64,000 nucleotides of DNA. Origin: Arcobacter sp. Its GTDB lineage: Bacteria; Campylobacterota; Campylobacteria; Campylobacterales; Arcobacteraceae. Numbering within the stretch: position 1 is the stretch's first letter; each line of letters starts with the position of its first letter. The position numbers and the translations under genes are program-made. Of this stretch, positions 1 to 64,000 are shown piece after piece. The notes beneath the pieces are model-generated. The model was not told the origin of the DNA, ran no database searches, and worked only from the letters and a program-made list of their open reading frames with translations. The stretch is taken from the NCBI GenBank assembly GCA_002869565.1, contig PKUJ01000025.1, positions 1 through 64,000 on the forward strand. Direction: 5' to 3'.

Positions 1-12
1 AAGTTGTGGAGT

Positions 13-36
13 TCAAGAGTAGATAACTACTCTTGA
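13..36. repeat. Perfect 10-bp inverted repeat with 4-nt loop
   Basis: Arms TCAAGAGTAG and CTACTCTTGA face each other across the loop ATAA. No T-run follows on either strand, so an intrinsic terminator is possible but weak. It may mark the 3' end of a gene lying mostly outside the window; one plus-strand frame stays open from base 1 to a TGA inside the right arm, but that is too short to identify. Confidence 0.5.
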
Positions 37-92
37 TTTAAGAAATTGATTTAGTTAGAATTTGTAAATTTCAAGTCTTTTTAAGGTGGCGA

Positions 93-106
93 CTGTCCCC
101 GGAATT
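93..106 (+). repeat. Short repeat copy 1 (CTGTCCCCGGAATT)
   Basis: This 14-mer recurs at 898-911 with one mismatch (CTGTCACCGGAATT) in the same orientation. It is preceded by GTGGCGA. Similar GTCCCCGGAATT-like strings are, from memory, seen near REP-associated transposase genes in Proteobacteria, but no transposase is visible here. The two copies flank the two small unknown genes at 134-340 and 475-804. Confidence 0.35.
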
Positions 107-133
107 CATTAGGAAGTACTGACAAATTAACTT

Positions 134-340
134 CTAATAATCTATTTTTATATTGTTATTATATAAAAATTTTAATGAAGCTTTTGATTTTTTAATATAC
201 AACAAATCTTTAAAAAAACAACCTTTCGTATACTCTTTTCCATCAAAGCTTTTATAATGCTCTTGCATCAATTCTAAATCTTCTTTGCGAACATTATATT
301 TTTTTTTACAATTGTGACAATATAAGGGATAAGTATTCAT
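134..340 (-). CDS. Small hypothetical protein with a CxxC pair
   Basis: I do not recognise this 68-residue protein. It begins MNTYPLYCHNCKKKY, with a CxxC pair at residues 8-11 and a lone Cys at 41, so half of a zinc-binding site is possible. The rest is Lys/Asn/Tyr rich with no signal peptide or membrane segment. No Shine-Dalgarno sequence is evident before the ATG (upstream bases read AATCTTT), which lowers confidence. It lies alone between copies of a short repeat and diverges from the next gene. It could be an orphan accessory gene or chance reading frame. Confidence 0.4.
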   Translation of the reverse strand: MNTYPLYCHNCKKKYNVRKEDLELMQEHYKSFDGKEYTKGCFFKDLLYIKKSKASLKFLYNNNIKIDY

Positions 341-474
341 AAAGATTACTATGCAAGTTGTGTTCTCAAAACTTCAAGATTAGTTTCAGAAAAGCTCTCA
401 TTTGGAATCTATCCTTATTGAAAAAAGACATGGTACACTTTTTGTATATTAAAAAATAAACATAAGGCAATAAT

Positions 475-804
475 ATGGTTTGTAAATTTCAAGAGATAAG
501 CGATTTTTTTCATAAGTACCCACAACTTTTGGAAGGTATTAAAGAAGAAGAGTTAAAAGAGCTATTAGAAACATTTCCACATGCATGTAAATTTGTAAAA
601 TCACTTGATGAAGATATTGTTAATTGTGATGATTTAGAGCTAGTATCACAAAAAACTCTAGAGTTACTTGATAATGCATATGAGCATGAATATACAAAAG
701 ATGATATTCTAAAGTTTTCAGGTGTAACATGTAAAATATTTGATATTGTGGGTGCTCCTAAACATCATGTTCCATTTATTTTAGTTATTTTGGCAAAACT
801 TTGA
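475..804 (+). CDS. Hypothetical protein, 109 aa
   Basis: The product is an acidic, mostly helical, soluble protein without a recognised family. It has four Cys (residues 3, 38, 51, 86) that are not in paired motifs, and several Leu/Glu-rich helices, for example EEELKELLETF near residues 24-34. The ATG has a plausible ribosome site (ATAAGG, about six bases upstream). The gene stands alone, with spacers on both sides and no operon partner. The reading frame ends cleanly with TGA and codon use matches the neighbours, so I regard it as a real gene of unknown role. Confidence 0.65.
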   Translation: MVCKFQEISDFFHKYPQLLEGIKEEELKELLETFPHACKFVKSLDEDIVNCDDLELVSQKTLELLDNAYEHEYTKDDILKFSGVTCKIFDIVGAPKHHVPFILVILAKL

Positions 805-897
805 TAATTATTACTAGCAAGAATAGTAACACATAGTCAACTTTTTAAATAAGTTTATTTAACACAAAAAGCACCTAAGAATACCCTATTGTATATT

Positions 898-911
898 CTG
901 TCACCGGAATT
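898..911 (+). repeat. Short repeat copy 2 (CTGTCACCGGAATT)
   Basis: This matches the copy at 93-106 in 13 of 14 positions and in the same orientation. It lies in the spacer between the convergent genes ending at 804 and 972. The spacer shows no other clear feature. Confidence 0.35.
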
Positions 912-971
912 TTCATAAAATTATTAATATAAGATTTTCCAAATAAAAATTCCTTTGAATAAATATGAACT

Positions 972-1595
972 TTAGTTACGTTCACTTAGTGCTAATTTTA
1001 AGCCCAGTAAAATAAGTATTGTACCACTTGTTTTATGAATATAATTTAACACCATAGGTCTTTGTTTTATCCAAGAAGATAATAATCCTGATAAAAAACC
1101 AATTGGTGCTTTTAAACAAAAAGTAATAAGTGCAAAAGTTGTACCCAAAATAAATAATTGTGATGCTTCACTTCCGGCACTTGGCATTATAAATTGTGGT
1201 AAGTAAGAAAAATAGAATATCGTAATTTTAGGATTACTTATATTTGAAATAACTCCTTCAAAAAACATTTTTTTGTAAGATACTTTTGGTATATCACTTA
1301 TTGCTAGTTTATGTTCTTTTGATACTATAAGCTGATACCCAAGATATACTAAATAAGCAGCTCCAAGATACTTTATTAAATCAAATAGCCATTCACTTGC
1401 AAGTAACAAGGCTCCAAGTCCAAGTGTTGCCAAAACTGTATGTCCCATAAGACCAACACTCACACCCAAAGCTGTCATTATTCCAGCTTTTTGCCCTTGA
1501 GTAATAGATCTTGACATTACTAAAATCATATCTTGCCCAGGAATCAATATGATTATAATAGAAGATACAATAAATAAAAAACTAATTATTTCCAT
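972..1595 (-). CDS. LysE/RhtB-family amino-acid exporter
   Basis: Members of this family are inner-membrane exporters of amino acids or derivatives such as lysine, threonine or homoserine lactone; the substrate cannot be read from sequence. The 207-residue length is typical (about 200-215). Diagnostic features are the N-terminal hydrophobic helix followed by the family motif PGQDMILV at residues 19-26, the Gly-rich segment GVSVGLMGH, and the mid-protein NPKITIFYFSYLPQF stretch after a hydrophilic loop. About five to six membrane helices are visible. The gene is monocistronic, with tRNA-Asn upstream on the same strand about 250 bases away. The start is ATG. The family assignment is firm and the substrate unknown. 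Confidence 0.9.
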   Translation of the reverse strand: MEIISFLFIVSSIIIILIPGQDMILVMSRSITQGQKAGIMTALGVSVGLMGHTVLATLGLGALLLASEWLFDLIKYLGAAYLVYLGYQLIVSKEHKLAISDIPKVSYKKMFFEGVISNISNPKITIFYFSYLPQFIMPSAGSEASQLFILGTTFALITFCLKAPIGFLSGLLSSWIKQRPMVLNYIHKTSGTILILLGLKLALSERN

Positions 1596-1843
1596 TTTTA
1601 TACTTTTTGTTTGATTTTACAATAGATTATGCCATATTTCTATTGAATAGCAAAAGGATATAGTAGATAAATCTAGCTTCTTAATCATTTTAATAAATGA
1701 TATTTTTTAGGAAGTACAAGGCAAAGGTTTTCTTTTGTGAAAGAGCATACGTCTGTATGTGACTGAATAAAATAAAATCTTTAACGCAGTAATTTCAAAA
1801 AAGATTGTTTAGTAAAATGATTTATTTTTGATAAAAATGTAAG
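1596..1843. other. Spacer with a candidate dispersed repeat
   Basis: No open frame or RNA gene is seen between the exporter and tRNA-Asn. Positions 1707-1800 look unlike the surrounding AT-rich spacer. They contain AGGAAGTACAAGGCAAAGG, then the short palindrome CATAC-GTCT-GTATG at about 1749-1762, then a segment ending AACGCAGTAATTTCAAAAAA. This arrangement resembles interspersed non-coding repeats of Gram-negative genomes, but only one full copy is in the window. Confidence 0.35.
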
Positions 1844-1918
1844 TGGCTCCGGCACCTGGATTCGAACCAGGGACCAAATGATTAACAGTCATCTACTCTA
1901 CCACTGAGCTATGCCGGA
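1844..1918 (-). tRNA. tRNA-Asn (anticodon GTT)
   Basis: The minus strand folds as a full tRNA: acceptor TCCGGCA paired with TGCCGGA, D-arm beginning TAGCTCAGTGGTAGAG, anticodon loop CTGTTAA giving GTT (Asn), and T-arm containing GGTTCGAATCC. The discriminator base is G and the CCA end is encoded (1844-1846). A near-consensus promoter lies just upstream. No integrase or attachment-site repeat is visible beside it. Confidence 0.97.
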
Positions 1919-1944
1919 ATCTATTTCTCTTTAATTGGAGTGGA

Positions 1945-1973
1945 AGTATAGTAAAAAAAAGTTTCTTTGTCAA
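1945..1973 (-). promoter_or_regulatory. Sigma-70-type promoter of tRNA-Asn
   Basis: On the minus strand TTGACA (1968-1973) and TATACT (1945-1950) are separated by exactly 17 bases. Transcription would begin near 1938, about 20 bases before the mature tRNA 5' end. A full TTGACA box is uncommon in Campylobacterota promoters, where the -35 region is usually poorly conserved, and fits a stable-RNA promoter. Confidence 0.72.
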
Positions 1974-1990
1974 GATATTTTTGGCTTTTT

Positions 1991-2908
1991 TTAGAAAATT
2001 TTATAAAAAATTACACCACTACTATCAATTGTTAAAACAAGCTTTTTTTCAACTAGTTTTTCTAAAATCTTTTTACTAGATTCATCAAATAAATTTTCAA
2101 TATCTTCTAAGGTTAAAGGTCGTCTTTTTAGCATAGAAATTACTTCTTCTTCTGAAAAACTATTTGTTTGTTTTGGTCGATTTTTATAGGCAATATTTAC
2201 ATTTATTCCTTCAAAGATATTTGCAATATTTTCTAGTGTTTCAAAACTTACAGGTTTTACTTCATAAGCTGGTGGTCTATCGATAGTTCCAATATCTACC
2301 CTACTTGGATTTATTTTTTTAACTGCCTTATATAAAAGGTTTATCTCTTCTTCTTTATCATTTAAATCTTTTACAAAAAGTATTTCTAATACAAACTGGT
2401 TCTTTGTAGTATTAGAGAAAGTTATCATGCTTTCAACTATCTTTTCAATATCAATACCATTATGAATCCTATCAAGCTTTTTAAAGCATTTTTCACTCAC
2501 ACAATCAAGTGATAGTTTTACAGTATCAAAGTGTAATAAAGTATTAAAAATATTCTTATCATAAATTGTACTTCCATTTGAAAGAATAAGAGTTTTTGCA
2601 TTGTCCTTGATTTTATTAATCTCAGTTATTAATTCATCTAGCTTTGGATATAAAGTTGGTTCACCATTTGCAGTTACTGTTATTACATCTATTTTTGAAT
2701 GCTTTTCAAAAGATTCTTTAATAGCATTGATTACTTCTTCTACTGTTGGGTATGTTGTCATACTATCAACAGTTTTAGCACGTTCAAGTTCACAATAAAG
2801 ACAATCAAAATTACATTGTTTTGAAGAAGGAGAAAGGTCAACACCTAAAGATATACCAAACCTTCGTGAAGGGATAGGTCCAAATATAATAGAATTTGAA
2901 TAAGACAA
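1991..2908 (-). CDS. Radical SAM protein (COG0731-like)
   Basis: The 305-residue protein carries a radical SAM cluster motif CNFDCLYC (Cys 32, 36, 39), which binds a 4Fe-4S cluster and S-adenosylmethionine. The opening FGPIPSRRFGISLG and the later segment VTANGEPTLYP are typical of the COG0731 group, relatives of the wybutosine enzyme TYW1; the bacterial substrate is not known. The C-terminal 100 residues (RPPAYEVKP onward) form an added helical domain. The start is TTG, supported by an AAAAGGA ribosome site nine bases upstream (2918-2924). The gene follows hemE but is separated from it by two hairpins, so it probably has its own transcript or depends on read-through. Confidence 0.85.
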   Translation of the reverse strand: MSYSNSIIFGPIPSRRFGISLGVDLSPSSKQCNFDCLYCELERAKTVDSMTTYPTVEEVINAIKESFEKHSKIDVITVTANGEPTLYPKLDELITEINKIKDNAKTLILSNGSTIYDKNIFNTLLHFDTVKLSLDCVSEKCFKKLDRIHNGIDIEKIVESMITFSNTTKNQFVLEILFVKDLNDKEEEINLLYKAVKKINPSRVDIGTIDRPPAYEVKPVSFETLENIANIFEGINVNIAYKNRPKQTNSFSEEEVISMLKRRPLTLEDIENLFDESSKKILEKLVEKKLVLTIDSSGVIFYKIF

Positions 2909-2932
2909 AATTAAAAATCCTTTTAAATAAAA

Positions 2933-2958
2933 AAAGAGAAGCTCGAAAGCCTCTCTTT
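2933..2958 (-). terminator. Intrinsic terminator downstream of hemE
   Basis: On the minus strand AAAGAGAGGC and GCTTCTCTTT form a 10-bp stem (one G-U pair) with a six-base loop, followed directly by a T-run. It lies between hemE and the radical SAM gene. Confidence 0.65.
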
Positions 2959-2975
2959 GATTGCTTTTATATATA

Positions 2976-2999
2976 AAAAAGTAAACTAATTTACTTTTT
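2976..2999 (-). terminator. Second hairpin downstream of hemE
   Basis: A perfect 10-bp AT-rich stem (AAAAAGTAAA / TTTACTTTTT) with loop TTAG lies between the hemE stop codon and the stronger terminator. It ends in a T-run. It may be an auxiliary terminator or a transcript-end stabiliser. Confidence 0.45.
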
Positions 3000-3007
3000 C
3001 AAATGTT

Positions 3008-4045
3008 TTATTTCTTCGAAACTCTTTGACACTCAGTTACAAAGTGAATTGCATTTTCAACTGGAACATCTGGTAAAATACCATGTCCTAAGTTGAAAAT
3101 ATGACCCTCCCCTTGCATAGTTTCTTGAATTTTTTCTACACATTTTGTAGTTTCTTCTTTAGAGTATAATCTACAAGGTTCCATATTTCCTTGAAGAACA
3201 TATTTATCTCCTAATTTTTCTTTAGCCATTGCCATTGGAGTTCCCCAGTCTACACCAAATACATCGAAGTTTCCATATACTCCACCCATGTTTATAAACG
3301 AAGAAACACCTTTAGGAAACATAATAATTGGAGTTTCTGGATATTTTGCTTTTAAATAATCAGCAATTTCTACCATATACTTCCAAGAGAATTCATCATA
3401 TTTCCCAGGTTCAATAGCAGATGCCCAAGAATCAAAGATTTGAACAACATCAATACCAGATTCAATTTGTTTTTCCATATAGGATTTAACTACTTCTGTA
3501 ACTTTTCTAAGAATTTTATGAAGTAATTCAGGATTTGAATACATCATTTTTTTACAAATATTGTATGTCTTAGTCCCTTGACCTTCAATCATATATGTAG
3601 CAAGTGTCCAAGGAGCACCTGTAAAACCAATAAGTGCTTTATCTTCAGGTAATCTTTGTTTTAAAAGTTTGATTGTATCATATACATAAGTAAGTTTATC
3701 AGCAGCAGCTTCTCCACCTAATAATGCATCGACATCTTTTTCTGTAACAATAGGATCTTTAAAAATTGGACCTTCACCTTTAACAAACTCTAAGTGCATT
3801 CCCATTTCGTTTGGAATTACTAAGATATCTGAAAATAAAATCGCTGCATCAACTCCAACTATATCAAGTGGCTGAATAGTAACTTCACAAGCTTTTTCTG
3901 GGTCATGACAAAGATTTAAAAAGTTTCCAGCTTGCGCTCTTACTTCCATATATTCAGGAAGATATCTTCCAGCTTGTCTCATCATCCATACCGGAGTGTA
4001 AGGAGTTTCTTTTCTTAAACATGCATCTACAAATATTTTTGACAT
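3008..4045 (-). CDS. hemE: Uroporphyrinogen decarboxylase
   Basis: HemE converts uroporphyrinogen III to coproporphyrinogen III in heme synthesis, acting in the cytoplasm without a cofactor. The 345-residue protein has the standard length. The family signature near the N-terminus is clear ([15 protein letters not shown], residues about 18-32; the Arg and Asp residues here hold the substrate carboxylates), as are [16 protein letters not shown] and the C-terminal [12 protein letters not shown]. An AAAGGA ribosome site stands eight bases before the ATG. It lies downstream of the yqhA-like gene with a 150-base spacer and is followed by two hairpins. Confidence 0.97.
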
Positions 4046-4102
4046 TAATTATTTCCTTTAAAAATATTCCCATTTTTTAAGGGAACTATAAAAATTATTT
4101 AT

Positions 4103-4142
4103 CTACTTTTTAACACAATTTATAAAAAATTGTTAAAAGTAG
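4103..4142 (-). terminator. AT-rich hairpin between yqhA-like gene and hemE
   Basis: CTACTTTT and AACAATT-type arms pair with AATTGTTAAAAGTAG, with two one-base bulges and an A/T loop. On the minus strand it is followed by an AT-rich stretch ending in TTTTT. It is a plausible end for the gyrA-asd-yqhA transcript, but the stem is weak. Confidence 0.4.
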
Positions 4143-4197
4143 CATTCTTGATAAACTCTCTTTGAGAAAAACTAAAGGGCATTAAGAATAAAGCCTA

Positions 4198-4716
4198 TTA
4201 GTGATCTTTCTTTCCGACTTTTCCTAAAAAGTAAAGTCCAATCGCAAGCACCATAATTGAGATTGCAAAATACAACATTTCTAATGCACTAGTATACTTC
4301 ATATGTAATACTCTTTGGAAAAATCCAACTACAAGTACCATAATAATCACTTTTGCAATTTTGTCTTTTAATTGGTCAAGAGAAGAGATAGCAAGGATAT
4401 TACTACCTGTCTCTTTATTCTCAGCTACTTCTATTTTAGATATAAAAAGTTCATATATTCCAAATGCAAAAATCAACATAACAATTGCAATAAGATACAA
4501 ATCAACTGCACCAATTATTTTACTAACAATAACTTCATGAAAATCTTTTGGATGTAATCCATTTACATATACATTTAATGTATAAGATAAAACTTCATAA
4601 ATATCAACTGAGGCTACAATAAATAATATTACAGCGCCAATCAGACCAAATATAACTGCAAGAAGAATAAATAATCTACTCTTCCACATTATACTTTCAA
4701 AAAGTCTCTCAATCAT
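4198..4716 (-). CDS. YqhA/UPF0114-family membrane protein
   Basis: The 172-residue protein has the UPF0114 (YqhA) layout: a first membrane helix at about residues 15-37, a second in LYLIAIVMLIFAFGIYELF near 73-92, a short cytoplasmic loop, and two closely spaced helices at the C-terminus (IIMVLVVGFFQRVL and LYFAISIMVLAIGLYFLG). The motif MLIFAFGIYELFIS is typical of the family. The function is not established; inner-membrane location is clear. Its ATG overlaps the asd stop codon by one base (TAATG), so the two are translationally coupled. Confidence 0.85.
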   Translation of the reverse strand: MIERLFESIMWKSRLFILLAVIFGLIGAVILFIVASVDIYEVLSYTLNVYVNGLHPKDFHEVIVSKIIGAVDLYLIAIVMLIFAFGIYELFISKIEVAENKETGSNILAISSLDQLKDKIAKVIIMVLVVGFFQRVLHMKYTSALEMLYFAISIMVLAIGLYFLGKVGKKDH

Positions 4717-5753
4717 TAGATATCATTTTCCATTTCAATCCATTTTAAAGCGATTCTTACAGAATTTGTAGCAGCCCCTACTCTTACTTGGTCAGCAACA
4801 TTGAAAAAATGTACTACATTTGGAGCGTAAACATCTCTTCTAATTCTACCTACAAAAGTAGTATCAGTATCAGTTGATATAATTGGCATTGGATATGCAT
4901 TATTTTCTAAATCATCAATTACTTCAACATTTTCAAATTTTTCTAATGCTTCTGTTACCGCAGCAACATCTACTTCTACATTATCTTCAAATGTAACTGT
5001 AATAGATTCACTATGAGATCTTAATACTGGAACTCTAACACAAGTAGCTGCTACTTGAATCTCTTTATGTAAGATTTTTTGAGTTTCATTTACCATTTTC
5101 ATCTCTTCTTTAGTAAATCCATTTGATTGAGCAACATCGATTTGTGGAATAACATTATTCACAATTCTATGTGCAAAAGCTTCAATTTTAGATTCATCTA
5201 ATTTAAAAGTTAACATATCTTGCATTTGTCTTACAAGCTCTTCCATACCAGCTTTTCCAGCTCCTGAAACTGCTTGATAAGTTGAAACATCAACTCTTTT
5301 AATACCATATAATTCATCAAGTGGTTTTAATGATAATACCATTTGAATAGTAGAACAATTTGGATTTGCAATAATTCCAGTCTCTTTCCATAAAGCAATA
5401 TCATCAGGATTCACTTCAGGTACAACTAAAGGTACCTTTGGATCCATTCTAAAGTGACTTGTGTTATCAATAACTACAGCACCTGCTTCAACCGCATATT
5501 TTGCAAACTGCTCTGAAATAGATCCACCTGCACTAAAAAATGCAATTTCTACTTCATTTTCTTCAAAACAAGTTTCAGTTAATTCCAAAACTGTAATTTC
5601 TTTTCCTCTATACTCAACTTTTGAACCTGCACTTCTTGCACTTGCAAGAGGTACTAGATTATTAATAGGGAAATCATATGCTTCTAAAACTCTAAATAGT
5701 TCTTCCCCAACAGCACCAGTTGCTCCAACAACTGCTACATTAAATTTTCTCAT
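4716..5753 (-). CDS. asd: Aspartate-semialdehyde dehydrogenase
   Basis: Asd reduces aspartyl phosphate to aspartate semialdehyde with NADPH, the branch point to lysine, diaminopimelate, threonine and methionine. The 345-residue length fits. The NADP-binding motif GATGAVGEEL is at residues 10-19, the catalytic Cys is Cys133 in NPNCSTIQM, and the substrate-binding AFAHRIVNNVIPQID segment is near 206-220. The start codon overlaps the gyrA stop by one base, and the downstream gene overlaps the asd stop in the same way, so gyrA-asd-yqhA form a coupled operon. Confidence 0.97.
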   Translation of the reverse strand: MRKFNVAVVGATGAVGEELFRVLEAYDFPINNLVPLASARSAGSKVEYRGKEITVLELTETCFEENEVEIAFFSAGGSISEQFAKYAVEAGAVVIDNTSHFRMDPKVPLVVPEVNPDDIALWKETGIIANPNCSTIQMVLSLKPLDELYGIKRVDVSTYQAVSGAGKAGMEELVRQMQDMLTFKLDESKIEAFAHRIVNNVIPQIDVAQSNGFTKEEMKMVNETQKILHKEIQVAATCVRVPVLRSHSESITVTFEDNVEVDVAAVTEALEKFENVEVIDDLENNAYPMPIISTDTDTTFVGRIRRDVYAPNVVHFFNVADQVRVGAATNSVRIALKWIEMENDI

Positions 5754-8305
5754 TATTCATTTCCTTTATCATCATTACTTTCTTCAAGAGTAGGAGCATC
5801 TAATAAATTATACTCTCCTAAATCTATTCCATCCATTGTATCTGCACTTTCAATATCTAATTCATCATCGTCTTCTTTTGGACATTTTGCAATAGATACA
5901 ACTTTATCTTTAGCATCAACATTTACAATAATTACACCAGAAGTATTTCTTCCAGCTTTTCTAATAGTTTGCATATCAACTCTAATCATTTTACCAATTG
6001 ATGTTAAAATCATTAAATCTTGCGCTTCATCAACAAGTACTGCACCTACAACATTTCCAGTTTTAGCACTTAGTTTCATAGAAATAACACCAGAACCTGC
6101 TCTATTTGTTTCTCTATATTCTTCAACTGTTGTTCGTTTTCCTATACCTTTTTGAGATACAGTTAATAACTCTTGTTCTACATTATCAACAACATTTGCA
6201 TCAACTACGAAGTCAGTATCATGTTTAAACTTAATACCTCTAACTCCTCTAGTACTTCTTCCTTGCTCTCTTGTTTTTTCAATATCAAATCTAATACATT
6301 GGCCAAGACTTGTAAAAATCATCAAGAATTGAGAAGTTACATTTGTAATCTTAGCAGTAACAATTTCATCCGAATCATCAAGAACAATTGCTCTTACACC
6401 ATTTGATCTAATATTAGAGAATTCAGATAATGAAGTTCTTTTTACAACACCATTTCTAGTAAAGAAGGCTAAAGATTTAGACTCATCAAAGTCTGTTGTA
6501 GGAATAATTTCCATAATCTTTTCATCAGCTCTTAAGTTAATTAAGTTAACAACTGCTTTACCTTTGGCTGTTCTTGAACCTTCGGGAATTCTATATACTT
6601 TCAACCAGTATAATTGTCCCATATTTGTAACAAACATTAATGTATCATGTGTATTTGTTACAAAGAATCTTTCAATAAAGTCATCATCATGAGTGGTTAC
6701 AGCAACTTTACCTTTTCCACCTCTTCTTTGTTTTTCGTATGACTTAATTGGTACTCTTTTTACATATCCATTATGAGTAATAGTAACTACCATTGGCTCA
6801 TTTGGAATCAAGTCTTCAATATCAATATCATCATAAGAATCTTCAATATCTGTAAGTCTAGGACTTGCATATTTTTCTTTTATTTCAAGTAATTCTTCTG
6901 TAATTATTTCATTTAATCTTGATTCTGATTTTAAAATCTCTTCAAGTTCTGCAATAAGTGCCAATAACTCTTGATACTCAGCCTCTAACTTATCTCTTTG
7001 AAGACCTGTTAATCTTCCAAGTCTCATATCTAAGATAGCTTGAGATTGAATTGGACTTAAACCAAATCTATTTTGTAAACTCTCTTTAGCTTCAGCATCA
7101 GTTGAAGACGCTCTAATAATTTTTACAACTTCATCTATATTGTCTAAAGCAATTTTTAAACCTTCTAAGATGTGTGCTCTAGCTTTTGCTTTTTCTAAAT
7201 CAAAAATTGTTCTTCTGATAATTACAGTTTTTCTATGTGCTAAGAAAACATTTAAAATCTCAGGTAACTTAAATACTTTTGGTTCTTTATTATGAACTGC
7301 TAAAAGAATAATTCCAAAAGTTGTTTCCATTGGAGTTGATTTGTAGAGATTATTTAAAACAATCTCACCCATTGCATCTTTTTTTAATTCAATTACAACT
7401 CTAATACCATCTCTGTCAGATTCGTCTCTAACTTCTGAAATACCTTCAATAGCTTTATCTTTTGCTAAATTTGCAATTTGCTCAATAAGTCTTGACTTAT
7501 TAACTTGATAAGGAAGTTCATCTAAAACGATTACTTCTTTTTTTCCTTTAGTCTCAATATGGTGCTTAGCTCTAATCTTAACTCTACCACGACCAGTATT
7601 ATACGCATCAATTATTCCACGTCTTCCAAAGATCGTTCCACCTGTTGGAAAATCTGGACCTTGAATAAACTCCATTAACTCATCTGCTGTTGCTTCTGGG
7701 TTCTCAATTGTATGTAAAATAGCATCTAATAATTCACCTAAGTTATGTGGTGGAATTTTTGTTGCCATACCAACTGCAATACCTTCTGAACCATTCATAA
7801 GTAATGTTGGAACTCTTGTTGGAAGAACTGCAGGTTCTTTTAAAGTATCATCGTAGTTTGGTGTAAAGTTAACAGTATCTTTATCAATATCTTTTAAAAT
7901 TTCTTCTGAAATTTTTGTAAATCTTGATTCTGTATACCTCATTGCTGCTGCATTATCACCATCAACTGAACCGAAGTTTCCTTGTCCGTCAATAAGGGGT
8001 TCTCTCATAGAAAAACTTTGTGCCATTCTAACCAATGCATCATAAACAGAAGTATCTCCATGTGGGTGATATTTACCAATAACATCACCAACGATTCTAG
8101 CTGATTTTTTATATGGTGCACGAGCACTCATATTTAAATCATGCATAGCATATAAAATTCTTCTGTGAACTGGTTTCAATCCATCTTTTGCATCAGGTAA
8201 TGCACGACCTATAATAACACTCATTGAGTAATCTAAATATGAAGCTTTTATACTATCTTCAATATTCATATCTATAATATCTTGATTCTCGAAAAGGTTT
8301 TCCAT
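5753..8305 (-). CDS. gyrA: DNA gyrase subunit A
   Basis: GyrA cuts and reseals DNA in the A2B2 gyrase that adds negative supercoils. The 850-residue protein has the winged-helix cleavage domain with catalytic Tyr124 in [10 protein letters not shown], then the tower and coiled-coil, then six beta-pinwheel repeats starting after about residue 500. The GyrA box QRRGGKG, needed for DNA wrapping, is present. The tail is acidic ([12 protein letters not shown] and after). In the quinolone-determining region [11 protein letters not shown], Thr85 and Asp89 are the forms expected in susceptible Campylobacterota. An AAAGG ribosome site lies about ten bases before ATG. It heads the gyrA-asd-yqhA operon. 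Confidence 0.98.
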
Positions 8306-8328
8306 TAAAAAATGCCTTTATAATAAAA

Positions 8329-8347
8329 TTTAGATATTTTATCTAAA
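8329..8347. repeat. Palindrome in the gyrA leader
   Basis: TTTAGATA and TATCTAAA form perfect 8-bp arms around TTT, 24 bases before the gyrA start codon. It could be an operator or an AT-rich mRNA hairpin. No established binding site matches it to my knowledge. Confidence 0.4.
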
Positions 8348-8375
8348 AAACGCTTAGTACTTGGTCTTTTTAAGC

Positions 8376-8414
8376 AAAAAAAAAGGATGAAAGTTCAAAA
8401 CTTTCATCCTTTTT
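8376..8414 (-). terminator. Intrinsic terminator of the ydcH-like gene
   Basis: GGATGAAAGTT pairs perfectly with AACTTTCATCC over a three-base loop. On the minus strand the stem is followed by a run of nine T; on the plus strand by five T, so it could work in both directions. It separates the small gene at 8432-8653 from gyrA. Confidence 0.85.
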
Positions 8415-8431
8415 CAAAACAATTTTAAATT

Positions 8432-8653
8432 TTATAAATTGTTCTCTTTTTTGTATTTAATAATCATATTATATACATCATCTTTAAGTTTTAACTTTTC
8501 TTTTTTCTTTGCTTCAATTTCAAATTGATCAGAATGATTCTTTATCATATCTTCAATTTTTTCATTTAGTTCATTGTGTTTTTCAAACACTTTTACAAAA
8601 TGTCCATCTTTCTTTTTTAATTCTGTGATAATATCTCTATGTTCATGAAACAT
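8432..8653 (-). CDS. YdcH/DUF465-family small protein
   Basis: The 73-residue, highly charged protein is predicted to be nearly all helix. The pattern of the opening (MFHEHRDIITELKKKDGHF), the central HNELNEKIEDM heptad-like run and the basic KLKLKDDVYNMI segment match the DUF465 (YdcH) family, whose members are short coiled-coil proteins of unknown role. An AAAGGA-like ribosome site precedes the ATG. It is monocistronic: a strong terminator follows and a 160-base spacer precedes it. Confidence 0.8.
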   Translation of the reverse strand: MFHEHRDIITELKKKDGHFVKVFEKHNELNEKIEDMIKNHSDQFEIEAKKKEKLKLKDDVYNMIIKYKKENNL

Positions 8654-8777
8654 TGTTTTTCCTTTTATCGAATTTACAATTAAATTATAACAATCTAAGA
8701 CTTAATCTCTTGTGAAAATTATTTTTAAAAATTATTTTTATGATTTGTAGTTAGTATTTATCTTTTTTCTATGTATC

Positions 8778-8806
8778 TATAAAAGTGACTATCTGTCACT
8801 TTTATA
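8778..8806 (-). terminator. Hairpin downstream of argJ
   Basis: A perfect 12-bp stem (TATAAAAGTGAC / GTCACTTTTATA) with a five-base loop starts nine bases beyond the argJ stop codon. No proper T-run follows on the minus strand, so termination efficiency is doubtful, but position and stem length suggest it ends the argJ transcript. Confidence 0.5.
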
Positions 8807-8814
8807 ATACCAAA

Positions 8815-9996
8815 TTATGATCTATAGTCAGCGTTTATTTTTACATACTCATAACCTAAGTCACAACCGTATGCAGTAAATTTACCTTCTCCTAAACCAA
8901 TATGACAAATAACTTTATATTTGTCATTTTTTAATACTTTTGAAGCTTTTACTTCTTGCTCTTCATCAAAGAAAATTTCACCTTCTTTAAATACAACTAC
9001 ATCATTGTATGCAATAATAAGTTTAGATTCATCACATTGAATTCTACTTGCACCTATAGTTGAAGCAATTCGTCCAAAATTTGGATCTTCTCCATAAAGT
9101 GCAGTTTTTACTAATAAAGAGTTTGAAAGAGCTTTAGCCGCTATTTCTGCCTCAGCATCTGATATTGCACCAAGAACTTCAAAAGCAACAGCTTTTTTTG
9201 CACCTTCACCATCAGCTACCATTAACATTGCCATATCATGCATTACAAGTCTAAGAACTTCTTTGAAGGCTTCTTTATCGTATGCTTTTGACTTTTTATT
9301 TGCTAATAATAGAACTGTATCATTTGTAGAGGTATCGCCATCAACTGAAATTGCATTAAAAGTAGTATGAGAATTGATTTCTAATAACTCTAACATATCC
9401 TCTTTTGGAATATCTGCATCAGTACAAATATAACAAAGCATTGTTGCAAGATTTGGATTTATCATCCCTGCACCTTTTGCAACTGAACCTATTTTAAAAG
9501 AAGTTCCATCTTCAAGTTTCACTTCATACATTGAAGTTTTAGGATATGCATCTGTTGTCATAATAGCTTTAGATAGATTCTCACCGCTTTTTGCACTTAA
9601 ATTAAAAGAGTTTGCACCATCAATAATCTTTTGTTTTGGTAATGGATTTCCAATAACTCCAGTACTACTCATAATAGGATTTGTAAGATCAAAATTTAGT
9701 GAAGAAAAAATTGTATTAATATCATCAATACCTTTTGTTCCTGTTAATGCATTTGCATTTTTTGAGTTTATTAACACAAAATTAGTTTGAAAATTTTTAT
9801 CATACATTTGATAATGCTTAAGTGGAGCTGCTTGAAATTTGTTTAAAGTAAATACCGCTTCAACATCACATAAAACATCACTATAAATAAATCCTAAATC
9901 TCTGTTTCCATTTGGTTTTAAACCTGCGTGAATACCGTCACAGTAAAATCCATCAATTTGGTCTATAAAACCTTTTATAGGTAAAATTGTAAACAT
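8815..9996 (-). CDS. argJ: Bifunctional glutamate N-acetyltransferase/ornithine acetyltransferase
   Basis: ArgJ moves the acetyl group from N-acetylornithine to glutamate, recycling it in arginine synthesis; some members also use acetyl-CoA. The protein is a self-cleaving Ntn hydrolase. The cleavage site is visible as KGAGMINPNLATML (residues 174-187), with Thr185 the expected new N-terminus and nucleophile of the beta chain. The 393-residue length is normal. An AAGGA ribosome site lies about 12 bases before the ATG. The gene is monocistronic, between the K+ channel gene and the ydcH-like gene, with a stem-loop in its leader. Confidence 0.96.
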   Translation of the reverse strand: MFTILPIKGFIDQIDGFYCDGIHAGLKPNGNRDLGFIYSDVLCDVEAVFTLNKFQAAPLKHYQMYDKNFQTNFVLINSKNANALTGTKGIDDINTIFSSLNFDLTNPIMSSTGVIGNPLPKQKIIDGANSFNLSAKSGENLSKAIMTTDAYPKTSMYEVKLEDGTSFKIGSVAKGAGMINPNLATMLCYICTDADIPKEDMLELLEINSHTTFNAISVDGDTSTNDTVLLLANKKSKAYDKEAFKEVLRLVMHDMAMLMVADGEGAKKAVAFEVLGAISDAEAEIAAKALSNSLLVKTALYGEDPNFGRIASTIGASRIQCDESKLIIAYNDVVVFKEGEIFFDEEQEVKASKVLKNDKYKVICHIGLGEGKFTAYGCDLGYEYVKINADYRS

Positions 9997-10034
9997 CTTA
10001 ATATTATCCTTAAAAATGGGATCTGTTTGTTATG

Positions 10035-10073
10035 GCTTCTTTTACAAAATGGCAAAACCATCTATAAAGAAGC
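10035..10073 (-). other. Two-tier stem-loop in the argJ leader
   Basis: Outer arms GCTTCTTT and AAAGAAGC are perfectly complementary, and within them ATGG and CCAT close an inner loop. On the minus strand it lies about 38 bases upstream of the argJ start. It could be a leader structure or part of the upstream gene's 3' end. It matches no riboswitch I know. Confidence 0.35.
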
Positions 10074-10082
10074 AAGGCCTAA

Positions 10083-10104
10083 AGAGAGTAACAACTTACT
10101 CTTT
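10083..10104 (-). terminator. Putative terminator of the K+ channel gene
   Basis: On the minus strand AAAGAGTAA pairs with TTACTCTCTTT across loop GTTG, just after the stop codon at 10113. The following T-run is short. Confidence 0.45.
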
Positions 10105-10112
10105 TTAATTTT

Positions 10113-11234
10113 TTATAAATCTTCTGGTTTTTCTTTTAAAGAGACCATTCTTTTTGCTTTTGCAATACCTTTTTGATTTCCAACTAATAATAGTTTACAC
10201 CCTGGAGTAATAAGAGCTGAACCTTTTGGCATCTGAATAAATCTACCTTTTTTTTCTGTAATTCCTATTACAGATACTTTTAACCTATCTCTTAAATGTA
10301 AATCTTTAATTTCTCTATTAACAGTCCAAGAATCTTCATCTACAAAAGCCTCTTCCATATCAATTGGAGTATCTGGTTTGTATAAAAACTCATCAAGTAC
10401 ATTTTCCATATCTGGTCTAATTGCCATTGCTGAAACTCTTTTAGCCATCAAAGATGGAGTAGCAACAACTTTATCAGCTCCTAATTTCATAAGCCTTATC
10501 TTCTCGTTTTGAGTTTCTGCATTTGATATAATCAAAAATGGACTTCGACCTAATTCTTTTTCATATAATCTAACTGATGCAATAAGTGTAATATTATCTG
10601 AAATATTTTTTGATAATGAAATTGCACCTTTAGCAGAAGATAAATGAGATTTTAAAAATGCCATCTCTTTATAAGGTTCTTCTTTTACAAAATATGGGTA
10701 GTTATACTCTTTTGAAATTTCTTCAATATCCTCACTTGGGTCAACAACAACAAATGGTATGTGATTATCATTAAATTGTTTTGCAAGTTGTGCTGTATAT
10801 TCATTATGATAAAAAATCACAAAATGACGTCTTAATCTAGCAATCTTATAAAGCATATTTCTTTCCTTATAAAGTTCAAATAGTTTACCTTTAATAACTG
10901 CATCAATAAGAATAGCAGTTGAAAGTGTAAACGTAGCAAACCCAAATATAATAAGTGTTATAGTAAAAAATCTTCCTGCTGAAGAGATAGGAGCAACTTC
11001 TCCAAAACCAACAGTTGTAAAGGTAATACCTGTTTGGTAAATTGCATCTAATATTGGGAAGTCATCGATTAAAATATAACCCATTGTTCCTATAATCATT
11101 ATAACTTGAACAAGAACTAATGGTAATCTAAATGGTTTAAGTTGAGAATATATGATTGGATTTAAATCATATTCTGGTTTGGCTGAACGTATCTCCCAGC
11201 CTAGAGCTTTCTTTACTTTTCTAAAGACGCTCAT
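10113..11234 (-). CDS. Ion channel with TrkA-type RCK regulatory domain (K+ channel)
   Basis: This 373-residue protein looks like a two-helix prokaryotic K+ channel. A membrane helix (about residues 38-55), a pore loop with the K+ selectivity sequence TTVGFGEV (73-80), and a second helix (about 90-110) are followed by a Rossmann-like RCK/TrkA-N domain starting near VIFYHNEYTAQLAKQ (about 135) and a TrkA-C-like domain near residues 290-365. The nucleotide-binding GxGxxG of classic TrkA-N is replaced by YHNEYTA, as in some MthK-type channels. It lies 24 bases after rpmB and is probably co-transcribed with it. Confidence 0.9.
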   Translation of the reverse strand: MSVFRKVKKALGWEIRSAKPEYDLNPIIYSQLKPFRLPLVLVQVIMIIGTMGYILIDDFPILDAIYQTGITFTTVGFGEVAPISSAGRFFTITLIIFGFATFTLSTAILIDAVIKGKLFELYKERNMLYKIARLRRHFVIFYHNEYTAQLAKQFNDNHIPFVVVDPSEDIEEISKEYNYPYFVKEEPYKEMAFLKSHLSSAKGAISLSKNISDNITLIASVRLYEKELGRSPFLIISNAETQNEKIRLMKLGADKVVATPSLMAKRVSAMAIRPDMENVLDEFLYKPDTPIDMEEAFVDEDSWTVNREIKDLHLRDRLKVSVIGITEKKGRFIQMPKGSALITPGCKLLLVGNQKGIAKAKRMVSLKEKPEDL

Positions 11235-11258
11235 GAAAGCACTTTTCTAAGTGCTCTC

Positions 11259-11447
11259 TTATGAGTGTTTTTTAAGAGTTCTTAACTCTTTAGCAGAAAT
11301 TCTGATTTTTTTAGTTGTACCATCTTCTAAAGTAACTCTTACAGCTCTTAAGTTTGGTAAAAATCTTCTTTTAGTTCTGTTTTTTGCATGACTTACGTTG
11401 TTTCCAGACATAGGTCCTTTTCCTGATATTGCACATCTTCTTGACAT
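11259..11447 (-). CDS. rpmB: 50S ribosomal protein L28
   Basis: The 62-residue basic protein is L28 of the large ribosomal subunit. It begins [20 protein letters not shown], the family's standard opening, and has [12 protein letters not shown] and a C-terminal KELRTLKK. Only one Cys is present, so this is a form lacking the zinc-ribbon pair. A strong AAGGA ribosome site precedes the ATG. A TATAAT box lies about 40 bases upstream. It heads a two-gene unit with the K+ channel gene. Confidence 0.97.
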
Positions 11448-11486
11448 TTCATTTCCTTAAAATTTTATAGTGAAAAATATTCGCGT

Positions 11487-11492
11487 ATTATA
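11487..11492 (-). promoter_or_regulatory. -10 box upstream of rpmB
   Basis: A perfect TATAAT on the minus strand stands 40 bases before the rpmB start codon. No good -35 hexamer is found at 16-18 bases; the upstream DNA is very AT-rich, as is usual for Campylobacterota promoters. Confidence 0.5.
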
Positions 11493-11599
11493 CCTTGTGA
11501 ATCTTAAGTTAAATTTAAATTTAAGCTTTTTTTCAAGGATACAAAAGATTTAGTTTTATTTAGATAACATTTTAAATTATTTACATCTAGGAATATTTT

Positions 11600-12400
11600 A
11601 TGAGAATCATTGTACTACTTATTATATCTATTTTCGCTTTTGCAATTGATATTCAAAAACCAAAAGTTTATCAAGGTGATGAAAATATTACAGCTTGGAG
11701 AATGAGTGAAAAACTCGATGGAATTAGAGCATACTGGAATGGGAAAGAATTACTTACAAGAAAAGGCAAAAAAATCTATGCTCCAAAATACTTTTCTAAA
11801 AATTTTCCAGATTTTGAACTTGATGGAGAACTCTGGACAAAAAGAGATGACTTTGAAAATATTCAAAGTATAGTTATGGACAAAACACCAAGTAAACAGT
11901 GGAAAAAAATTTCATATAATATTTTTGAAGTTCCAAATTCAAAAGGTGATTTTATACAAAGAATTGATAAGGCAAAACTATGGTTTCAAAATCATCCAAA
12001 TAACCAAATAAAAATTATAAAACAGATAAAAATCAAAAATAAAGAACATTTAAATTCATTTTTAGAAGAAATTATTTCTAAAAATGGTGAAGGTGTAATA
12101 GTAAAAAATCCTACTCAAACCTATCATACAGGAAGAAGTCCCCATATTTTAAAAGTAAAAAAAGCTCAAGATATGGAAGGTGTTGTTGTAGGTATTAATA
12201 TTTCTGAAAAAACAGGCATATTAAAAAGTTTAGTTTTAAAATTAGAAAATGGCGTACTATTTAATTTAGGAACTGGATTTACAAAAAAACAACGAGAAGA
12301 CCCACCAAAGATTGGAAAAGTAATCACTTTTAAATATTTTGGATTTACTAAAAAAGGCAAACCAAAATTTGCTTCTTTTTTACATGTAAGAGAAGATTAG
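11600..12400 (+). CDS. Secreted ATP-dependent DNA ligase (LigE type)
   Basis: The protein is a minimal ATP-dependent DNA ligase, 266 residues, with an adenylation domain and an OB-fold. The AMP-accepting Lys is Lys38 in SEKLDGIRAYW (motif I). Motif III-like ELDGELW, motif IV-like EGVIVKNP, and motif V-like LKVKKAQDMEG follow in order. The N-terminal hydrophobic stretch (MRIIVLLIISIFAFA) looks like a signal peptide, so the enzyme probably works in the periplasm, as proposed for LigE of Campylobacter, Neisseria and Haemophilus. An AGGA ribosome site precedes the ATG. Its stop codon overlaps the end of the opposite-strand GT gene by three bases. Confidence 0.92.
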   Translation: MRIIVLLIISIFAFAIDIQKPKVYQGDENITAWRMSEKLDGIRAYWNGKELLTRKGKKIYAPKYFSKNFPDFELDGELWTKRDDFENIQSIVMDKTPSKQWKKISYNIFEVPNSKGDFIQRIDKAKLWFQNHPNNQIKIIKQIKIKNKEHLNSFLEEIISKNGEGVIVKNPTQTYHTGRSPHILKVKKAQDMEGVVVGINISEKTGILKSLVLKLENGVLFNLGTGFTKKQREDPPKIGKVITFKYFGFTKKGKPKFASFLHVRED

Positions 12401-13269
12401 AGTGTAGCTATTATATTATTTGCTTTGAGAAGTGCTTTTTCTAAAGTATACTCTTTAGCTATTTTTCTATTTTGTTTTTTTATTAATTTCATATCTTCTT
12501 TATTTTGTAAAAGAGCATCTATCTTAAACTGCATACTTCTGTCTTCTGGATGCTCCATTGTAGAAAACACATCAATTACTTCTTTTGAGGCATTGTTAGC
12601 TGTAGTAAATACTGCACATTTACAGTACATTGCTTTTAAAACATTAGAAGCAAAATTTTTTGTATGAGTTGGTAAAATAAAGACATCTGCTGCTAAGAAA
12701 AGTTCATCAATATCTTCATAATTTTCTAGTAAAATAAGTTTATCACTCAAATCAAACTTTGAAAGTTGAAACTTTAGATTTGTAATTTGTTTATTATCTC
12801 CGGTAATAAGTGCAATCATATTTTTAAAATTCAATTGCATAACAATATCAATAAACTCTCTTACTCCTGAAGATTTTAAATTCTTTGCAGTAAAAAAAAT
12901 GATTTTTTTCTTTGAATCAATTTCAAGTTTTTCACAAAGGTTTTTTTTAACTTCTTTTGGATTTTTATATTCTATATTAATTGCAGGATATATTACTTCA
13001 ATTTTCTCTTTTGCTATTTTTAACTCTTCTAATAGTTGATTTTGAGAAGTAAAAGAATTTACTATTATTTTTTTTGTATTTTGAATATTTTCAATAACTT
13101 CATTATCAAGTTGCCCAGAATGAAAATAAATATCAGCAAACTCTTTTTTCTTGAAAGTTAATTTACCTAACATAGAACGTTTTTCGAGCAAGGAAATATT
13201 CTCTTGCTCTAATAACTTTTCTATTAATCTATTTTTTGTTTTATAGTTTATTGTTATTTGCATTTGCAT
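12397..13269 (-). CDS. Glycosyltransferase, GT4-like
   Basis: The 290-residue protein resembles the GT-B fold of family 4, including the nucleotide-sugar binding C-terminal half: IIFFTAKNLKSSGV near residue 135, then DVFILPTHTKNFASNVLKAMYCK (about 195-217), the place of the conserved EX7E motif. In that segment the first Glu is replaced by Lys/Asn, as in some heptose- or hexose-transferring core enzymes. The N-terminal domain is shorter than usual (families run about 350 residues), although the start codon is a normal ATG. It is the last gene of the long surface-glycan run and follows gmhA, so a role in LPS core assembly is likely. The acceptor and donor are unknown. Confidence 0.75.
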   Translation of the reverse strand: MQMQITINYKTKNRLIEKLLEQENISLLEKRSMLGKLTFKKKEFADIYFHSGQLDNEVIENIQNTKKIIVNSFTSQNQLLEELKIAKEKIEVIYPAINIEYKNPKEVKKNLCEKLEIDSKKKIIFFTAKNLKSSGVREFIDIVMQLNFKNMIALITGDNKQITNLKFQLSKFDLSDKLILLENYEDIDELFLAADVFILPTHTKNFASNVLKAMYCKCAVFTTANNASKEVIDVFSTMEHPEDRSMQFKIDALLQNKEDMKLIKKQNRKIAKEYTLEKALLKANNIIATL

Positions 13270-13277
13270 TTAAAATA

Positions 13278-13844
13278 TTAACTTAACTCATTATCAATTA
13301 TTTGACAAATAGTATGTCCAAATAATATATGCATCTCTTGAATTCTAGGAGTATCATCTGAAGGAACAATTAAATTTATATCACAATAATTATTCATATC
13401 TCCACCATCACGACCAGACAAACCAAGAATTTTACATCCTATCTCTTGCCCTACTTTGAAAGCATTAATAACATTTGCAGAGTTTCCTGAAGTTGAAATA
13501 CCTATTAATAAATCACCTTTAGAAGCTAAAGATTCAACTTGTCTATCAAATACTCTATCATAACCATAATCATTCCCAATAGCAGTTAATGCTGAAGTAT
13601 CAGTAGTAAGAGCAATACCAGGAAGCCCTCTTCTTTCAGTTTTGTATCTACCTGTTAACTCAGCTGCAATGTGTTGTGCATCTGCTGCACTTCCACCATT
13701 TCCAAATAATAAGATTTTGTTTCCAGCTTTTAAAGTATCAACAGCTAATTGTGACGCTTTTTCTAAAGGTTCACTCATAGTTTCCATTACATTTTTAATA
13801 GTTTCTAAATGACCTTGAAACTCTTTTTCAATAACACTTTTCAC
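13278..13844 (-). CDS. gmhA: Sedoheptulose-7-phosphate isomerase
   Basis: GmhA makes D-glycero-D-manno-heptose 7-phosphate, the first step to ADP-heptose. The 188-residue SIS-domain protein has the family hallmarks [20 protein letters not shown] (residues 47-66) and [11 protein letters not shown] (about 114-124), plus the C-terminal [12 protein letters not shown] with the metal-binding His. It starts one base after the hldE stop codon. Along with hldE and hldD it supplies heptose for the core heptosyltransferases at both ends of this locus. Confidence 0.96.
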
Positions 13845-15269
13845 TTAATTTACCTTTTGTATCTTTTTAATTGTACTTGTAGTGCTTCTACCATCTACAA
13901 ACTCTACAAGTTTTGTCTCATCAGCAATATCTGAACCAACTACTTCTTTACCTTCATAATCTGCACCTTTTACTAAAGTATTAGGTTGAACTTTCTTGAT
14001 TAATTCATAAGGAGTATCTTCATCAAAGATTACTACATAATCAACGAATTCTAAAGCTGATAAAATATATGCTCTATCATCTTCACAATTTATTGGTCTA
14101 TCTTCACCTTTTAATCTTTTAACAGAAGCATCAGAGTTTAGTCCCAAAATAAGTACATCACCAAATGATTTTGCTACGTTTAGATATGAAACATGACCTT
14201 TATGTAAAATATCAAAACATCCATTTGTAAAAACAACTTTTTTATTTTGTTCTTTCAATCTTGCAGAAATTTTTTCTATTTCATCTCTTGTTTTTATGTG
14301 AAGTTCAATTGAACTTTTATGTAAACTAGCTTGATACTCTTCAATCTCATCCATAGTTACAGTTGCACTTCCTAATTTTCCAACAACAACACCTGCTGCA
14401 AGATTAGCAAACTCAACAGAAGAATATATATCACTTCCTAAACTAAGTGAAAAACCTAAAGAGGCAAGAACCGTATCTCCAGCTCCTGTTACATCATAAA
14501 CTTCTCTTGCTACAGTTGGTTTAACTGTCACTTCGTCATTATCCAAAATTGCAATTCCATGCTCACTTAAAGTTATAAGAGAAACTGCTAATGATGCTTC
14601 TTTTTTTAGTATTAATAAAGACTCTTTCAGATTTATTTCATTGTCAATTTTTGTTTTTGAAGCTATCTCCGCCTCTTTTTTATTTGGTGTTAAAAGATAA
14701 GCGCCAGCATATTTAGTATAATCATCACCCTTTGGATCTACTAAAACTTTGATGTTTTTTTTATTAGCATAAGCAATAACTTTTTCTATTAACTCTTTTC
14801 TTAAAACACCCTTTGCATAATCAGAAAGTAAAATAATGTCATAGGCATCCACTTTTTCAGAAAACTTTTCATATAAAGCTTTTACACTTTCAGAAGAGAT
14901 AGGATTTTTACTCTCTTTATCATAACGAACAACTTGAGAATGGGAAGCCATAAGTCTAGTTTTTCTAGAAGTCTTACGTCCTTTTTGTTCTACTAAAAAA
15001 GATTTAACACCTTGCTTTGATAACATTGTTCTTAAATCTTCACCTACTTCGTCATTACCTATTACAGACATAACACCAACATCTGCACCAAGAGATACAA
15101 GATTTGCGATAACATTTCCTGCTCCACCAAGTACAGCAGTCTCTTTTTTAATATCAACAATTTGAACAGGAGCTTCTGGAGAAATTCTTTCACAAGATCC
15201 CCAAAGATACTCATCTATCATCAAATCACCAATAACTAAAATATTAGGTTTTTTATTAACTTTTATCAT
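13845..15269 (-). CDS. hldE: Bifunctional heptose kinase/adenylyltransferase
   Basis: The 474-residue fusion carries a ribokinase-like kinase (residues about 1-315; VYDVTGAGDTVLASLG is the catalytic region) that phosphorylates heptose 7-phosphate at O1, and a nucleotidyltransferase (about 340-474; TNGCFDILHKGHVSYL with the HxGH motif) that adds AMP. The length is the E. coli type. It stands between hldD (four bases upstream) and gmhA (immediately downstream), giving an hldD-hldE-gmhA set in the coupled operon. Confidence 0.97.
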   Translation of the reverse strand: MIKVNKKPNILVIGDLMIDEYLWGSCERISPEAPVQIVDIKKETAVLGGAGNVIANLVSLGADVGVMSVIGNDEVGEDLRTMLSKQGVKSFLVEQKGRKTSRKTRLMASHSQVVRYDKESKNPISSESVKALYEKFSEKVDAYDIILLSDYAKGVLRKELIEKVIAYANKKNIKVLVDPKGDDYTKYAGAYLLTPNKKEAEIASKTKIDNEINLKESLLILKKEASLAVSLITLSEHGIAILDNDEVTVKPTVAREVYDVTGAGDTVLASLGFSLSLGSDIYSSVEFANLAAGVVVGKLGSATVTMDEIEEYQASLHKSSIELHIKTRDEIEKISARLKEQNKKVVFTNGCFDILHKGHVSYLNVAKSFGDVLILGLNSDASVKRLKGEDRPINCEDDRAYILSALEFVDYVVIFDEDTPYELIKKVQPNTLVKGADYEGKEVVGSDIADETKLVEFVDGRSTTSTIKKIQKVN

Positions 15270-15273
15270 TCTA

Positions 15274-16281
15274 TTATTTCACTTCTTCTTCAAACAATCT
15301 TTTAATTTCAGGCAGATACGCTTTAATACCCTCTTCAATTGAATAAATTGGTTCATAATCTAAATTTTCACGTGAACTTTCTATATTTGCCTCTGTAAAA
15401 AACTGATACTGTACTACAAAAGGATTTGGAATATACTCTTTTCCATTGTCAATATTTAACTCTTTTTGCAAGATATTTACTATATCTTCAAAAGATCTAG
15501 CTTTTCCAGTACCTACATTGTATACGCCACTTTTCTTAGGATTACAAGCTTTTATATTTGCTTGAATAACATCTTCAATATAGATAAAATCTCTTAATAT
15601 TTTATCACTACCTTCAAAAAGTTTAGGAGTAAGGCCTTTTAAAATTTGATGTCCAAACTGTACTACCATAGAAGCTGTCTTATTTTTAAAAAATTCTCTA
15701 GGACCATAAACATTAAAATATTTAAGTCCTACAATACTAATGTCTACACCTTGTCTTAAGTATTTATAAGTGATATTATCCATCATAACTTTTGAAAAAC
15801 CATAAGCATTGTTTGGTTGTTCATAACCAATTTCAAATTTATTACTATCTCCATATGTTGCAGCTGAACTTGCATATATCATATTTGCATTATGCTTAAT
15901 TGCAATCTTTAATAAATCTTCATATGCATTTACATTTGTCTGAATCATCAAATCTTGTTCTTGAACAGTAGTATCAGAGATTGCCGCTTGATGAAAAATA
16001 TAATCAAAATTATACGAAGTTTCTAAATCTTTTAAAAGCTCTTTATCATTTATATTTCCACTTATTACAGTTCCTGAAAATCCAAGTAGATTTTTAAAAT
16101 GTCCAAAACTTTTCAAATTTCCATTTGAAAAAGTTTCTCCACTTCTAAAAGAGTCAAGTGCTATAATATTTGCATTAGGGTAGTTTTTTTGAAAGTAGAA
16201 GCAGAGGCTTGAACCTATAAAACCTGCTGCTCCTGTTATTAAAATATATTTATTGTTAAAATCTATGTCATTGTATTTCAT
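15274..16281 (-). CDS. hldD: ADP-glyceromanno-heptose 6-epimerase
   Basis: HldD inverts C6 of ADP-heptose to give the L-glycero form used for LPS core. The protein is an extended short-chain dehydrogenase: NAD-binding GAAGFIGSSL near the N-terminus, catalytic YGFSK, and the ADP-heptose-specific NVYGPREFFKN. I place the start at 16281 (MKYNDIDF), because AGAGAG lies seven bases upstream; the ATG seven codons earlier at 16302 has no ribosome site. That gives 335 residues. A 60-base spacer separates it from pglF, one of the larger gaps in this run. Confidence 0.94.
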   Translation of the reverse strand: MKYNDIDFNNKYILITGAAGFIGSSLCFYFQKNYPNANIIALDSFRSGETFSNGNLKSFGHFKNLLGFSGTVISGNINDKELLKDLETSYNFDYIFHQAAISDTTVQEQDLMIQTNVNAYEDLLKIAIKHNANMIYASSAATYGDSNKFEIGYEQPNNAYGFSKVMMDNITYKYLRQGVDISIVGLKYFNVYGPREFFKNKTASMVVQFGHQILKGLTPKLFEGSDKILRDFIYIEDVIQANIKACNPKKSGVYNVGTGKARSFEDIVNILQKELNIDNGKEYIPNPFVVQYQFFTEANIESSRENLDYEPIYSIEEGIKAYLPEIKRLFEEEVK

Positions 16282-16341
16282 AATATTCTCTCTTTTATTC
16301 ATAAAGACAATATTTTATCTAAAAGAGTATTATGATTTTGT

Positions 16342-19807
<3,466 letters not shown>

Positions 19808-19810
19808 ATT

Positions 19811-20404
19811 TTATTTCGTCCCTTGAAATTTTTCCATTGTAACAGAACTTGAAGAACTAATATCACTTCTCTTTATAACCTTCAAAAAAGTCATCCATAG
19901 TATTTTCATATCTAATAAAAAAGATTGATTATCTACATACCATACATCATATTCAAATTTTTGTTCCCAAGAAATTGCATTTCGTCCATTAACTTGTGCC
20001 CATCCTTTAATGCCAGGTTTCACATCATGTCTTCTTTTTTGTTCATTATTATATAAATCTAAATATTCAATAAGTAAAGGTCTTGGTCCAACAAAACTCA
20101 TTTCACCTTTAAGGACATTAAAAAGTTGCGGTAATTCATCTAAACTTGTGCTTCTTATAAATTTACCTATACCAACGAGTCTCTGTTCATCAGAAAGTAG
20201 TTCACCTTTAGAATCAACTTCATTTGTCATTGTTCTAAATTTATAAATTCCAAATATCTTACCATTTAAACCTGGTCTTTTTTGTCTAAAAAATATCGGC
20301 TTACTCATCTTTTTCAAAATAAGAAAACTTACAACTATATATATAGGTAAAAACAAAATAATTAAAAAAAGTGCTAAAAGTTTATCAAATATATTTTTAA
20401 TCAT
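19811..20404 (-). CDS. pglC: Undecaprenyl-phosphate sugar-1-phosphate transferase, PglC-like
   Basis: This is a small monotopic phosphoglycosyltransferase (197 residues) that starts glycan assembly by linking a sugar phosphate to undecaprenyl phosphate. It has the single re-entrant hydrophobic helix at the N-terminus, [13 protein letters not shown], then YKFRTM, then the catalytic Asp-Glu pair in [18 protein letters not shown] and the FVGPRPLL segment. The size matches Campylobacter PglC rather than long WbaP/WcaJ forms. Its neighbours suggest diacetamidobacillosamine phosphate as substrate. It overlaps the GT4 gene upstream by eight bases. Confidence 0.93.
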
Positions 20405-21626
20405 TTAGAACCTCTTCAATAATTTTTATATATTTTTCAGCTAACTTTTCTCTATCAAAATTTTCTTTTACAAATTCAAAACCATTTTCACCTAATACTT
20501 TAAGTTTATTTAAATCCATAGAAATAAATTTTTCAACATTATTTTTAAAGTCATCTATATTTTCAGGTTCACTATATAAACCACAATTAGCATCAGCTAA
20601 TAGTTTTCTTGTTATTCCATCGATTGTAACTAAAATAGGTTTTTTACAACTCATATAATCAAATACCTTATTTGGATAAACAGTCTTAAACGTATCAGTT
20701 TTCTTCAATATTGCCATACATATGTCAGAGGCATTTATATAGTCAACCACTTCATTTTTAGGCACAGAATCAATAAATTGTAAATTTGTTAAAAAATACT
20801 CATTTACTTTTTCTTTTAACATATCTTTTTGCATGCCATCGCCAATTAAAACAAATAAAATATCTTTATTATCTTTCATTTTATTAGCTATTTCAACTAC
20901 TTGAATTAAATCATTTGCTAAACCATGTGCACCAAAATAAGCAAATACTTTTTTATCATCCCAGCCAAACCTTTCCCTTATTTGATTTGATTTATTATTT
21001 TCATTCATTATTGAAAAATCTGCACCATTTGTAACAATTTCTACTTTTTCTTTGAATTCAGGAAATCTATTTAGAATATTTTCTTTAAAAGCAGGAGTTA
21101 ACACAACAATTTTTCTACTATACTTGTATAACCTATATTCTAACCAATATAAAACATTTAAAAGTAGTTTATTATTTAAAACTCCAGTTGAAACAGCTGA
21201 TTCAGGCCAAAGATCTCTAACTTCAAAAATGAAAGGAACCCTTTTTATTTTTGAAAGTAAAATTGCAGAGATTCCCACAAAAATTGATGGCGAAGTAACT
21301 ATAATAACATCTGATTTAGTTAAGAAAATAGATTTGAATAAAGCAGAAAAAGTATAAGAAAAATAACCTATTAGTCTACCTATAAAACTACTGTTATATC
21401 CTGAATATGTCCAAGTTCTGTATAAAGTTATATTTTCATCTATAATTTCTTTATTACTCCATTTATTATTAGATATTTGTTTTCCTGTAATATAATGAAT
21501 ATTCCCAGCTAAAACATCTGTTTTTATATTTTTCTTTTTTGAAAAGAAACTTGTTAATTCATTCCACCTTGATCCTCCTGGATCATTTTTTCCTAAGAAG
21601 AATTGATGAAAAAGTATGATTTTCAT
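20397..21626 (-). CDS. Glycosyltransferase, GT4 (WbuB/PglA-like)
   Basis: The 409-residue GT-B enzyme has the WbuB-type layout: an N-terminal opening with [18 protein letters not shown], the acceptor-domain motif [18 protein letters not shown] near residue 136, and the donor half with [13 protein letters not shown] and [17 protein letters not shown]. It probably adds the second sugar to the lipid-linked primer made by PglC, a role held by PglA or WbuB in other clusters. The C-terminal EX7E region reads [11 protein letters not shown], the variation common in this subfamily. Donor sugar is not deducible. Confidence 0.87.
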
Positions 21627-23485
21627 TAGTTAAAGTCCATTGTTGTTTTTATTTTATAATTTTTTTCTATATCTATTTCAAATATAATTTTAGTTCCTGT
21701 ATCGTATGAATTATAATACTCTGAGATATAAGATTTCTCAATTTTATACTTAGTATTTGATGTAATTTTACAATTATCTACTTTTAAAGTATACATATCA
21801 ATTATTTCTACTTTACTTTTTGTATTCCATATTTGTTTAATATTAGTTTTAGTAGTAATGTTATTTATATCATCTACAATCGTAATCTTATCATCTTCTA
21901 ATTTAATATCTCTAAAATGTAAAACTCCAAATTTTTTAACATATGAATAATTTTTTCCAGAGAAACTATTTTCATTAAAATTTATTGTATCTGCTTTAGT
22001 CCAATTAGACCATCCAAAATTCAATACCTGTTCCATTTGATTATTATTATTAATCATTATAGTATTATGACCAATAACCCCAATGAAGTTATTTTTAAAA
22101 CTTTTGTCAGTATTATAGGAATAAGAACCTGTATCGCAAAAGATATTTTTCCCGTTAACCCAAATATCTAAATGAAACATATCATTACTCGCTGGTCTAT
22201 CTCTATAAGTATGAGATCTAATAAAAGCAAAAATATTATTATTTTCTAATATAAAATAACCACCATCTGTAAATTTTTTCTTTTTTTCTTTTTTATCAAA
22301 AATATCAGATTTCAAATTAAAAAAATGAGCTATATCAGCATGTGAATCAAATATTTTCAACTTATTATTTATTATATTAGCAAAATTAAGACTATTTCTA
22401 AAGTCTCTATAATTATCTGCGCTTAGAGGGAATAAGTTAGCACCATCATTTGAACCGTAGTTTGGTAAATAACCATTTTCTTGAACAAAAGAATTTAAAA
22501 AAATTATCATATCATTATGTCTTGATTTTATTTCTTCAGGTAAAATAAAATTCTTTCTCTTAGCAACTAACATTAAAAAAGACAATACATCAAGTGCTAG
22601 ACGTTGATAAGTAAAAGAATGTTGAATATATGAACCATCTTTATATATCTGATAATTTGTTTCATAAGAAAGATATTTTATACCTTTTTTAATAAATTGT
22701 TTTGATTCTTTAAATTGAGGGAATAATAAGCCTCCAATAAATAATCCTGCCGCTTCACTAATTGAATGATTATTCTTAACAGATTTTGCTGCATAATTAA
22801 TATTAGCATTAACTCTTAAAAGAGAAATATAAATATTTCTAACTATATCAGATTTTTCTTCTTCTCTGAAAAAATCATTGAAATAATCCAACGCAACAAT
22901 CCAACTAAATATTCTAAAAGAAATTTCTTGCCCACACTTATAATTTACGCCTTTAGGATAAGGATTATTTTTAATCCAGCTTATAATCTGAGAAATACAC
23001 TCTTTTGCATATTTTTCTTCATGAGAAATACTATATGCATTTATAAAAAAATATACTTGAGGGAAACGTGAAGCTTCCCAAATAAGCTTAATATCTCCAT
23101 ATTCTCCAAAATCTGGCAAATTATTCCATGATAAATTTCTATTTGATTCAACCTTAGAAATAGGGTTAATGTGCCAATTTAATATATTCCCATCAGAATA
23201 ATCCAAATATTCATGTGAAAAGGAAAAAATTTTGCCTAATGATGCATTATCTGCTTTTTCTTTAAAAGAAAAATCTGCTTTATAATTTTCATTTACTAAA
23301 TATATTTTATGATATTTAAACTCATTAATAGACGTTAATTCTAGTTTTTTTAAAATACTAGAATTAACTCTATCAAAATAACTTATTCTTTTTAAAAGCT
23401 CATATTTTAATCTAAATAAAAACCAAGTATATCCCATATTAGAAACATATTGATATACTGATCTAAGCTTATTTAATAAGTTCAT
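21626..23485 (-). CDS. Heparinase II/III-family protein in a glycan locus
   Basis: The 619-residue protein has an all-helical (alpha/alpha toroid) N-terminal half and a beta-sandwich C-terminal half as in heparinase II/III and alginate lyases. Conserved marks include NNHSISEAAGLF near residue 240, YQRLALDVLSFL, MFHLDIWVNGKNIFCDTGSY and the following NTIMINNNNQ. No signal peptide is seen, so it is probably cytoplasmic, unlike true polysaccharide lyases. Its constant partner, a two-domain oxidoreductase, overlaps it by 17 bases. The pair recurs in O-antigen and capsule loci, from family knowledge, but the reaction there is not established. Confidence 0.8.
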   Translation of the reverse strand: MNLLNKLRSVYQYVSNMGYTWFLFRLKYELLKRISYFDRVNSSILKKLELTSINEFKYHKIYLVNENYKADFSFKEKADNASLGKIFSFSHEYLDYSDGNILNWHINPISKVESNRNLSWNNLPDFGEYGDIKLIWEASRFPQVYFFINAYSISHEEKYAKECISQIISWIKNNPYPKGVNYKCGQEISFRIFSWIVALDYFNDFFREEEKSDIVRNIYISLLRVNANINYAAKSVKNNHSISEAAGLFIGGLLFPQFKESKQFIKKGIKYLSYETNYQIYKDGSYIQHSFTYQRLALDVLSFLMLVAKRKNFILPEEIKSRHNDMIIFLNSFVQENGYLPNYGSNDGANLFPLSADNYRDFRNSLNFANIINNKLKIFDSHADIAHFFNLKSDIFDKKEKKKKFTDGGYFILENNNIFAFIRSHTYRDRPASNDMFHLDIWVNGKNIFCDTGSYSYNTDKSFKNNFIGVIGHNTIMINNNNQMEQVLNFGWSNWTKADTINFNENSFSGKNYSYVKKFGVLHFRDIKLEDDKITIVDDINNITTKTNIKQIWNTKSKVEIIDMYTLKVDNCKITSNTKYKIEKSYISEYYNSYDTGTKIIFEIDIEKNYKIKTTMDFN

Positions 23486-25649
23486 TTAACTCATCTTCAA
23501 CTTCAGAGATCATAACAATTCTTTTTTCTTCTAATGATTTAACATGTGCAAATGTTGCCAAAGTTGTGTTTATTAAAGAGTCTAAAGAAATTAAACTTTT
23601 ATTAGAAGTTTTAATATTCTCAATAAAACCTATCATCTCATCTTTATGACCTTTATCTTGAGAGAATTTTTTCAAGTCACTGCTTCCATAAGCTATATTC
23701 TTTTTATAATTATCTAAAACAAAAACTTTCCCCTCACAAAATAAATTCATTTGTTCTTTTGGATATGATTTATTTCCATTTGACAAATAACTAAGTGTTC
23801 CAATTGAACCATCTTCAAAGGTTATATTTAAGATAACATTATCATTTTTAATAGCTAACTCTTTATCTTGATTTAAAGCAGAGCTATAGACACTTTTTAC
23901 ATTACTTTTTGCAAAATAACTCATTGTATCAATAAAATGACATCCTTCACCAATTATTCTACCCCCACCTATTTCTGGAGAATGAACCCATAAATCTTTT
24001 GGTAACGAACCTGCATTAATAACCATATTTATGGCTAAAGAAGAACTTCTACCTTTAGTTTTTTCATAAATATCTTTTGCAAAAGGAGAAAACCTCCTAT
24101 TAAATCCAACCATTAAGTGAGGAAGTTTGTTTTCACGTGAGAGTTTATTGCAAACTTTTACCACATCTGATAATTGTTCCATGTTAATAGACAAAGGCTT
24201 CTCTACAAATACATTTTTTCCTGCTTCTAAAGATTTAATAATTAATTCAGAATGGTTATTATGTCTTGTAGTAATAAATATTGTATTTATATTCTTGTCT
24301 TTTAATAATTCTGTATAATCTGTAGTTGAATATTCAAATCCGAATTTTTTAGCAGCAATAGAACTAGATAAACCTTTTGCACTTGAAATACCTATCAATC
24401 GCGCATTTGCATCTTTTAATATTGGAAGTACAATTAATTTAGTAAAATTTCCAGAACCAATAATCCCAATTTTAACATCACTCGATTTTTCAGATTCAGA
24501 TTTAACGATATTAACTTTTCTATCAACAACTATATTTTCCATTTTTTCATATTCTAATATTACACCTAAAGCATTTCTATTATTTAAGATTTCGTTATAA
24601 GCTTTTGGTGCTTCAACAAATTTATATTTATGAGTAATTAAATACTCAAATTTTAGACTTCCATTTGAAAGTAATTGTAAAATCGCTTGAAAATTTCTGT
24701 TTTGTGTCCATCTTACATATCCAATAGGATAATCAATACCTTCTAGTTCATACTTGCTGTCATATCTTCCTGGACCATAAGAACTTGAAATAAAAAATGA
24801 AAGCTCTTTTTCATAGAATGGAGGACGAGGTATATCCATACCAATTGCACCAACGGCAACAATTCTTCCCTTTCTTCTCGTTATTTCAGCTGCTTGTTCA
24901 ATCGGCCCATTAGATTTTGTTGCTGCAGTAATAATAACTCCATCAACACCAATTTCTTCCGTATAATTTGAAACGAAAGAAATTGGATCTTCTCCTTTAG
25001 CAGGATTTAAAGCAATAAACCCATTTGATCGAGCTAACTCAACCTTTGATTGATCAATATCTATTCCAATTGCATCACAACCATTTGCCTTCAAGAACTC
25101 TAATGTTAATTGACCAATTAAACCTAAGCCTATAACAACAACTTTCTCACCTAATGTTGGCTGAAAAAGTCTAATACCTTGTAATGCAATTGATGCTATA
25201 ACAGTAAATGATGCCAATTCAAAAGAAACATTATCAGGTATTTTTGCAACTAAATTTTTTCCAACAACTACTATTTCACTATGAGAGCCATTTGAAACAA
25301 CTCTATCTCCAATTTTAAATTCTGTAATATTTGATCCAATTTCAATCACAGTTCCAGCATTACAATAACCTAATGGCATTGGTTCACCAAGCTTCGCAAA
25401 TACTGTTTCCATAGTGGGAAGTAATCCATCTGTTTTTATTTTATCTAGGACCATTTTTACTTTATCAGGTTGTTGTTTTGCTTTTTGAATATATGAAGAA
25501 CGTCCAAATTCAAGGAGCATTCTTTCTGTTCCAGGAGAGATAAGACTCTTTTCTGTCTTTATTAAAACTTCATTTTTCCCGCAGTTTGGAAGAGGAATCT
25601 CCTCCAAAAGTATTTCACCTTTTTTAAGATCTTGTAATAATTGTTTCAT
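23469..25649 (-). CDS. Two-domain oxidoreductase (MDR alcohol dehydrogenase + Gfo/Idh/MocA)
   Basis: The 726-residue protein fuses two oxidoreductase folds. Residues about 1-360 are an MDR-type dehydrogenase with the Rossmann motif VIGLGLIGQLTLEFL. Residues about 390-726 are a Gfo/Idh/MocA domain with GIIGSGNFTKLIVLP, NVFVEKPLS (the EKP motif) and a C-terminal sugar-binding sheet. Such fusions occur with heparinase-like proteins in surface-polysaccharide loci. A two-step oxidation-reduction (epimerisation-like) of a sugar is a reasonable guess but unproved. The start is ATG at 25649, four bases after the Wzy stop codon. Confidence 0.85.
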   Translation of the reverse strand: MKQLLQDLKKGEILLEEIPLPNCGKNEVLIKTEKSLISPGTERMLLEFGRSSYIQKAKQQPDKVKMVLDKIKTDGLLPTMETVFAKLGEPMPLGYCNAGTVIEIGSNITEFKIGDRVVSNGSHSEIVVVGKNLVAKIPDNVSFELASFTVIASIALQGIRLFQPTLGEKVVVIGLGLIGQLTLEFLKANGCDAIGIDIDQSKVELARSNGFIALNPAKGEDPISFVSNYTEEIGVDGVIITAATKSNGPIEQAAEITRRKGRIVAVGAIGMDIPRPPFYEKELSFFISSSYGPGRYDSKYELEGIDYPIGYVRWTQNRNFQAILQLLSNGSLKFEYLITHKYKFVEAPKAYNEILNNRNALGVILEYEKMENIVVDRKVNIVKSESEKSSDVKIGIIGSGNFTKLIVLPILKDANARLIGISSAKGLSSSIAAKKFGFEYSTTDYTELLKDKNINTIFITTRHNNHSELIIKSLEAGKNVFVEKPLSINMEQLSDVVKVCNKLSRENKLPHLMVGFNRRFSPFAKDIYEKTKGRSSSLAINMVINAGSLPKDLWVHSPEIGGGRIIGEGCHFIDTMSYFAKSNVKSVYSSALNQDKELAIKNDNVILNITFEDGSIGTLSYLSNGNKSYPKEQMNLFCEGKVFVLDNYKKNIAYGSSDLKKFSQDKGHKDEMIGFIENIKTSNKSLISLDSLINTTLATFAHVKSLEEKRIVMISEVEDELNELIK

Positions 25650-25652
25650 ATT

Positions 25653-26858
25653 TTAACTATTTCCTTTTATATTTTTATAACTATATTTGCCAGATACATA
25701 TCCTATCATTAACCATATTATTATTGAAGAATATGGTGTACGTAAGGGAGTATTGATATTAAAACTTACTAAAATTAATGCTATTAACAATATACCTATT
25801 AGTTGAAAATTTTTCTCTATTTTTGATAAAGAGAACGATTTAAATATTGTTAATAAAAAAATCAACAATATTGATATTGGAAAGAAAATTCCACCTTTAA
25901 CAAAATATTCAACCCATTGATTATGAAAAGTTCCTTCAGGAAAAACATTTGATATAATAAATCCCTCCCCAATGAAAATATTCAAATCTAAGAGATATTC
26001 ATAAAAACGTTTTAATTGCTCAATTCTCCCACCTGAAAGATTACTCCCTTCTACAGATGAATCTAATAATAATATAATCTTATTATATAAGTATAACTCT
26101 CTAAAATCAATTAAAAAATAGGCAATAATAATTATAATTAGTAATATATATATAAAATTCATAATTTTATATATTGAAAACTTATTAATATTCCTAATAA
26201 AATATATAAGATACATAAAAATTAGCATTGCTAAAGGTTCCCTTGCAGCAGTAATAATTAATTCTATTACTAGAATCAAAAGGACTAAATATTTAAATCT
26301 TAACTTTAGAAAAGATGCAAAAAATATAATTATAGATAAAACTAAAGGATACGATATTAGTTTTTGATAAATACTCATAATTCCAAATATATTATCTGTA
26401 CCTCTATTTGAAATGGCAAAAGATAAACTTTCATTAATAACTGCATCTAATAAATGGATAGAGGAAAATGTAAATAATGAGTAAATCAATATTTTAAAAA
26501 AATCTTCCAATGAAAAATATCTTATAATTTCTTTTCCAATTAAATATGCAAATATTTGAGGAATAAAATATAATAAAATTAAATTTATATTAAAATTTTC
26601 TCCAATAAACAAAAAAGAAATTAAAAAAGTTATTAACAATATTAATACTGATGACATTTGTAAAATATCAGTATAAGACATTTTAAATGTATTCCTAAAT
26701 AATATAGTTATGCCTAAGACAAAAGTTAAAAAGAATGATAAAGGTAAAACTTGTGCACTGGTAAAAGTTGAATCATTGTATATTCTTCCATCCAAAAAAA
26801 TGTATATAGGTAAAATAATTAAGATTAGATATATTTTTGATATATATTGAACTGACAA
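25653..26858 (-). CDS. wzy: O-antigen polymerase-like membrane protein (Wzy candidate)
   Basis: The 401-residue protein is very hydrophobic, with about 11-12 membrane helices, and has one larger periplasmic loop (roughly residues 265-310) containing SNLSGGRIEQLKRFYEYL and then IGEGFIISNVFPEGTFHNQW. This loop-and-late-helices pattern is that of Wzy/O-antigen ligase proteins. As it sits directly beside wzx, I call it the polymerase that joins repeat units in the periplasm; a second candidate at 58118 is more WaaL-like. Sequence conservation in Wzy is low, so the call relies on topology and context. Confidence 0.75.
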   Translation of the reverse strand: MSVQYISKIYLILIILPIYIFLDGRIYNDSTFTSAQVLPLSFFLTFVLGITILFRNTFKMSYTDILQMSSVLILLITFLISFLFIGENFNINLILLYFIPQIFAYLIGKEIIRYFSLEDFFKILIYSLFTFSSIHLLDAVINESLSFAISNRGTDNIFGIMSIYQKLISYPLVLSIIIFFASFLKLRFKYLVLLILVIELIITAAREPLAMLIFMYLIYFIRNINKFSIYKIMNFIYILLIIIIIAYFLIDFRELYLYNKIILLLDSSVEGSNLSGGRIEQLKRFYEYLLDLNIFIGEGFIISNVFPEGTFHNQWVEYFVKGGIFFPISILLIFLLTIFKSFSLSKIEKNFQLIGILLIALILVSFNINTPLRTPYSSIIIWLMIGYVSGKYSYKNIKGNS

Positions 26859-26860
26859 AA

Positions 26861-28114
26861 CTAACTCTTGATTTTTTTAATATGATAATAAAATAGAGAA
26901 CTTATCAAAATTAAATTTGCAATTGCTCCAAAAATTTGTCCAATAGCTACACCATTAACTCCATATGACATAAATAAATAATATCCAATAAGTAAACTTA
27001 ATACAGTAGATATTAAAACAATATAAATTGCACTATGAAGAACACCTAAGCCAACTAAGGCACCACCAGTAATAGTATATAATGAAATAATAAGATACTG
27101 AATCATTAATAATTGTAGGATTTCTAGTACTTGTGAATATGATTCTCCATAATAATAATATACTACTACATAAGCTAATATATATAATGAAATAGCAACT
27201 AAAATACTAAAAGGTATCATTAGAGCCTGATATTTTATTAAATTTAATTTTAACCATTCGTAGTTTTTTTCATTTTCACTAAAGTGTGGTGTAATTATAG
27301 ATTGAGCCGTTCCATTAACAATATTTGCTGCTAAAAAAAATACCGTAGCAATGGAATAAAATCCAATTTCTTCCTTATTTGCAGAAAGAAAATCTAATAG
27401 ATAGATATCAGCATTTTTTCCAACAACAGTAATTATCATTCCAATAAAAGTAAAAATTGCATAATTATTGAATTTTTTGATTTTTGATTTATCAATATCA
27501 AATTTAAATATATTCTTATCTAAATCACGGACAAAAATAAGTGTTCCAATAATATAGGATATAATTGTAGAATATATTAGTCCACTAAAACCATATAAAT
27601 ACGTAAAAATAAATATTAAAACTATAAATATTAAACGTACTATAACTTGTAGTTTTGCAACTTTTTTTATTTCTTTTAAGGCTTGAAAATATGATATAAA
27701 AAGATATCCTAAAGCAGCAAAAGGAATAACAATCGAATATCTGTATAGCCAATATTCTACATCACTATTATCTGTAAGAATTCCAAAATATAAGGATATT
27801 AATAATAATATCATTGAAAGAATACTAAAAAATATAACTCTTATGATACTAAGTTTTAGTATCCCTTTCTTTTCAAAAGAAGGTCTTTTTTCAGAAGCAG
27901 TTTTTAAAAGTGCAACATTAAATCCAAAAGTTGCAAATGTTATAAAAAAGACAGCATAAGATTGAATAATTTTTATTGTACCAATTTCTTCCGCAGAGAG
28001 AATTTTTCCCAAAAATAAGATTAATCCAAATCCAAAAAATTGAATTAAAAAATTTGATCCTAATAAATGAAAAAAACCTTTTTGATAAATCTTTTTTAAT
28101 AAATTAACAATCAT
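26861..28114 (-). CDS. wzx: Flippase of lipid-linked glycan (Wzx-like, MATE/MOP superfamily)
   Basis: The 417-residue protein has about 12 membrane helices and the polysaccharide biosynthesis protein pattern (Polysacc_synt): IGTIKIIQSYAVFFITFATFGF early, and AAVFFLAANIVNGTAQ-like region and VGLGVLHSAIYIV later. It should flip undecaprenyl-linked repeat units across the inner membrane. Its start overlaps the upstream GT stop by one base and it lies two bases from wzy. Wzx, Wzy and Wzz all being present argues for the Wzy-dependent assembly route. Confidence 0.88.
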   Translation of the reverse strand: MIVNLLKKIYQKGFFHLLGSNFLIQFFGFGLILFLGKILSAEEIGTIKIIQSYAVFFITFATFGFNVALLKTASEKRPSFEKKGILKLSIIRVIFFSILSMILLLISLYFGILTDNSDVEYWLYRYSIVIPFAALGYLFISYFQALKEIKKVAKLQVIVRLIFIVLIFIFTYLYGFSGLIYSTIISYIIGTLIFVRDLDKNIFKFDIDKSKIKKFNNYAIFTFIGMIITVVGKNADIYLLDFLSANKEEIGFYSIATVFFLAANIVNGTAQSIITPHFSENEKNYEWLKLNLIKYQALMIPFSILVAISLYILAYVVVYYYYGESYSQVLEILQLLMIQYLIISLYTITGGALVGLGVLHSAIYIVLISTVLSLLIGYYLFMSYGVNGVAIGQIFGAIANLILISSLFYYHIKKIKS

Positions 28115-29169
28115 TAATTTGAGATCTCATCATAAATTTTTATTAAATCATCAACAACTATCTTTACATCATGATATTTTTCAACATAAGCTCTACTATT
28201 TTTACCAATTTCAAATCTTTTTTCAGGATTAACGATTAAATCTTTTAAAATATCATAAATAGTATCAGGATTGGCACTAACAAGAGGTAATTCAGAAGGA
28301 AACTTCGAAATTAAATCTTCTCTAATATATGAAATAGTGGGTTTTCCAGCAGCCATAGTTTCTACAGCAGTAACTCCATGTGAGCCACATCTTAATTCAT
28401 CCACATAGATATCACAATTTGTAATTTCTTTATACATTTCCTCTTGTGTAATTTGTCTTTTTAAGATAAATTCAAAATCATAACCTTCTTCTTTTAATCT
28501 ATTAGTTGCATTAATAATAAATTCTGTACCTTTTACCTTTGGTTCAGTAGGGATATGAAGTATTCGAGGTCTTGTATTATTTCGACTAGGATAAACACAT
28601 TTAATTAAGGATAAATCAACAGGCTGTCTAAAAATAAACACTTTTTTAAAATAAGGTTTTACATAATCAATAAATTCAGGGTCAGTAACTGCATAATCAA
28701 GTTTTTTACTCCAAGACCAAAATCTAATTTTAGTTTTTATATCTCGTATAAAAGTTGAGAAGTTATTTTCTAAGAAAAAGTACTTATTCATCTTATTAGC
28801 ATATTTAATGTCCCTGACATCTCCTCCTCCGAAAGTTATTATCATAGGTATATTATTTTTTTTATATAATCTTCCTTCATATAACCAGTGCAATTCTCTA
28901 AAAAAAACATTAGAACTGTGATAATGAATTAATTTAGCTTCAGATGGTACTTCATGTAAATATTTTAATAAATTAAAAACTTTCTTAAAAATAGTATCAT
29001 TTTTTTTATACAATGCCTTATCAAACTTCAATCTTCGATTTAAATCTTTCCATTCACTATCAAGATATATCACATTTTTACTATTTATATTTCTTACTCT
29101 TAATTCTTTTGCAATCTTAAAAGGCCATCCTGCCAAACTACCAAACTGTAATATATACTTATCACCCAT
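28114..29169 (-). CDS. Glycosyltransferase, GT4-like
   Basis: The 351-residue GT-B protein shows an N-terminal acceptor domain (KYILQFGSLAGWPFKIAKEL) with FGGGDVRDIKYANKM near residue 113, and a donor domain beginning RILHIPTEPKVKGTEFI (about 204). The EX7E-type segment reads DELRCGSHGVTAVETMAAGKPTI: the second Glu (VETM) is present while the first position is changed. Tight coupling to wzx (TAATG-type overlap) suggests it completes the repeat unit. Donor and linkage are unknown. Confidence 0.8.
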   Translation of the reverse strand: MGDKYILQFGSLAGWPFKIAKELRVRNINSKNVIYLDSEWKDLNRRLKFDKALYKKNDTIFKKVFNLLKYLHEVPSEAKLIHYHSSNVFFRELHWLYEGRLYKKNNIPMIITFGGGDVRDIKYANKMNKYFFLENNFSTFIRDIKTKIRFWSWSKKLDYAVTDPEFIDYVKPYFKKVFIFRQPVDLSLIKCVYPSRNNTRPRILHIPTEPKVKGTEFIINATNRLKEEGYDFEFILKRQITQEEMYKEITNCDIYVDELRCGSHGVTAVETMAAGKPTISYIREDLISKFPSELPLVSANPDTIYDILKDLIVNPEKRFEIGKNSRAYVEKYHDVKIVVDDLIKIYDEISN

Positions 29170-29182
29170 TTTCTTAAACCTC

Positions 29183-30241
29183 TTACTTTATTCTAGAACT
29201 TTTTTCTAATGACGGTAATTCTATATATTTATGGATTAACCAAGATATATAAATTACAATAGTCATAACAAGAAACAAAGATATAAAAATATTAATATTA
29301 AATTTATATGTAAATAAACTTAATAATATAAAACCTAGCGAAGAATGTACTGCATATAATGGAAAACTTATTTTTGCAAAAAAACCAGAAAACAATCCTC
29401 GAAATCCAATTCCATACTTATAGAAAGTTATGAAAATAACAAAAGCTAAAATGTATAATTCTAATACAAATATATTACCATTATACCTTTCATATAAAAA
29501 TAATAAAGAAACCAATACTGAGAGAATTATCCATAGTGATGCATTTAATGAACTTAATTTCTGAACATGATGAAAATAAACAATAACTCCAATATTCATA
29601 AATGTTAAATATCCAAAATTATATAAAAGCGTATTTAAAGATAATCCTGATAATGGATAACCTATATCTAAATTAAATATTAATAAGGAAATTATTGTAA
29701 CTATAAGTGGTACACATAGAAAAATCCTAGGGTATTTTTTTAATGCAAAGAACATTAATCCAACATATAAATAAAATTTAACTTCTATCTCTAATGTCCA
29801 AACAACACCATCTATTGCTACACCACCTATCCAATCTCTAAATAATGTTATACTTTTTAAATAAGTCAAAATGAGTTTTCCAAAACTATCATCATATAAA
29901 TTAAAAAATAATGTTATCAATAATGTTATTAAGGCACTCACAATATAAACTGGATATATACGAAAAATCCTTGCATACAAAAATTTTAAAGGACTTCTTT
30001 TTGATAAAGATAAAGGAATAACAAATCCACTAATTAAAAAAAATATTGCAACGCCAAAAGCACCATCAATTGGCAATAAATCTAAAAACCATGAAGGATA
30101 AATATTTTCATTCCCTTCTGGATTATATAAAAATCCATGAAGAGCATTAAAACCTATTGTATAATGTGCAATCATCACTATAAAAGCTGCAAATCCACGA
30201 AGTTCATCACAGAAATATATTCTTTGATTCTCTTTTTTCAT
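29183..30241 (-). CDS. Acyltransferase 3-family membrane protein
   Basis: This 352-residue membrane protein, with about ten helices, belongs to the acyltransferase 3 family (OafA/NodX type), which transfers acetyl or other short acyl groups to cell-surface sugars. The family opening FCDELRGFAAFIVMIAHYTIGF-like pattern has the conserved Arg and His (His26), and SGFVIPLSLSKR marks the second helix. It overlaps hisF by four bases. No C-terminal SGNH domain is attached, so if it delivers acyl groups to the periplasm it may need a separate acceptor protein. It could decorate the O-unit made by the flanking genes. Confidence 0.88.
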   Translation of the reverse strand: MKKENQRIYFCDELRGFAAFIVMIAHYTIGFNALHGFLYNPEGNENIYPSWFLDLLPIDGAFGVAIFFLISGFVIPLSLSKRSPLKFLYARIFRIYPVYIVSALITLLITLFFNLYDDSFGKLILTYLKSITLFRDWIGGVAIDGVVWTLEIEVKFYLYVGLMFFALKKYPRIFLCVPLIVTIISLLIFNLDIGYPLSGLSLNTLLYNFGYLTFMNIGVIVYFHHVQKLSSLNASLWIILSVLVSLLFLYERYNGNIFVLELYILAFVIFITFYKYGIGFRGLFSGFFAKISFPLYAVHSSLGFILLSLFTYKFNINIFISLFLVMTIVIYISWLIHKYIELPSLEKSSRIK

Positions 30242-31023
30242 TGAATAATTTCAATCCTATTCTTGTTTAGAACAAGTTCTAAATCTTTTCTATCAGGAAA
30301 ATTAACTAATACTCCCATGTCTTTTTTTTGATACACTACCATGCTACCAACAGCACAAGCCGATGCATTTGATTTTTTTACAACTTCGCCTATATGCTCA
30401 ATTTTCCCACATCCGCCATTTGCTATGACAGGTACTTGAACATTGTCAGTAATACTTTTGATAAGATTTACATCATAGCCATCCCAACTACCTTCTCTTT
30501 CAACTGAAGTTATCAGAAGTTCACCTACTCCTGCATTTTCTAGTTTTTTTGCCCACTCCATTATCTCTATATTTTGTTTTTGTTTTCCATGATGAGAATA
30601 AACTTTTTCACTTCCAAAGAAAGATTTTTTCACATCAATTGAGCCTACAAGACTTTGATTTCCAAAATATTTAGCTATTTCTTCTATAAGCTTTAGATTA
30701 TTAAAAGCATTTGAATTGATAATCACTTTTTCAAATCCTATTTCAAAAATCTTTTTTGCATCATCTAAGCTTTTGACATTTCCCCCATAACTAAGTGGCA
30801 TAAAACATTCATTTGCAATATCTTGAAGTATTTTAAAATTTATTCCTCTATCTTCTTTTGAAGCAAATATATCCAAAAACATTAATTCATCTACTTCTAG
30901 TTCGTTAAATATTCTTACAGTATTTACAGGATCACCTATGTAGTTGTATTCTTTAAATTTTACCGTTTTTACAAGGCTTTCATTTTTAAGTAGCAGACAT
31001 GGTATTACTCTAGTTCGTAGCAT
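30238..31023 (-). CDS. hisF: HisF-like cyclase paralogue for sugar amidation
   Basis: This 261-residue TIM barrel is the LPS-type HisF, not the histidine enzyme. The N-terminus reads TRVIPCLLLKN where histidine HisF has PCLDV: catalytic Asp11 is Leu, whereas Asp129 in SIDVKK (the second catalytic Asp) remains. PVIANGGCGK is also present. In Pseudomonas, WbpG with HisH and HisF homologues converts an acetamido group to an acetamidino group, HisF guiding ammonia from HisH. The adjacency here (HisF, HisH, WbpG in a row) matches that module. Confidence 0.88.
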   Translation of the reverse strand: MLRTRVIPCLLLKNESLVKTVKFKEYNYIGDPVNTVRIFNELEVDELMFLDIFASKEDRGINFKILQDIANECFMPLSYGGNVKSLDDAKKIFEIGFEKVIINSNAFNNLKLIEEIAKYFGNQSLVGSIDVKKSFFGSEKVYSHHGKQKQNIEIMEWAKKLENAGVGELLITSVEREGSWDGYDVNLIKSITDNVQVPVIANGGCGKIEHIGEVVKKSNASACAVGSMVVYQKKDMGVLVNFPDRKDLELVLNKNRIEIIQ

Positions 31024-31025
31024 TG

Positions 31026-31643
31026 CTAAATCCTTGCAAAGTTTTCAAAAAGTTTCATTCCAAACTTATGACTTTTTTCAGGGTGAAATTGAGCACCCAT
31101 AATATTGTCTTTTTGGATAGCACTATCAAATTCTACTCCATAATTTGTTTTAAGAATTGAGTTCTTTTCATCTGCAACTTTAACAAAGTACGAATGCACA
31201 AAATAAAATCTAGTTTCTTCAAACTCATCAAATCCTTGAGTTAATGAACTTTCATTTGATTTATTTACTATATTCCAACCCATATGTGGTATTCTGTATT
31301 TGTTATCAATTCTATCTTTAAAACTCATCGTTTCTGCACTTATCCATCCAAGACCTTTCACCGTTCCCTCTTCACTCGAATTAGTTAAAAGTTGCATTCC
31401 TAAACAAATACCTAAAACTGGTATTTGTTCTTTTAAAGCTTTTTCATTTAATAATTCTTTTAAATCACTTCCATTTATCTTTTTCATGGCAGTATCAAAT
31501 GAACCAACACCTGGCAAAAGTATCTTTGAAGCATTTTTAATCTTATCTAAGTCACTCTCTATAGTAGATTCTACACCTATGTATTTGAACATATTTTTGA
31601 TAGAACCTAAGTTTCCCATCCCATAATCTATAATTGTTATCAT
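31026..31643 (-). CDS. hisH: HisH-like glutamine amidotransferase for sugar amidation
   Basis: The 205-residue class I glutamine amidotransferase would release ammonia from glutamine for its HisF and WbpG partners. The catalytic triad is complete: Cys80 in LGICLGMQLL, His187 and Glu189 in AQFHPEKSH. The oxyanion-hole PGVGSFD segment is at 44-50. It is two bases from hisF and overlaps the amidotransferase gene by four bases. No other histidine-synthesis genes are near, so a role in histidine synthesis is unlikely. Confidence 0.93.
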   Translation of the reverse strand: MITIIDYGMGNLGSIKNMFKYIGVESTIESDLDKIKNASKILLPGVGSFDTAMKKINGSDLKELLNEKALKEQIPVLGICLGMQLLTNSSEEGTVKGLGWISAETMSFKDRIDNKYRIPHMGWNIVNKSNESSLTQGFDEFEETRFYFVHSYFVKVADEKNSILKTNYGVEFDSAIQKDNIMGAQFHPEKSHKFGMKLFENFARI

Positions 31644-32800
31644 TTTTCACCATCCTTAGGCATTGGAAAACAGTACTTAAGATAAAAACTCATAGGCACT
31701 AAATTTGCTTTTGCGAGTATTTTAAAAAGTGGTCTAAGAAGTTCAAATCTTTTTTTATATGTTGGATATTCTGTCCAAGATTTTGGCTTCCTTTTCATTA
31801 CTCTGTCATACTCTTCATCACTAAGTTCAAGTCTTTTCTTAAAATACTCTACTAAATCTTTTTCAATATGTGGTGATTTGTTATACTCTTCCCACGCTGA
31901 ATTCCTATCCATTTTACCATTTCTAACTAATGCAGATAAAGTATTATTTCTCATATCAGTATTAAACTTTTGTGGTAAATATATACTATGAAAGAAAGCT
32001 GCTGACCTGTTTTCTAAATGATGCCCCCCATAATACTTCCAATCATATTCTTTTTCTAAAAATACTTTAGCATCTTCTTTATTATAATCTATATACCAAA
32101 ATGGTCTTATTTTTTGAATCTTAGCAAACATACTCCAAAATAAAAATCTACTAAATGTCATTAGAGGATAAGATTTCATAGGTAATTTGCCAAACATTTT
32201 ATGTATAGATTTTATATATTTCCCATCAAAATAGTTTCTTCCAACAGGAGTTATTCCTTCTTCCATAAAAGAATGTCCTTCTAATACATACTTAACCTTG
32301 TATTTCCACGCTGCCCTATACATCACTTCGGCAAGTGCTAAATCAGTTGAAGCTTCTATTTCAGAAACATCTGCATAAAAAATTGATCTTAGAATATCAT
32401 CTGCTTCCTTATTATCTGTTACATGTGTATAAAGATCTATATCAAGTGCTGTTAATACTTTTCGTATATTTTCAGTAGCAATTGCACTATTCCAAGTATT
32501 ATCATAATGAACAGCAAGAGGTCTCAATCCCCATTTTTTAGTTAGATATAACATATAAGATGAATCTGTTCCTCCACTAACACCAATAATACAATCGTAT
32601 TTTTTTCCTTTGCCAGCTTTTTTTATCTCTTCAATTATTTTTGCAAATTTCACTTCACCTTTTTTTGCACCTGTTCCATACTCTGCTTTTAAGCTTTCTA
32701 ATTGACGACAATATTTGCAAACACCTTCTTCATCAAAAGTAATATAAGATACTCTCTCATCGTAAATACATCTAGTGCAAACTTTTAAATTAGTATTCAA
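31640..32800 (-). CDS. wbpG: N-acetyl-sugar amidotransferase (WbpG/PseA-like)
   Basis: The 386-residue protein has an N-terminal zinc-ribbon-like pair of CxxC motifs (Cys 8, 11, 28, 31), then the PP-loop ATP-binding motif SGGTDS at residues 75-80, then GHSFMEEGITPVGRNYFDG. This is the WbpG/PseA family: ATP activates an N-acetyl carbonyl and ammonia replaces the oxygen, giving an acetamidino sugar. The HisH-HisF genes immediately downstream would provide the ammonia. Whether the substrate is a diacetamido uronic acid, as in P. aeruginosa O5, is inference from the surrounding genes. Confidence 0.9.
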   Translation of the reverse strand: MNTNLKVCTRCIYDERVSYITFDEEGVCKYCRQLESLKAEYGTGAKKGEVKFAKIIEEIKKAGKGKKYDCIIGVSGGTDSSYMLYLTKKWGLRPLAVHYDNTWNSAIATENIRKVLTALDIDLYTHVTDNKEADDILRSIFYADVSEIEASTDLALAEVMYRAAWKYKVKYVLEGHSFMEEGITPVGRNYFDGKYIKSIHKMFGKLPMKSYPLMTFSRFLFWSMFAKIQKIRPFWYIDYNKEDAKVFLEKEYDWKYYGGHHLENRSAAFFHSIYLPQKFNTDMRNNTLSALVRNGKMDRNSAWEEYNKSPHIEKDLVEYFKKRLELSDEEYDRVMKRKPKSWTEYPTYKKRFELLRPLFKILAKANLVPMSFYLKYCFPMPKDGEK

Positions 32801-33567
32801 TCTACTATCCTTGCTTTCTCAATAACTATCTTTTTCCCATCAGTAGTTTTAAAAAAAGCACCTGGGTAAGGAGACGATTGTGCTCTAATAAAATCATAAA
32901 TTTCTTTTGAAGATTTAGAAAAGTCTATTTCTCCATCAGAGGGACTTCTTTTATCCCAAATTTCTAGTTTACTTTTATCTTGTTTAACAAACTCAATATT
33001 ATGAATATTTGGCAAAGTATTTATTAATATTTCCGCAGATTTTTTTGTAGCATTTTCATAAACTTCTTTTATTGTATCTTCAATATCAATATCAAAACTC
33101 TCTTGAGTAATAATATCTCCCCCATCAACACTTTCATCAAATTTAAAAAATGTTACTCCAGTTTTTTCTTCTCCATTAATTATTGCCCATACTAAAGGAG
33201 CCCATCCTGCATACTTTGGTAATAATGAAGCATGAATTCCACAAGCACCATATTTTGGAATTTGTCTAATTATTTTTGGAACGATATAATACCAACCTAA
33301 TACAAGAATTATATCTGGATTAATTTTTCTAATTACATCCTCATATGAAGATAGTTTTTTATCTTCATCTACAAAATATAATGGTATTTCATTTTTATTA
33401 GCTATACTACCTAAATCAACGTAGTTCTTATTAAAAACTTTTTCATTTTTTCTTACAGTAAATTCTTGTGGAATAGTAAAAATAGCAGAAATATCAAAAT
33501 TGTTATCTATTAAAGAATTTATCAACTCTTCACTAAACTTAGTACAACCTAAAAATACAATTTTCAT
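32797..33567 (-). CDS. Sugar N-formyltransferase-like protein
   Basis: The 256-residue protein belongs to the formyltetrahydrofolate-dependent formyltransferase fold (Fmt, ArnA N-domain, sugar N-formyltransferases). The motif HASLLPKYAGWAPLVWAIING contains His112, and VDGGDII carries Asp148, two of the three catalytic residues. The third, normally Asn two residues before the His, is Gly110 here. A short C-terminal domain with SPYPGAFFKT follows. Its gene overlaps the DegT aminotransferase gene by four bases, suggesting that the new amino group is formylated. The substrate is not deducible. Confidence 0.85.
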   Translation of the reverse strand: MKIVFLGCTKFSEELINSLIDNNFDISAIFTIPQEFTVRKNEKVFNKNYVDLGSIANKNEIPLYFVDEDKKLSSYEDVIRKINPDIILVLGWYYIVPKIIRQIPKYGACGIHASLLPKYAGWAPLVWAIINGEEKTGVTFFKFDESVDGGDIITQESFDIDIEDTIKEVYENATKKSAEILINTLPNIHNIEFVKQDKSKLEIWDKRSPSDGEIDFSKSSKEIYDFIRAQSSPYPGAFFKTTDGKKIVIEKARIVD

Positions 33568-34643
33568 AGATACTCTTTTATTTTTTTTGCAATGTATTCT
33601 ACATCCACTCCATCATAACAAGGAAAGGTAATAGTATTATTTTCAAGGAATTCTGCATTCTTTTGAACATCATTATATTTATTTTTATAATATGTTGTAC
33701 CACTCAGACAATAAGTTCCAATTGTAGTTTCAATTCCATTTTCTCTTAAATATACTACAAGATCATCTCTATTAACAGTAGAAGGCACACTAAAGACAAG
33801 TGATTGTACATTATAAATAACTTCATTACAAATATTTTGAATTTTAAAACCTAATGATGTAATTCTTTTTAAATAATCATCCCTAATAACATTTCGTGTC
33901 TTAACAATATTATCAAGTTTTTTAAATTGTTTTATTCCCATTACAGCTTGTAATTCAGGTAACCTATAGTTATATCCAAAATCTATAAAATCAAATTTTC
34001 CATTTTCTACTTTTGCACCATGATTTAATTTAACTTCAAAAAAATCTACATATTCCTTATTATTAAATGTAATTGCTCCACCTTCACCTGTTGTAAGCAA
34101 TTTTCTTGGGTGAAAACTAAAACATGTTATATCAGCAATATTTCCACATTTAATATTTCTTTCACTACTTCCAATAGCACAAGCACCGTCTTCAATTAAA
34201 GGTAAATCATATTTTTTACAAATATCTTTAATCTCACTGATTCCACTAGGATTACCTAATGCATCAACAAAAATTACAGCTTTAGTTTTTTCAGTAATTT
34301 TATTTTCCAACTCTGAAGGTAACATATTATAAGTTTCTAAAGACACGTCAGCAAAAATAGGAATTGCACCTATTTCTTCAACAACATTAGCTGTTGCAGG
34401 AAAAGAAAAATCTGAAACAATAACTTCATCATTTTCTTTTATATTTAATACTTTTAGCGCCATTGTTAATGCTGTTGTAGCAGAAGTAGTTAAATATGCG
34501 TACTTTGTCCCAGTATATTTTTTAATTTCAGTTCTAAATTCTTCGACAAACTTACCTTTTGTAAACCAGCCACTCTCAAAAATATCTTCAAAATCCTCTT
34601 TAACTTCATCAAAAGATATATAAGGTTTAATTAGCTTTATCAT
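33564..34643 (-). CDS. DegT-type sugar aminotransferase (N-formyl sugar module)
   Basis: This 359-residue PLP aminotransferase has TTSATTALTMALK near residue 52, EDGACAIGSS at 151-160, and the PLP Lys181 in CFSFHPRKLLTTGEGGAI. The HPRK motif is characteristic of C4-aminotransferases such as ArnB and perosamine synthase, in my judgement. It is flanked by an SDR dehydratase-like gene (4-base overlap) and a formyltransferase gene (4-base overlap), making a dehydratase, aminotransferase, formyltransferase series. Confidence 0.88.
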   Translation of the reverse strand: MIKLIKPYISFDEVKEDFEDIFESGWFTKGKFVEEFRTEIKKYTGTKYAYLTTSATTALTMALKVLNIKENDEVIVSDFSFPATANVVEEIGAIPIFADVSLETYNMLPSELENKITEKTKAVIFVDALGNPSGISEIKDICKKYDLPLIEDGACAIGSSERNIKCGNIADITCFSFHPRKLLTTGEGGAITFNNKEYVDFFEVKLNHGAKVENGKFDFIDFGYNYRLPELQAVMGIKQFKKLDNIVKTRNVIRDDYLKRITSLGFKIQNICNEVIYNVQSLVFSVPSTVNRDDLVVYLRENGIETTIGTYCLSGTTYYKNKYNDVQKNAEFLENNTITFPCYDGVDVEYIAKKIKEYL

Positions 34644-35599
34644 TTTATATTTTCCTCATACCAATTAACGGTTTTTGATAATCCATCTTCAAAAGATGTT
34701 AATTTATAGTCAATCATAGATTTTACTTTTTTATTACAAGCATTATGACATTCTACATCTGCCCCACGAGCTGGTTTACTTAATATCTCTTTTTTATAAT
34801 TCATAAGATCTGCTATTTTATGAATTACATCTTTCATTGATATTTGACCGTCTGTTGAAATATTAATACTTTCAGCTTTTTTCATTAAAGGATAAAGTTT
34901 AATAATCGCATCAACTGTATCTAATACATATATAAAATCTCGACTCTGTAGCCCTGTACCATGTATTTCAGGGTTAATATCATTCATTATTCTAAATGCA
35001 GTAATAGGAATTATTCCTGCCATATATCCCTTATGATTTTGTCTTGGACCATAATTATTGAAAGGTCTAACAATAAAAGCATCTAAATCAAACATATTTA
35101 CCCAGCTATGAACAGCAATATCAGCTGCTGCTTTTCCGGCTGCATAAGTTGTAGTAGGTTTAATAGGATGATTTTCATCCATTGGTTCATACTCAGCTGT
35201 TCCATACACTTCAGATGTTGAAAAATGGACTAAGGTCTTAAAATTACCTTTTCGTTGATGTTCTAAAATATTTAAAACTCCATTTACATTTGTATCAAAT
35301 GCATTTTTAGGATTTACAAAAGAATAATTTAATGCTTTAGTTGCACAATTAAAAACAATATCAATATCATGTCTTTCAAAAATATAATCTAGAGATGAAG
35401 TAATTTCCAAATCATCTTTATAAAGAATAGCACCTTTTGAAATTGCATCTTTTAAGTTTTTTTCACTTCCTAAAAACATATTATCAATAATTATTACTTC
35501 TTTAGCACCATCAAGAATTAATCTATCGACTAAATGACTTCCAATAAAACCAGCACCACCTGTAACTAAGATAGTACTATTTTTAATATTTGGTCTCAT
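34640..35599 (-). CDS. Extended SDR sugar dehydratase/epimerase, LegB-like
   Basis: The 319-residue NAD-dependent protein has VTGGAGFIGSHLVDR near residues 12-26 and the active-site segment HFSTSEVYGTAEYEP (about 127-141), followed by YAAGK and RPFNNYGPRQ. The Ser-Glu pair in STSEVYG resembles that in 4,6-dehydratases (LegB, GDP-mannose dehydratase) and the ArnA decarboxylase, more than that of simple epimerases. The expected product is a 4-keto sugar nucleotide for the neighbouring aminotransferase. Which nucleotide sugar it takes cannot be decided from sequence. Confidence 0.83.
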   Translation of the reverse strand: MRPNIKNSTILVTGGAGFIGSHLVDRLILDGAKEVIIIDNMFLGSEKNLKDAISKGAILYKDDLEITSSLDYIFERHDIDIVFNCATKALNYSFVNPKNAFDTNVNGVLNILEHQRKGNFKTLVHFSTSEVYGTAEYEPMDENHPIKPTTTYAAGKAAADIAVHSWVNMFDLDAFIVRPFNNYGPRQNHKGYMAGIIPITAFRIMNDINPEIHGTGLQSRDFIYVLDTVDAIIKLYPLMKKAESINISTDGQISMKDVIHKIADLMNYKKEILSKPARGADVECHNACNKKVKSMIDYKLTSFEDGLSKTVNWYEENIK

Positions 35600-35601
35600 T
35601 A

Positions 35602-36555
35602 TTATTTCGCTTCCATAATTTGTTTTTGTATTTCATTCGCTACTTCCATTGCAAGCAAGCCATCTTTTTCGTTTGGAATATTAACTACTTCGCCTTGGCA
35701 TAATTTTACAAAATCAATAAGTTCAAGTAACAATCCTTCTTGTGGTCTTACATCGATAGTTTCTTCTTTTGATGAAATTGATACATTTTCAAGATATTGT
35801 TCTATAGTTTGTTTATTAACAAATACTTCTTTGCTTAAAAGGTTACAATCAATATACATATCATCACAAGTAGCACTAATATGTCTAATTCTTTTCTCCG
35901 TAATTCGACTTGCAACAACATTTGAAAAAGAACCATTTTCATGAGTAATAATAGCTCTTGCATATTCAATCATGTCATCTTTTATATAGCCATGAGCCTC
36001 AATTTTCTTTGGTCTTCCATTAATATATAAAGCCAAATCTAAATCATGAATCATAAGATCTATTACAACATCAACATCAGTAATTCTACTACTTACTTTA
36101 TTTGTTCTAGAGAAGTCAATATTAATAATATGGTTACTATTTTTAATAACTTTTTCTAGTGCAACTACAGCAGAATTATATCTTTCAATAAAGCCAACTT
36201 GAATATTTATATCATTTTCTTTTGCTAATTGAACAATTTCATTACTTGATGATAATGTATCCGTTAAAGGTTTTTCAACAAAAATATTTTTCACATATTT
36301 TGAAACTTGCTTAATATAATCAGCATGAGTAAAAGTTGGGGTAACAATTACAACACCATCAACTTCTTTTAAGTCGATGTCTAAATCATCAGAAACTTTA
36401 ACTCCGTATTGAGAAGATAACTTTTTACACATTTCTTTATCAAAATCGTATATAAATGATATTTCAACTTGTTTTAACATTATTAAGTTTCTAAGATGGT
36501 TTTGTCCCATTTTACCAACACCTAACAAACCTATTTTAATAATTCTATTATTCAT
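35602..36555 (-). CDS. Gfo/Idh/MocA-family oxidoreductase (UDP-GlcNAc(A) 3-dehydrogenase candidate)
   Basis: The 317-residue NAD(P)-dependent protein has [13 protein letters not shown] at residues 9-21 and the EKP motif FVEKPLTDT at 92-100. Together with the WbpD-like acetyltransferase (8-base overlap) and the WbpE-like aminotransferase it forms a three-gene set that oxidises, aminates and acetylates C3 of a UDP-sugar. It reads more like GnnA-type UDP-GlcNAc 3-dehydrogenases than P. aeruginosa WbpB, whose N-terminus differs. The preferred substrate (UDP-GlcNAc or its uronic acid) is open. Confidence 0.8.
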
Positions 36556-37054
36556 TTGGATTACCTTCTATTTGATTTCCCATCTTATCAACATATTTAT
36601 AATGTTTTGCTGGATTTCCCATTACAAGACTATATGGTTCTACATTTTTTGTAACAACACTTCCTGCTGCTATCATTGCATATTCTCCAATTGTTATTCC
36701 ACATACAATAGTTGCATTAGCTCCAATACTCGCACCTTTTTTAACAAGTGTTGAAGTAATTTTCCAATCTGGATCAAATGCTCTTGGTACTTTATCATTA
36801 GTAAAACAAGCATTCGGTCCAACAAACACATCATCTTCAATAGTTACACCTTGATAAATAGAAACACTATTCTGTATTTTACAATTATTTCCTATGTTCA
36901 CTTGTGTATCAATGTATGTATCTTTAGAAATTATACAGTTAGTTCCAATTTCACAATTTTCTCTAACTTGTGAATTTATCCAAATCTTTGTACCCTCACC
37001 TAATTTAGCTTCAGGAGACACATTAGCTAATTGATGTATGAAAATATTACTCAT
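36548..37054 (-). CDS. Hexapeptide N-acetyltransferase, WbpD/WlbB-like
   Basis: The 168-residue protein is a left-handed beta helix built of hexapeptide repeats (IGTNCI, IGNNCK, IGANATI, IGEYAMI). The segment [14 protein letters not shown] near residue 84 is typical for WbpD/WlbB, acetyl-CoA-dependent enzymes that acetylate the 3-amino group of UDP-2-acetamido-3-amino-glucuronate. Its gene overlaps both neighbours, the 3-dehydrogenase candidate and the WbpE-like aminotransferase, by eight bases each, which supports a common substrate. Confidence 0.88.
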
Positions 37055-38132
37055 TTATTACCTCTATTATATAATTTTGTTCTTCGTTAGTTAAAAAAGC
37101 TGACATAGGAAGAGCCATTATATCTTTTGATATTTTTTCTGTAATTGGAAAATCTCCATCTTTATAGCCCAAATAATTAAACACTTCTTGTAAATGAAGA
37201 GGAATTGGATAATAAACTCCCGTAGGAACTCCTTTTTCGGAACATTTTGCAAGTATTTCTTCTCTATTATCTACTCTTATACAATATTGTGCCCAAACTG
37301 ATAAATTATTATCTTCAACAAAGGGAACAATAACATTTTTTAATTTTTCATTATATTTTTTTGCAATTTCTTGTCTTTTTGAAATTTCTCCATTATAGTA
37401 TTTTAACTTTACATTTAATACCCCTGCTTGAATTGCATCTAATCTTCCATTAATTCCCACATGACTGTGAACATATCTTTTTGTTTGTCCATGATTTAAA
37501 ATAATTCTTATTTGTTCTGCAATATTATCATCATTTGTAAATACAGCACCTCCATCTCCATAACAACCCAAAGGCTTTGCAGGGAAAAATGAAGTTGTTC
37601 CTATATCTGATGTATTACAAGATTTTCTATCTTTATATTCTGCGCCAAAGCTTTGTGCTGCATCTTCAATAACTTTTAAATTATATTTTTTTGCAATCAT
37701 AGCAATAGAATCCATATCAGATATTTGTCCAAAAAGAGAAACGGGAATAATTGCTTTTGTCTTATCTGTAATTTTTGATTCAATTAACGCGGGATCGATG
37801 TTGTATGTTTTTTCATCAACATCAACAAAAACAGGTATAGCACCTAAAAAAGCAATAGTTTCTGCAGTAGCTATAAAAGTAAAAGGAGTAGTAATAATTT
37901 CATCACCTGGTTTTATACCTATAGACATAAGTGCCAAAATTAAGGCATCAGTTCCACTACTACAAGCGATGGCATGCTTGGTTCCTACAAATTCAGCTAA
38001 TTTATTTTCAAGTTCAACTATTTTTGGACCCATTATATAACCAGAGCTATCTAAAACTTCTTTAATTTCAATATCAATTTCTTCTTTATACTTTTTATAT
38101 TGACCTTGTAAGTCTATAAAATTTATTTTCAT
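37047..38132 (-). CDS. DegT-type aminotransferase, WbpE-like
   Basis: This 361-residue PLP enzyme resembles WbpE/WlbC, which aminate C3 of UDP-3-keto sugars. Features are [13 protein letters not shown] near residue 58, [11 protein letters not shown] at 156-166, and PLP Lys186 in [19 protein letters not shown]; the FFPAKPLG form is the one found in WbpE. It is directly coupled to the WbpD-like gene downstream and to wecC upstream (one-base overlap). Confidence 0.9.
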
Positions 38133-39337
38133 TATTTTTCCTTATTTATTCCACAAAAATCAATAATAATTTTATCATTATTTACTTTTAAATTTTTAAA
38201 CTCTTTATGAGCAACTAAATATACAATTATATCTGCCTTAACTAATGCATCATTATGATTAACTATATTAAAATTTGAATGAGTTGAAATATTTGGTTCT
38301 ACTGCTAATACTTCAAAGTCTTGAGCTTTTAAAGTATTAGTTATATATAAAGCAGGTGCTTCTCTTAAGTCATCAATATCTGGCTTAAATGCTAGTCCCA
38401 TACAAGCTACTTTTGCTTTTCTTCCATTCTCTTTTTCAAATGTAAGTGCTGCATTCTTTATTTTCTCTATTGACCATTCTGTTTTATATGTATTTATTTC
38501 TCTTGCAGCTCTTATGATTTTTGCATCATCTCCACCTGCATGAACTATAAACCAAGGATCAACAGCAATACAATGTCCACCGACTCCTGCTCCTGGTTGT
38601 AATACATTTACTCTTGGATGTCTATTTGTAAGTTTAATTAATTCCCATACATCAATCCCAAACTTATCACAAAGTATAGATAGTTCATTCGCAAAAGCAA
38701 TATTTGTATCTCTAAATGAATTTTCAGTTAATTTTGCCATCTCAGCTGTTCTTGCATCTGTTGAAAGAACTTCACCTGATACAAATGTTTTATAAAACTC
38801 TACAGTTTTTTCTGTAGCTTCTGGTGTAATTCCACCAACAATTCTATCATTTTCCACTAATTCTCTCATAATCTGTCCAGGTAATACTCTTTCTGGACAG
38901 TGAGCAATATATAATTTTGAAGTATCAACACCTTCTTCTTTTAGTGTCTCTTCAACTAAATCTGTAGTTCCTACTGGAGAAGTTGATTCTAGGATTACTA
39001 TATCTCCTGCTTTTACATATGGAGTTATAGCTTTTGTTGCACTTACTACATAATCTACATTTGGAACATAACCTTCATGAAATGGAGTAGGTACTGCTAT
39101 GATAAAAATATCTGCAATATCTGGAGTTAAAGAGGCCTTTAATTTTCCACTATTAACAGCTGCTTGAACAAATGTATCAAGCTCAGGTTCAACAATATGT
39201 ATTTCCCCTCTATTTATGGTATCTACTGTACTTTTAACTACATCAACTCCATGGATATCATATCCTCTATTTGCAAGAAGAGCTGCAGTGGGTAGACCAA
39301 TATATCCCAATCCTATTACACATACTTTTTTAGACAT
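38132..39337 (-). CDS. wecC: UDP-N-acetyl-D-mannosamine dehydrogenase (WecC-like)
   Basis: The 401-residue enzyme would oxidise C6 of UDP-ManNAc to the uronic acid with NAD. It is close to the WecC pattern throughout: VIGLGYIGLPTAALLANRGY at the N-terminus, NRGEIHIVEPELD, LESTSPVGTTD, NRHPRVNVLQPGAGVGGHC with the catalytic Cys, and GLAFKPDIDDLREAP. This differs from WbpA-type UDP-GlcNAc 6-dehydrogenases. The partner epimerase gene wecB lies three bases upstream of its start. The product could be used as such or feed the C3-amino set downstream. Confidence 0.92.
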   Translation of the reverse strand: MSKKVCVIGLGYIGLPTAALLANRGYDIHGVDVVKSTVDTINRGEIHIVEPELDTFVQAAVNSGKLKASLTPDIADIFIIAVPTPFHEGYVPNVDYVVSATKAITPYVKAGDIVILESTSPVGTTDLVEETLKEEGVDTSKLYIAHCPERVLPGQIMRELVENDRIVGGITPEATEKTVEFYKTFVSGEVLSTDARTAEMAKLTENSFRDTNIAFANELSILCDKFGIDVWELIKLTNRHPRVNVLQPGAGVGGHCIAVDPWFIVHAGGDDAKIIRAAREINTYKTEWSIEKIKNAALTFEKENGRKAKVACMGLAFKPDIDDLREAPALYITNTLKAQDFEVLAVEPNISTHSNFNIVNHNDALVKADIIVYLVAHKEFKNLKVNNDKIIIDFCGINKEK

Positions 39338-39340
39338 TAT

Positions 39341-40471
39341 TTACTTTCCTTTTATAAATTCTACTATTCTTTCACAAGAATTACCATCTCCATATGGATT
39401 ATGTGCCTTTGACATGGCATTGTATTCTATTTTATCATCTAAAAGCTTCTGAGCTTCATTTATAATTGATTCGGGATTTGTTCCAACTAGTTTAACCGTT
39501 CCTGCTTCTACTGCTTCTGGTCTTTCTGTTGTATCTCTCATAACTAACACTGGTTTCCCCAAAGAAGGAGCTTCTTCTTGTACTCCTCCGGAATCAGTAA
39601 TTATAAAGTATGATTTATTCATCATATAAATAAAACTTTCATATTGAAGAGGTTCTATTAAAAATACATTTGGGGTATCTGAAAGTATTTCTTTTACTGG
39701 TTTTTGTACATTTGGATTTAAATGTACGGGATAAACTATATCTATATCAGGATTATTATTTGCAAGAGTTTTTAACGATTCACAGATATTTATAAACCCT
39801 TGTCCAAAATTTTCTCTTCTATGCCCTGTTACTAATATTAATTTTTTATCTTCATTTATTTTATATTGTGAATTTATATTTTCTAATATTTTATTTTTTA
39901 GTTCTTTATTAGTCTCTATTTTATCTAATGCTAGAAAAAGTGCATCAATAACTGTATTTCCTGTTACTAAAATATCTTCTTTATTTTTATTCTCTTTTAA
40001 AAGATTATTTTCTGATGTAGTTGTAGGTGCAAAGTGATAGTTAGCTAACACTCCAGTAATTTGTCTATTGGCTTCTTCTGGCCAAGGAGAGTACATATCA
40101 CCAGTCCTTAATCCAGCTTCTACATGTCCTACTTTTACTTTTTCATAGAAAGAGGCAAGAGAAGAAGCCGAAGTTGTAGTTGTATCACCATGAACTAAGA
40201 CAACATCTGGTTTGAAATCTCTTAGAACATCTTTTAGTCCTAAAAGTACATTAGCCGTAATATCATAAAGGTCTTGTCCTGGTTTCATTAAATTTAAATC
40301 ATAATCAGGAGTAATATCAAACATTTCAAGCACTTGGTCTAACATCTCTCTATGTTGTGCTGTAACACAAACTTTTGATTCTATACTTTCTTCTTTTTCA
40401 AAGGCCTTCACTAATGGTGCCATTTTAATTGCTTCAGGTCTTGTTCCAAAGACTAATAATACTTTTTTCAA
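39341..40471 (-). CDS. wecB: UDP-N-acetylglucosamine 2-epimerase (WecB-like)
   Basis: WecB interconverts UDP-GlcNAc and UDP-ManNAc. The 376-residue protein has the strong family signatures [19 protein letters not shown] at the start, [46 protein letters not shown] and, at the C-terminus, the [14 protein letters not shown] allosteric/UDP site. It is nearest to WecB of enterobacterial common antigen synthesis; the related WbpI acts on a diacetamido uronic acid, so substrate preference is worth testing. Gene order wecB-wecC supports UDP-ManNAcA synthesis. Confidence 0.93.
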
Positions 40472-40496
40472 TTTTTTTCCTACAATTTAATAATAA

Positions 40497-41438
40497 TTAT
40501 TTATTATTCAATTTCTGAATAAAAGACAAAAACAAGATTAAAAAAAGAGCGAATATCAATCCTACTATAAACGATACAATTACAATAAGTGTTTTTTTAG
40601 GTTTTATAGGCTTATCATTTATGATAATTTCACCAACAATTTGTGAATTTTTATAATTTATAGGTAATAAAAGAGACTCTAATACTCTTTTTTCATCTTC
40701 TAATGCACTTAATTTATCTGTTGATAATTTATCTCTTTCATTTTTCAAATCTACTAACATTCTATTTGAGTTTTCAATAAAATTAGAAATATTTCTTTGC
40801 TCAACAAGCTTAAGTACAGAAATAGAAGGATCTAACTTATGAAAGTTAACAGAATCCTTTCTAATTGAGATCAATTGTTTTTTATAACTTTCTATTGACT
40901 TCTCCTGAAGAACTATTTTTTCATCAAGCACTTTTATTCCATATTTAGTAATATTATTAATTTCCCTATCTATCTTACTTATTTGAACTTTTATTCCTTC
41001 TTTTAAACTATCTAAAACTACTTTATGCTCTTTTCTAACACTATCTACTACATTTTTTATTTCATTTCTTGCAAGTTCATTATTTACTCCATTTGAAGTA
41101 ATTTCAAAAAACGTATTTTGATTATTAGGGACTGTGATACTTGTTATTTCAGAATCTCTATTTTTATCATTTTTTTTCATATCTATAAAGAGAACATTGA
41201 GTTTTCTACTCAATTGATTTGGATTATCAATTATAACTTTGCTGACATCCGTTTTATCTTTTAGATATAATTTATAACTTCCTATCTCAACCAAAGCTTT
41301 TGATTCATAAACTGGTTTTTTAACAAAAACATAAATTATTGATAACAAAGTTATTCCCAAAGTAAAAATAATTATAAACTTTTTTCTTTTTTTAATTTCT
41401 CTAAATATTTCTCTTAAATCTATTTCATTTTCTTGCAA
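40497..41438 (-). CDS. wzz: Wzz-type O-chain length regulator
   Basis: The 313-residue protein has the Wzz architecture: a short cytoplasmic N-terminus, a membrane helix at about 20-38 ending KKPVYESKALVEIGSY, a long periplasmic region with coiled-coil-like helices (residues about 130-255), and a second membrane helix near the C-terminus preceded by PIKPKKTLIVIVSFIVG, the Pro-rich motif of the family. It lacks the cytoplasmic kinase domain of Wzc. It probably controls modality of chain length set by the polymerase at 25653. Confidence 0.9.
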   Translation of the reverse strand: MQENEIDLREIFREIKKRKKFIIIFTLGITLLSIIYVFVKKPVYESKALVEIGSYKLYLKDKTDVSKVIIDNPNQLSRKLNVLFIDMKKNDKNRDSEITSITVPNNQNTFFEITSNGVNNELARNEIKNVVDSVRKEHKVVLDSLKEGIKVQISKIDREINNITKYGIKVLDEKIVLQEKSIESYKKQLISIRKDSVNFHKLDPSISVLKLVEQRNISNFIENSNRMLVDLKNERDKLSTDKLSALEDEKRVLESLLLPINYKNSQIVGEIIINDKPIKPKKTLIVIVSFIVGLIFALFLILFLSFIQKLNNK

Positions 41439-41496
41439 GTCTTTTCCTATACTTAAATTGATTTAATCAATATTTTAACTAAAATAACATTAACAA

Positions 41497-42444
41497 CTAT
41501 TTAACAAACTCTATTTTTTGTAGAATATCTTCTGCTCGTATCATCTTCATACAATCATGATGTCCTAGTGGACAAACTCTTTTCATGCAAGGTGCACATT
41601 CTAAATCTTTTGAAACTATTATTCCATTTGGATTTTTCCATTGATTTGTTTCTGTATATTTTGTTGGTCCAAAAATGGCTATTGTAGGTATTTTGAAAGA
41701 TGCAGCCACATGCATTGGTCCTGAGTCATTTGTAATAAATAAATCTAAACCTGCTATTTTTTCTATTAATTCAGGGATTGAAGTTTTTCCTGCTAAGTTT
41801 TTTACATTTGTGATATTTTTTGATATTAGCTTTTCTTTTATTTCAGAAGCAATATCAACTTCTTCTGGTCCTCCAAAAATAACAATGTTATATTTTTTTG
41901 ACATTTCAATTGCTACTTTTGCAAACTCTTCTGGGTACCATCTTTTTGCACTACCATATGTGGCACCTGGATTTATTCCTAAAGTTGGTTTTTCATATTT
42001 AAAGGCATCAAAATATAGTTTTAAATCACCTGTATCATAATTTAAATTCAGTCGTCTATTTATAAAGTCATTATATCTTATGGCTTGATGTATTTCCTCT
42101 TTTACAAATCTTTGATACGAGTATTTTTGTTTAGCTTTTATAAAAAACATCATAAATTTTGATGAAAAACTTTTTCTAAAAGATATAGCTAAATCAACTG
42201 AGCCAACTTCTTTAGCTATTTTCATCAAATTAAGATACCTATTACCCTCTTTTTTACTATTATCGACGATTACCTTAGAAATATTTTTCATCTTACCTAG
42301 AGCTTGTGTAGAGACATAAGAACCTAACATTATGATTTTGGCATAAGGATATTCTTTTATTATATTTTCAATAGCTGGTGTTGTCATTACTGCATCACCA
42401 AGCCATGTTGGTATTTCTATAAATATTTTATTTATGGTAGGCAT
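41497..42444 (-). CDS. waaF: ADP-heptose:LPS heptosyltransferase II
   Basis: WaaF adds the second heptose to the inner core. The GT9 protein starts MPTINKIFIEIPTWLGDAVMTTPA-like, with the donor-binding NPGATYGSAKRWYPE near residue 180 and TNDSGPMHVAASF near 236. A C-terminal CAPCMKRVCPLGHHDCM cluster is usual for this type. I choose the ATG at 42444 (315 residues) because the protein then begins at the expected point; a GTG five codons earlier (42459) is possible. Both lie within the 3' end of the upstream gene, so the two are coupled. Confidence 0.93.
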   Translation of the reverse strand: MPTINKIFIEIPTWLGDAVMTTPAIENIIKEYPYAKIIMLGSYVSTQALGKMKNISKVIVDNSKKEGNRYLNLMKIAKEVGSVDLAISFRKSFSSKFMMFFIKAKQKYSYQRFVKEEIHQAIRYNDFINRRLNLNYDTGDLKLYFDAFKYEKPTLGINPGATYGSAKRWYPEEFAKVAIEMSKKYNIVIFGGPEEVDIASEIKEKLISKNITNVKNLAGKTSIPELIEKIAGLDLFITNDSGPMHVAASFKIPTIAIFGPTKYTETNQWKNPNGIIVSKDLECAPCMKRVCPLGHHDCMKMIRAEDILQKIEFVK

Positions 42445-43678
42445 AAATTGGATTCTCACTAATCATTATATTTTCTTTTAACTCTTTTCCAAACATATCA
42501 TATACTATTGAAAAATCACTTACTGGCATCTTTTTTTTAGATGACAACCAAATTACATCAAACTTCTTATTATCTTTTTTACAAGTTAATACATACAAAT
42601 CATTTGAATTTGAATATTTTAAAATCTGTGCATCATCTAAAAAATGAAGCATTGTTTTATAAACCTCATAGGCGCTTCTTTTTCTTATACCTTTTCGATT
42701 ATCTATTAAGCCATACCCAGCTGATATTAACTGATGCCAATAAACTGTTTCAACTTTTTTTGTTCCAAGGGCTAAAAGATAATACCTTAACATAAATCGC
42801 GCATAATCATCTTCACTTACACATTCAGTTTCACTTGTTGGTGCATATGTAGCAGTATTTGATATTGGCCAATTTGATTCTGTTATTACAAGTTTATTTG
42901 ATGACCTTTTAGATAAGGAAGCCAAAGAAAATAAAAAATCAATCTTCTTTGTTGTATCAAAAGATATCATCTGTTTATTTTCTGGTGCTCCTCTTCTATC
43001 AACATATAAAAGGGCAGACACCTTATCAAAAAAAATATTATATTTTGAAAAAAGTGCTCTAATTGTAAAATGATATTCAAAATCTATTACACTAGGACCT
43101 AAAAGAGTGCATTCTTTAAAAGAATCATTTCTCAAATCATAAGCTGTTTTATAAAAATCTAAATACTCTTTAACAGAAAAGAAACCCCATTTAGTACGAT
43201 TTATTGCATTTCCTATTTGAAACTCTTTTGTTATATTTCCAAACTTTTCAAATATTTTTATCAAACTACTTTTTAACAACTCTTTATCATCAATATGTAT
43301 TCTATCTTGCAAAATATTTATTAAAATCTCGCACTCTTTAAATTTAGCTGCAAATTTAACATATTTATCAATATTCTCAATATCACTTAAAGGCATTCTA
43401 ACAAGTAATTTCTTAACTCCAAGTTCTTTTATCAAGCCTATTTGTTCTTCGCCTTTTTCTAAATAAACACTCATCCCAAAAAAGTTTTTTGAATTTTCAT
43501 TTTTACCTTTAAAAAATGGACTTACTAAAACTCCTAATGGATAAATAAAAATATTAGTCAAAATCAAAGGAATATAATCAAATAAATTTTTCTTACGCAT
43601 ATATTTTTTATATGCTTTATCTTTTATTGGATATGGTTGATCAGAATAAGGATCCCATACAAATGCACTATTTTTCAT
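42428..43678 (-). CDS. Glycoside-hydrolase-like (clan A TIM barrel) protein of unknown role
   Basis: I do not know this 416-residue family. It has a hydrophobic helix at about residues 33-53 and then a TIM-barrel-like pattern of beta strands: GMSVYLEKGEEQIGLIKELG, LLVRMPLSDIE, EILINILQ, and KLVITESNWP, where Glu267 sits like the nucleophile of clan A glycosidases. The matching acid/base motif, usually GNE, reads QIGNAINRTKWG: Ala158 replaces Glu. It may be a non-hydrolytic or altered enzyme. It lies between the GT9 and waaF genes, overlapping both (11 and 17 bases), so it is part of core assembly by context. Confidence 0.7.
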   Translation of the reverse strand: MKNSAFVWDPYSDQPYPIKDKAYKKYMRKKNLFDYIPLILTNIFIYPLGVLVSPFFKGKNENSKNFFGMSVYLEKGEEQIGLIKELGVKKLLVRMPLSDIENIDKYVKFAAKFKECEILINILQDRIHIDDKELLKSSLIKIFEKFGNITKEFQIGNAINRTKWGFFSVKEYLDFYKTAYDLRNDSFKECTLLGPSVIDFEYHFTIRALFSKYNIFFDKVSALLYVDRRGAPENKQMISFDTTKKIDFLFSLASLSKRSSNKLVITESNWPISNTATYAPTSETECVSEDDYARFMLRYYLLALGTKKVETVYWHQLISAGYGLIDNRKGIRKRSAYEVYKTMLHFLDDAQILKYSNSNDLYVLTCKKDNKKFDVIWLSSKKKMPVSDFSIVYDMFGKELKENIMISENPIYAYHK

Positions 43679-44663
43679 CTATTTTTAATACCTCTAAAAC
43701 TCTATCTTCAATCTCTTGGTATAACTCATTTGTATAATTTTCATGAACTATAAAATTATTTTGAAATTTCTCTTGACTAATACTTGCCCATCTTTTTGGA
43801 GTTGATACTAATTTTTCACCAAAAAAGGATACAGTTTTTATATTACTACAAGAAGCTAAATGCATAGGTCCAGTTGAAGTACTTACAAATAACTCAAAAA
43901 ATGAAAGTAGTTTACAAAAATCAATAAGAGCTCCTTTTGATTCATAAATTACTGCATCAAAATCAACTTTTTTTTCAAGTTCTTCTTTTAATTTTAAATC
44001 ATCTGGTCCAAAGGTAAATATAACTTCAATATCATCAATCTTTGAAACTTTTTTTGCAAGTTTTAAATAATCTTCTAAAATTAGATTGCCATCAGTACTT
44101 CCCCCAGAACCTGGATGAAAAGCAACAAGTCTATTCTTTTCAACAATTTTGTGTTCTCTTTTAAACTCGTTAAAAATTCTATTGCTCTCAAAAGCAGAAA
44201 ATTCTAATAATGGATAAGAATATGATAAAGAGATAGATTCATCAAAGGCTTTTAATAAATCTAAATTGTATTCAAATTCTTTTTTTTCAACCCTACTTCT
44301 TCTTTGTTTTACTCTCTTATTAAAAAAGAATTGTGCTAGTTTTGTTGCAGGAGCAATTCTTTTTTTAATATTAGATTTAAAAAGAAGTTTCCCTAAATTT
44401 GTATCTATAAAAGCACTAATACTTGTATCAATTTTTTCATCTTTTATATCTTCTAAAGTTTTACTTAGATTATTTTTATCATATAAAATAACATCATCAA
44501 TAAAATCAATATTTTTTGCAAAATCATAATTTATTTTAGAAACTAAAGCAATTAATTTTAGTTCTGGTCTTTGTTCTTTTAAAACTTTAAACATTGGTAA
44601 AGTAACTACAAAATCACCAATTTTATCATGTCTTGATATTAAAATATTCATTTTATTTCTCAT
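43668..44663 (-). CDS. GT9-family heptosyltransferase-like protein
   Basis: The 331-residue GT-B protein is related to WaaF and WaaC. The N-terminus (MNILISRHDKIGDFVVTLPM) holds the family's KIGD motif, and AFHPGSGGSTDGN near residue 193 and FVSTSTGPMHLASCSN near 269 bind the sugar nucleotide. The catalytic Asp of the KIGD loop is present. It probably adds a third core sugar, perhaps heptose, between WaaF and the WaaE-like steps. Its gene overlaps both neighbours (11 bases each), which is tight coupling. Confidence 0.85.
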   Translation of the reverse strand: MRNKMNILISRHDKIGDFVVTLPMFKVLKEQRPELKLIALVSKINYDFAKNIDFIDDVILYDKNNLSKTLEDIKDEKIDTSISAFIDTNLGKLLFKSNIKKRIAPATKLAQFFFNKRVKQRRSRVEKKEFEYNLDLLKAFDESISLSYSYPLLEFSAFESNRIFNEFKREHKIVEKNRLVAFHPGSGGSTDGNLILEDYLKLAKKVSKIDDIEVIFTFGPDDLKLKEELEKKVDFDAVIYESKGALIDFCKLLSFFELFVSTSTGPMHLASCSNIKTVSFFGEKLVSTPKRWASISQEKFQNNFIVHENYTNELYQEIEDRVLEVLKIDEK

Positions 44664-45405
44664 TATTCAGTTCATATAATTTCATATATTTATAAAAATT
44701 TGTTGCCATATGAGAAAATGCAATAATTAAACCAGCATAACCATCCATAAAACCTCTTTTCAAAAAATACGTTTTAAAAAAAGAAAAACTTCCATTTGCA
44801 AAAGCTTTTAAAGGAGATGACTTCTTTTTACCTTTTTTATCTTCTGCAAATAAAGTTGAATATCTATCTAGTTTTATAATAAAGTCAGTAATTGTAGTAT
44901 AGGGATAATGTCGAACTTCACCCTCTAATTCCAAAACACCAAAACCTGTTTCAATAACAAATTCATGTACTTTATTATCATTAAATCCAGTTTTTTCTTT
45001 GTCATACAACCTTACAATTTCATCTTTTCCCCAACAATGTTTAACTTCTGTCTTCTTATAATAATTGCTTCTTAAAATTCTATATACATTTTTATTATCT
45101 AATTTTATTTTTGTTAGATTTTCTACAAACTCTTCACTTAATACTTCATCTGAATCTAAAGATAATACCCAAGAATTTTTTGAATAATTAGTAGCAGCAT
45201 TTTTTGTTTGACCAAAACCTGTAAACTCACCTTCTACAACTTTTACATTTGCATATTTTGCTGCAATTTCTTGTGTTTTATCGACTGTATCATTTAGATA
45301 TAAAATTACTTCTGTAAATCTTTTTAAACTAGCAAGTGTGTTTTCTATTGTAGATTCAGCATTTTTTGCAATTATTACAACAGAAATATTATCAACTTTA
45401 GTCAT
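44653..45405 (-). CDS. Glycosyltransferase, GT2 (WaaE/KdtX-like)
   Basis: The 250-residue GT-A enzyme resembles WaaE, the LPS core beta-1,4-glucosyltransferase. Signatures are ISVVIIAKNAESTIENTLAS at the N-terminus, FTGFGQTKNAATNYSK near residue 63, the metal-binding LDSDEVLS, and CWGKDEIVRLY. The segment with GQTKN is specific for the WaaE/RfaE-KdtX group. It overlaps the kinase-like gene by eight bases. The acceptor is likely the first heptose. Confidence 0.87.
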   Translation of the reverse strand: MTKVDNISVVIIAKNAESTIENTLASLKRFTEVILYLNDTVDKTQEIAAKYANVKVVEGEFTGFGQTKNAATNYSKNSWVLSLDSDEVLSEEFVENLTKIKLDNKNVYRILRSNYYKKTEVKHCWGKDEIVRLYDKEKTGFNDNKVHEFVIETGFGVLELEGEVRHYPYTTITDFIIKLDRYSTLFAEDKKGKKKSSPLKAFANGSFSFFKTYFLKRGFMDGYAGLIIAFSHMATNFYKYMKLYELNNEK

Positions 45406-46150
45406 TTACTTCTTCTCCACGCAATTTTTTTTTGAAATTTTTTTTATCTTTATGTTTTTGACTATAAGCTAAACCTTTTTCTATACAAATATTTTCATCT
45501 TCATTTATTAAACTTGCATATTTTTTTAAAATTATTGTTAAATCTTCATCTTTTGCCCAAAGTTTTGAGAAATTTTTTAATCTCTCTTCAAAATTGAGTT
45601 CTTTAAATTGCATTCTATTTATATCAACTACTTTAAATATATATTTACCAGCTTCTTCTTTTATTAAAATATTCCCTGGAGAATAGTCTAAATGAAAGAT
45701 ACCCTCTTTGTGTAAGTCAAATGTAAATTTAGCAAACTCTTCAAAAATCTCTTTTTTATTTGCATAATTCAAATCTAATAAAGGTTCTCTAATAGTTAAG
45801 TCATAATCAAAATTTTCACTTATAAAATAACTGTCATTAAGTAAAAAGTTTTTCTTAAATTCAATATAAGCTATCGCTTTTGGAGCAAAATTGCCAATTC
45901 TAATTGAATTCTCATATGATTTTTTTGCTTTGCTATCTCTAAAAAAACCATATACTATTTTATTAATAATATGTGGTACTTTAAAAGATTTAACAACTAA
46001 GCTCTTTTCTTCAAAACTTATAACTTTTATTTCATTTCTAGCTTTGTGAATAGAATCATTTGAATCTTTAAAATAGGTTCTTATATTTTCAACGAAGCTT
46101 AAATATTTTTCATCAATTATCTCTTTATTCATCGCTTGTCTTTTGCTCAT
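45398..46150 (-). CDS. LPS core/Kdo kinase-like protein (InaA-type)
   Basis: The 250-residue protein shows the small kinase fold of the Kdo/WaaP family: basic N-terminal lobe, then the catalytic loop HLDYSPGNILIKEE (Asp in HLD as the base, Asn for metal) near residue 150, and VVDINRMQF as the DFG equivalent. It probably phosphorylates a core sugar of LPS. It lies between GT2 genes of core assembly, overlapping them by eight and 26 bases. No signal or membrane segment is seen, so it acts at the cytoplasmic face. Confidence 0.85.
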   Translation of the reverse strand: MSKRQAMNKEIIDEKYLSFVENIRTYFKDSNDSIHKARNEIKVISFEEKSLVVKSFKVPHIINKIVYGFFRDSKAKKSYENSIRIGNFAPKAIAYIEFKKNFLLNDSYFISENFDYDLTIREPLLDLNYANKKEIFEEFAKFTFDLHKEGIFHLDYSPGNILIKEEAGKYIFKVVDINRMQFKELNFEERLKNFSKLWAKDEDLTIILKKYASLINEDENICIEKGLAYSQKHKDKKNFKKKLRGEEVND

Positions 46151-47033
46151 ATTTTAGACTATATTTTTCTTTTCTAGGATTTAAAATAAATAAAAAAAGC
46201 TTCATATTTACACCATCTTTAAATGCTTTTGTTAAATACTTAAAAAAGATATGTAACTTCATAAAAAATCTTCCTAAAAAATCAAAATGTTTATTTATCA
46301 ACCAATAATATGAAATCAAAAACTCTCTTTCAATTTTAAAATTTCTACTTGTACTATTTCCACATAAATGGATTAAATGAGCCCTTGGCTCTAAACATAC
46401 TTTAAAACCAGATTCCCAAACTCTTTTTGATAAATCTTCTTCTTCGCAATACAAAAAGAAATTTGTATCAAAGCCACCTATTTTGTCAAAAACCTTTTTT
46501 CTAAAGAACATTGAAGCGCCGCTTACAACTCCAACATCAATGATTTCATGATACTCTTTTTTATTATTATATATTTTTTTTCTAGAAATTAATTTTTGAA
46601 ATCCTTTTCCAAAATATTTTTCTGCAATATTAGGAAAACTCCTAAATGTAGTGGTTCTTTTTCTATTTTCATCATATAATTGAGGAGAAATCAATCCAAT
46701 ATTTTCATCATTTTCACAGGCTTTGTATAACTTATCAATAACATTATTCATAACCAAAGTGTCATTATTTTGAAAAAAACAATATTTAGAATTTACTTCT
46801 TTAAATCCTAACATATTTCCACCAGCAAAACCTAAATTTATTTTACTTCTTATTACTTTTATATTTTTAATATCATTTAAAGAGTCTAATTTTCTAAATT
46901 CATCCAAAGAAGAATTATTATCAACTATTATCAATTCATAATTTAACGAAGTATTTTTCTTAACACTTCTAACCATATTTAAAGTATCATCAGAACTATT
47001 ATAATTAACAGTGACTATAGACACATCATACAT
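46125..47033 (-). CDS. Glycosyltransferase, GT2 (WbbL/rhamnosyltransferase-like)
   Basis: The 302-residue enzyme has the GT-A core: VSIVTVNYNSSDDTLNMVRS at the start, INLGFAGGNMLGF (a motif common in rhamnosyl- and related transferases) near residue 65, the DxD-like FQNNDTLV, and FFLYCEEEDLSKRVWESGF near 188 with the catalytic base region. A C-terminal helix pair follows. An AGGAG ribosome site stands before its ATG, and it is the first gene of the long minus-strand run, facing the plus-strand block across a 77-base divergent spacer. Confidence 0.87.
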   Translation of the reverse strand: MYDVSIVTVNYNSSDDTLNMVRSVKKNTSLNYELIIVDNNSSLDEFRKLDSLNDIKNIKVIRSKINLGFAGGNMLGFKEVNSKYCFFQNNDTLVMNNVIDKLYKACENDENIGLISPQLYDENRKRTTTFRSFPNIAEKYFGKGFQKLISRKKIYNNKKEYHEIIDVGVVSGASMFFRKKVFDKIGGFDTNFFLYCEEEDLSKRVWESGFKVCLEPRAHLIHLCGNSTSRNFKIEREFLISYYWLINKHFDFLGRFFMKLHIFFKYLTKAFKDGVNMKLFLFILNPRKEKYSLKYEQKTSDE

Positions 47034-47110
47034 ATTTTCTCCTACATAAAGTTACATTTTAACTACAAAATGATAAAATATAAATAAAAAATGTTATTAT
47101 CATAACACAC
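47034..47110. promoter_or_regulatory. Divergent promoter region between the two glycan transcription units
   Basis: This 77-base spacer is the only gap between the minus-strand run beginning at 47033 and the plus-strand block beginning at 47111, so both probably start here. It is extremely AT-rich with several TATAAA/TATATT-like boxes that cannot be ranked. A 6-bp-arm inverted repeat, TGTTAT-TATC-ATAACA (47092-47107), sits next to the plus-strand start codon and could be an operator. Confidence 0.5.
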
Positions 47111-47989
47111 TTGAATGACTACAAGAACATCAAAATATCTGTCATTGTCTCAGTTTATAAGGATAGTGAAGCTTTAGAGCTTATTTTAAATAGCCTTTTA
47201 AATCAAACTATAAATGACTTTGATATTATTATTTCTGAAGACTGTAAATCTGAAGAAATGAAAAACTTTTTAGAACAATATAAAAATAATCCAAGAATAA
47301 CTCATCTATTTCAAGAAGACAATGGTTGGCAAAAAAACATTGCTTTAAATAAAGCCGTTAGAAATGCAAAAGGTGATTATCTTATCTTTTTAGATGGAGA
47401 TATTCTTCCTTATTCTGACTTTGTGCAAAAGCACAGAGATAATATTACCCATAGTAGAATCCTTTGTGGTAAAAGAGTTGAACTAGGAAGTTTTTTTAGT
47501 AAGTTAATAAGAAAAAAATATTTGAATGCTTTTTGGTTGGAAAAATTATATTGGCTTTTCCTCCCATTTTTAGCTTTAGATAAAGCAAGACATGTAGAAG
47601 AAGGAGCAAAACTAAAAAAAGGCTCATCTTTAGAAAAAAAACTAAATAAAAAAAGACCGATGATTATTGGTTGTAATTTTTCTTGTTTCAAAAAAGATTT
47701 AGAATTTATCAATGGTTTTGACGAAGATTATACTACTCCCTCTGTTGGAGAAGATATTGATTTAACTTGGAGATTTCAGTATTTTGATATTGATTCAAAG
47801 TCTGTTAGATACCTGGCTAATACTTTTCATCTTTACCATCCACGAACTTGGAATAAAGAAACTGTAGATAATAACAATAAAATCATGAAAAAGAAATGGG
47901 ATAATGAAGAGTTCATTTGTTACAATGGTCTAGTCAAAAAAGAAAAAAATTTAAAAAAAGAGAAGACAGAAAAAAAGGAGAACAAATAA
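47111..47989 (+). CDS. Glycosyltransferase, GT2 with galactosyltransferase-like C-terminal domain
   Basis: The 292-residue enzyme has [18 protein letters not shown] at the N-terminus, [19 protein letters not shown] near residue 76, the DxD-type [12 protein letters not shown], and a C-terminal [20 protein letters not shown] with EDIDLTWRF, typical for GT2 with a Glyco_transf_7C module. The start codon is TTG with no clear ribosome site; the frame has no in-frame ATG before the catalytic domain, so TTG at 47111 is preferred. It is the first gene of the plus-strand rhamnose block and overlaps rmlA (TAATG). The C-terminal tail is Lys/Glu-rich. Confidence 0.82.
47975..47980 (+). promoter_or_regulatory. 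Ribosome site of rmlA
   Basis: AAGGAG stands eight bases before the ATG at 47989. It decides the rmlA start over the upstream in-frame start at 47917, which has no such site and would add a Lys-rich extension. Confidence 0.75.
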
Positions 47990-48879
47990 TGAAAGGAATA
48001 ATATTAGCAGGAGGGAGTGGAACAAGACTTTATCCAATAACAAAAGGGATAAGTAAACAATTAGTTCCAATCTATGATAAACCAATGATATATTATCCAC
48101 TTTCAGTATTGATGCTTGCAGGTATTACTGAAGTACTTATTATTTCAACTCCTAATGATTTACCTAGGTTTGAAGAACTTTTAGGTGATGGTTCTGATAT
48201 TGGGATGAAATTCTCTTATGTAGTACAACCAAGTCCAGATGGCTTAGCTCAAGCTTTTATATTAGGCGAAGAGTTTTTAGATGGAGACGATGCTTGTTTA
48301 GTATTGGGAGATAATATTTTTCATGGTCAAGGACTTACAAAACTATTAGCACAAAGTGTTAAAAATGTACAAGATGAGAATAAAGCAACTGTATTTGGAT
48401 ACTATGTAAAAGATCCAGAAAGATATGGAGTTGCCCAATTTAATGAAAATGGAGATGTAACTTCTATTGAGGAGAAACCAGAAAATCCAAAATCAAACTA
48501 TGCAGTAGTAGGATTATATTTTTATCCTTCTGATGTAGTTAAAAAAGCAAAAAATGTAAAACCATCCCATAGAGGTGAATTAGAAATAACAACTCTAAAT
48601 CAAGATTACTTAGATGAAAATAGATTAAAAGTAGAACTAATGGGAAGAGGATACGCTTGGCTTGATACAGGAACTCATGAATCACTTTTAGAAGCATCTT
48701 CTTTTATTCAGACAATTGAAAATAGACAATCTCTAAAAGTAGCTTGTCTTGAAGAAATAGCATATGAAATGGGATATATTTCAAAAGAGAAACTTTTAGA
48801 ACTTGCCCAACCACTTAAGAAGAATCAATATGGACAATATTTAATAGCTAGAGCTAAACTTGGAAGGAATTTAAAATAA
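47989..48879 (+). CDS. rmlA: Glucose-1-phosphate thymidylyltransferase
   Basis: RmlA makes dTDP-glucose, the first step to dTDP-L-rhamnose. The 296-residue protein starts [18 protein letters not shown], with [16 protein letters not shown] next and LGDNIFHG for the metal site. The start at 47989 is supported by AAGGAG upstream and by the fact that the family begins exactly at MKGIILAGG. It overlaps the preceding GT2 gene and the following rmlC by one base each (TAATG). Confidence 0.97.
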
Positions 48880-49454
48880 TGAATTTTGTAAGAACGTCAA
48901 TTCCTGATGTAATAATTTGTGAACCTATTGTTCATGGAGATCATAGAGGATATTTTGTAGAAACATTTAGAGCGGATAAACTTGAAGAGTTTTTAGGTTT
49001 TAAATTAAATTTTGGTCAAGATAATGAATCAAAATCATCTAAAGGTGTTTTAAGAGGACTTCATTATCAATTAGCTCCTCACGCACAAACAAAACTAGTA
49101 CGTGTGATTCAAGGAAGAGTTTTAGATGTAGCTGTTGATATTAGAAAAGGGAGCCCTACTTTTGGACAACATGTAGCAGTAGAATTATCTAGTGAAAATA
49201 AAAAACAACTTTTAGTTCCAAGAGGATTTGCTCATGGCTTTGTTGTGCTTGAAGATGATACTATATTTGCTTATAAAGTAGATAATTATTATAGCCCTGA
49301 ATGTGATAGAGGAATAGCCTTTGATGATAAAGCTATAAATATAGATTGGATACTAAATAAAGAAGAATTAAATCTATCAGAAAAAGATACTAAACAACCA
49401 AGAATAATTGAAACTAACGACTTATTTGAATTTGGAGTAAACTATTATGACTAA
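48879..49454 (+). CDS. rmlC: dTDP-4-dehydrorhamnose 3,5-epimerase
   Basis: RmlC epimerises C3 and C5 of dTDP-4-keto-6-deoxyglucose. The 191-residue cupin has the family signatures DHRGYFVETFRAD near residue 21, GVLRGLHYQ with the catalytic His, KLVRVIQGRVLDVAVDIRKG, and PRGFAHGFVVL. Its length is normal (about 180-190). It overlaps rmlA by one base and rmlD by eight bases in the same coupled operon. Confidence 0.97.
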   Translation: MNFVRTSIPDVIICEPIVHGDHRGYFVETFRADKLEEFLGFKLNFGQDNESKSSKGVLRGLHYQLAPHAQTKLVRVIQGRVLDVAVDIRKGSPTFGQHVAVELSSENKKQLLVPRGFAHGFVVLEDDTIFAYKVDNYYSPECDRGIAFDDKAINIDWILNKEELNLSEKDTKQPRIIETNDLFEFGVNYYD

Positions 49455-50319
49455 GCCTTTAAATATATTAATAACTGGTTCAAATGGACAATTAGGTTCA
49501 GAATTAAGAGAATTATCAAAAAGCTATAGATATAACTTCTTCTTTACAGATAGAAGTGAATTAGATATAACAAACTATGAAGATGTAAGAAAATATATTG
49601 AAGAAAAATCAATTAATACAATTATTAACTGTGCTGCATACACAGCAGTTGATAAAGCAGAAAGTGATGCTGAGTTAGCAGATAAGATAAATCATAGAGC
49701 AGTAAAAAAACTTGCAAAAATTTCACAAGAGAGAGATATAAAACTTATTCATGTTTCAACAGATTATGTTTTTGATGGAAGAAATTATAAACCATATTGT
49801 GAAGAGTATCAAACAAATCCACAATCAGTATATGGGCAAACAAAACTAGATGGTGAATTAGAGATGATTAAGATTAATCCAAAAGATTCTATTATTATTA
49901 GAACTTCTTGGGTTTATTCATCATTTGGTAATAATTTTGTAAAAACAATGTTAAGGCTAGGAAGAGATAAAGATAGTCTAGGTGTAATATTTGATCAAGT
50001 AGGAACACCAACTTATGCAAAAGATTTAGCTAAAACTATTTTAGATATCCTTCCAAAAATAAGTAATGAAAAAGTAGAAATATATAACTATTCAAATGAA
50101 GGTGTTTTATCTTGGTATGACTTCGCAAAAGAGATTATGAAAATGGCAAAAATAGAGTGTGAGATTAATCCAATAGAAACATATCAATACCCAACCCCCG
50201 CAAAAAGACCACATTTTTCACTTTTAAATAAAGCAAAAATAAAAAAAGATTTTAATATAACTATTCCTTTCTGGAAAGACTCTTTAGATGATTGTTTAAG
50301 AACGCTAAAAGTGAGATAA
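49447..50319 (+). CDS. rmlD: dTDP-4-dehydrorhamnose reductase
   Basis: RmlD carries out the last, NADPH-dependent step to dTDP-L-rhamnose. The 290-residue SDR protein has ILITGSNGQLGSEL at the N-terminus, the INCAAYTAVDKAESD segment characteristic of RmlD, VSTDYVFDG, and the catalytic VYGQTKLDGE (Tyr/Lys). It overlaps rmlC, and the next GT gene starts two bases after its stop. Confidence 0.96.
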   Translation: MTKPLNILITGSNGQLGSELRELSKSYRYNFFFTDRSELDITNYEDVRKYIEEKSINTIINCAAYTAVDKAESDAELADKINHRAVKKLAKISQERDIKLIHVSTDYVFDGRNYKPYCEEYQTNPQSVYGQTKLDGELEMIKINPKDSIIIRTSWVYSSFGNNFVKTMLRLGRDKDSLGVIFDQVGTPTYAKDLAKTILDILPKISNEKVEIYNYSNEGVLSWYDFAKEIMKMAKIECEINPIETYQYPTPAKRPHFSLLNKAKIKKDFNITIPFWKDSLDDCLRTLKVR

Positions 50320-50321
50320 GA

Positions 50322-51110
50322 ATGTTTTTAAAAGAGATTGATAGCTTAAAATATGAAAAACTTTTCTCAGTTTGTATTTTAACTGCAAGACAAGATGAAC
50401 TAGAATCAGTGAGTAGTTCTTTTTATAAAGCCGGATTTACAGAAGAAAATAGTGAATATTTATATATTGATAATATTGGACAAAATAAATATGATGCATA
50501 TGATGGATATAATCAATTTTTAAATAAATCAAATGGCGAATATATTATCTTAGCTCATCAAGATTTAGTTTTAGAGTTTGATGATATAGAAATTCTAAAA
50601 CAAAGAATTGAAGAGATGAATAAGCTTGACCCAAATTGGGCGATTCTAGGGAACTGTGGTTTTTCAAAAGATAATATAAACAAAAGATTTACAAGAATCA
50701 CAGATCCAGGTGTTGATAACTTAAAAGAAGGACCTTTTCCTTCAAAAGTTGGAAGTTTAGATGAAAATTTCTTAGTTGTTAAAAATGATGCCAATCTTTG
50801 TTTATCAAAAAATATTGGTCATTATCACTTATATGGAACAGATCTTTGCATACAAGCTCAAAATCAAGGCTTTACTACATATGTAATAGATTTTCATCTA
50901 AGACATAAAAGTGGTGGCTTCCCAAATCAAAGTTTTTACGATACAAAAGATAGATTTATCTCTCAATATCAAAATGCTTTTGAAAGTAGATTTGTAAGAA
51001 CTCCATGTACAATTATGTATATATCAAATAATAAATTTTTAAATAAACTTATGAATAGAAAGTTTATTTATAGTATCAAAAAAAGAATAGATAAGATAAA
51101 AGGAAAATAA
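50322..51110 (+). CDS. GT2-like glycosyltransferase, divergent
   Basis: The protein is a compact GT-A-like enzyme of about 262 residues: FSVCILTARQDELESVSSSF near the start, DGYNQFLNKSNGEYIILAHQDLVL with a DL rather than DxD metal motif, and GTDLCIQAQNQGF followed by DFHLRHKSGG near the C-terminus, which resemble the catalytic-base and His regions of GT2 enzymes. I choose ATG 50322 (MFLKEID), since the upstream in-frame TTG at 50292 lies inside rmlD. It is embedded between rmlD and rmlB, so a rhamnose-related acceptor or donor is likely. Confidence 0.72.
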   Translation: MFLKEIDSLKYEKLFSVCILTARQDELESVSSSFYKAGFTEENSEYLYIDNIGQNKYDAYDGYNQFLNKSNGEYIILAHQDLVLEFDDIEILKQRIEEMNKLDPNWAILGNCGFSKDNINKRFTRITDPGVDNLKEGPFPSKVGSLDENFLVVKNDANLCLSKNIGHYHLYGTDLCIQAQNQGFTTYVIDFHLRHKSGGFPNQSFYDTKDRFISQYQNAFESRFVRTPCTIMYISNNKFLNKLMNRKFIYSIKKRIDKIKGK

Positions 51111-52135
51111 TGCCAAAGAATAAAAATATACTAGTAACAGGATGTGCAGGATTTATAGGTTCAAACTTTGTACCATATTTCTTAGATAAATATCCAGAAT
51201 ATAATTTAATAAATATTGACCTTCTAACATACGCAGGCGACTTAGAAAACTTAAAAGAGTGTGAAACAAATCCTAGATATAAATTTATTAAAGGTGATAT
51301 TTGTAATAGAGAATTAGTAGAATTTATTTTTAGTGAATATGATATTAAAGGTGTTATTCATTTTGCAGCTGAATCACATGTAGATAACTCTATTAAAAAT
51401 CCTGGTGTATTTATGGAAACAAATGTAAATGGAACTTTTACCTTAGTAGATGTTGCACAAAAGTATTGGATGGATAAACCTTTTACTTATAAAGAAGATT
51501 ATAAAGATTGTAGATTTCATCATATTTCAACAGATGAAGTATATGGAACACTTAGCCTTGATCCAGAAGATTTATTTACAGAAACTACACCATATGCTCC
51601 AAACTCTCCATATTCTGCTTCTAAAGCTTCAAGTGATATGATTATTATAGCATATAATGAAACATTTGGATTAAATACAGTTATTACAAACTGTTCAAAT
51701 AATTATGGACCAAAACAACATGATGAGAAACTAATACCAACTATTATTAGAAAAGCACTTTCAAATGAAGCAATTCCAATTTATGGAGATGGTAAAAATA
51801 TTAGAGATTGGTTATATGTACTAGATCACTGTAAAGGGATTGATATAGTTTATCATGCTGGTAAAACAGGAGATACATATAATATTGGTGGAAGAAATGA
51901 AAGAACAAACTTACAAATAGTAGATAGAATTTGTACTATCTTAGATGAAAAAGTTCCACAAGAGAAATCATATAAAGAGCTAATTACATTTGTAGAAGAT
52001 AGAGCAGGACATGATAGAAGATATGCAATTGATGCAAGTAAGTTAGAAAATGAACTTTCTTGGAAAGCTGATGAAAACTTTGACACAGGTATTGTTTTGA
52101 CTGTTGATTGGTATTTGAATAAATATAATAAATAG
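51110..52135 (+). CDS. rmlB: dTDP-glucose 4,6-dehydratase
   Basis: RmlB turns dTDP-glucose into the 4-keto-6-deoxy sugar. The 341-residue SDR enzyme shows ILVTGCAGFIGSNFVPYF, HFAAESHVDNSI, the catalytic STDEVYG (Thr-Asp-Glu), the YSASK pair, and NYGPKQHDEKLIPT. The order rmlA-rmlC-rmlD-GT-rmlB differs from the common rmlBDAC arrangement. It overlaps the downstream gene by one base (TAGTG). Confidence 0.97.
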   Translation: MPKNKNILVTGCAGFIGSNFVPYFLDKYPEYNLINIDLLTYAGDLENLKECETNPRYKFIKGDICNRELVEFIFSEYDIKGVIHFAAESHVDNSIKNPGVFMETNVNGTFTLVDVAQKYWMDKPFTYKEDYKDCRFHHISTDEVYGTLSLDPEDLFTETTPYAPNSPYSASKASSDMIIIAYNETFGLNTVITNCSNNYGPKQHDEKLIPTIIRKALSNEAIPIYGDGKNIRDWLYVLDHCKGIDIVYHAGKTGDTYNIGGRNERTNLQIVDRICTILDEKVPQEKSYKELITFVEDRAGHDRRYAIDASKLENELSWKADENFDTGIVLTVDWYLNKYNK

Positions 52136-53850
52136 TGACTCATCATACAATGTATAACTATAGTAAAGCAGTTTTAGATTCTACTATTACTGAAAGAATT
52201 GAAAATTTTGATAAAAAGTTTTCATTCTCTATAGTTATAAATTGTACAAAAGAGAATCAAAAATATTTAGAAAACATAACAAATTCTATCCGTGAACAAT
52301 GGTATAAAAACTTTAAATTATTCATACTTGTAGATAATGAGAATTCAAAAGAAGAAATATCAAAATTAAATGTAAATGCCTCAACAATAAATATAGAAAA
52401 AAACAAACTTTTTGAAGTCTATAATGATATTATAAAAACAGATGAAAATGATTTTATCTGCTTCCTTGAATCATATGAAACCCTTGAACTATCAGCTTTA
52501 TATGAAATAAATTCAAAATTAAATGAGAGAGATTTAGATTTTATTTATACAAATGAAGATTACATACAAAATAATAAACACATTAAAGTAAACTATAAAT
52601 CAAATATTTCACAAGAGTTAATATTAAGCCAAAACTATATTGGAAAAAGTTCATTTTTTAAACTTTCCATACTAAAAAAAATAGGTTGATTTAATGACTT
52701 TAAGGATGAAAGTACTTTCTATGATTTAAATTTAAGACTAATAGAAAACAATTCTAACATTTACTTTTTAGATAAAGTTTTATTTCATATTGATTTAGAT
52801 AAAAAAAATGATTTTTCTAAAAGTGAAGATAAACTTATTTTAAAAAGTATGCTTAAAAGAAGAAATTTAGATGCTTCTATTGAAGATGGGTTAATAGAAT
52901 CTTCTTATAGAATAAAATATTCCATAAAATATGAACCTCTTGTTAGTATTGTTATTCCTTTTAAAGACCAACCCCACTTTCTTCAACAATGTATTAATTC
53001 AATTTTAGATTTAAGTACATATAAAAACTTTGAAATTATTGGTATATCAAATAATAGTGAAGAAGAAAAAACTTTTCAATATATGAAAGAGTTTAAAAGA
53101 AAAGATAAAAGAATAAAATTTATAGAACACAACGTAGCTTTTAATTTTTCTGAAATCAATAACTTTGCAGTAAAAGAGCATACAAAAGGTGAGCACATTA
53201 TCTTTTTAAACAATGATATAAAGATAATAAGTGAAAATTGGATTGAATCTATGTTAGAGTTCTCTCAACAAGAAGAGATAGCTTGTGTTGGTTCTTTACT
53301 TTATTATGAAAATAATACTATTCAACATTGTGGTATAAAAGTTGGAGGAGATAATATAGCTCAGCATTTTTTAGCTTTTCTAAAAAAAGACTCTGCTAGT
53401 TATTCAAATAGAGAACTTCTAATACAAAATGTGACCGCTGTAACAGCTGCTTCACTTATGATAAAAAAAGATCTGTTTTTAAAAATTGGTGCCTTTGATG
53501 AAAATCTAACAGTTGCATATAATGATGTTGATTTATGCATTAAAGCTGTAAAGGATGGAAAAAGAAATATCTTTACTCCCTATTCTAAAGCATACCATTT
53601 TGAATCTGTATCTAGAGGATATGATAAATCTGACGAGAAAAGAAACAGGCTAATAAGAGAGCAAAACTCTTTAAAAGAAAAACATCAAAAATTTTTGGAA
53701 CTTGAAGATCTATATATAACAGATAATCTTTTCAATGAAATGCAATTTCAAATTCATAATGTCAAAAATAAAAATATCTTCAAGCAAGTTAGAATTTATT
53801 CTAAACCTATAAGACAAAAACTAAAAAATATATTTAAAAGGTCAAAATAA
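52135..53850 (+). pseudogene. Tandem GT2 glycosyltransferase split by an in-frame TGA
   Basis: One reading frame runs from a GTG start at 52135 to 53850, broken only by TGA at 52687-52689. The N-terminal part (184 residues) is a GT2-like domain ending in LSQNYIGKSSFFKLSILKKIG; family members continue GGF at this point, so TGA probably replaces GGA. The frame stays open beyond, with FNDFKDESTFYDLNLRLIEN, and a second GT2 domain starting PLVSIVIPFKDQPHFLQQC with INNFAVK, LNNDIKI, GAFDENLTVAYNDVDLC. Such double-domain enzymes make rhamnan-type chains. It could be a recent pseudogene, a sequencing error, or read-through. An ATG at 52849 could restart translation of the second domain, but has no ribosome site. 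Confidence 0.88.
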
Positions 53851-53852
53851 AA

Positions 53853-54818
53853 ATGCAAAATCCTCTTATTTCTGTAGCTATGTGTACATATAATGGTGGC
53901 AAATACCTAGTAGAACAATTAGAATCTATTGTAAACCAAACATATAATAATATTGAAATTATAATTTGTGATGATGGTTCAAAAGATAATACAATTGAAA
54001 TAATAAAAGAGTACTGTGATAAATATGATTTTATTCAACTTTTTGAAAATGAAATAAACCTAGGCTTTGTAAAAAACTTTGAAAAATCAATATCTTTATG
54101 CAAAGGTGATTATATTGCACTTGCAGATCAAGATGATATATGGAAAAAAAATAAACTAGAAGTATTTATCTCAGAAATTAAAGATAATTTACTAATATAT
54201 TCTGATGCCATAATTATGGATGGAGATAGTAATATATCAAATAATGAATTAATTCGTCCAAAAGGTGATTTAGTAAAAGGGAAATGTAATAAAGCTTTCC
54301 TATTTACAAATTGTGTTTCAGGAAATACTTTGATGTTTAAAAAAGAGATATTAGAATATATTTTACCAATTCCAGAAAATATCACATATCACGATATTTG
54401 GATTGCTTTTATTGCTTCAAGTTATGGAACAATCACTTTTTCTGATGAAGCTATGACTTATTATAGAAGATATTCAGAGCAAATTACTAAAACAAGAGAA
54501 AAAGATTATAAAAATTTCAAAGATAGATTTAATACTAAAAAAGAATCAAATATAAAATCTGCAAAAGATGCTATTGCAAATTTAACAATTTTTAAAAAAA
54601 TTGAAGTATTAGATGATGAAATAAAACAAATTATTGAGACTTCGTTAAATCACCTAAATAATTTTGAAAATAAGTATTTTAGTATAGAATTATATAAACT
54701 ATTAAAAAAATACAAAAATGAAATATTTGCAATAAAAAAGAAAAATAAAAGAATTAAATATGTAAGAAGAATGAGCTATGGGTTAAAAGCTCATATGGCT
54801 TCTTTATTTACGATTTAA
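53853..54818 (+). CDS. Glycosyltransferase, GT2 (rhamnosyltransferase-like)
   Basis: The 321-residue enzyme has ISVAMCTYNGGKYLVEQLES at the start, IICDDGSKDNTIEII near residue 38, NEINLGFVKNFEKSIS, the DxD-type ADQDDIWKKNK near residue 92, and CVSGNTLMFKKE. This is the pattern of RfgB/WbbL-like dTDP-rhamnosyl transferases. It is the last gene of the plus-strand block and lies two bases after the split GT2 gene. Its 3' end overlaps the convergent gene at 54804 by 15 bases. Confidence 0.88.
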   Translation: MQNPLISVAMCTYNGGKYLVEQLESIVNQTYNNIEIIICDDGSKDNTIEIIKEYCDKYDFIQLFENEINLGFVKNFEKSISLCKGDYIALADQDDIWKKNKLEVFISEIKDNLLIYSDAIIMDGDSNISNNELIRPKGDLVKGKCNKAFLFTNCVSGNTLMFKKEILEYILPIPENITYHDIWIAFIASSYGTITFSDEAMTYYRRYSEQITKTREKDYKNFKDRFNTKKESNIKSAKDAIANLTIFKKIEVLDDEIKQIIETSLNHLNNFENKYFSIELYKLLKKYKNEIFAIKKKNKRIKYVRRMSYGLKAHMASLFTI

Positions 54819-55904
54819 ACCTTTTTCTAAGTCATATACTTTTGTTTGCTTGTTTAAAGTATTAGAGTACTCTTTTAAGTTTTGTGATGTTACTAAATAT
54901 TTGTTTTTTGACATTTGTTCTAACATCCAATAATTTATCTTGTCAGAATAATGAGTTAAATCTTTATAGTTATCTAAATTATGAGTAATACTTTTTTCTA
55001 TTTGAAAATCATATAATTTAACATTTTTAAAATCTTTAAGATTTTCAAATATATACTCCTTAAATTTTAAATGGTCATCAAAATAATTGCCCATTTCCAT
55101 TGTTTTATATTGAACAATAGAATATGGTGGAAAAAATAAATAAAACTCTTTTTCTTTATTGTTTTTAACTATAGGTAAAAATACATTGTCAAATCTTTCT
55201 TTTAAAATTTCAAATCTATATGTCTTTTCTACAATACCAGGAGTTAATTTTTCTTCATAAATAAACTTTTTATACCAACTATTATAATCATTTTTAAAAG
55301 TCCAGGCAGTAAAAAACTCTGAATATAAACTTTGCCATTCATATAAAGTATTTAATGTATTTGATATTTTTTCTTTATCATAAGGGGAAGAAAAGGCTTC
55401 AATTGATTCTTTTAATACATTAAAATTTAATAAATAAGGAGTATCATTTAAAATATTATTATCATACAAATATTCAGGAAATTTAGGATCTTGTTTAGTA
55501 GGTCTTGCTAATTCACTAAATGCATATACATCCAAACCCATTAATATATTTTTTAAATTTTTATTGCTTAAAAGAGCATTTTCTATTGTTTTTACTTCTT
55601 CAAAAATTGTACCACCTCTAGTGGCCAATTTTAAAAGTTTTCTAAAACCTAAAAATTTCTCAATATCGTTTGCATAAAAATTTTCAACCATTGAAGACCC
55701 AACTAATATAGAGTCGTAATCATAATTTTTAGCTAATCCAGCATTTAAATATCGAGGTTTATCTGTTTTAAAAGTATAAAAGTTAGCTTTTCTATATTGT
55801 TGAAAAGGGTCAACAAAATAATTTGTAGTGATTACTAATAAAAGTAATACAAAACATGTAATAATTAATATATTTGCCCATTTTTTATATTTTTTTAAAC
55901 TCAT
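54804..55904 (-). CDS. SGNH-like membrane-anchored protein, divergent
   Basis: The 366-residue protein has one N-terminal membrane helix (residues about 12-30) and a periplasmic domain. SILVGSSMVENF at 65-77 is like an SGNH block I in which the Asp of GDS is Ser, and DLTHYSDK at 315-322 fits a block V with Asp315 and His318. It is unlike the three GDSFSN paralogues next to it but ends the same operon. It may be an esterase/acetyltransferase-type protein with altered specificity or a structural partner. I do not recognise a named family. It overlaps the convergent GT2 gene by 15 bases. Confidence 0.7.
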   Translation of the reverse strand: MSLKKYKKWANILIITCFVLLLLVITTNYFVDPFQQYRKANFYTFKTDKPRYLNAGLAKNYDYDSILVGSSMVENFYANDIEKFLGFRKLLKLATRGGTIFEEVKTIENALLSNKNLKNILMGLDVYAFSELARPTKQDPKFPEYLYDNNILNDTPYLLNFNVLKESIEAFSSPYDKEKISNTLNTLYEWQSLYSEFFTAWTFKNDYNSWYKKFIYEEKLTPGIVEKTYRFEILKERFDNVFLPIVKNNKEKEFYLFFPPYSIVQYKTMEMGNYFDDHLKFKEYIFENLKDFKNVKLYDFQIEKSITHNLDNYKDLTHYSDKINYWMLEQMSKNKYLVTSQNLKEYSNTLNKQTKVYDLEKGLNRK

Positions 55905-55917
55905 ATAAATTTAATTC

Positions 55918-57009
55918 CTAAAACTTGAAATTCTTAAATAAAATGTCTGATGCTTTATATGTCCAGTGAGTATCATCTGAATAATAAATATCTTTTTTAC
56001 CTTTTTCTAACTCTTTTAACAAAATAGCTTTTGTATCAATTAAAGTATAATCTTTAGGCAACTCTCTCAAGTTTTCAAAGAAAACACTCTTCGGATACTT
56101 ATTATCTATTAAAAAATCTGCATACAAATTATATTTATCAGCTGCTGGCATAAAATACAGTTTAATGCCCTTCTTATTTAGCATTTTTGCCAAGGCATTA
56201 AAATTGTCATTCAATTTTTTTATATTCTTTTGTGTTGCTTTATGAATTGAATCTAAATCATCTTTAAAAAACATTAAACTCCGGGTATCAATAGACGTGA
56301 AAAAATCTTTTGACAACTCTTTTTTATAACATTTTGAAGAGTAAGCTCTATCATTAAAATTATAAAGAATATTGTTTTTTAATGCCTTAAAATTCTGATT
56401 ATTTATAAATTTAATATCTTTGTCTTTTCCTAAATAAGGATTCTTTAATTTCTTAAACTTATCAATACTAACTTGTGCTAATTCATTTTTTGCAAAATCT
56501 GTATCAACAGAAAATCTATCTATACTAAACCTTTCTACTGATTCAATTAAAATATATTTAGGCTTCATTTTATCAAGTAATCCATTGTTATTTAATATTG
56601 AAATTGTTTCTAAATAGTTTAAAGCCCCTGATAATTGATTAATATTCAAGACCTTGAAATTATTGTATGTAGCGATATAATCTTGATAAAAAGGATTCGT
56701 TCCTTGAGTTGCAGCATTTGAAAAAGAATCTCCAATAGTTAGAACATCTATAGGTTCTTGTTTTTTAAACCATTGATTAAAATCCATATGCTCTTTTTCA
56801 AGATTTACACTTTTTTCTGAAGGATAAGACTGTCTAGGAAAAGCGGCATCTGGATACATAGACATTCTTCCTAAATCACCTGTGTAAATATTATCATGAA
56901 CAAGAAGAACATGGTTTGTATATTTTTCCCAAACAACATAATGGAAAAGAACAGTTAATGATAATAAAAATATAAAACCAATTACAAATTTTTTATAAAT
57001 ACTTGTCAA
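55918..57009 (-). CDS. AlgJ/AlgX-like SGNH O-acetyltransferase, paralogue 1
   Basis: The 363-residue protein has an N-terminal membrane anchor (residues about 8-26) and a periplasmic SGNH domain of the AlgJ/AlgX (DHHW-type) family. Block I is IGDSFSN (Ser96 the nucleophile region, residues 93-98) and block V is SDDTHWTYKAS (Asp345, His348). A conserved KLYFMPAADKYNLYADF segment precedes the end. Family members transfer acetyl groups, received via an MBOAT partner, to polysaccharide in the periplasm. It overlaps the next paralogue by four bases. Confidence 0.85.
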   Translation of the reverse strand: MTSIYKKFVIGFIFLLSLTVLFHYVVWEKYTNHVLLVHDNIYTGDLGRMSMYPDAAFPRQSYPSEKSVNLEKEHMDFNQWFKKQEPIDVLTIGDSFSNAATQGTNPFYQDYIATYNNFKVLNINQLSGALNYLETISILNNNGLLDKMKPKYILIESVERFSIDRFSVDTDFAKNELAQVSIDKFKKLKNPYLGKDKDIKFINNQNFKALKNNILYNFNDRAYSSKCYKKELSKDFFTSIDTRSLMFFKDDLDSIHKATQKNIKKLNDNFNALAKMLNKKGIKLYFMPAADKYNLYADFLIDNKYPKSVFFENLRELPKDYTLIDTKAILLKELEKGKKDIYYSDDTHWTYKASDILFKNFKF

Positions 57010-58106
57010 AACCTAACCTTTTTAAAAATTACTTCACTTGCTTTGTAAGACCAATGGGTATCATCAGAATAATATATATCTTTTTTATCTTTTGCAAGTT
57101 CTTCCAATAAAATTTTTTTAGTATCAATTAAAGTATACTTTTGAGGGAACTTCCTTAATAACTCAAAAAATTTACTTTTTGGATACTTACCTCCAGATTC
57201 TAAATATTTAGAATACAAATTGTATTTATCCACAATAGGCATAAAATATAATTTAATACCTTTCTTCTCTAAAATCTCAGCTAAGATATTAAAATTATAA
57301 TTTAATTTTTCTACTTTTTCTTTTGTTGATAATATTATATTATCTATATCTTGTTTTAAAAATAAAAGAGAAGATTTATCTTGTGAAGAAAAAAGTTCTT
57401 TTTTTAGCGGTTCTATATATACACCAGAAAACAAACCTTCATTCCCATACAATTTGAATAATATATTATTTCGTAAAGCCCTAAAATTGTTTATATTTAT
57501 AAAATCTAATTGTTTATTATAATCTTTACTATTAAAAAAATAGTATCTACTATTTTTTAAAGTGTTGTACAAAGTATTGTTTTCATCTTTAGCTGAAAAA
57601 TCAATATCATTGCTAAATCTCTCAATAGAAAATCTTTCTACCGATTGAATTAAGATATATTTTGGTTTTATCTTATCTAGAATATTACTATTATTTAACA
57701 TTGAAATAATTTCAATAAAATTATATTTATCAATAATATCTCTAGGAATATTTAATACATTTTTATTATTATATGTCGCAATATAATCTTGATAAAAAGC
57801 ATTTAAACCTTGGGTATCACCATTTGAAAAAGAATCACCAATAGTAATTACATCAATCTCTTCATCTTTCCAATCTTGCAAAGAGATATGCCTCTTTTTT
57901 AAATTAACTCTCTTCTCATTATAAAAAGAATATCGAGGAAATACACTGTCAGTTTTATAACATTTTCTAGTTAAATCACCCTTATAGATCTGTGAATCAG
58001 TTATAACTACATATTTAGTATATAAATTCCATATAGAAATATGGAAACAAAGTAAAAGAATTACTACAATCAAGAAAAAAAATGTGAACTTTTTATATAT
58101 CATCAT
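57006..58106 (-). CDS. AlgJ/AlgX-like SGNH O-acetyltransferase, paralogue 2
   Basis: This 366-residue paralogue has the same plan: anchor helix (about 7-25), ITIGDSFSNGDTQG (block I at 90-95), the repeated IKLYFMPIVDKYNLYSKY segment, and SDDTHWSYKAS near the C-terminus (Asp348, His351). It has a short extra stretch near residue 210-230 relative to its neighbours. It lies between paralogue 1 (4-base overlap) and the WaaL-like gene (11-base gap). It probably accepts acyl groups from the MBOAT protein at the head of the operon. Confidence 0.85.
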   Translation of the reverse strand: MMIYKKFTFFFLIVVILLLCFHISIWNLYTKYVVITDSQIYKGDLTRKCYKTDSVFPRYSFYNEKRVNLKKRHISLQDWKDEEIDVITIGDSFSNGDTQGLNAFYQDYIATYNNKNVLNIPRDIIDKYNFIEIISMLNNSNILDKIKPKYILIQSVERFSIERFSNDIDFSAKDENNTLYNTLKNSRYYFFNSKDYNKQLDFININNFRALRNNILFKLYGNEGLFSGVYIEPLKKELFSSQDKSSLLFLKQDIDNIILSTKEKVEKLNYNFNILAEILEKKGIKLYFMPIVDKYNLYSKYLESGGKYPKSKFFELLRKFPQKYTLIDTKKILLEELAKDKKDIYYSDDTHWSYKASEVIFKKVRF

Positions 58107-58117
58107 TATTATTTATA

Positions 58118-59401
58118 CTAGTTAACTTGTTCGTTTTGTTCAAAATTATATTGAACAACTACAATAGATAAAAATAAGCCAAATAGAAGCATAAATTCAT
58201 AAAAGAAAAATATATCACCAGGAATTGCAACAAAAAAGAAAATAGAACTAATACTATATGCAATGAATTTCACTTGCTTATCATTCAAAAACATTGAAAA
58301 AATATAATAAAAGAGCATAAGTAATAAAAATAAACCTACAATTCCATTAGAAATTATTATTTCAAGAAACATATTGTGTAATCTTCCATAATTAAAAAAA
58401 TTTTTGATTTTATATGGATATTTAGTTTCCTCTAACCTAGTCATAATATAATTCTCTTTTTCACCCATTCCAACACCAAATAGTAGATATTTAGGTTCTA
58501 CGATATATGAAAAAGCATGAAAAGCAAGTACTCTATCCCCAATACTTGAATCCTTTTTATTTTTTGAAAACAATAAAGTATTTATATCTTCTACAGAATA
58601 ATTAATTCTTGCATTAAAAGTATTAATATTTTTATATGCGAAAAAAAGAACTCCAATTATCAAAAACAATGAAATAAGAATTTTTTTTAAATCCATCCTA
58701 TTATAAACAATCATTATTGTAAGTAATGAAAGTATTAAAGAAAGTTGTCCAGTCCTACCTGAAGACATAAATAAATTTATAGTTAATACAATAAAAAAAA
58801 TCAAATACAAAAATTTTATATATTTATTATTCTCACTTATTAACTTATAAATAGTTAATAAAATAGTAAATGCTACAAAAACACTGTATGTTATATGACT
58901 TATCTGAAAAGGTATAGGATTAGAGGGACTACTTAAAAAACCAACAGTACTCCATAATTCAAAAAATATCCCATACGATACAATTGTATTTATAAACATT
59001 GAGAATAAAAAACTATTAATAAGCCATGGAATATATTTAGCTTTTAACACCGTCACAATAATGATTATAGGAATTAAAAAATATATAGAATAAGTTTTAG
59101 AAAAGATATTAAAATCCCCATATACAGTATTAGGATAACTGCCACTCCAAAGATAAGACAAAAATATTAATGCACTTAAAGCTAGAACTAATTGAAAGAC
59201 TCTATTAATTTTTATGGCACTTAAAACATCTTTATAATTAACAGTAAAAATCCACAATACAAATAAAATTTCAACAAATTGTTTAGTTATATAGTATTGA
59301 AAAGGGATTACAAAAGCGTAAGCAATTATTAAATAGTTTAATAATAAATTTAATTTTCCTCTAATTAAAGTAATCTTCGCAAAAACTAATTCTTTAGTCA
59401 A
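58118..59401 (-). CDS. waaL: O-antigen ligase-like membrane protein (WaaL candidate)
   Basis: The 427-residue protein has about 11 to 12 membrane helices and a large periplasmic loop carrying RVLAFHAFSYIVEPKYLLFG and GRLHNMFLEIIISNG, which fits the conserved Wzy_C/O-antigen ligase region with a His. In WaaL, such a loop joins undecaprenyl-linked O-chain to lipid A-core. As wzx, wzz and another polymerase-like protein are elsewhere in the locus, ligase is the better call, though Wzy cannot be excluded. It lies between two SGNH paralogues and overlaps the third by eight bases. Confidence 0.75.
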   Translation of the reverse strand: MTKELVFAKITLIRGKLNLLLNYLIIAYAFVIPFQYYITKQFVEILFVLWIFTVNYKDVLSAIKINRVFQLVLALSALIFLSYLWSGSYPNTVYGDFNIFSKTYSIYFLIPIIIIVTVLKAKYIPWLINSFLFSMFINTIVSYGIFFELWSTVGFLSSPSNPIPFQISHITYSVFVAFTILLTIYKLISENNKYIKFLYLIFFIVLTINLFMSSGRTGQLSLILSLLTIMIVYNRMDLKKILISLFLIIGVLFFAYKNINTFNARINYSVEDINTLLFSKNKKDSSIGDRVLAFHAFSYIVEPKYLLFGVGMGEKENYIMTRLEETKYPYKIKNFFNYGRLHNMFLEIIISNGIVGLFLLLMLFYYIFSMFLNDKQVKFIAYSISSIFFFVAIPGDIFFFYEFMLLFGLFLSIVVVQYNFEQNEQVN

Positions 59402-60470
59402 ACTTTACCTTTTCAAATATAGCTTCACTTGCTTTATAAGACCAGTGGGTATCATCTGAATAATAGATATCCTTTTTATCTTTTTTTAATTCTTCTAATA
59501 AAATTTCTTTTGTATCTATAAAAATATATTTTTTTGGTAAAACTCTTAAATACTCAAAAAAAGTACTTTTAGGATACTTGTTATCCTCTATAAAACCTGA
59601 ATATAAATTATATTTATCAACTGCTGGCATAAAATATAATTTAATTCCTTTTTTGGCTAATACATCTGCTAATTTATTAAAATTTTTATTTAGAATTTCT
59701 ACATTTTCTTTTGTAGCAAAATGTAATCTTTTATAATCATGTTTATAAGTAAGTAAAGTGTTTGGTGCTTTAGCAGTAAACATGTCTTTTTTTAAAGTGT
59801 GTTTATAAACTTGAGAACCATAAGCATTATCTTTAAAATTGTAAAGTACATTATATTTAAAAGCATTAACATTCAAATTTGATATAAAGGAATTTATAGT
59901 CTCTTTAGCTAAAGGTCCTCCTTGAAATTGATTTCTTGAGTCTTGAAATTTCTTTTCAATATCTTTATCATCCATTTTCAGATTTAAATCAGTAGGCATA
60001 GTAAATCTTCGTATTGCTTCTCTTTCAACTGATTCTATTAATACATATTTAACTTTTGTTTTTTTTAAAAAGCCACTGTTATTTAAAACTGCGATTGTAT
60101 TCAAATAATTATCATTAGAAGTAAGTTGTTTAATATTTAGAACTTCAAAATCATTTATAGAAGCTATATAATCTTCATAATATGTATTTTTACCATTTCC
60201 TCCACCATTTGAGAAAGAATCACCTAAAGTTAAAACATCAATAGGTCTTCCATCCCATTTATAAACTTCGATATGTTTTTTGGGTAAATCAAATTCATTT
60301 TTTCTAGGACTTAAACTATCTTTTAAATAAGACATTCTTCCTAAGTCCCCAATATTAAAGTTTTCAGGAAATACATATTTTGTATATACATTCCACACTG
60401 TAAAATGAAATACAATAAGTAATGCTAATATTAGTAAAAAACTATATGTGAACTTTTTATAATTAATCAA
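59394..60470 (-). CDS. AlgJ/AlgX-like SGNH O-acetyltransferase, paralogue 3
   Basis: The third paralogue, 358 residues, has an anchor helix (about 8-25), VLTLGDSFSNGGGNGKN (block I at 83-88), IKLYFMPAVDKYNLYSGF, and SDDTHWSYKAS near the end (Asp339, His342). It is the member nearest the MBOAT gene (eight bases away). The three copies share anchor, block I and C-terminal segments but differ in the middle, where acceptor recognition would be expected. Their presence around one MBOAT suggests that several hydroxyls or substrates are modified. Confidence 0.85.
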   Translation of the reverse strand: MINYKKFTYSFLLILALLIVFHFTVWNVYTKYVFPENFNIGDLGRMSYLKDSLSPRKNEFDLPKKHIEVYKWDGRPIDVLTLGDSFSNGGGNGKNTYYEDYIASINDFEVLNIKQLTSNDNYLNTIAVLNNSGFLKKTKVKYVLIESVEREAIRRFTMPTDLNLKMDDKDIEKKFQDSRNQFQGGPLAKETINSFISNLNVNAFKYNVLYNFKDNAYGSQVYKHTLKKDMFTAKAPNTLLTYKHDYKRLHFATKENVEILNKNFNKLADVLAKKGIKLYFMPAVDKYNLYSGFIEDNKYPKSTFFEYLRVLPKKYIFIDTKEILLEELKKDKKDIYYSDDTHWSYKASEAIFEKVKFD

Positions 60471-60478
60471 AAAATTCC

Positions 60479-61936
60479 TTAGAAATTAAAATATAAAAAT
60501 TCTGATAGCTTATTCATATTTGATACGGTGTAACATATTAAGATAGCACTATAAATTAGATACCAAATATTTGGTTTAAATGTATCTTTTAACTCCATAG
60601 CATTCTTCATAAATACAGTAATTATAAAAGCAACAGCTATCCAGGTAAAACTCTTATTTCCATTAATATGAACTAACCATCCGCCAAATTCTACTCCGTA
60701 ATCTGAAAGGGAAGCATATTTTTCGGCAAACTTATCTGACATAACTATTCCATTTAATCCTGCCATACCTTTTAATACTTTTATAGCATCTTCCCACTCT
60801 TTTGCTCTAAAAAATACCCATGTGATATTTACAAAGTTAAAAGTTATAAACCAAGCTAAAACCATATTCATATTAAAGCCCATAGTTTTCCATAATCTGT
60901 GAATACCTAATGCAAATCCATGCAAAAATCCCCAGAAAATAAATGTCCATCCAGCTCCATGCCAAAATCCACCAAGGATAAATGTAATCATCAAGTTATT
61001 ATATGTTTTAAAATTTCCTTTTTTATTTCCACCTAGAGGAATATAAATATAATCTCTTAAAAATCTTCCTAATGTAATATGCCATCTTCTCCAGAAATCT
61101 TGTATATCTAATGCTTTATATGGTGAATTAAAGTTTATAGGTAATTTTATATTAAATAAAAGTGCTGCACCAACAGCCATATCACAGTATCCACTAAAGT
61201 CAAAATACAATTGGAAAGTATAAGACAATGCAGTTGCCCAAGCTTCAAAAAATTCCAAAGTTACAGCATTATCAAAACCTGCACTTGCCCAAATAGCAAA
61301 TTGATCAGCTATTATTACTTTTTTAAACAATCCAATTGAGAAGATAAACATCCCAGTTGCAATATTTTTATAGTTTTTTACCAAACTCCATTTTGATGCA
61401 AATTGAGGCATCATCTCTTTATGATGTACAATTGGCCCTGCAATTAGCTGAGGGAAGAAAGTTACAAACAGTGCATAATTTAAAAAATCATACTCTCCTG
61501 TTTCTCCTCTGTAAGAATCAACTAAATAAGCAATTTGTTGGAAGGTAAAAAATGAAATTGCTAAAGGAAGAGCTAAATGTAATAATTCAATATTATCATT
61601 TGTAACAGAATTAAGATTACTGATAAAAAAATCTGCATATTTGAAATATCCAAGTAATGACAAGTTTGCAATTACACCAACGGTAAGAAGAGATTTCTTT
61701 GAAATTTTTATTTTCTTAAAATTATCATTTAAAGAATTACCAATAATAAAATTAAAAAGCATCGAAGTCAAAATCAAAGGTAGATATATTGGATTCCACC
61801 AACTATAAAAGAACAATGAACTAAATACTAAAAAGCCTTTTGCTCCTACTACCAACCTTTTGTTCAAAAGATAAAAATATATAAAAAATGTTATGGGTAA
61901 AAATATAAATATAAATTCGTAACTGTTAAATAGCAT
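60479..61936 (-). CDS. MBOAT-family O-acyltransferase (AlgI-like)
   Basis: The 485-residue membrane protein is of the MBOAT family, which passes acyl groups (usually acetyl) across the membrane to a periplasmic acceptor or partner. Key marks are FQLYFDFSGYCDMAVG at 241-256, FWRRWHITLGRFLRDYIYIP at 281-300 with His286, and GGFWHGAGWTF at 322-332 with the invariant His326. The first residues MLFNSYEFIFIFLPITFFIY are typical of AlgI/DltB. A GGGGA ribosome site and a good promoter precede it. It heads the operon of the SGNH proteins and the ligase. Confidence 0.95.
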   Translation of the reverse strand: MLFNSYEFIFIFLPITFFIYFYLLNKRLVVGAKGFLVFSSLFFYSWWNPIYLPLILTSMLFNFIIGNSLNDNFKKIKISKKSLLTVGVIANLSLLGYFKYADFFISNLNSVTNDNIELLHLALPLAISFFTFQQIAYLVDSYRGETGEYDFLNYALFVTFFPQLIAGPIVHHKEMMPQFASKWSLVKNYKNIATGMFIFSIGLFKKVIIADQFAIWASAGFDNAVTLEFFEAWATALSYTFQLYFDFSGYCDMAVGAALLFNIKLPINFNSPYKALDIQDFWRRWHITLGRFLRDYIYIPLGGNKKGNFKTYNNLMITFILGGFWHGAGWTFIFWGFLHGFALGIHRLWKTMGFNMNMVLAWFITFNFVNITWVFFRAKEWEDAIKVLKGMAGLNGIVMSDKFAEKYASLSDYGVEFGGWLVHINGNKSFTWIAVAFIITVFMKNAMELKDTFKPNIWYLIYSAILICYTVSNMNKLSEFLYFNF

Positions 61937-61967
61937 TAAGCGTTTCCCCTTTTATTATTAGCTCGCA

Positions 61968-61996
61968 ATTATAGTTAAAAAAGGATTTATTTTCAA
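61968..61996 (-). promoter_or_regulatory. Sigma-70-type promoter of the MBOAT-SGNH operon
   Basis: On the minus strand TTGAAA (61991-61996) and a perfect TATAAT (61968-61973) are 17 bases apart. Transcription would start near 61961, leaving a leader of about 25 bases ending in the AAGGGGA ribosome site. The spacing and both boxes are good, which is notable for this AT-rich genome. Confidence 0.65.
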
Positions 61997-62028
61997 TATA
62001 CTGGAAGTTGGGTAAATAACTCTTATTT

Positions 62029-62913
62029 TTATTTATAAATTCCTAAATAAATATCTTTCCATCGTCTATGCAACCAAAACCAATCATCAGGCTTTTCTAA
62101 AATTTGATTACTCATAGCATCTGCTTGAAGTTGTGTGATTTTATTTACATCATTATCATATAAAGAAGGGTCAATTTCTGGGCAAAATTTAATAGTATAT
62201 TTTCGAAAATCATCTTTTATAAAAAATACAGGAATTATTACTGCTCCAGTTTTAATTGCAATTCTAGTTGAAGAATCAGTTTGAACTGCATCATGTCCTA
62301 GAAATTTTATTAACTCACCTCTATTAACAGGAACATGTTGATCTATTGCAAGACCTACAATTCTATTGTCTCTTAATGCTTTTATTAGACCTTTAGCAGA
62401 GCCTTTTTTGTCAAGCATTTCACTATTATGTTTTTCTCTAGCAACTCTTAGATCTTCATTTAAATATTTATTGTTTAATGGTCGTCCAACCATTGTAGTA
62501 GGTGAATATTTTAGTGATATATAAGAAGTAATATATTCCCAATTTCCATAATGTGCAGAAATCAAAATTATCTTTTTTTCTTCTTTTAATGCAGAAAGAA
62601 TAATATCTTCATTAATTATAGTAATTTTTTTTTCTAATTCTTCTAAGCCTAAAAATTCATTTTCGATATGTTCATATAAATTAAAAAACAAATTATAATA
62701 TGAATTTTGAATGATTTCATTTTTTCTTTCTAAGGAAATTGTATCTTTATATACTAGGTCTAAATTTATTTTTGAATATCTTTTATGTTTATAATCAATT
62801 AAATAAACAAATTTTGCTAAAAAAATCAGCAGATATTTCATTATACTTTTTGGAACAATAAGAACAATTCCTCGGAAAATTTTATAGATTATAAAAATTA
62901 AGTAATCTTTCAA
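62029..62913 (-). CDS. Lipid A late acyltransferase (LpxL/HtrB-like)
   Basis: The 294-residue protein adds a secondary fatty acyl chain to Kdo-lipid A precursor. A single N-terminal membrane-associated region is followed by the catalytic HX4E motif in ISAHYGNWEYITS (His121, Glu126), then GRPLNNKYLNEDLRVAREKH and VGLAIDQHVP near residues 140-210, and the C-terminal WFWLHRRWK. The length is at the short end of the family (about 290-310), as is usual in Campylobacterota. It follows waaC with a four-base overlap, as often seen in the LOS locus. Confidence 0.94.
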   Translation of the reverse strand: MKDYLIFIIYKIFRGIVLIVPKSIMKYLLIFLAKFVYLIDYKHKRYSKINLDLVYKDTISLERKNEIIQNSYYNLFFNLYEHIENEFLGLEELEKKITIINEDIILSALKEEKKIILISAHYGNWEYITSYISLKYSPTTMVGRPLNNKYLNEDLRVAREKHNSEMLDKKGSAKGLIKALRDNRIVGLAIDQHVPVNRGELIKFLGHDAVQTDSSTRIAIKTGAVIIPVFFIKDDFRKYTIKFCPEIDPSLYDNDVNKITQLQADAMSNQILEKPDDWFWLHRRWKDIYLGIYK

Positions 62914-63905
62914 TATAAAAGTACCCTCGCCATGCTAATTATTAAGTTTTCATCAATTTCAACTATAGAAAAATCATTTTTATCAAGTTTGAAATGATTT
63001 ACTTCAGAATTAGATTTTACCACCTTATTTATTGATGTTTGATAAACTCTATTTATAGGTGTTGGTCCAAAGATTGTAATTGAGGGAATATTTAATCCCC
63101 AAGCCATATGAGTAGGTCCGGTATCATTACCTATTAAAAGCTCAGAATTAGCTATTAAAGCCTTTAAAGAATTTAGATTAATCTTAGGCATAGCCTTTGT
63201 GTAGGAGGATTTCTCTTCAATCCATAAGGCTTTTTGTCTTTCATCTTCATTTCCCCAGACTATTAAACAATTTTCTTTTAACTCATCTGCAATTTTTGCA
63301 AATTTCTCTTTTGGATAATTTCTACTTTCCCAAGTAGACCCAACTACAAATATAATATTTTTTTTATCTTTTGATAAATAATCATATATAATTTTCTCTT
63401 CATTTTCAAAAAATAAAAACTTCTCTTTTTCTATAATTTCATTTTTCGTGATTTCAAACTTTAAAGGAGAAGAGAGTACTTTTGCATTTCTATCTATAGT
63501 ATTTTCATCATACGCAATATTTACTTTAGTATTATAAAAAAATGAAGCTACCCCTTCTCTAATAGAGTTTTTGTCAAAACCTGCAATATTTTTTCCTAAA
63601 AGTTTTGAAACAATTGCCGATTTAATTAAACCTTGGCCATCAATAATTAAATCATAATCATTTTTTGAATATTGCTTTATTAATTTAATTTGAGAAAATA
63701 GATTTTTTTTATTTTTTTTTATAGATTTTAAATCTAATTTGTAGATATTATCAATATCAGGATTGTACTCTAATACAGAAGCAAAAGCTTTTTCTACAAA
63801 CCAATCAATTTGAATATTAGGAATTTGTTTTTTTATAAACTGTAAAGCAACCATAGCATGAATAATATCACCCATTGCAGAAAGTTTTACAATAGCTAAT
63901 TTCAT
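62910..63905 (-). CDS. waaC: ADP-heptose:LPS heptosyltransferase I
   Basis: WaaC adds the first heptose to Kdo of the inner core. The 331-residue GT9 protein has IVKLSAMGDIIHAMVALQFIK at the N-terminus with the conserved Asp, then IIFVVGSTWESRNYPKEKF near residue 190, and LIGNDTGPTHMAWGLNIPS near 257. The SAMGD opening distinguishes WaaC from WaaF. It overlaps the preceding gene by one base (TAATG) and the lpxL-like gene by four. It forms one border of the LOS region, with the heptose synthesis genes at the other side. Confidence 0.95.
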   Translation of the reverse strand: MKLAIVKLSAMGDIIHAMVALQFIKKQIPNIQIDWFVEKAFASVLEYNPDIDNIYKLDLKSIKKNKKNLFSQIKLIKQYSKNDYDLIIDGQGLIKSAIVSKLLGKNIAGFDKNSIREGVASFFYNTKVNIAYDENTIDRNAKVLSSPLKFEITKNEIIEKEKFLFFENEEKIIYDYLSKDKKNIIFVVGSTWESRNYPKEKFAKIADELKENCLIVWGNEDERQKALWIEEKSSYTKAMPKINLNSLKALIANSELLIGNDTGPTHMAWGLNIPSITIFGPTPINRVYQTSINKVVKSNSEVNHFKLDKNDFSIVEIDENLIISMARVLLY

Positions 63906-64000
63906 TAAACTACTTTAACTCTAAGACCTTTTGGAGTTTGAAGTTTATCAATTTCATTTTCAACTATATAGATACTTCTATCAAGGTAGATTTTTAATTT
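63905..64000 (-). CDS. 3' end of an unidentified gene (partial)
   Basis: The last 31 codons of a minus-strand gene run to a TAA at 63905-63907, overlapping the waaC start. The visible end includes SIYIVENEIDKLQTPKGL and finishes in LRVKVV. The piece is too short to identify. One-base overlap with waaC indicates the same coupled operon. Confidence 0.6.
   Translation of the reverse strand, partial: KLKIYLDRSIYIVENEIDKLQTPKGLRVKVV

Follow-up and report, generated by a model that had tools for sequence, protein, structure and literature searches.

A minus-strand Arcobacter operon in which one MBOAT acyl exporter may serve four periplasmic SGNH proteins

The window analyzed here, a 64,000-nucleotide stretch of an Arcobacter sp. 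genome (contig PKUJ01000025.1, assembly GCA_002869565.1), contains an operon in which one MBOAT acyl exporter gene is accompanied by four genes for SGNH-type proteins and by a nested gene for an O-antigen ligase-type protein. It is very probable, as had been predicted from the sequence, that several acceptor-side SGNH enzymes draw on one MBOAT protein, a reading supported by a second genome (G259) and by the family of the fourth protein, although we count four such enzymes where the original prediction counted three. The fuller proposal, that this MBOAT supplies four acyltransferases of the SGNH type in the periplasm, which modify different positions of the LPS glycan, with both acceptor and acyl group presumed, appears to us about evenly balanced between right and wrong. 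The proven models are one-to-one pairs of exporter and transferase, whereas the present operon provides several naturally occurring paralogues alongside one donor, and a sequence mark near the catalytic Ser sorts these paralogues into classes, making donor sharing and acceptor choice testable. If the proposal is true, MBOAT-SGNH chemistry extends to LPS, and a single export machine could write several surface marks.

Results

The predicted operon at 54804-61936 stands as six intact, closely packed ORFs, all on the minus strand. The gene for the MBOAT acyl exporter, a protein of 485 amino acids (60479..61936), is followed after an 8 bp gap by SGNH3 (59394..60470), which overlaps by 8 bp the gene for an O-antigen ligase-type (Wzy_C) membrane protein (58118..59401); an 11 bp gap separates the latter from SGNH2 (57006..58106), which overlaps SGNH1 (55918..57009) by 4 bp, and SGNH4, encoding a divergent SGNH-like protein (54804..55904), lies 13 bp beyond. 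Upstream on the same strand, and given as context only, are htrB/lpxL, for a lipid A acyltransferase (62029..62913; NCBIfam NF006270, 260.6 bits against a cut-off of 248), and waaC, for heptosyltransferase I (62910..63905; TIGR02193, 274.9 bits against a cut-off of 185.3). The prediction of a single promoter was borne out only in part: an 11-of-12 match is present at 61996-61968, but promoter-like sites occur in the region at chance frequency (75, against 73.7 +/- 9.9 in shuffles), and, because htrB ends on the same strand 92 bp upstream of the MBOAT gene, transcription may start further upstream.

The module sits between the lipid A/core genes waaC-htrB and the rml genes of the window, with the ligase gene inside it, and most of the other loci examined place it among core glycosyltransferase or rml genes. 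This setting argues against the idea that its position in an LPS locus is incidental and that the acceptor is peptidoglycan or another surface glycan. Such an acceptor is improbable in our judgment, even though peptidoglycan is the target of the known Gram-negative PatA/PatB systems (according to passages of PMC12148441), LPS is absent from the roles of MBOAT proteins in excerpts of one review, and the genome itself shows only two MBOATs.

The MBOAT protein carries the Pfam MBOAT domain (124.1 bits) and is homologous over residues 125-351 to DltB of solved structure (2.9e-24), an alignment of sequences that places its conserved His339 (FLHGF) opposite the His of FHGI in DltB; its score against the DltB equivalog model TIGR04091, 151.4 bits, misses the cut-off of 375. 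The C-terminal FLYFNF (residues 480-485; codons 60482..60499, minus strand) fits the FXYXXF acyl-Tyr shuttle motif, the mechanism of which passages of PMC12148441 describe as established for PatA/PatB. A C-terminal shuttle motif is present in 26 of 28 MBOAT rows, the other two being fragments of split genes, and dN/dS of the MBOAT gene is 0.06-0.08, a rough value with dS near or above 1. The second MBOAT of the same genome could serve some of the four SGNH proteins; in genomes G000 and G014, other MBOATs adjoin an SGNH4-type partner of their own.

SGNH1, SGNH2 and SGNH3 exceed the Pfam ALGX cut-off of 26.5 bits (38.5, 26.6 and 27.4 bits, respectively), with a match limited to the DTHW half (profile positions 10-122 of 268). 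The name AlgJ-like, which the original prediction had given them, is nevertheless not supported as a family assignment. All three have a GDSFS block followed by DTHW, with identical catalytic motifs, and the Ser block comes first in 32 of 33 family rows, the 33rd (L103) having no GDSFS match. This is the canonical catalytic order, as in PatB, whereas AlgJ and AlgX are circularly permuted, with the D/H block ahead of Ser (passages of PMC4148444), and for this reason the name is inexact. Doubled SGNH sequences, when compared with Pfam, matched the ALGX DTHW half twice, and no match spanned the joint. A fold model of SGNH3, of moderate quality (pLDDT 77.6; one Foldseek match at E <= 0.001), is predicted to have the canonical SGNH fold, resembling PatB (7tjb, Z 9.2) and the periplasmic domain of an LPS acetyltransferase (6se1, Z 8.3). 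The likeness to PatB is one of fold only, the PatB family being absent from the Pfam matches listed at E <= 1 for the SGNH proteins; a sequence search of the PDB with the SGNH profiles returned nothing meaningful and no PatB. AlgJ and AlgX were not among the matches listed in the structure comparison, which re-aligned only Foldseek's top 1000 chains.

Acetylesterases are numerous among the structural neighbors of the SGNH3 model, and the PatA-PatB-Ape1 operon (passages of PMC12148441) provides a precedent for a system that both writes and erases, in which at least one of the SGNH proteins would be an esterase that removes acyl groups, like Ape1. We think this unlikely, given that most members of the single family formed by SGNH1-3 and their relatives are encoded directly behind an MBOAT gene, as are those of the SGNH4 family.

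The gene order HepI-HtrB-MBOAT-SGNH3-ligase-SGNH2-SGNH1-SGNH4 is common to the window, G014 and G015, three of the 16 genomes of the genus when that of the window is counted. Orthologues of SGNH1-3 are 59-73% identical, against 46-52% between paralogues, and each orthologous trio is supported at 99-100% in the tree; within the window, the three proteins share 50-54% identity. The original prediction had named near-identical duplicates with signs of pseudogenization as evidence that would count against it; we looked for these, and a reading of the genes as recent duplications or pseudogenes was rejected on finding three old orthologous groups, all intact, with dN/dS well below 1 (roughly 0.14-0.35 for the SGNH genes, again with dS near or above 1). 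Fifteen positions are fixed within and different between the three groups, a count taken from nine sequences, so few as three per group. The identical catalytic motifs and the shared operon might suggest plain redundancy, three interchangeable copies that boost dosage, but the divergence of the paralogues, the maintenance of separate orthologous groups in three species and the group-distinguishing positions make this very unlikely.

A tree of the SGNH1-3 family comprised 35 rows, with L103, which lacks a GDSFS match, counted as being without Thr. Thr occurs six residues past the catalytic Ser in 11 of these rows, every one of them in a multi-copy locus. SGNH1 (GDSFSNAATQG; Thr101, codon 56707..56709 on the minus strand, with Ser95 as nucleophile) and SGNH2 (GDSFSNGDTQG; Thr98) belong to this Thr class, and SGNH3 (GDSFSNGGGNG ... 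DDTHW), the first behind the MBOAT gene, to the class without Thr. Exactly one copy without Thr is present in each of the six multi-copy loci that have Thr rows, and the remaining 18 rows, all without Thr, are single copies; G583, which was kept aside as a test of the pattern, conformed to it. Monophyly of the Thr rows, a group defined only once the tree was known, was rejected (AU p 1.6e-4 and 5.2e-5). The two Thr-bearing groups share two parallel columns, Tyr42 and Thr101, a count that is unremarkable because two or more are also found in 15 of 300 pairs of other rows; Thr101 alone separates perfectly, and no other column does so for any of those 300 pairs.

The coexistence of two sequence classes, and the position of the copy without Thr, which adjoins the MBOAT gene in five of the six multi-copy loci, would suit a relay in which one SGNH protein accepts the acyl group that the MBOAT exports before passing it to another that acts as terminal transferase, as has been proposed for AlgJ/AlgX and WssI/WssF (passages of PMC10302187). 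We give this chain a small but real chance: SGNH1-3 are all full-length, are paralogues of a single type and have their catalytic motifs in common, no carbohydrate-binding module was found in any of the three, the 18 single rows show the class without Thr working by itself, and G239 has its copy without Thr in last place, not in first.

SGNH4 matched no Pfam or NCBIfam model. It contains GSS (69-71) and DLTHY (315-319), and G69, S71 and H318 are invariant in an alignment of 22 rows, read at the level of motifs only; the C-terminal DxxH-type pattern is unmatched in one further SGNH4-like protein each of G583 and G259. Its tie to SGNH1-3 is weak (hhalign probability 28.5%), a fold prediction without alignment reached a pLDDT of 37.6, and no relatives were found in viral contigs. 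Elsewhere, its homologues are encoded directly behind an MBOAT gene in 15 of 18 rows, and from this sequence context SGNH4 is judged to be a genuine MBOAT partner. Because genes of its family are as a rule found immediately after an MBOAT gene, the enzymes that share the exporter would number four, not three.

Multi-copy SGNH loci are also found in two other families (G370, G239 and G583). The order in G583 is MBOAT piece-SGNH-SGNH-SGNH-SGNH4; G259 has one MBOAT gene in its whole genome, with four SGNH-like genes as its neighbors; in G239 there are three SGNH copies, and an MBOAT was not found. Four family members (L026, L027, L028 and L031) are arranged MBOAT-S4-MBOAT-S123, thus giving each SGNH its own MBOAT, so that the window looks like the same SGNH set placed on a single donor.

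The nested ligase-type protein carries a Wzy_C domain (59 bits against a cut-off of 31.7), and its profile matches a single PDB entry at E <= 1, namely 7tpg (2.8e-14). Another Wzy_C ORF, with a weak match (25653-26858), adjoins a flippase-type ORF (26861-28114), and on account of this context the nested protein is probably the ligase rather than the polymerase. The suggestion that modification is coupled to O-chain ligation was abandoned, because outside the genus nesting of the ligase gene among the SGNH genes is kept only in G239; the ligase gene lies ~8.5 kb past the SGNH cluster in G583 and ~8 kb off in G370.

Discussion

By homology to the known systems, the MBOAT protein would take an acyl group, probably acetyl, from cytoplasmic acyl-CoA onto its own Tyr482, and the acyl-Tyr tail would offer this group at the periplasmic face to the catalytic Ser of the membrane-anchored SGNH enzymes. 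SGNH3, of the class that is always present, the Thr-class SGNH2 and SGNH1, and SGNH4 may then transfer it in the periplasm to different hydroxyls or sugars of the O-antigen or core. More broadly, and with somewhat less than even confidence, we propose a conserved LPS system built on one MBOAT whose acyl-Tyr tail swivels to supply a universal SGNH lacking the Thr, one or two SGNHs of the Thr class and at least one of the SGNH4 type, every enzyme having a separate acceptor. The Thr class would then represent a second acceptor specificity with two independent origins, one in the Sulfurimonas-family genome G239 and the other in the clade that unites the window with G370 and G583. Such a module would be open to extension, with as many as six SGNH-like genes following one MBOAT gene in G583.

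PatA/PatB, which O-acetylates peptidoglycan in Neisseria and Campylobacter, is similar in having an MBOAT with a C-terminal FXYXXF, a separate periplasmic SGNH protein and the canonical residue order, and PatB structures match the SGNH3 model; it differs in its single SGNH transferase per MBOAT, against four here in an LPS locus, and in the lack of a PatB sequence match in our profile search of the PDB. The alginate system AlgI-AlgJ-AlgX also joins a single MBOAT to multiple SGNH proteins, and SGNH1-3 pass the ALGX cut-off, but its SGNH proteins are permuted, number two instead of four and act on another polymer. In the cellulose system WssFGHI, too, a single MBOAT, WssH, is accompanied by two SGNH proteins, WssI and WssF (passages of PMC10302187), which are, however, AlgJ/AlgX homologues serving a different polymer and encoded in a different locus. 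DltB-DltX-DltD, for D-alanylation of teichoic acids, has a homologous MBOAT and an acyl-Tyr shuttle, whereas here the MBOAT itself carries the shuttle motif and misses the DltB equivalog cut-off. The AT3-SGNH O-acetyltransferases OafA/OafB share the LPS acceptor, presumed in our case, and resemble the SGNH3 model in the fold of their SGNH domain (6se1), but export the acyl group through a fused AT3 domain instead of an MBOAT.

To call the operon a glycan-tailoring system of a kind not known, as the original prediction did, is too strong, AlgI with AlgJ and AlgX and WssH with WssI and WssF being described in the passages cited as one MBOAT with two SGNH proteins. We recognized no description of MBOAT-SGNH chemistry on LPS in the titles, abstract openings and some passages of the open literature. 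An Arcobacter butzleri locus with an MBOAT and an O-antigen ligase already appears in a figure legend of PMC6477937.

One MBOAT and several SGNH enzymes

All six operon genes (54804-61936, minus strand) were recovered where they had been predicted, intact and tightly spaced, with a single exporter (MBOAT) followed by the four SGNH genes. Pfam named the MBOAT, recognized Wzy_C in the ligase-type protein and matched ALGX weakly in SGNH1, SGNH2 and SGNH3, and its scan gave no match for SGNH4. The proposed promoter is a good sequence match, but the number of such matches is at chance level. The MBOAT ends in FLYFNF, as do 26 of 28 MBOAT rows, the other two being fragments of split genes; according to the accessible text of PMC12148441, the Tyr of an FXYXXF motif in PatA is auto-acetylated and PatB accepts acetyl from such a peptide. 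For alginate, the pairing of one MBOAT with two SGNH proteins is established, and for cellulose it is proposed (PMC9487903, PMC10302187, in the portions available), so that calling this a kind of system not previously known was too broad; the open-licence papers searched yielded no description of an MBOAT shared by three or more SGNH enzymes.

Other layouts occur. Four loci (L026, L027, L028 and L031) read MBOAT, SGNH4-type, MBOAT, SGNH3-type, that is, one exporter per SGNH gene. The Arcobacter sp. genome itself has two MBOATs, the second with its own SGNH4-type neighbor, and G259 has one genome-wide, flanked by four SGNH-like genes and a ligase-type gene. The SGNH1-3 family is present in more than one copy in six genomes (G000, our own; its congeners G014 and G015; and G370, G239 and G583), which stand among 27 with any match, two of these being weak matches with stops. 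Three overlapping samples gave matches in 10 of 104, 21 of 398 and 16 of 397 genomes. On contig C13 of G239 (L094), three SGNH copies share a locus with a glycosyltransferase and a nested ligase; a short distance upstream of this locus the contig runs out, and no MBOAT was found in this genome at E <= 0.001. In G583 a total of six SGNH-like genes go with the one MBOAT end that is visible. Behind four SGNH genes, its locus L140 carries two more SGNH4-like ORFs (5573-6628 and 6668-7759), the first of which yielded no DxxH-type pattern. The MBOAT genes at L031 11272-12731 (the first of that locus) and L011 8586-9984 each consist of two overlapping ORFs, a split that might stem from assembly errors or on-off switching.

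Age and conservation of the paralogues

Near-identical recent duplicates with pseudogene signs, which the original prediction named as counting against it, were not found: SGNH1-3 are intact and 50-54% identical. Recent duplication is ruled out, as orthologues in three species are closer than paralogues. Within the genus the family occurs in 3 of 16 genomes (G000, G014 and G015), with three copies in each and the same gene order, including the same ligase and SGNH4; orthologues are 59-73% identical versus 46-52% for paralogues, and each orthologous trio has 99-100% tree support. MBOAT orthologues are 85-89% identical to the window's, and dN/dS is ~0.14-0.35 for the SGNH genes versus 0.06-0.08 for MBOAT, rough values with dS near or above 1. 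Thus, the exporter is the most conserved part and the transferases change faster.

Fold and two SGNH classes

An SGNH3 model built from eight sequences (pLDDT 77.6, pTM 0.77) resembles SGNH esterases and transferases in structure comparison: acetyl-xylan esterase 7toh (Z 9.9), PatB 7tjb (Z 9.2), the periplasmic domain of a Salmonella LPS acetyltransferase, 6se1 (Z 8.3), and Campylobacter PatB 8tlb (Z 8.0). Foldseek alone gave one match at E <= 0.001. AlgJ and AlgX have a circularly permuted H-S-G-Y order (PMC4148444, as far as its available text goes), whereas 32 of 33 SGNH1-3 family rows place GDSFS ahead of DTHW (or DSHW, DAHW); the predicted label "AlgJ-like" therefore suits the DTHW block but not the architecture.

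The residues after GDSFS are NGG, NGA or similar in most members and NAAT or N(A/G)DT in SGNH1 and SGNH2, which carry a Thr six residues past the nucleophile, a position in the model's least certain stretch (SGNH3 residues 87-92). In a 32-row set this Thr occurred in 9 rows, which all belong to multi-copy loci; the other 23 lacked it. No other pair among 300 row pairs has a perfectly separating column, although 15 show two or more partly separating ones. A prediction fixed beforehand for G583, that exactly one of its three tandem copies would lack the Thr, came true: its locus reads MBOAT C-terminus, one GDSFSDGGG copy, two GDSFSNGAT copies and SGNH4 (46% identity). In a 35-row set the Thr occurred in 11 rows, every one from the six multi-copy loci, and was absent from 18 other rows; exactly one Thr-less copy is retained at each of the six, and the further single-copy genomes G374 and G429 also lack the Thr. 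At five of the six multi-copy loci the Thr-less copy adjoins the MBOAT, the exception being G239, where it is last and no MBOAT was found. Because the Thr rows of G239 fall in a different clade from the others, and a monophyly constraint on all Thr rows was rejected (p 5.2e-5, the group having been named after the tree was seen), we take a putative second acceptor class to have arisen twice. The Thr rule offers a testable way to sort the SGNH enzymes of this system.

SGNH4

Relatives of SGNH4 occur in 18 of 104 genomes of the family. With the three operon copies left out, 15 of 18 match rows lie directly behind a same-strand MBOAT ORF; two others are parts of a single disrupted gene that follows an MBOAT, and the last is a fragment without an ORF. 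On contig C16 of our own genome, the second MBOAT precedes an SGNH4 paralogue ~45% identical. Gly69, Ser71 and His318 are invariant across 22 aligned rows, of which two touch DUF1574 and one ALGX; profile comparison with SGNH1-3 was weak (28.5%). Its assignment as a putative SGNH transferase rests on motifs and neighborhood.

Ligase, target and surroundings

The ligase-type protein resembles the solved polymerase/ligase 7tpg, a WaaL (2.8e-14). A second, weaker Wzy_C ORF in the window lies beside a flippase-type gene, which suits a polymerase there and a ligase in the operon. The nested ligase, common to the window, G014 and G015, supports LPS as target; that of G239 (Wzy_C, 57 bits) comes with the added glycosyltransferase. 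Nesting says little about the proposed coupling of modification to O-chain ligation and is absent from G583 and G370. A 2022 review lists, in its accessible part, alginate, peptidoglycan, teichoic acid and cellulose as bacterial MBOAT targets (PMC9558356), and a figure legend in PMC6477937, seen in excerpt, places an MBOAT and O-antigen ligase in one Arcobacter butzleri locus.

The operon is preceded on its own strand by htrB/lpxL and waaC; at its downstream end it meets glycosyltransferase and rml genes tail to tail. Twelve other congeners had an htrB match, and seven were read behind it. Six show ORFs of 116-118, 265-275 and 661-668 aa; in G001, the only genome of these to be scanned, they encode a diacylglycerol kinase, a RIO-type kinase (match sub-threshold) and a protein of the sulfatase family. 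G004 has ligase-type, glycosyltransferase, MBOAT, SGNH4-type, MBOAT and SGNH4-type genes. Given these differing sets, the stretch following htrB is a site where LPS tailoring genes vary.

A glycosyltransferase-like ORF at 50292-51110 (GT2 matches sub-threshold) has relatives near SGNH loci in G014, G370, G583, G259 and G198 (49-84% identity) and might supply the sugar that is acylated. At 52135-53850 a glycosyltransferase appears as two ORFs (184 and 333 aa), possibly a broken gene; its G014 counterpart is a single ORF of 530 aa. At 21626-25649, within the O-antigen region, a Heparinase II/III-type protein adjoins a 726-aa ORF that combines alcohol-dehydrogenase and GFO/IDH/MocA domains, and a 266-aa ATP-dependent DNA ligase lies amid envelope genes at 11600-12400.
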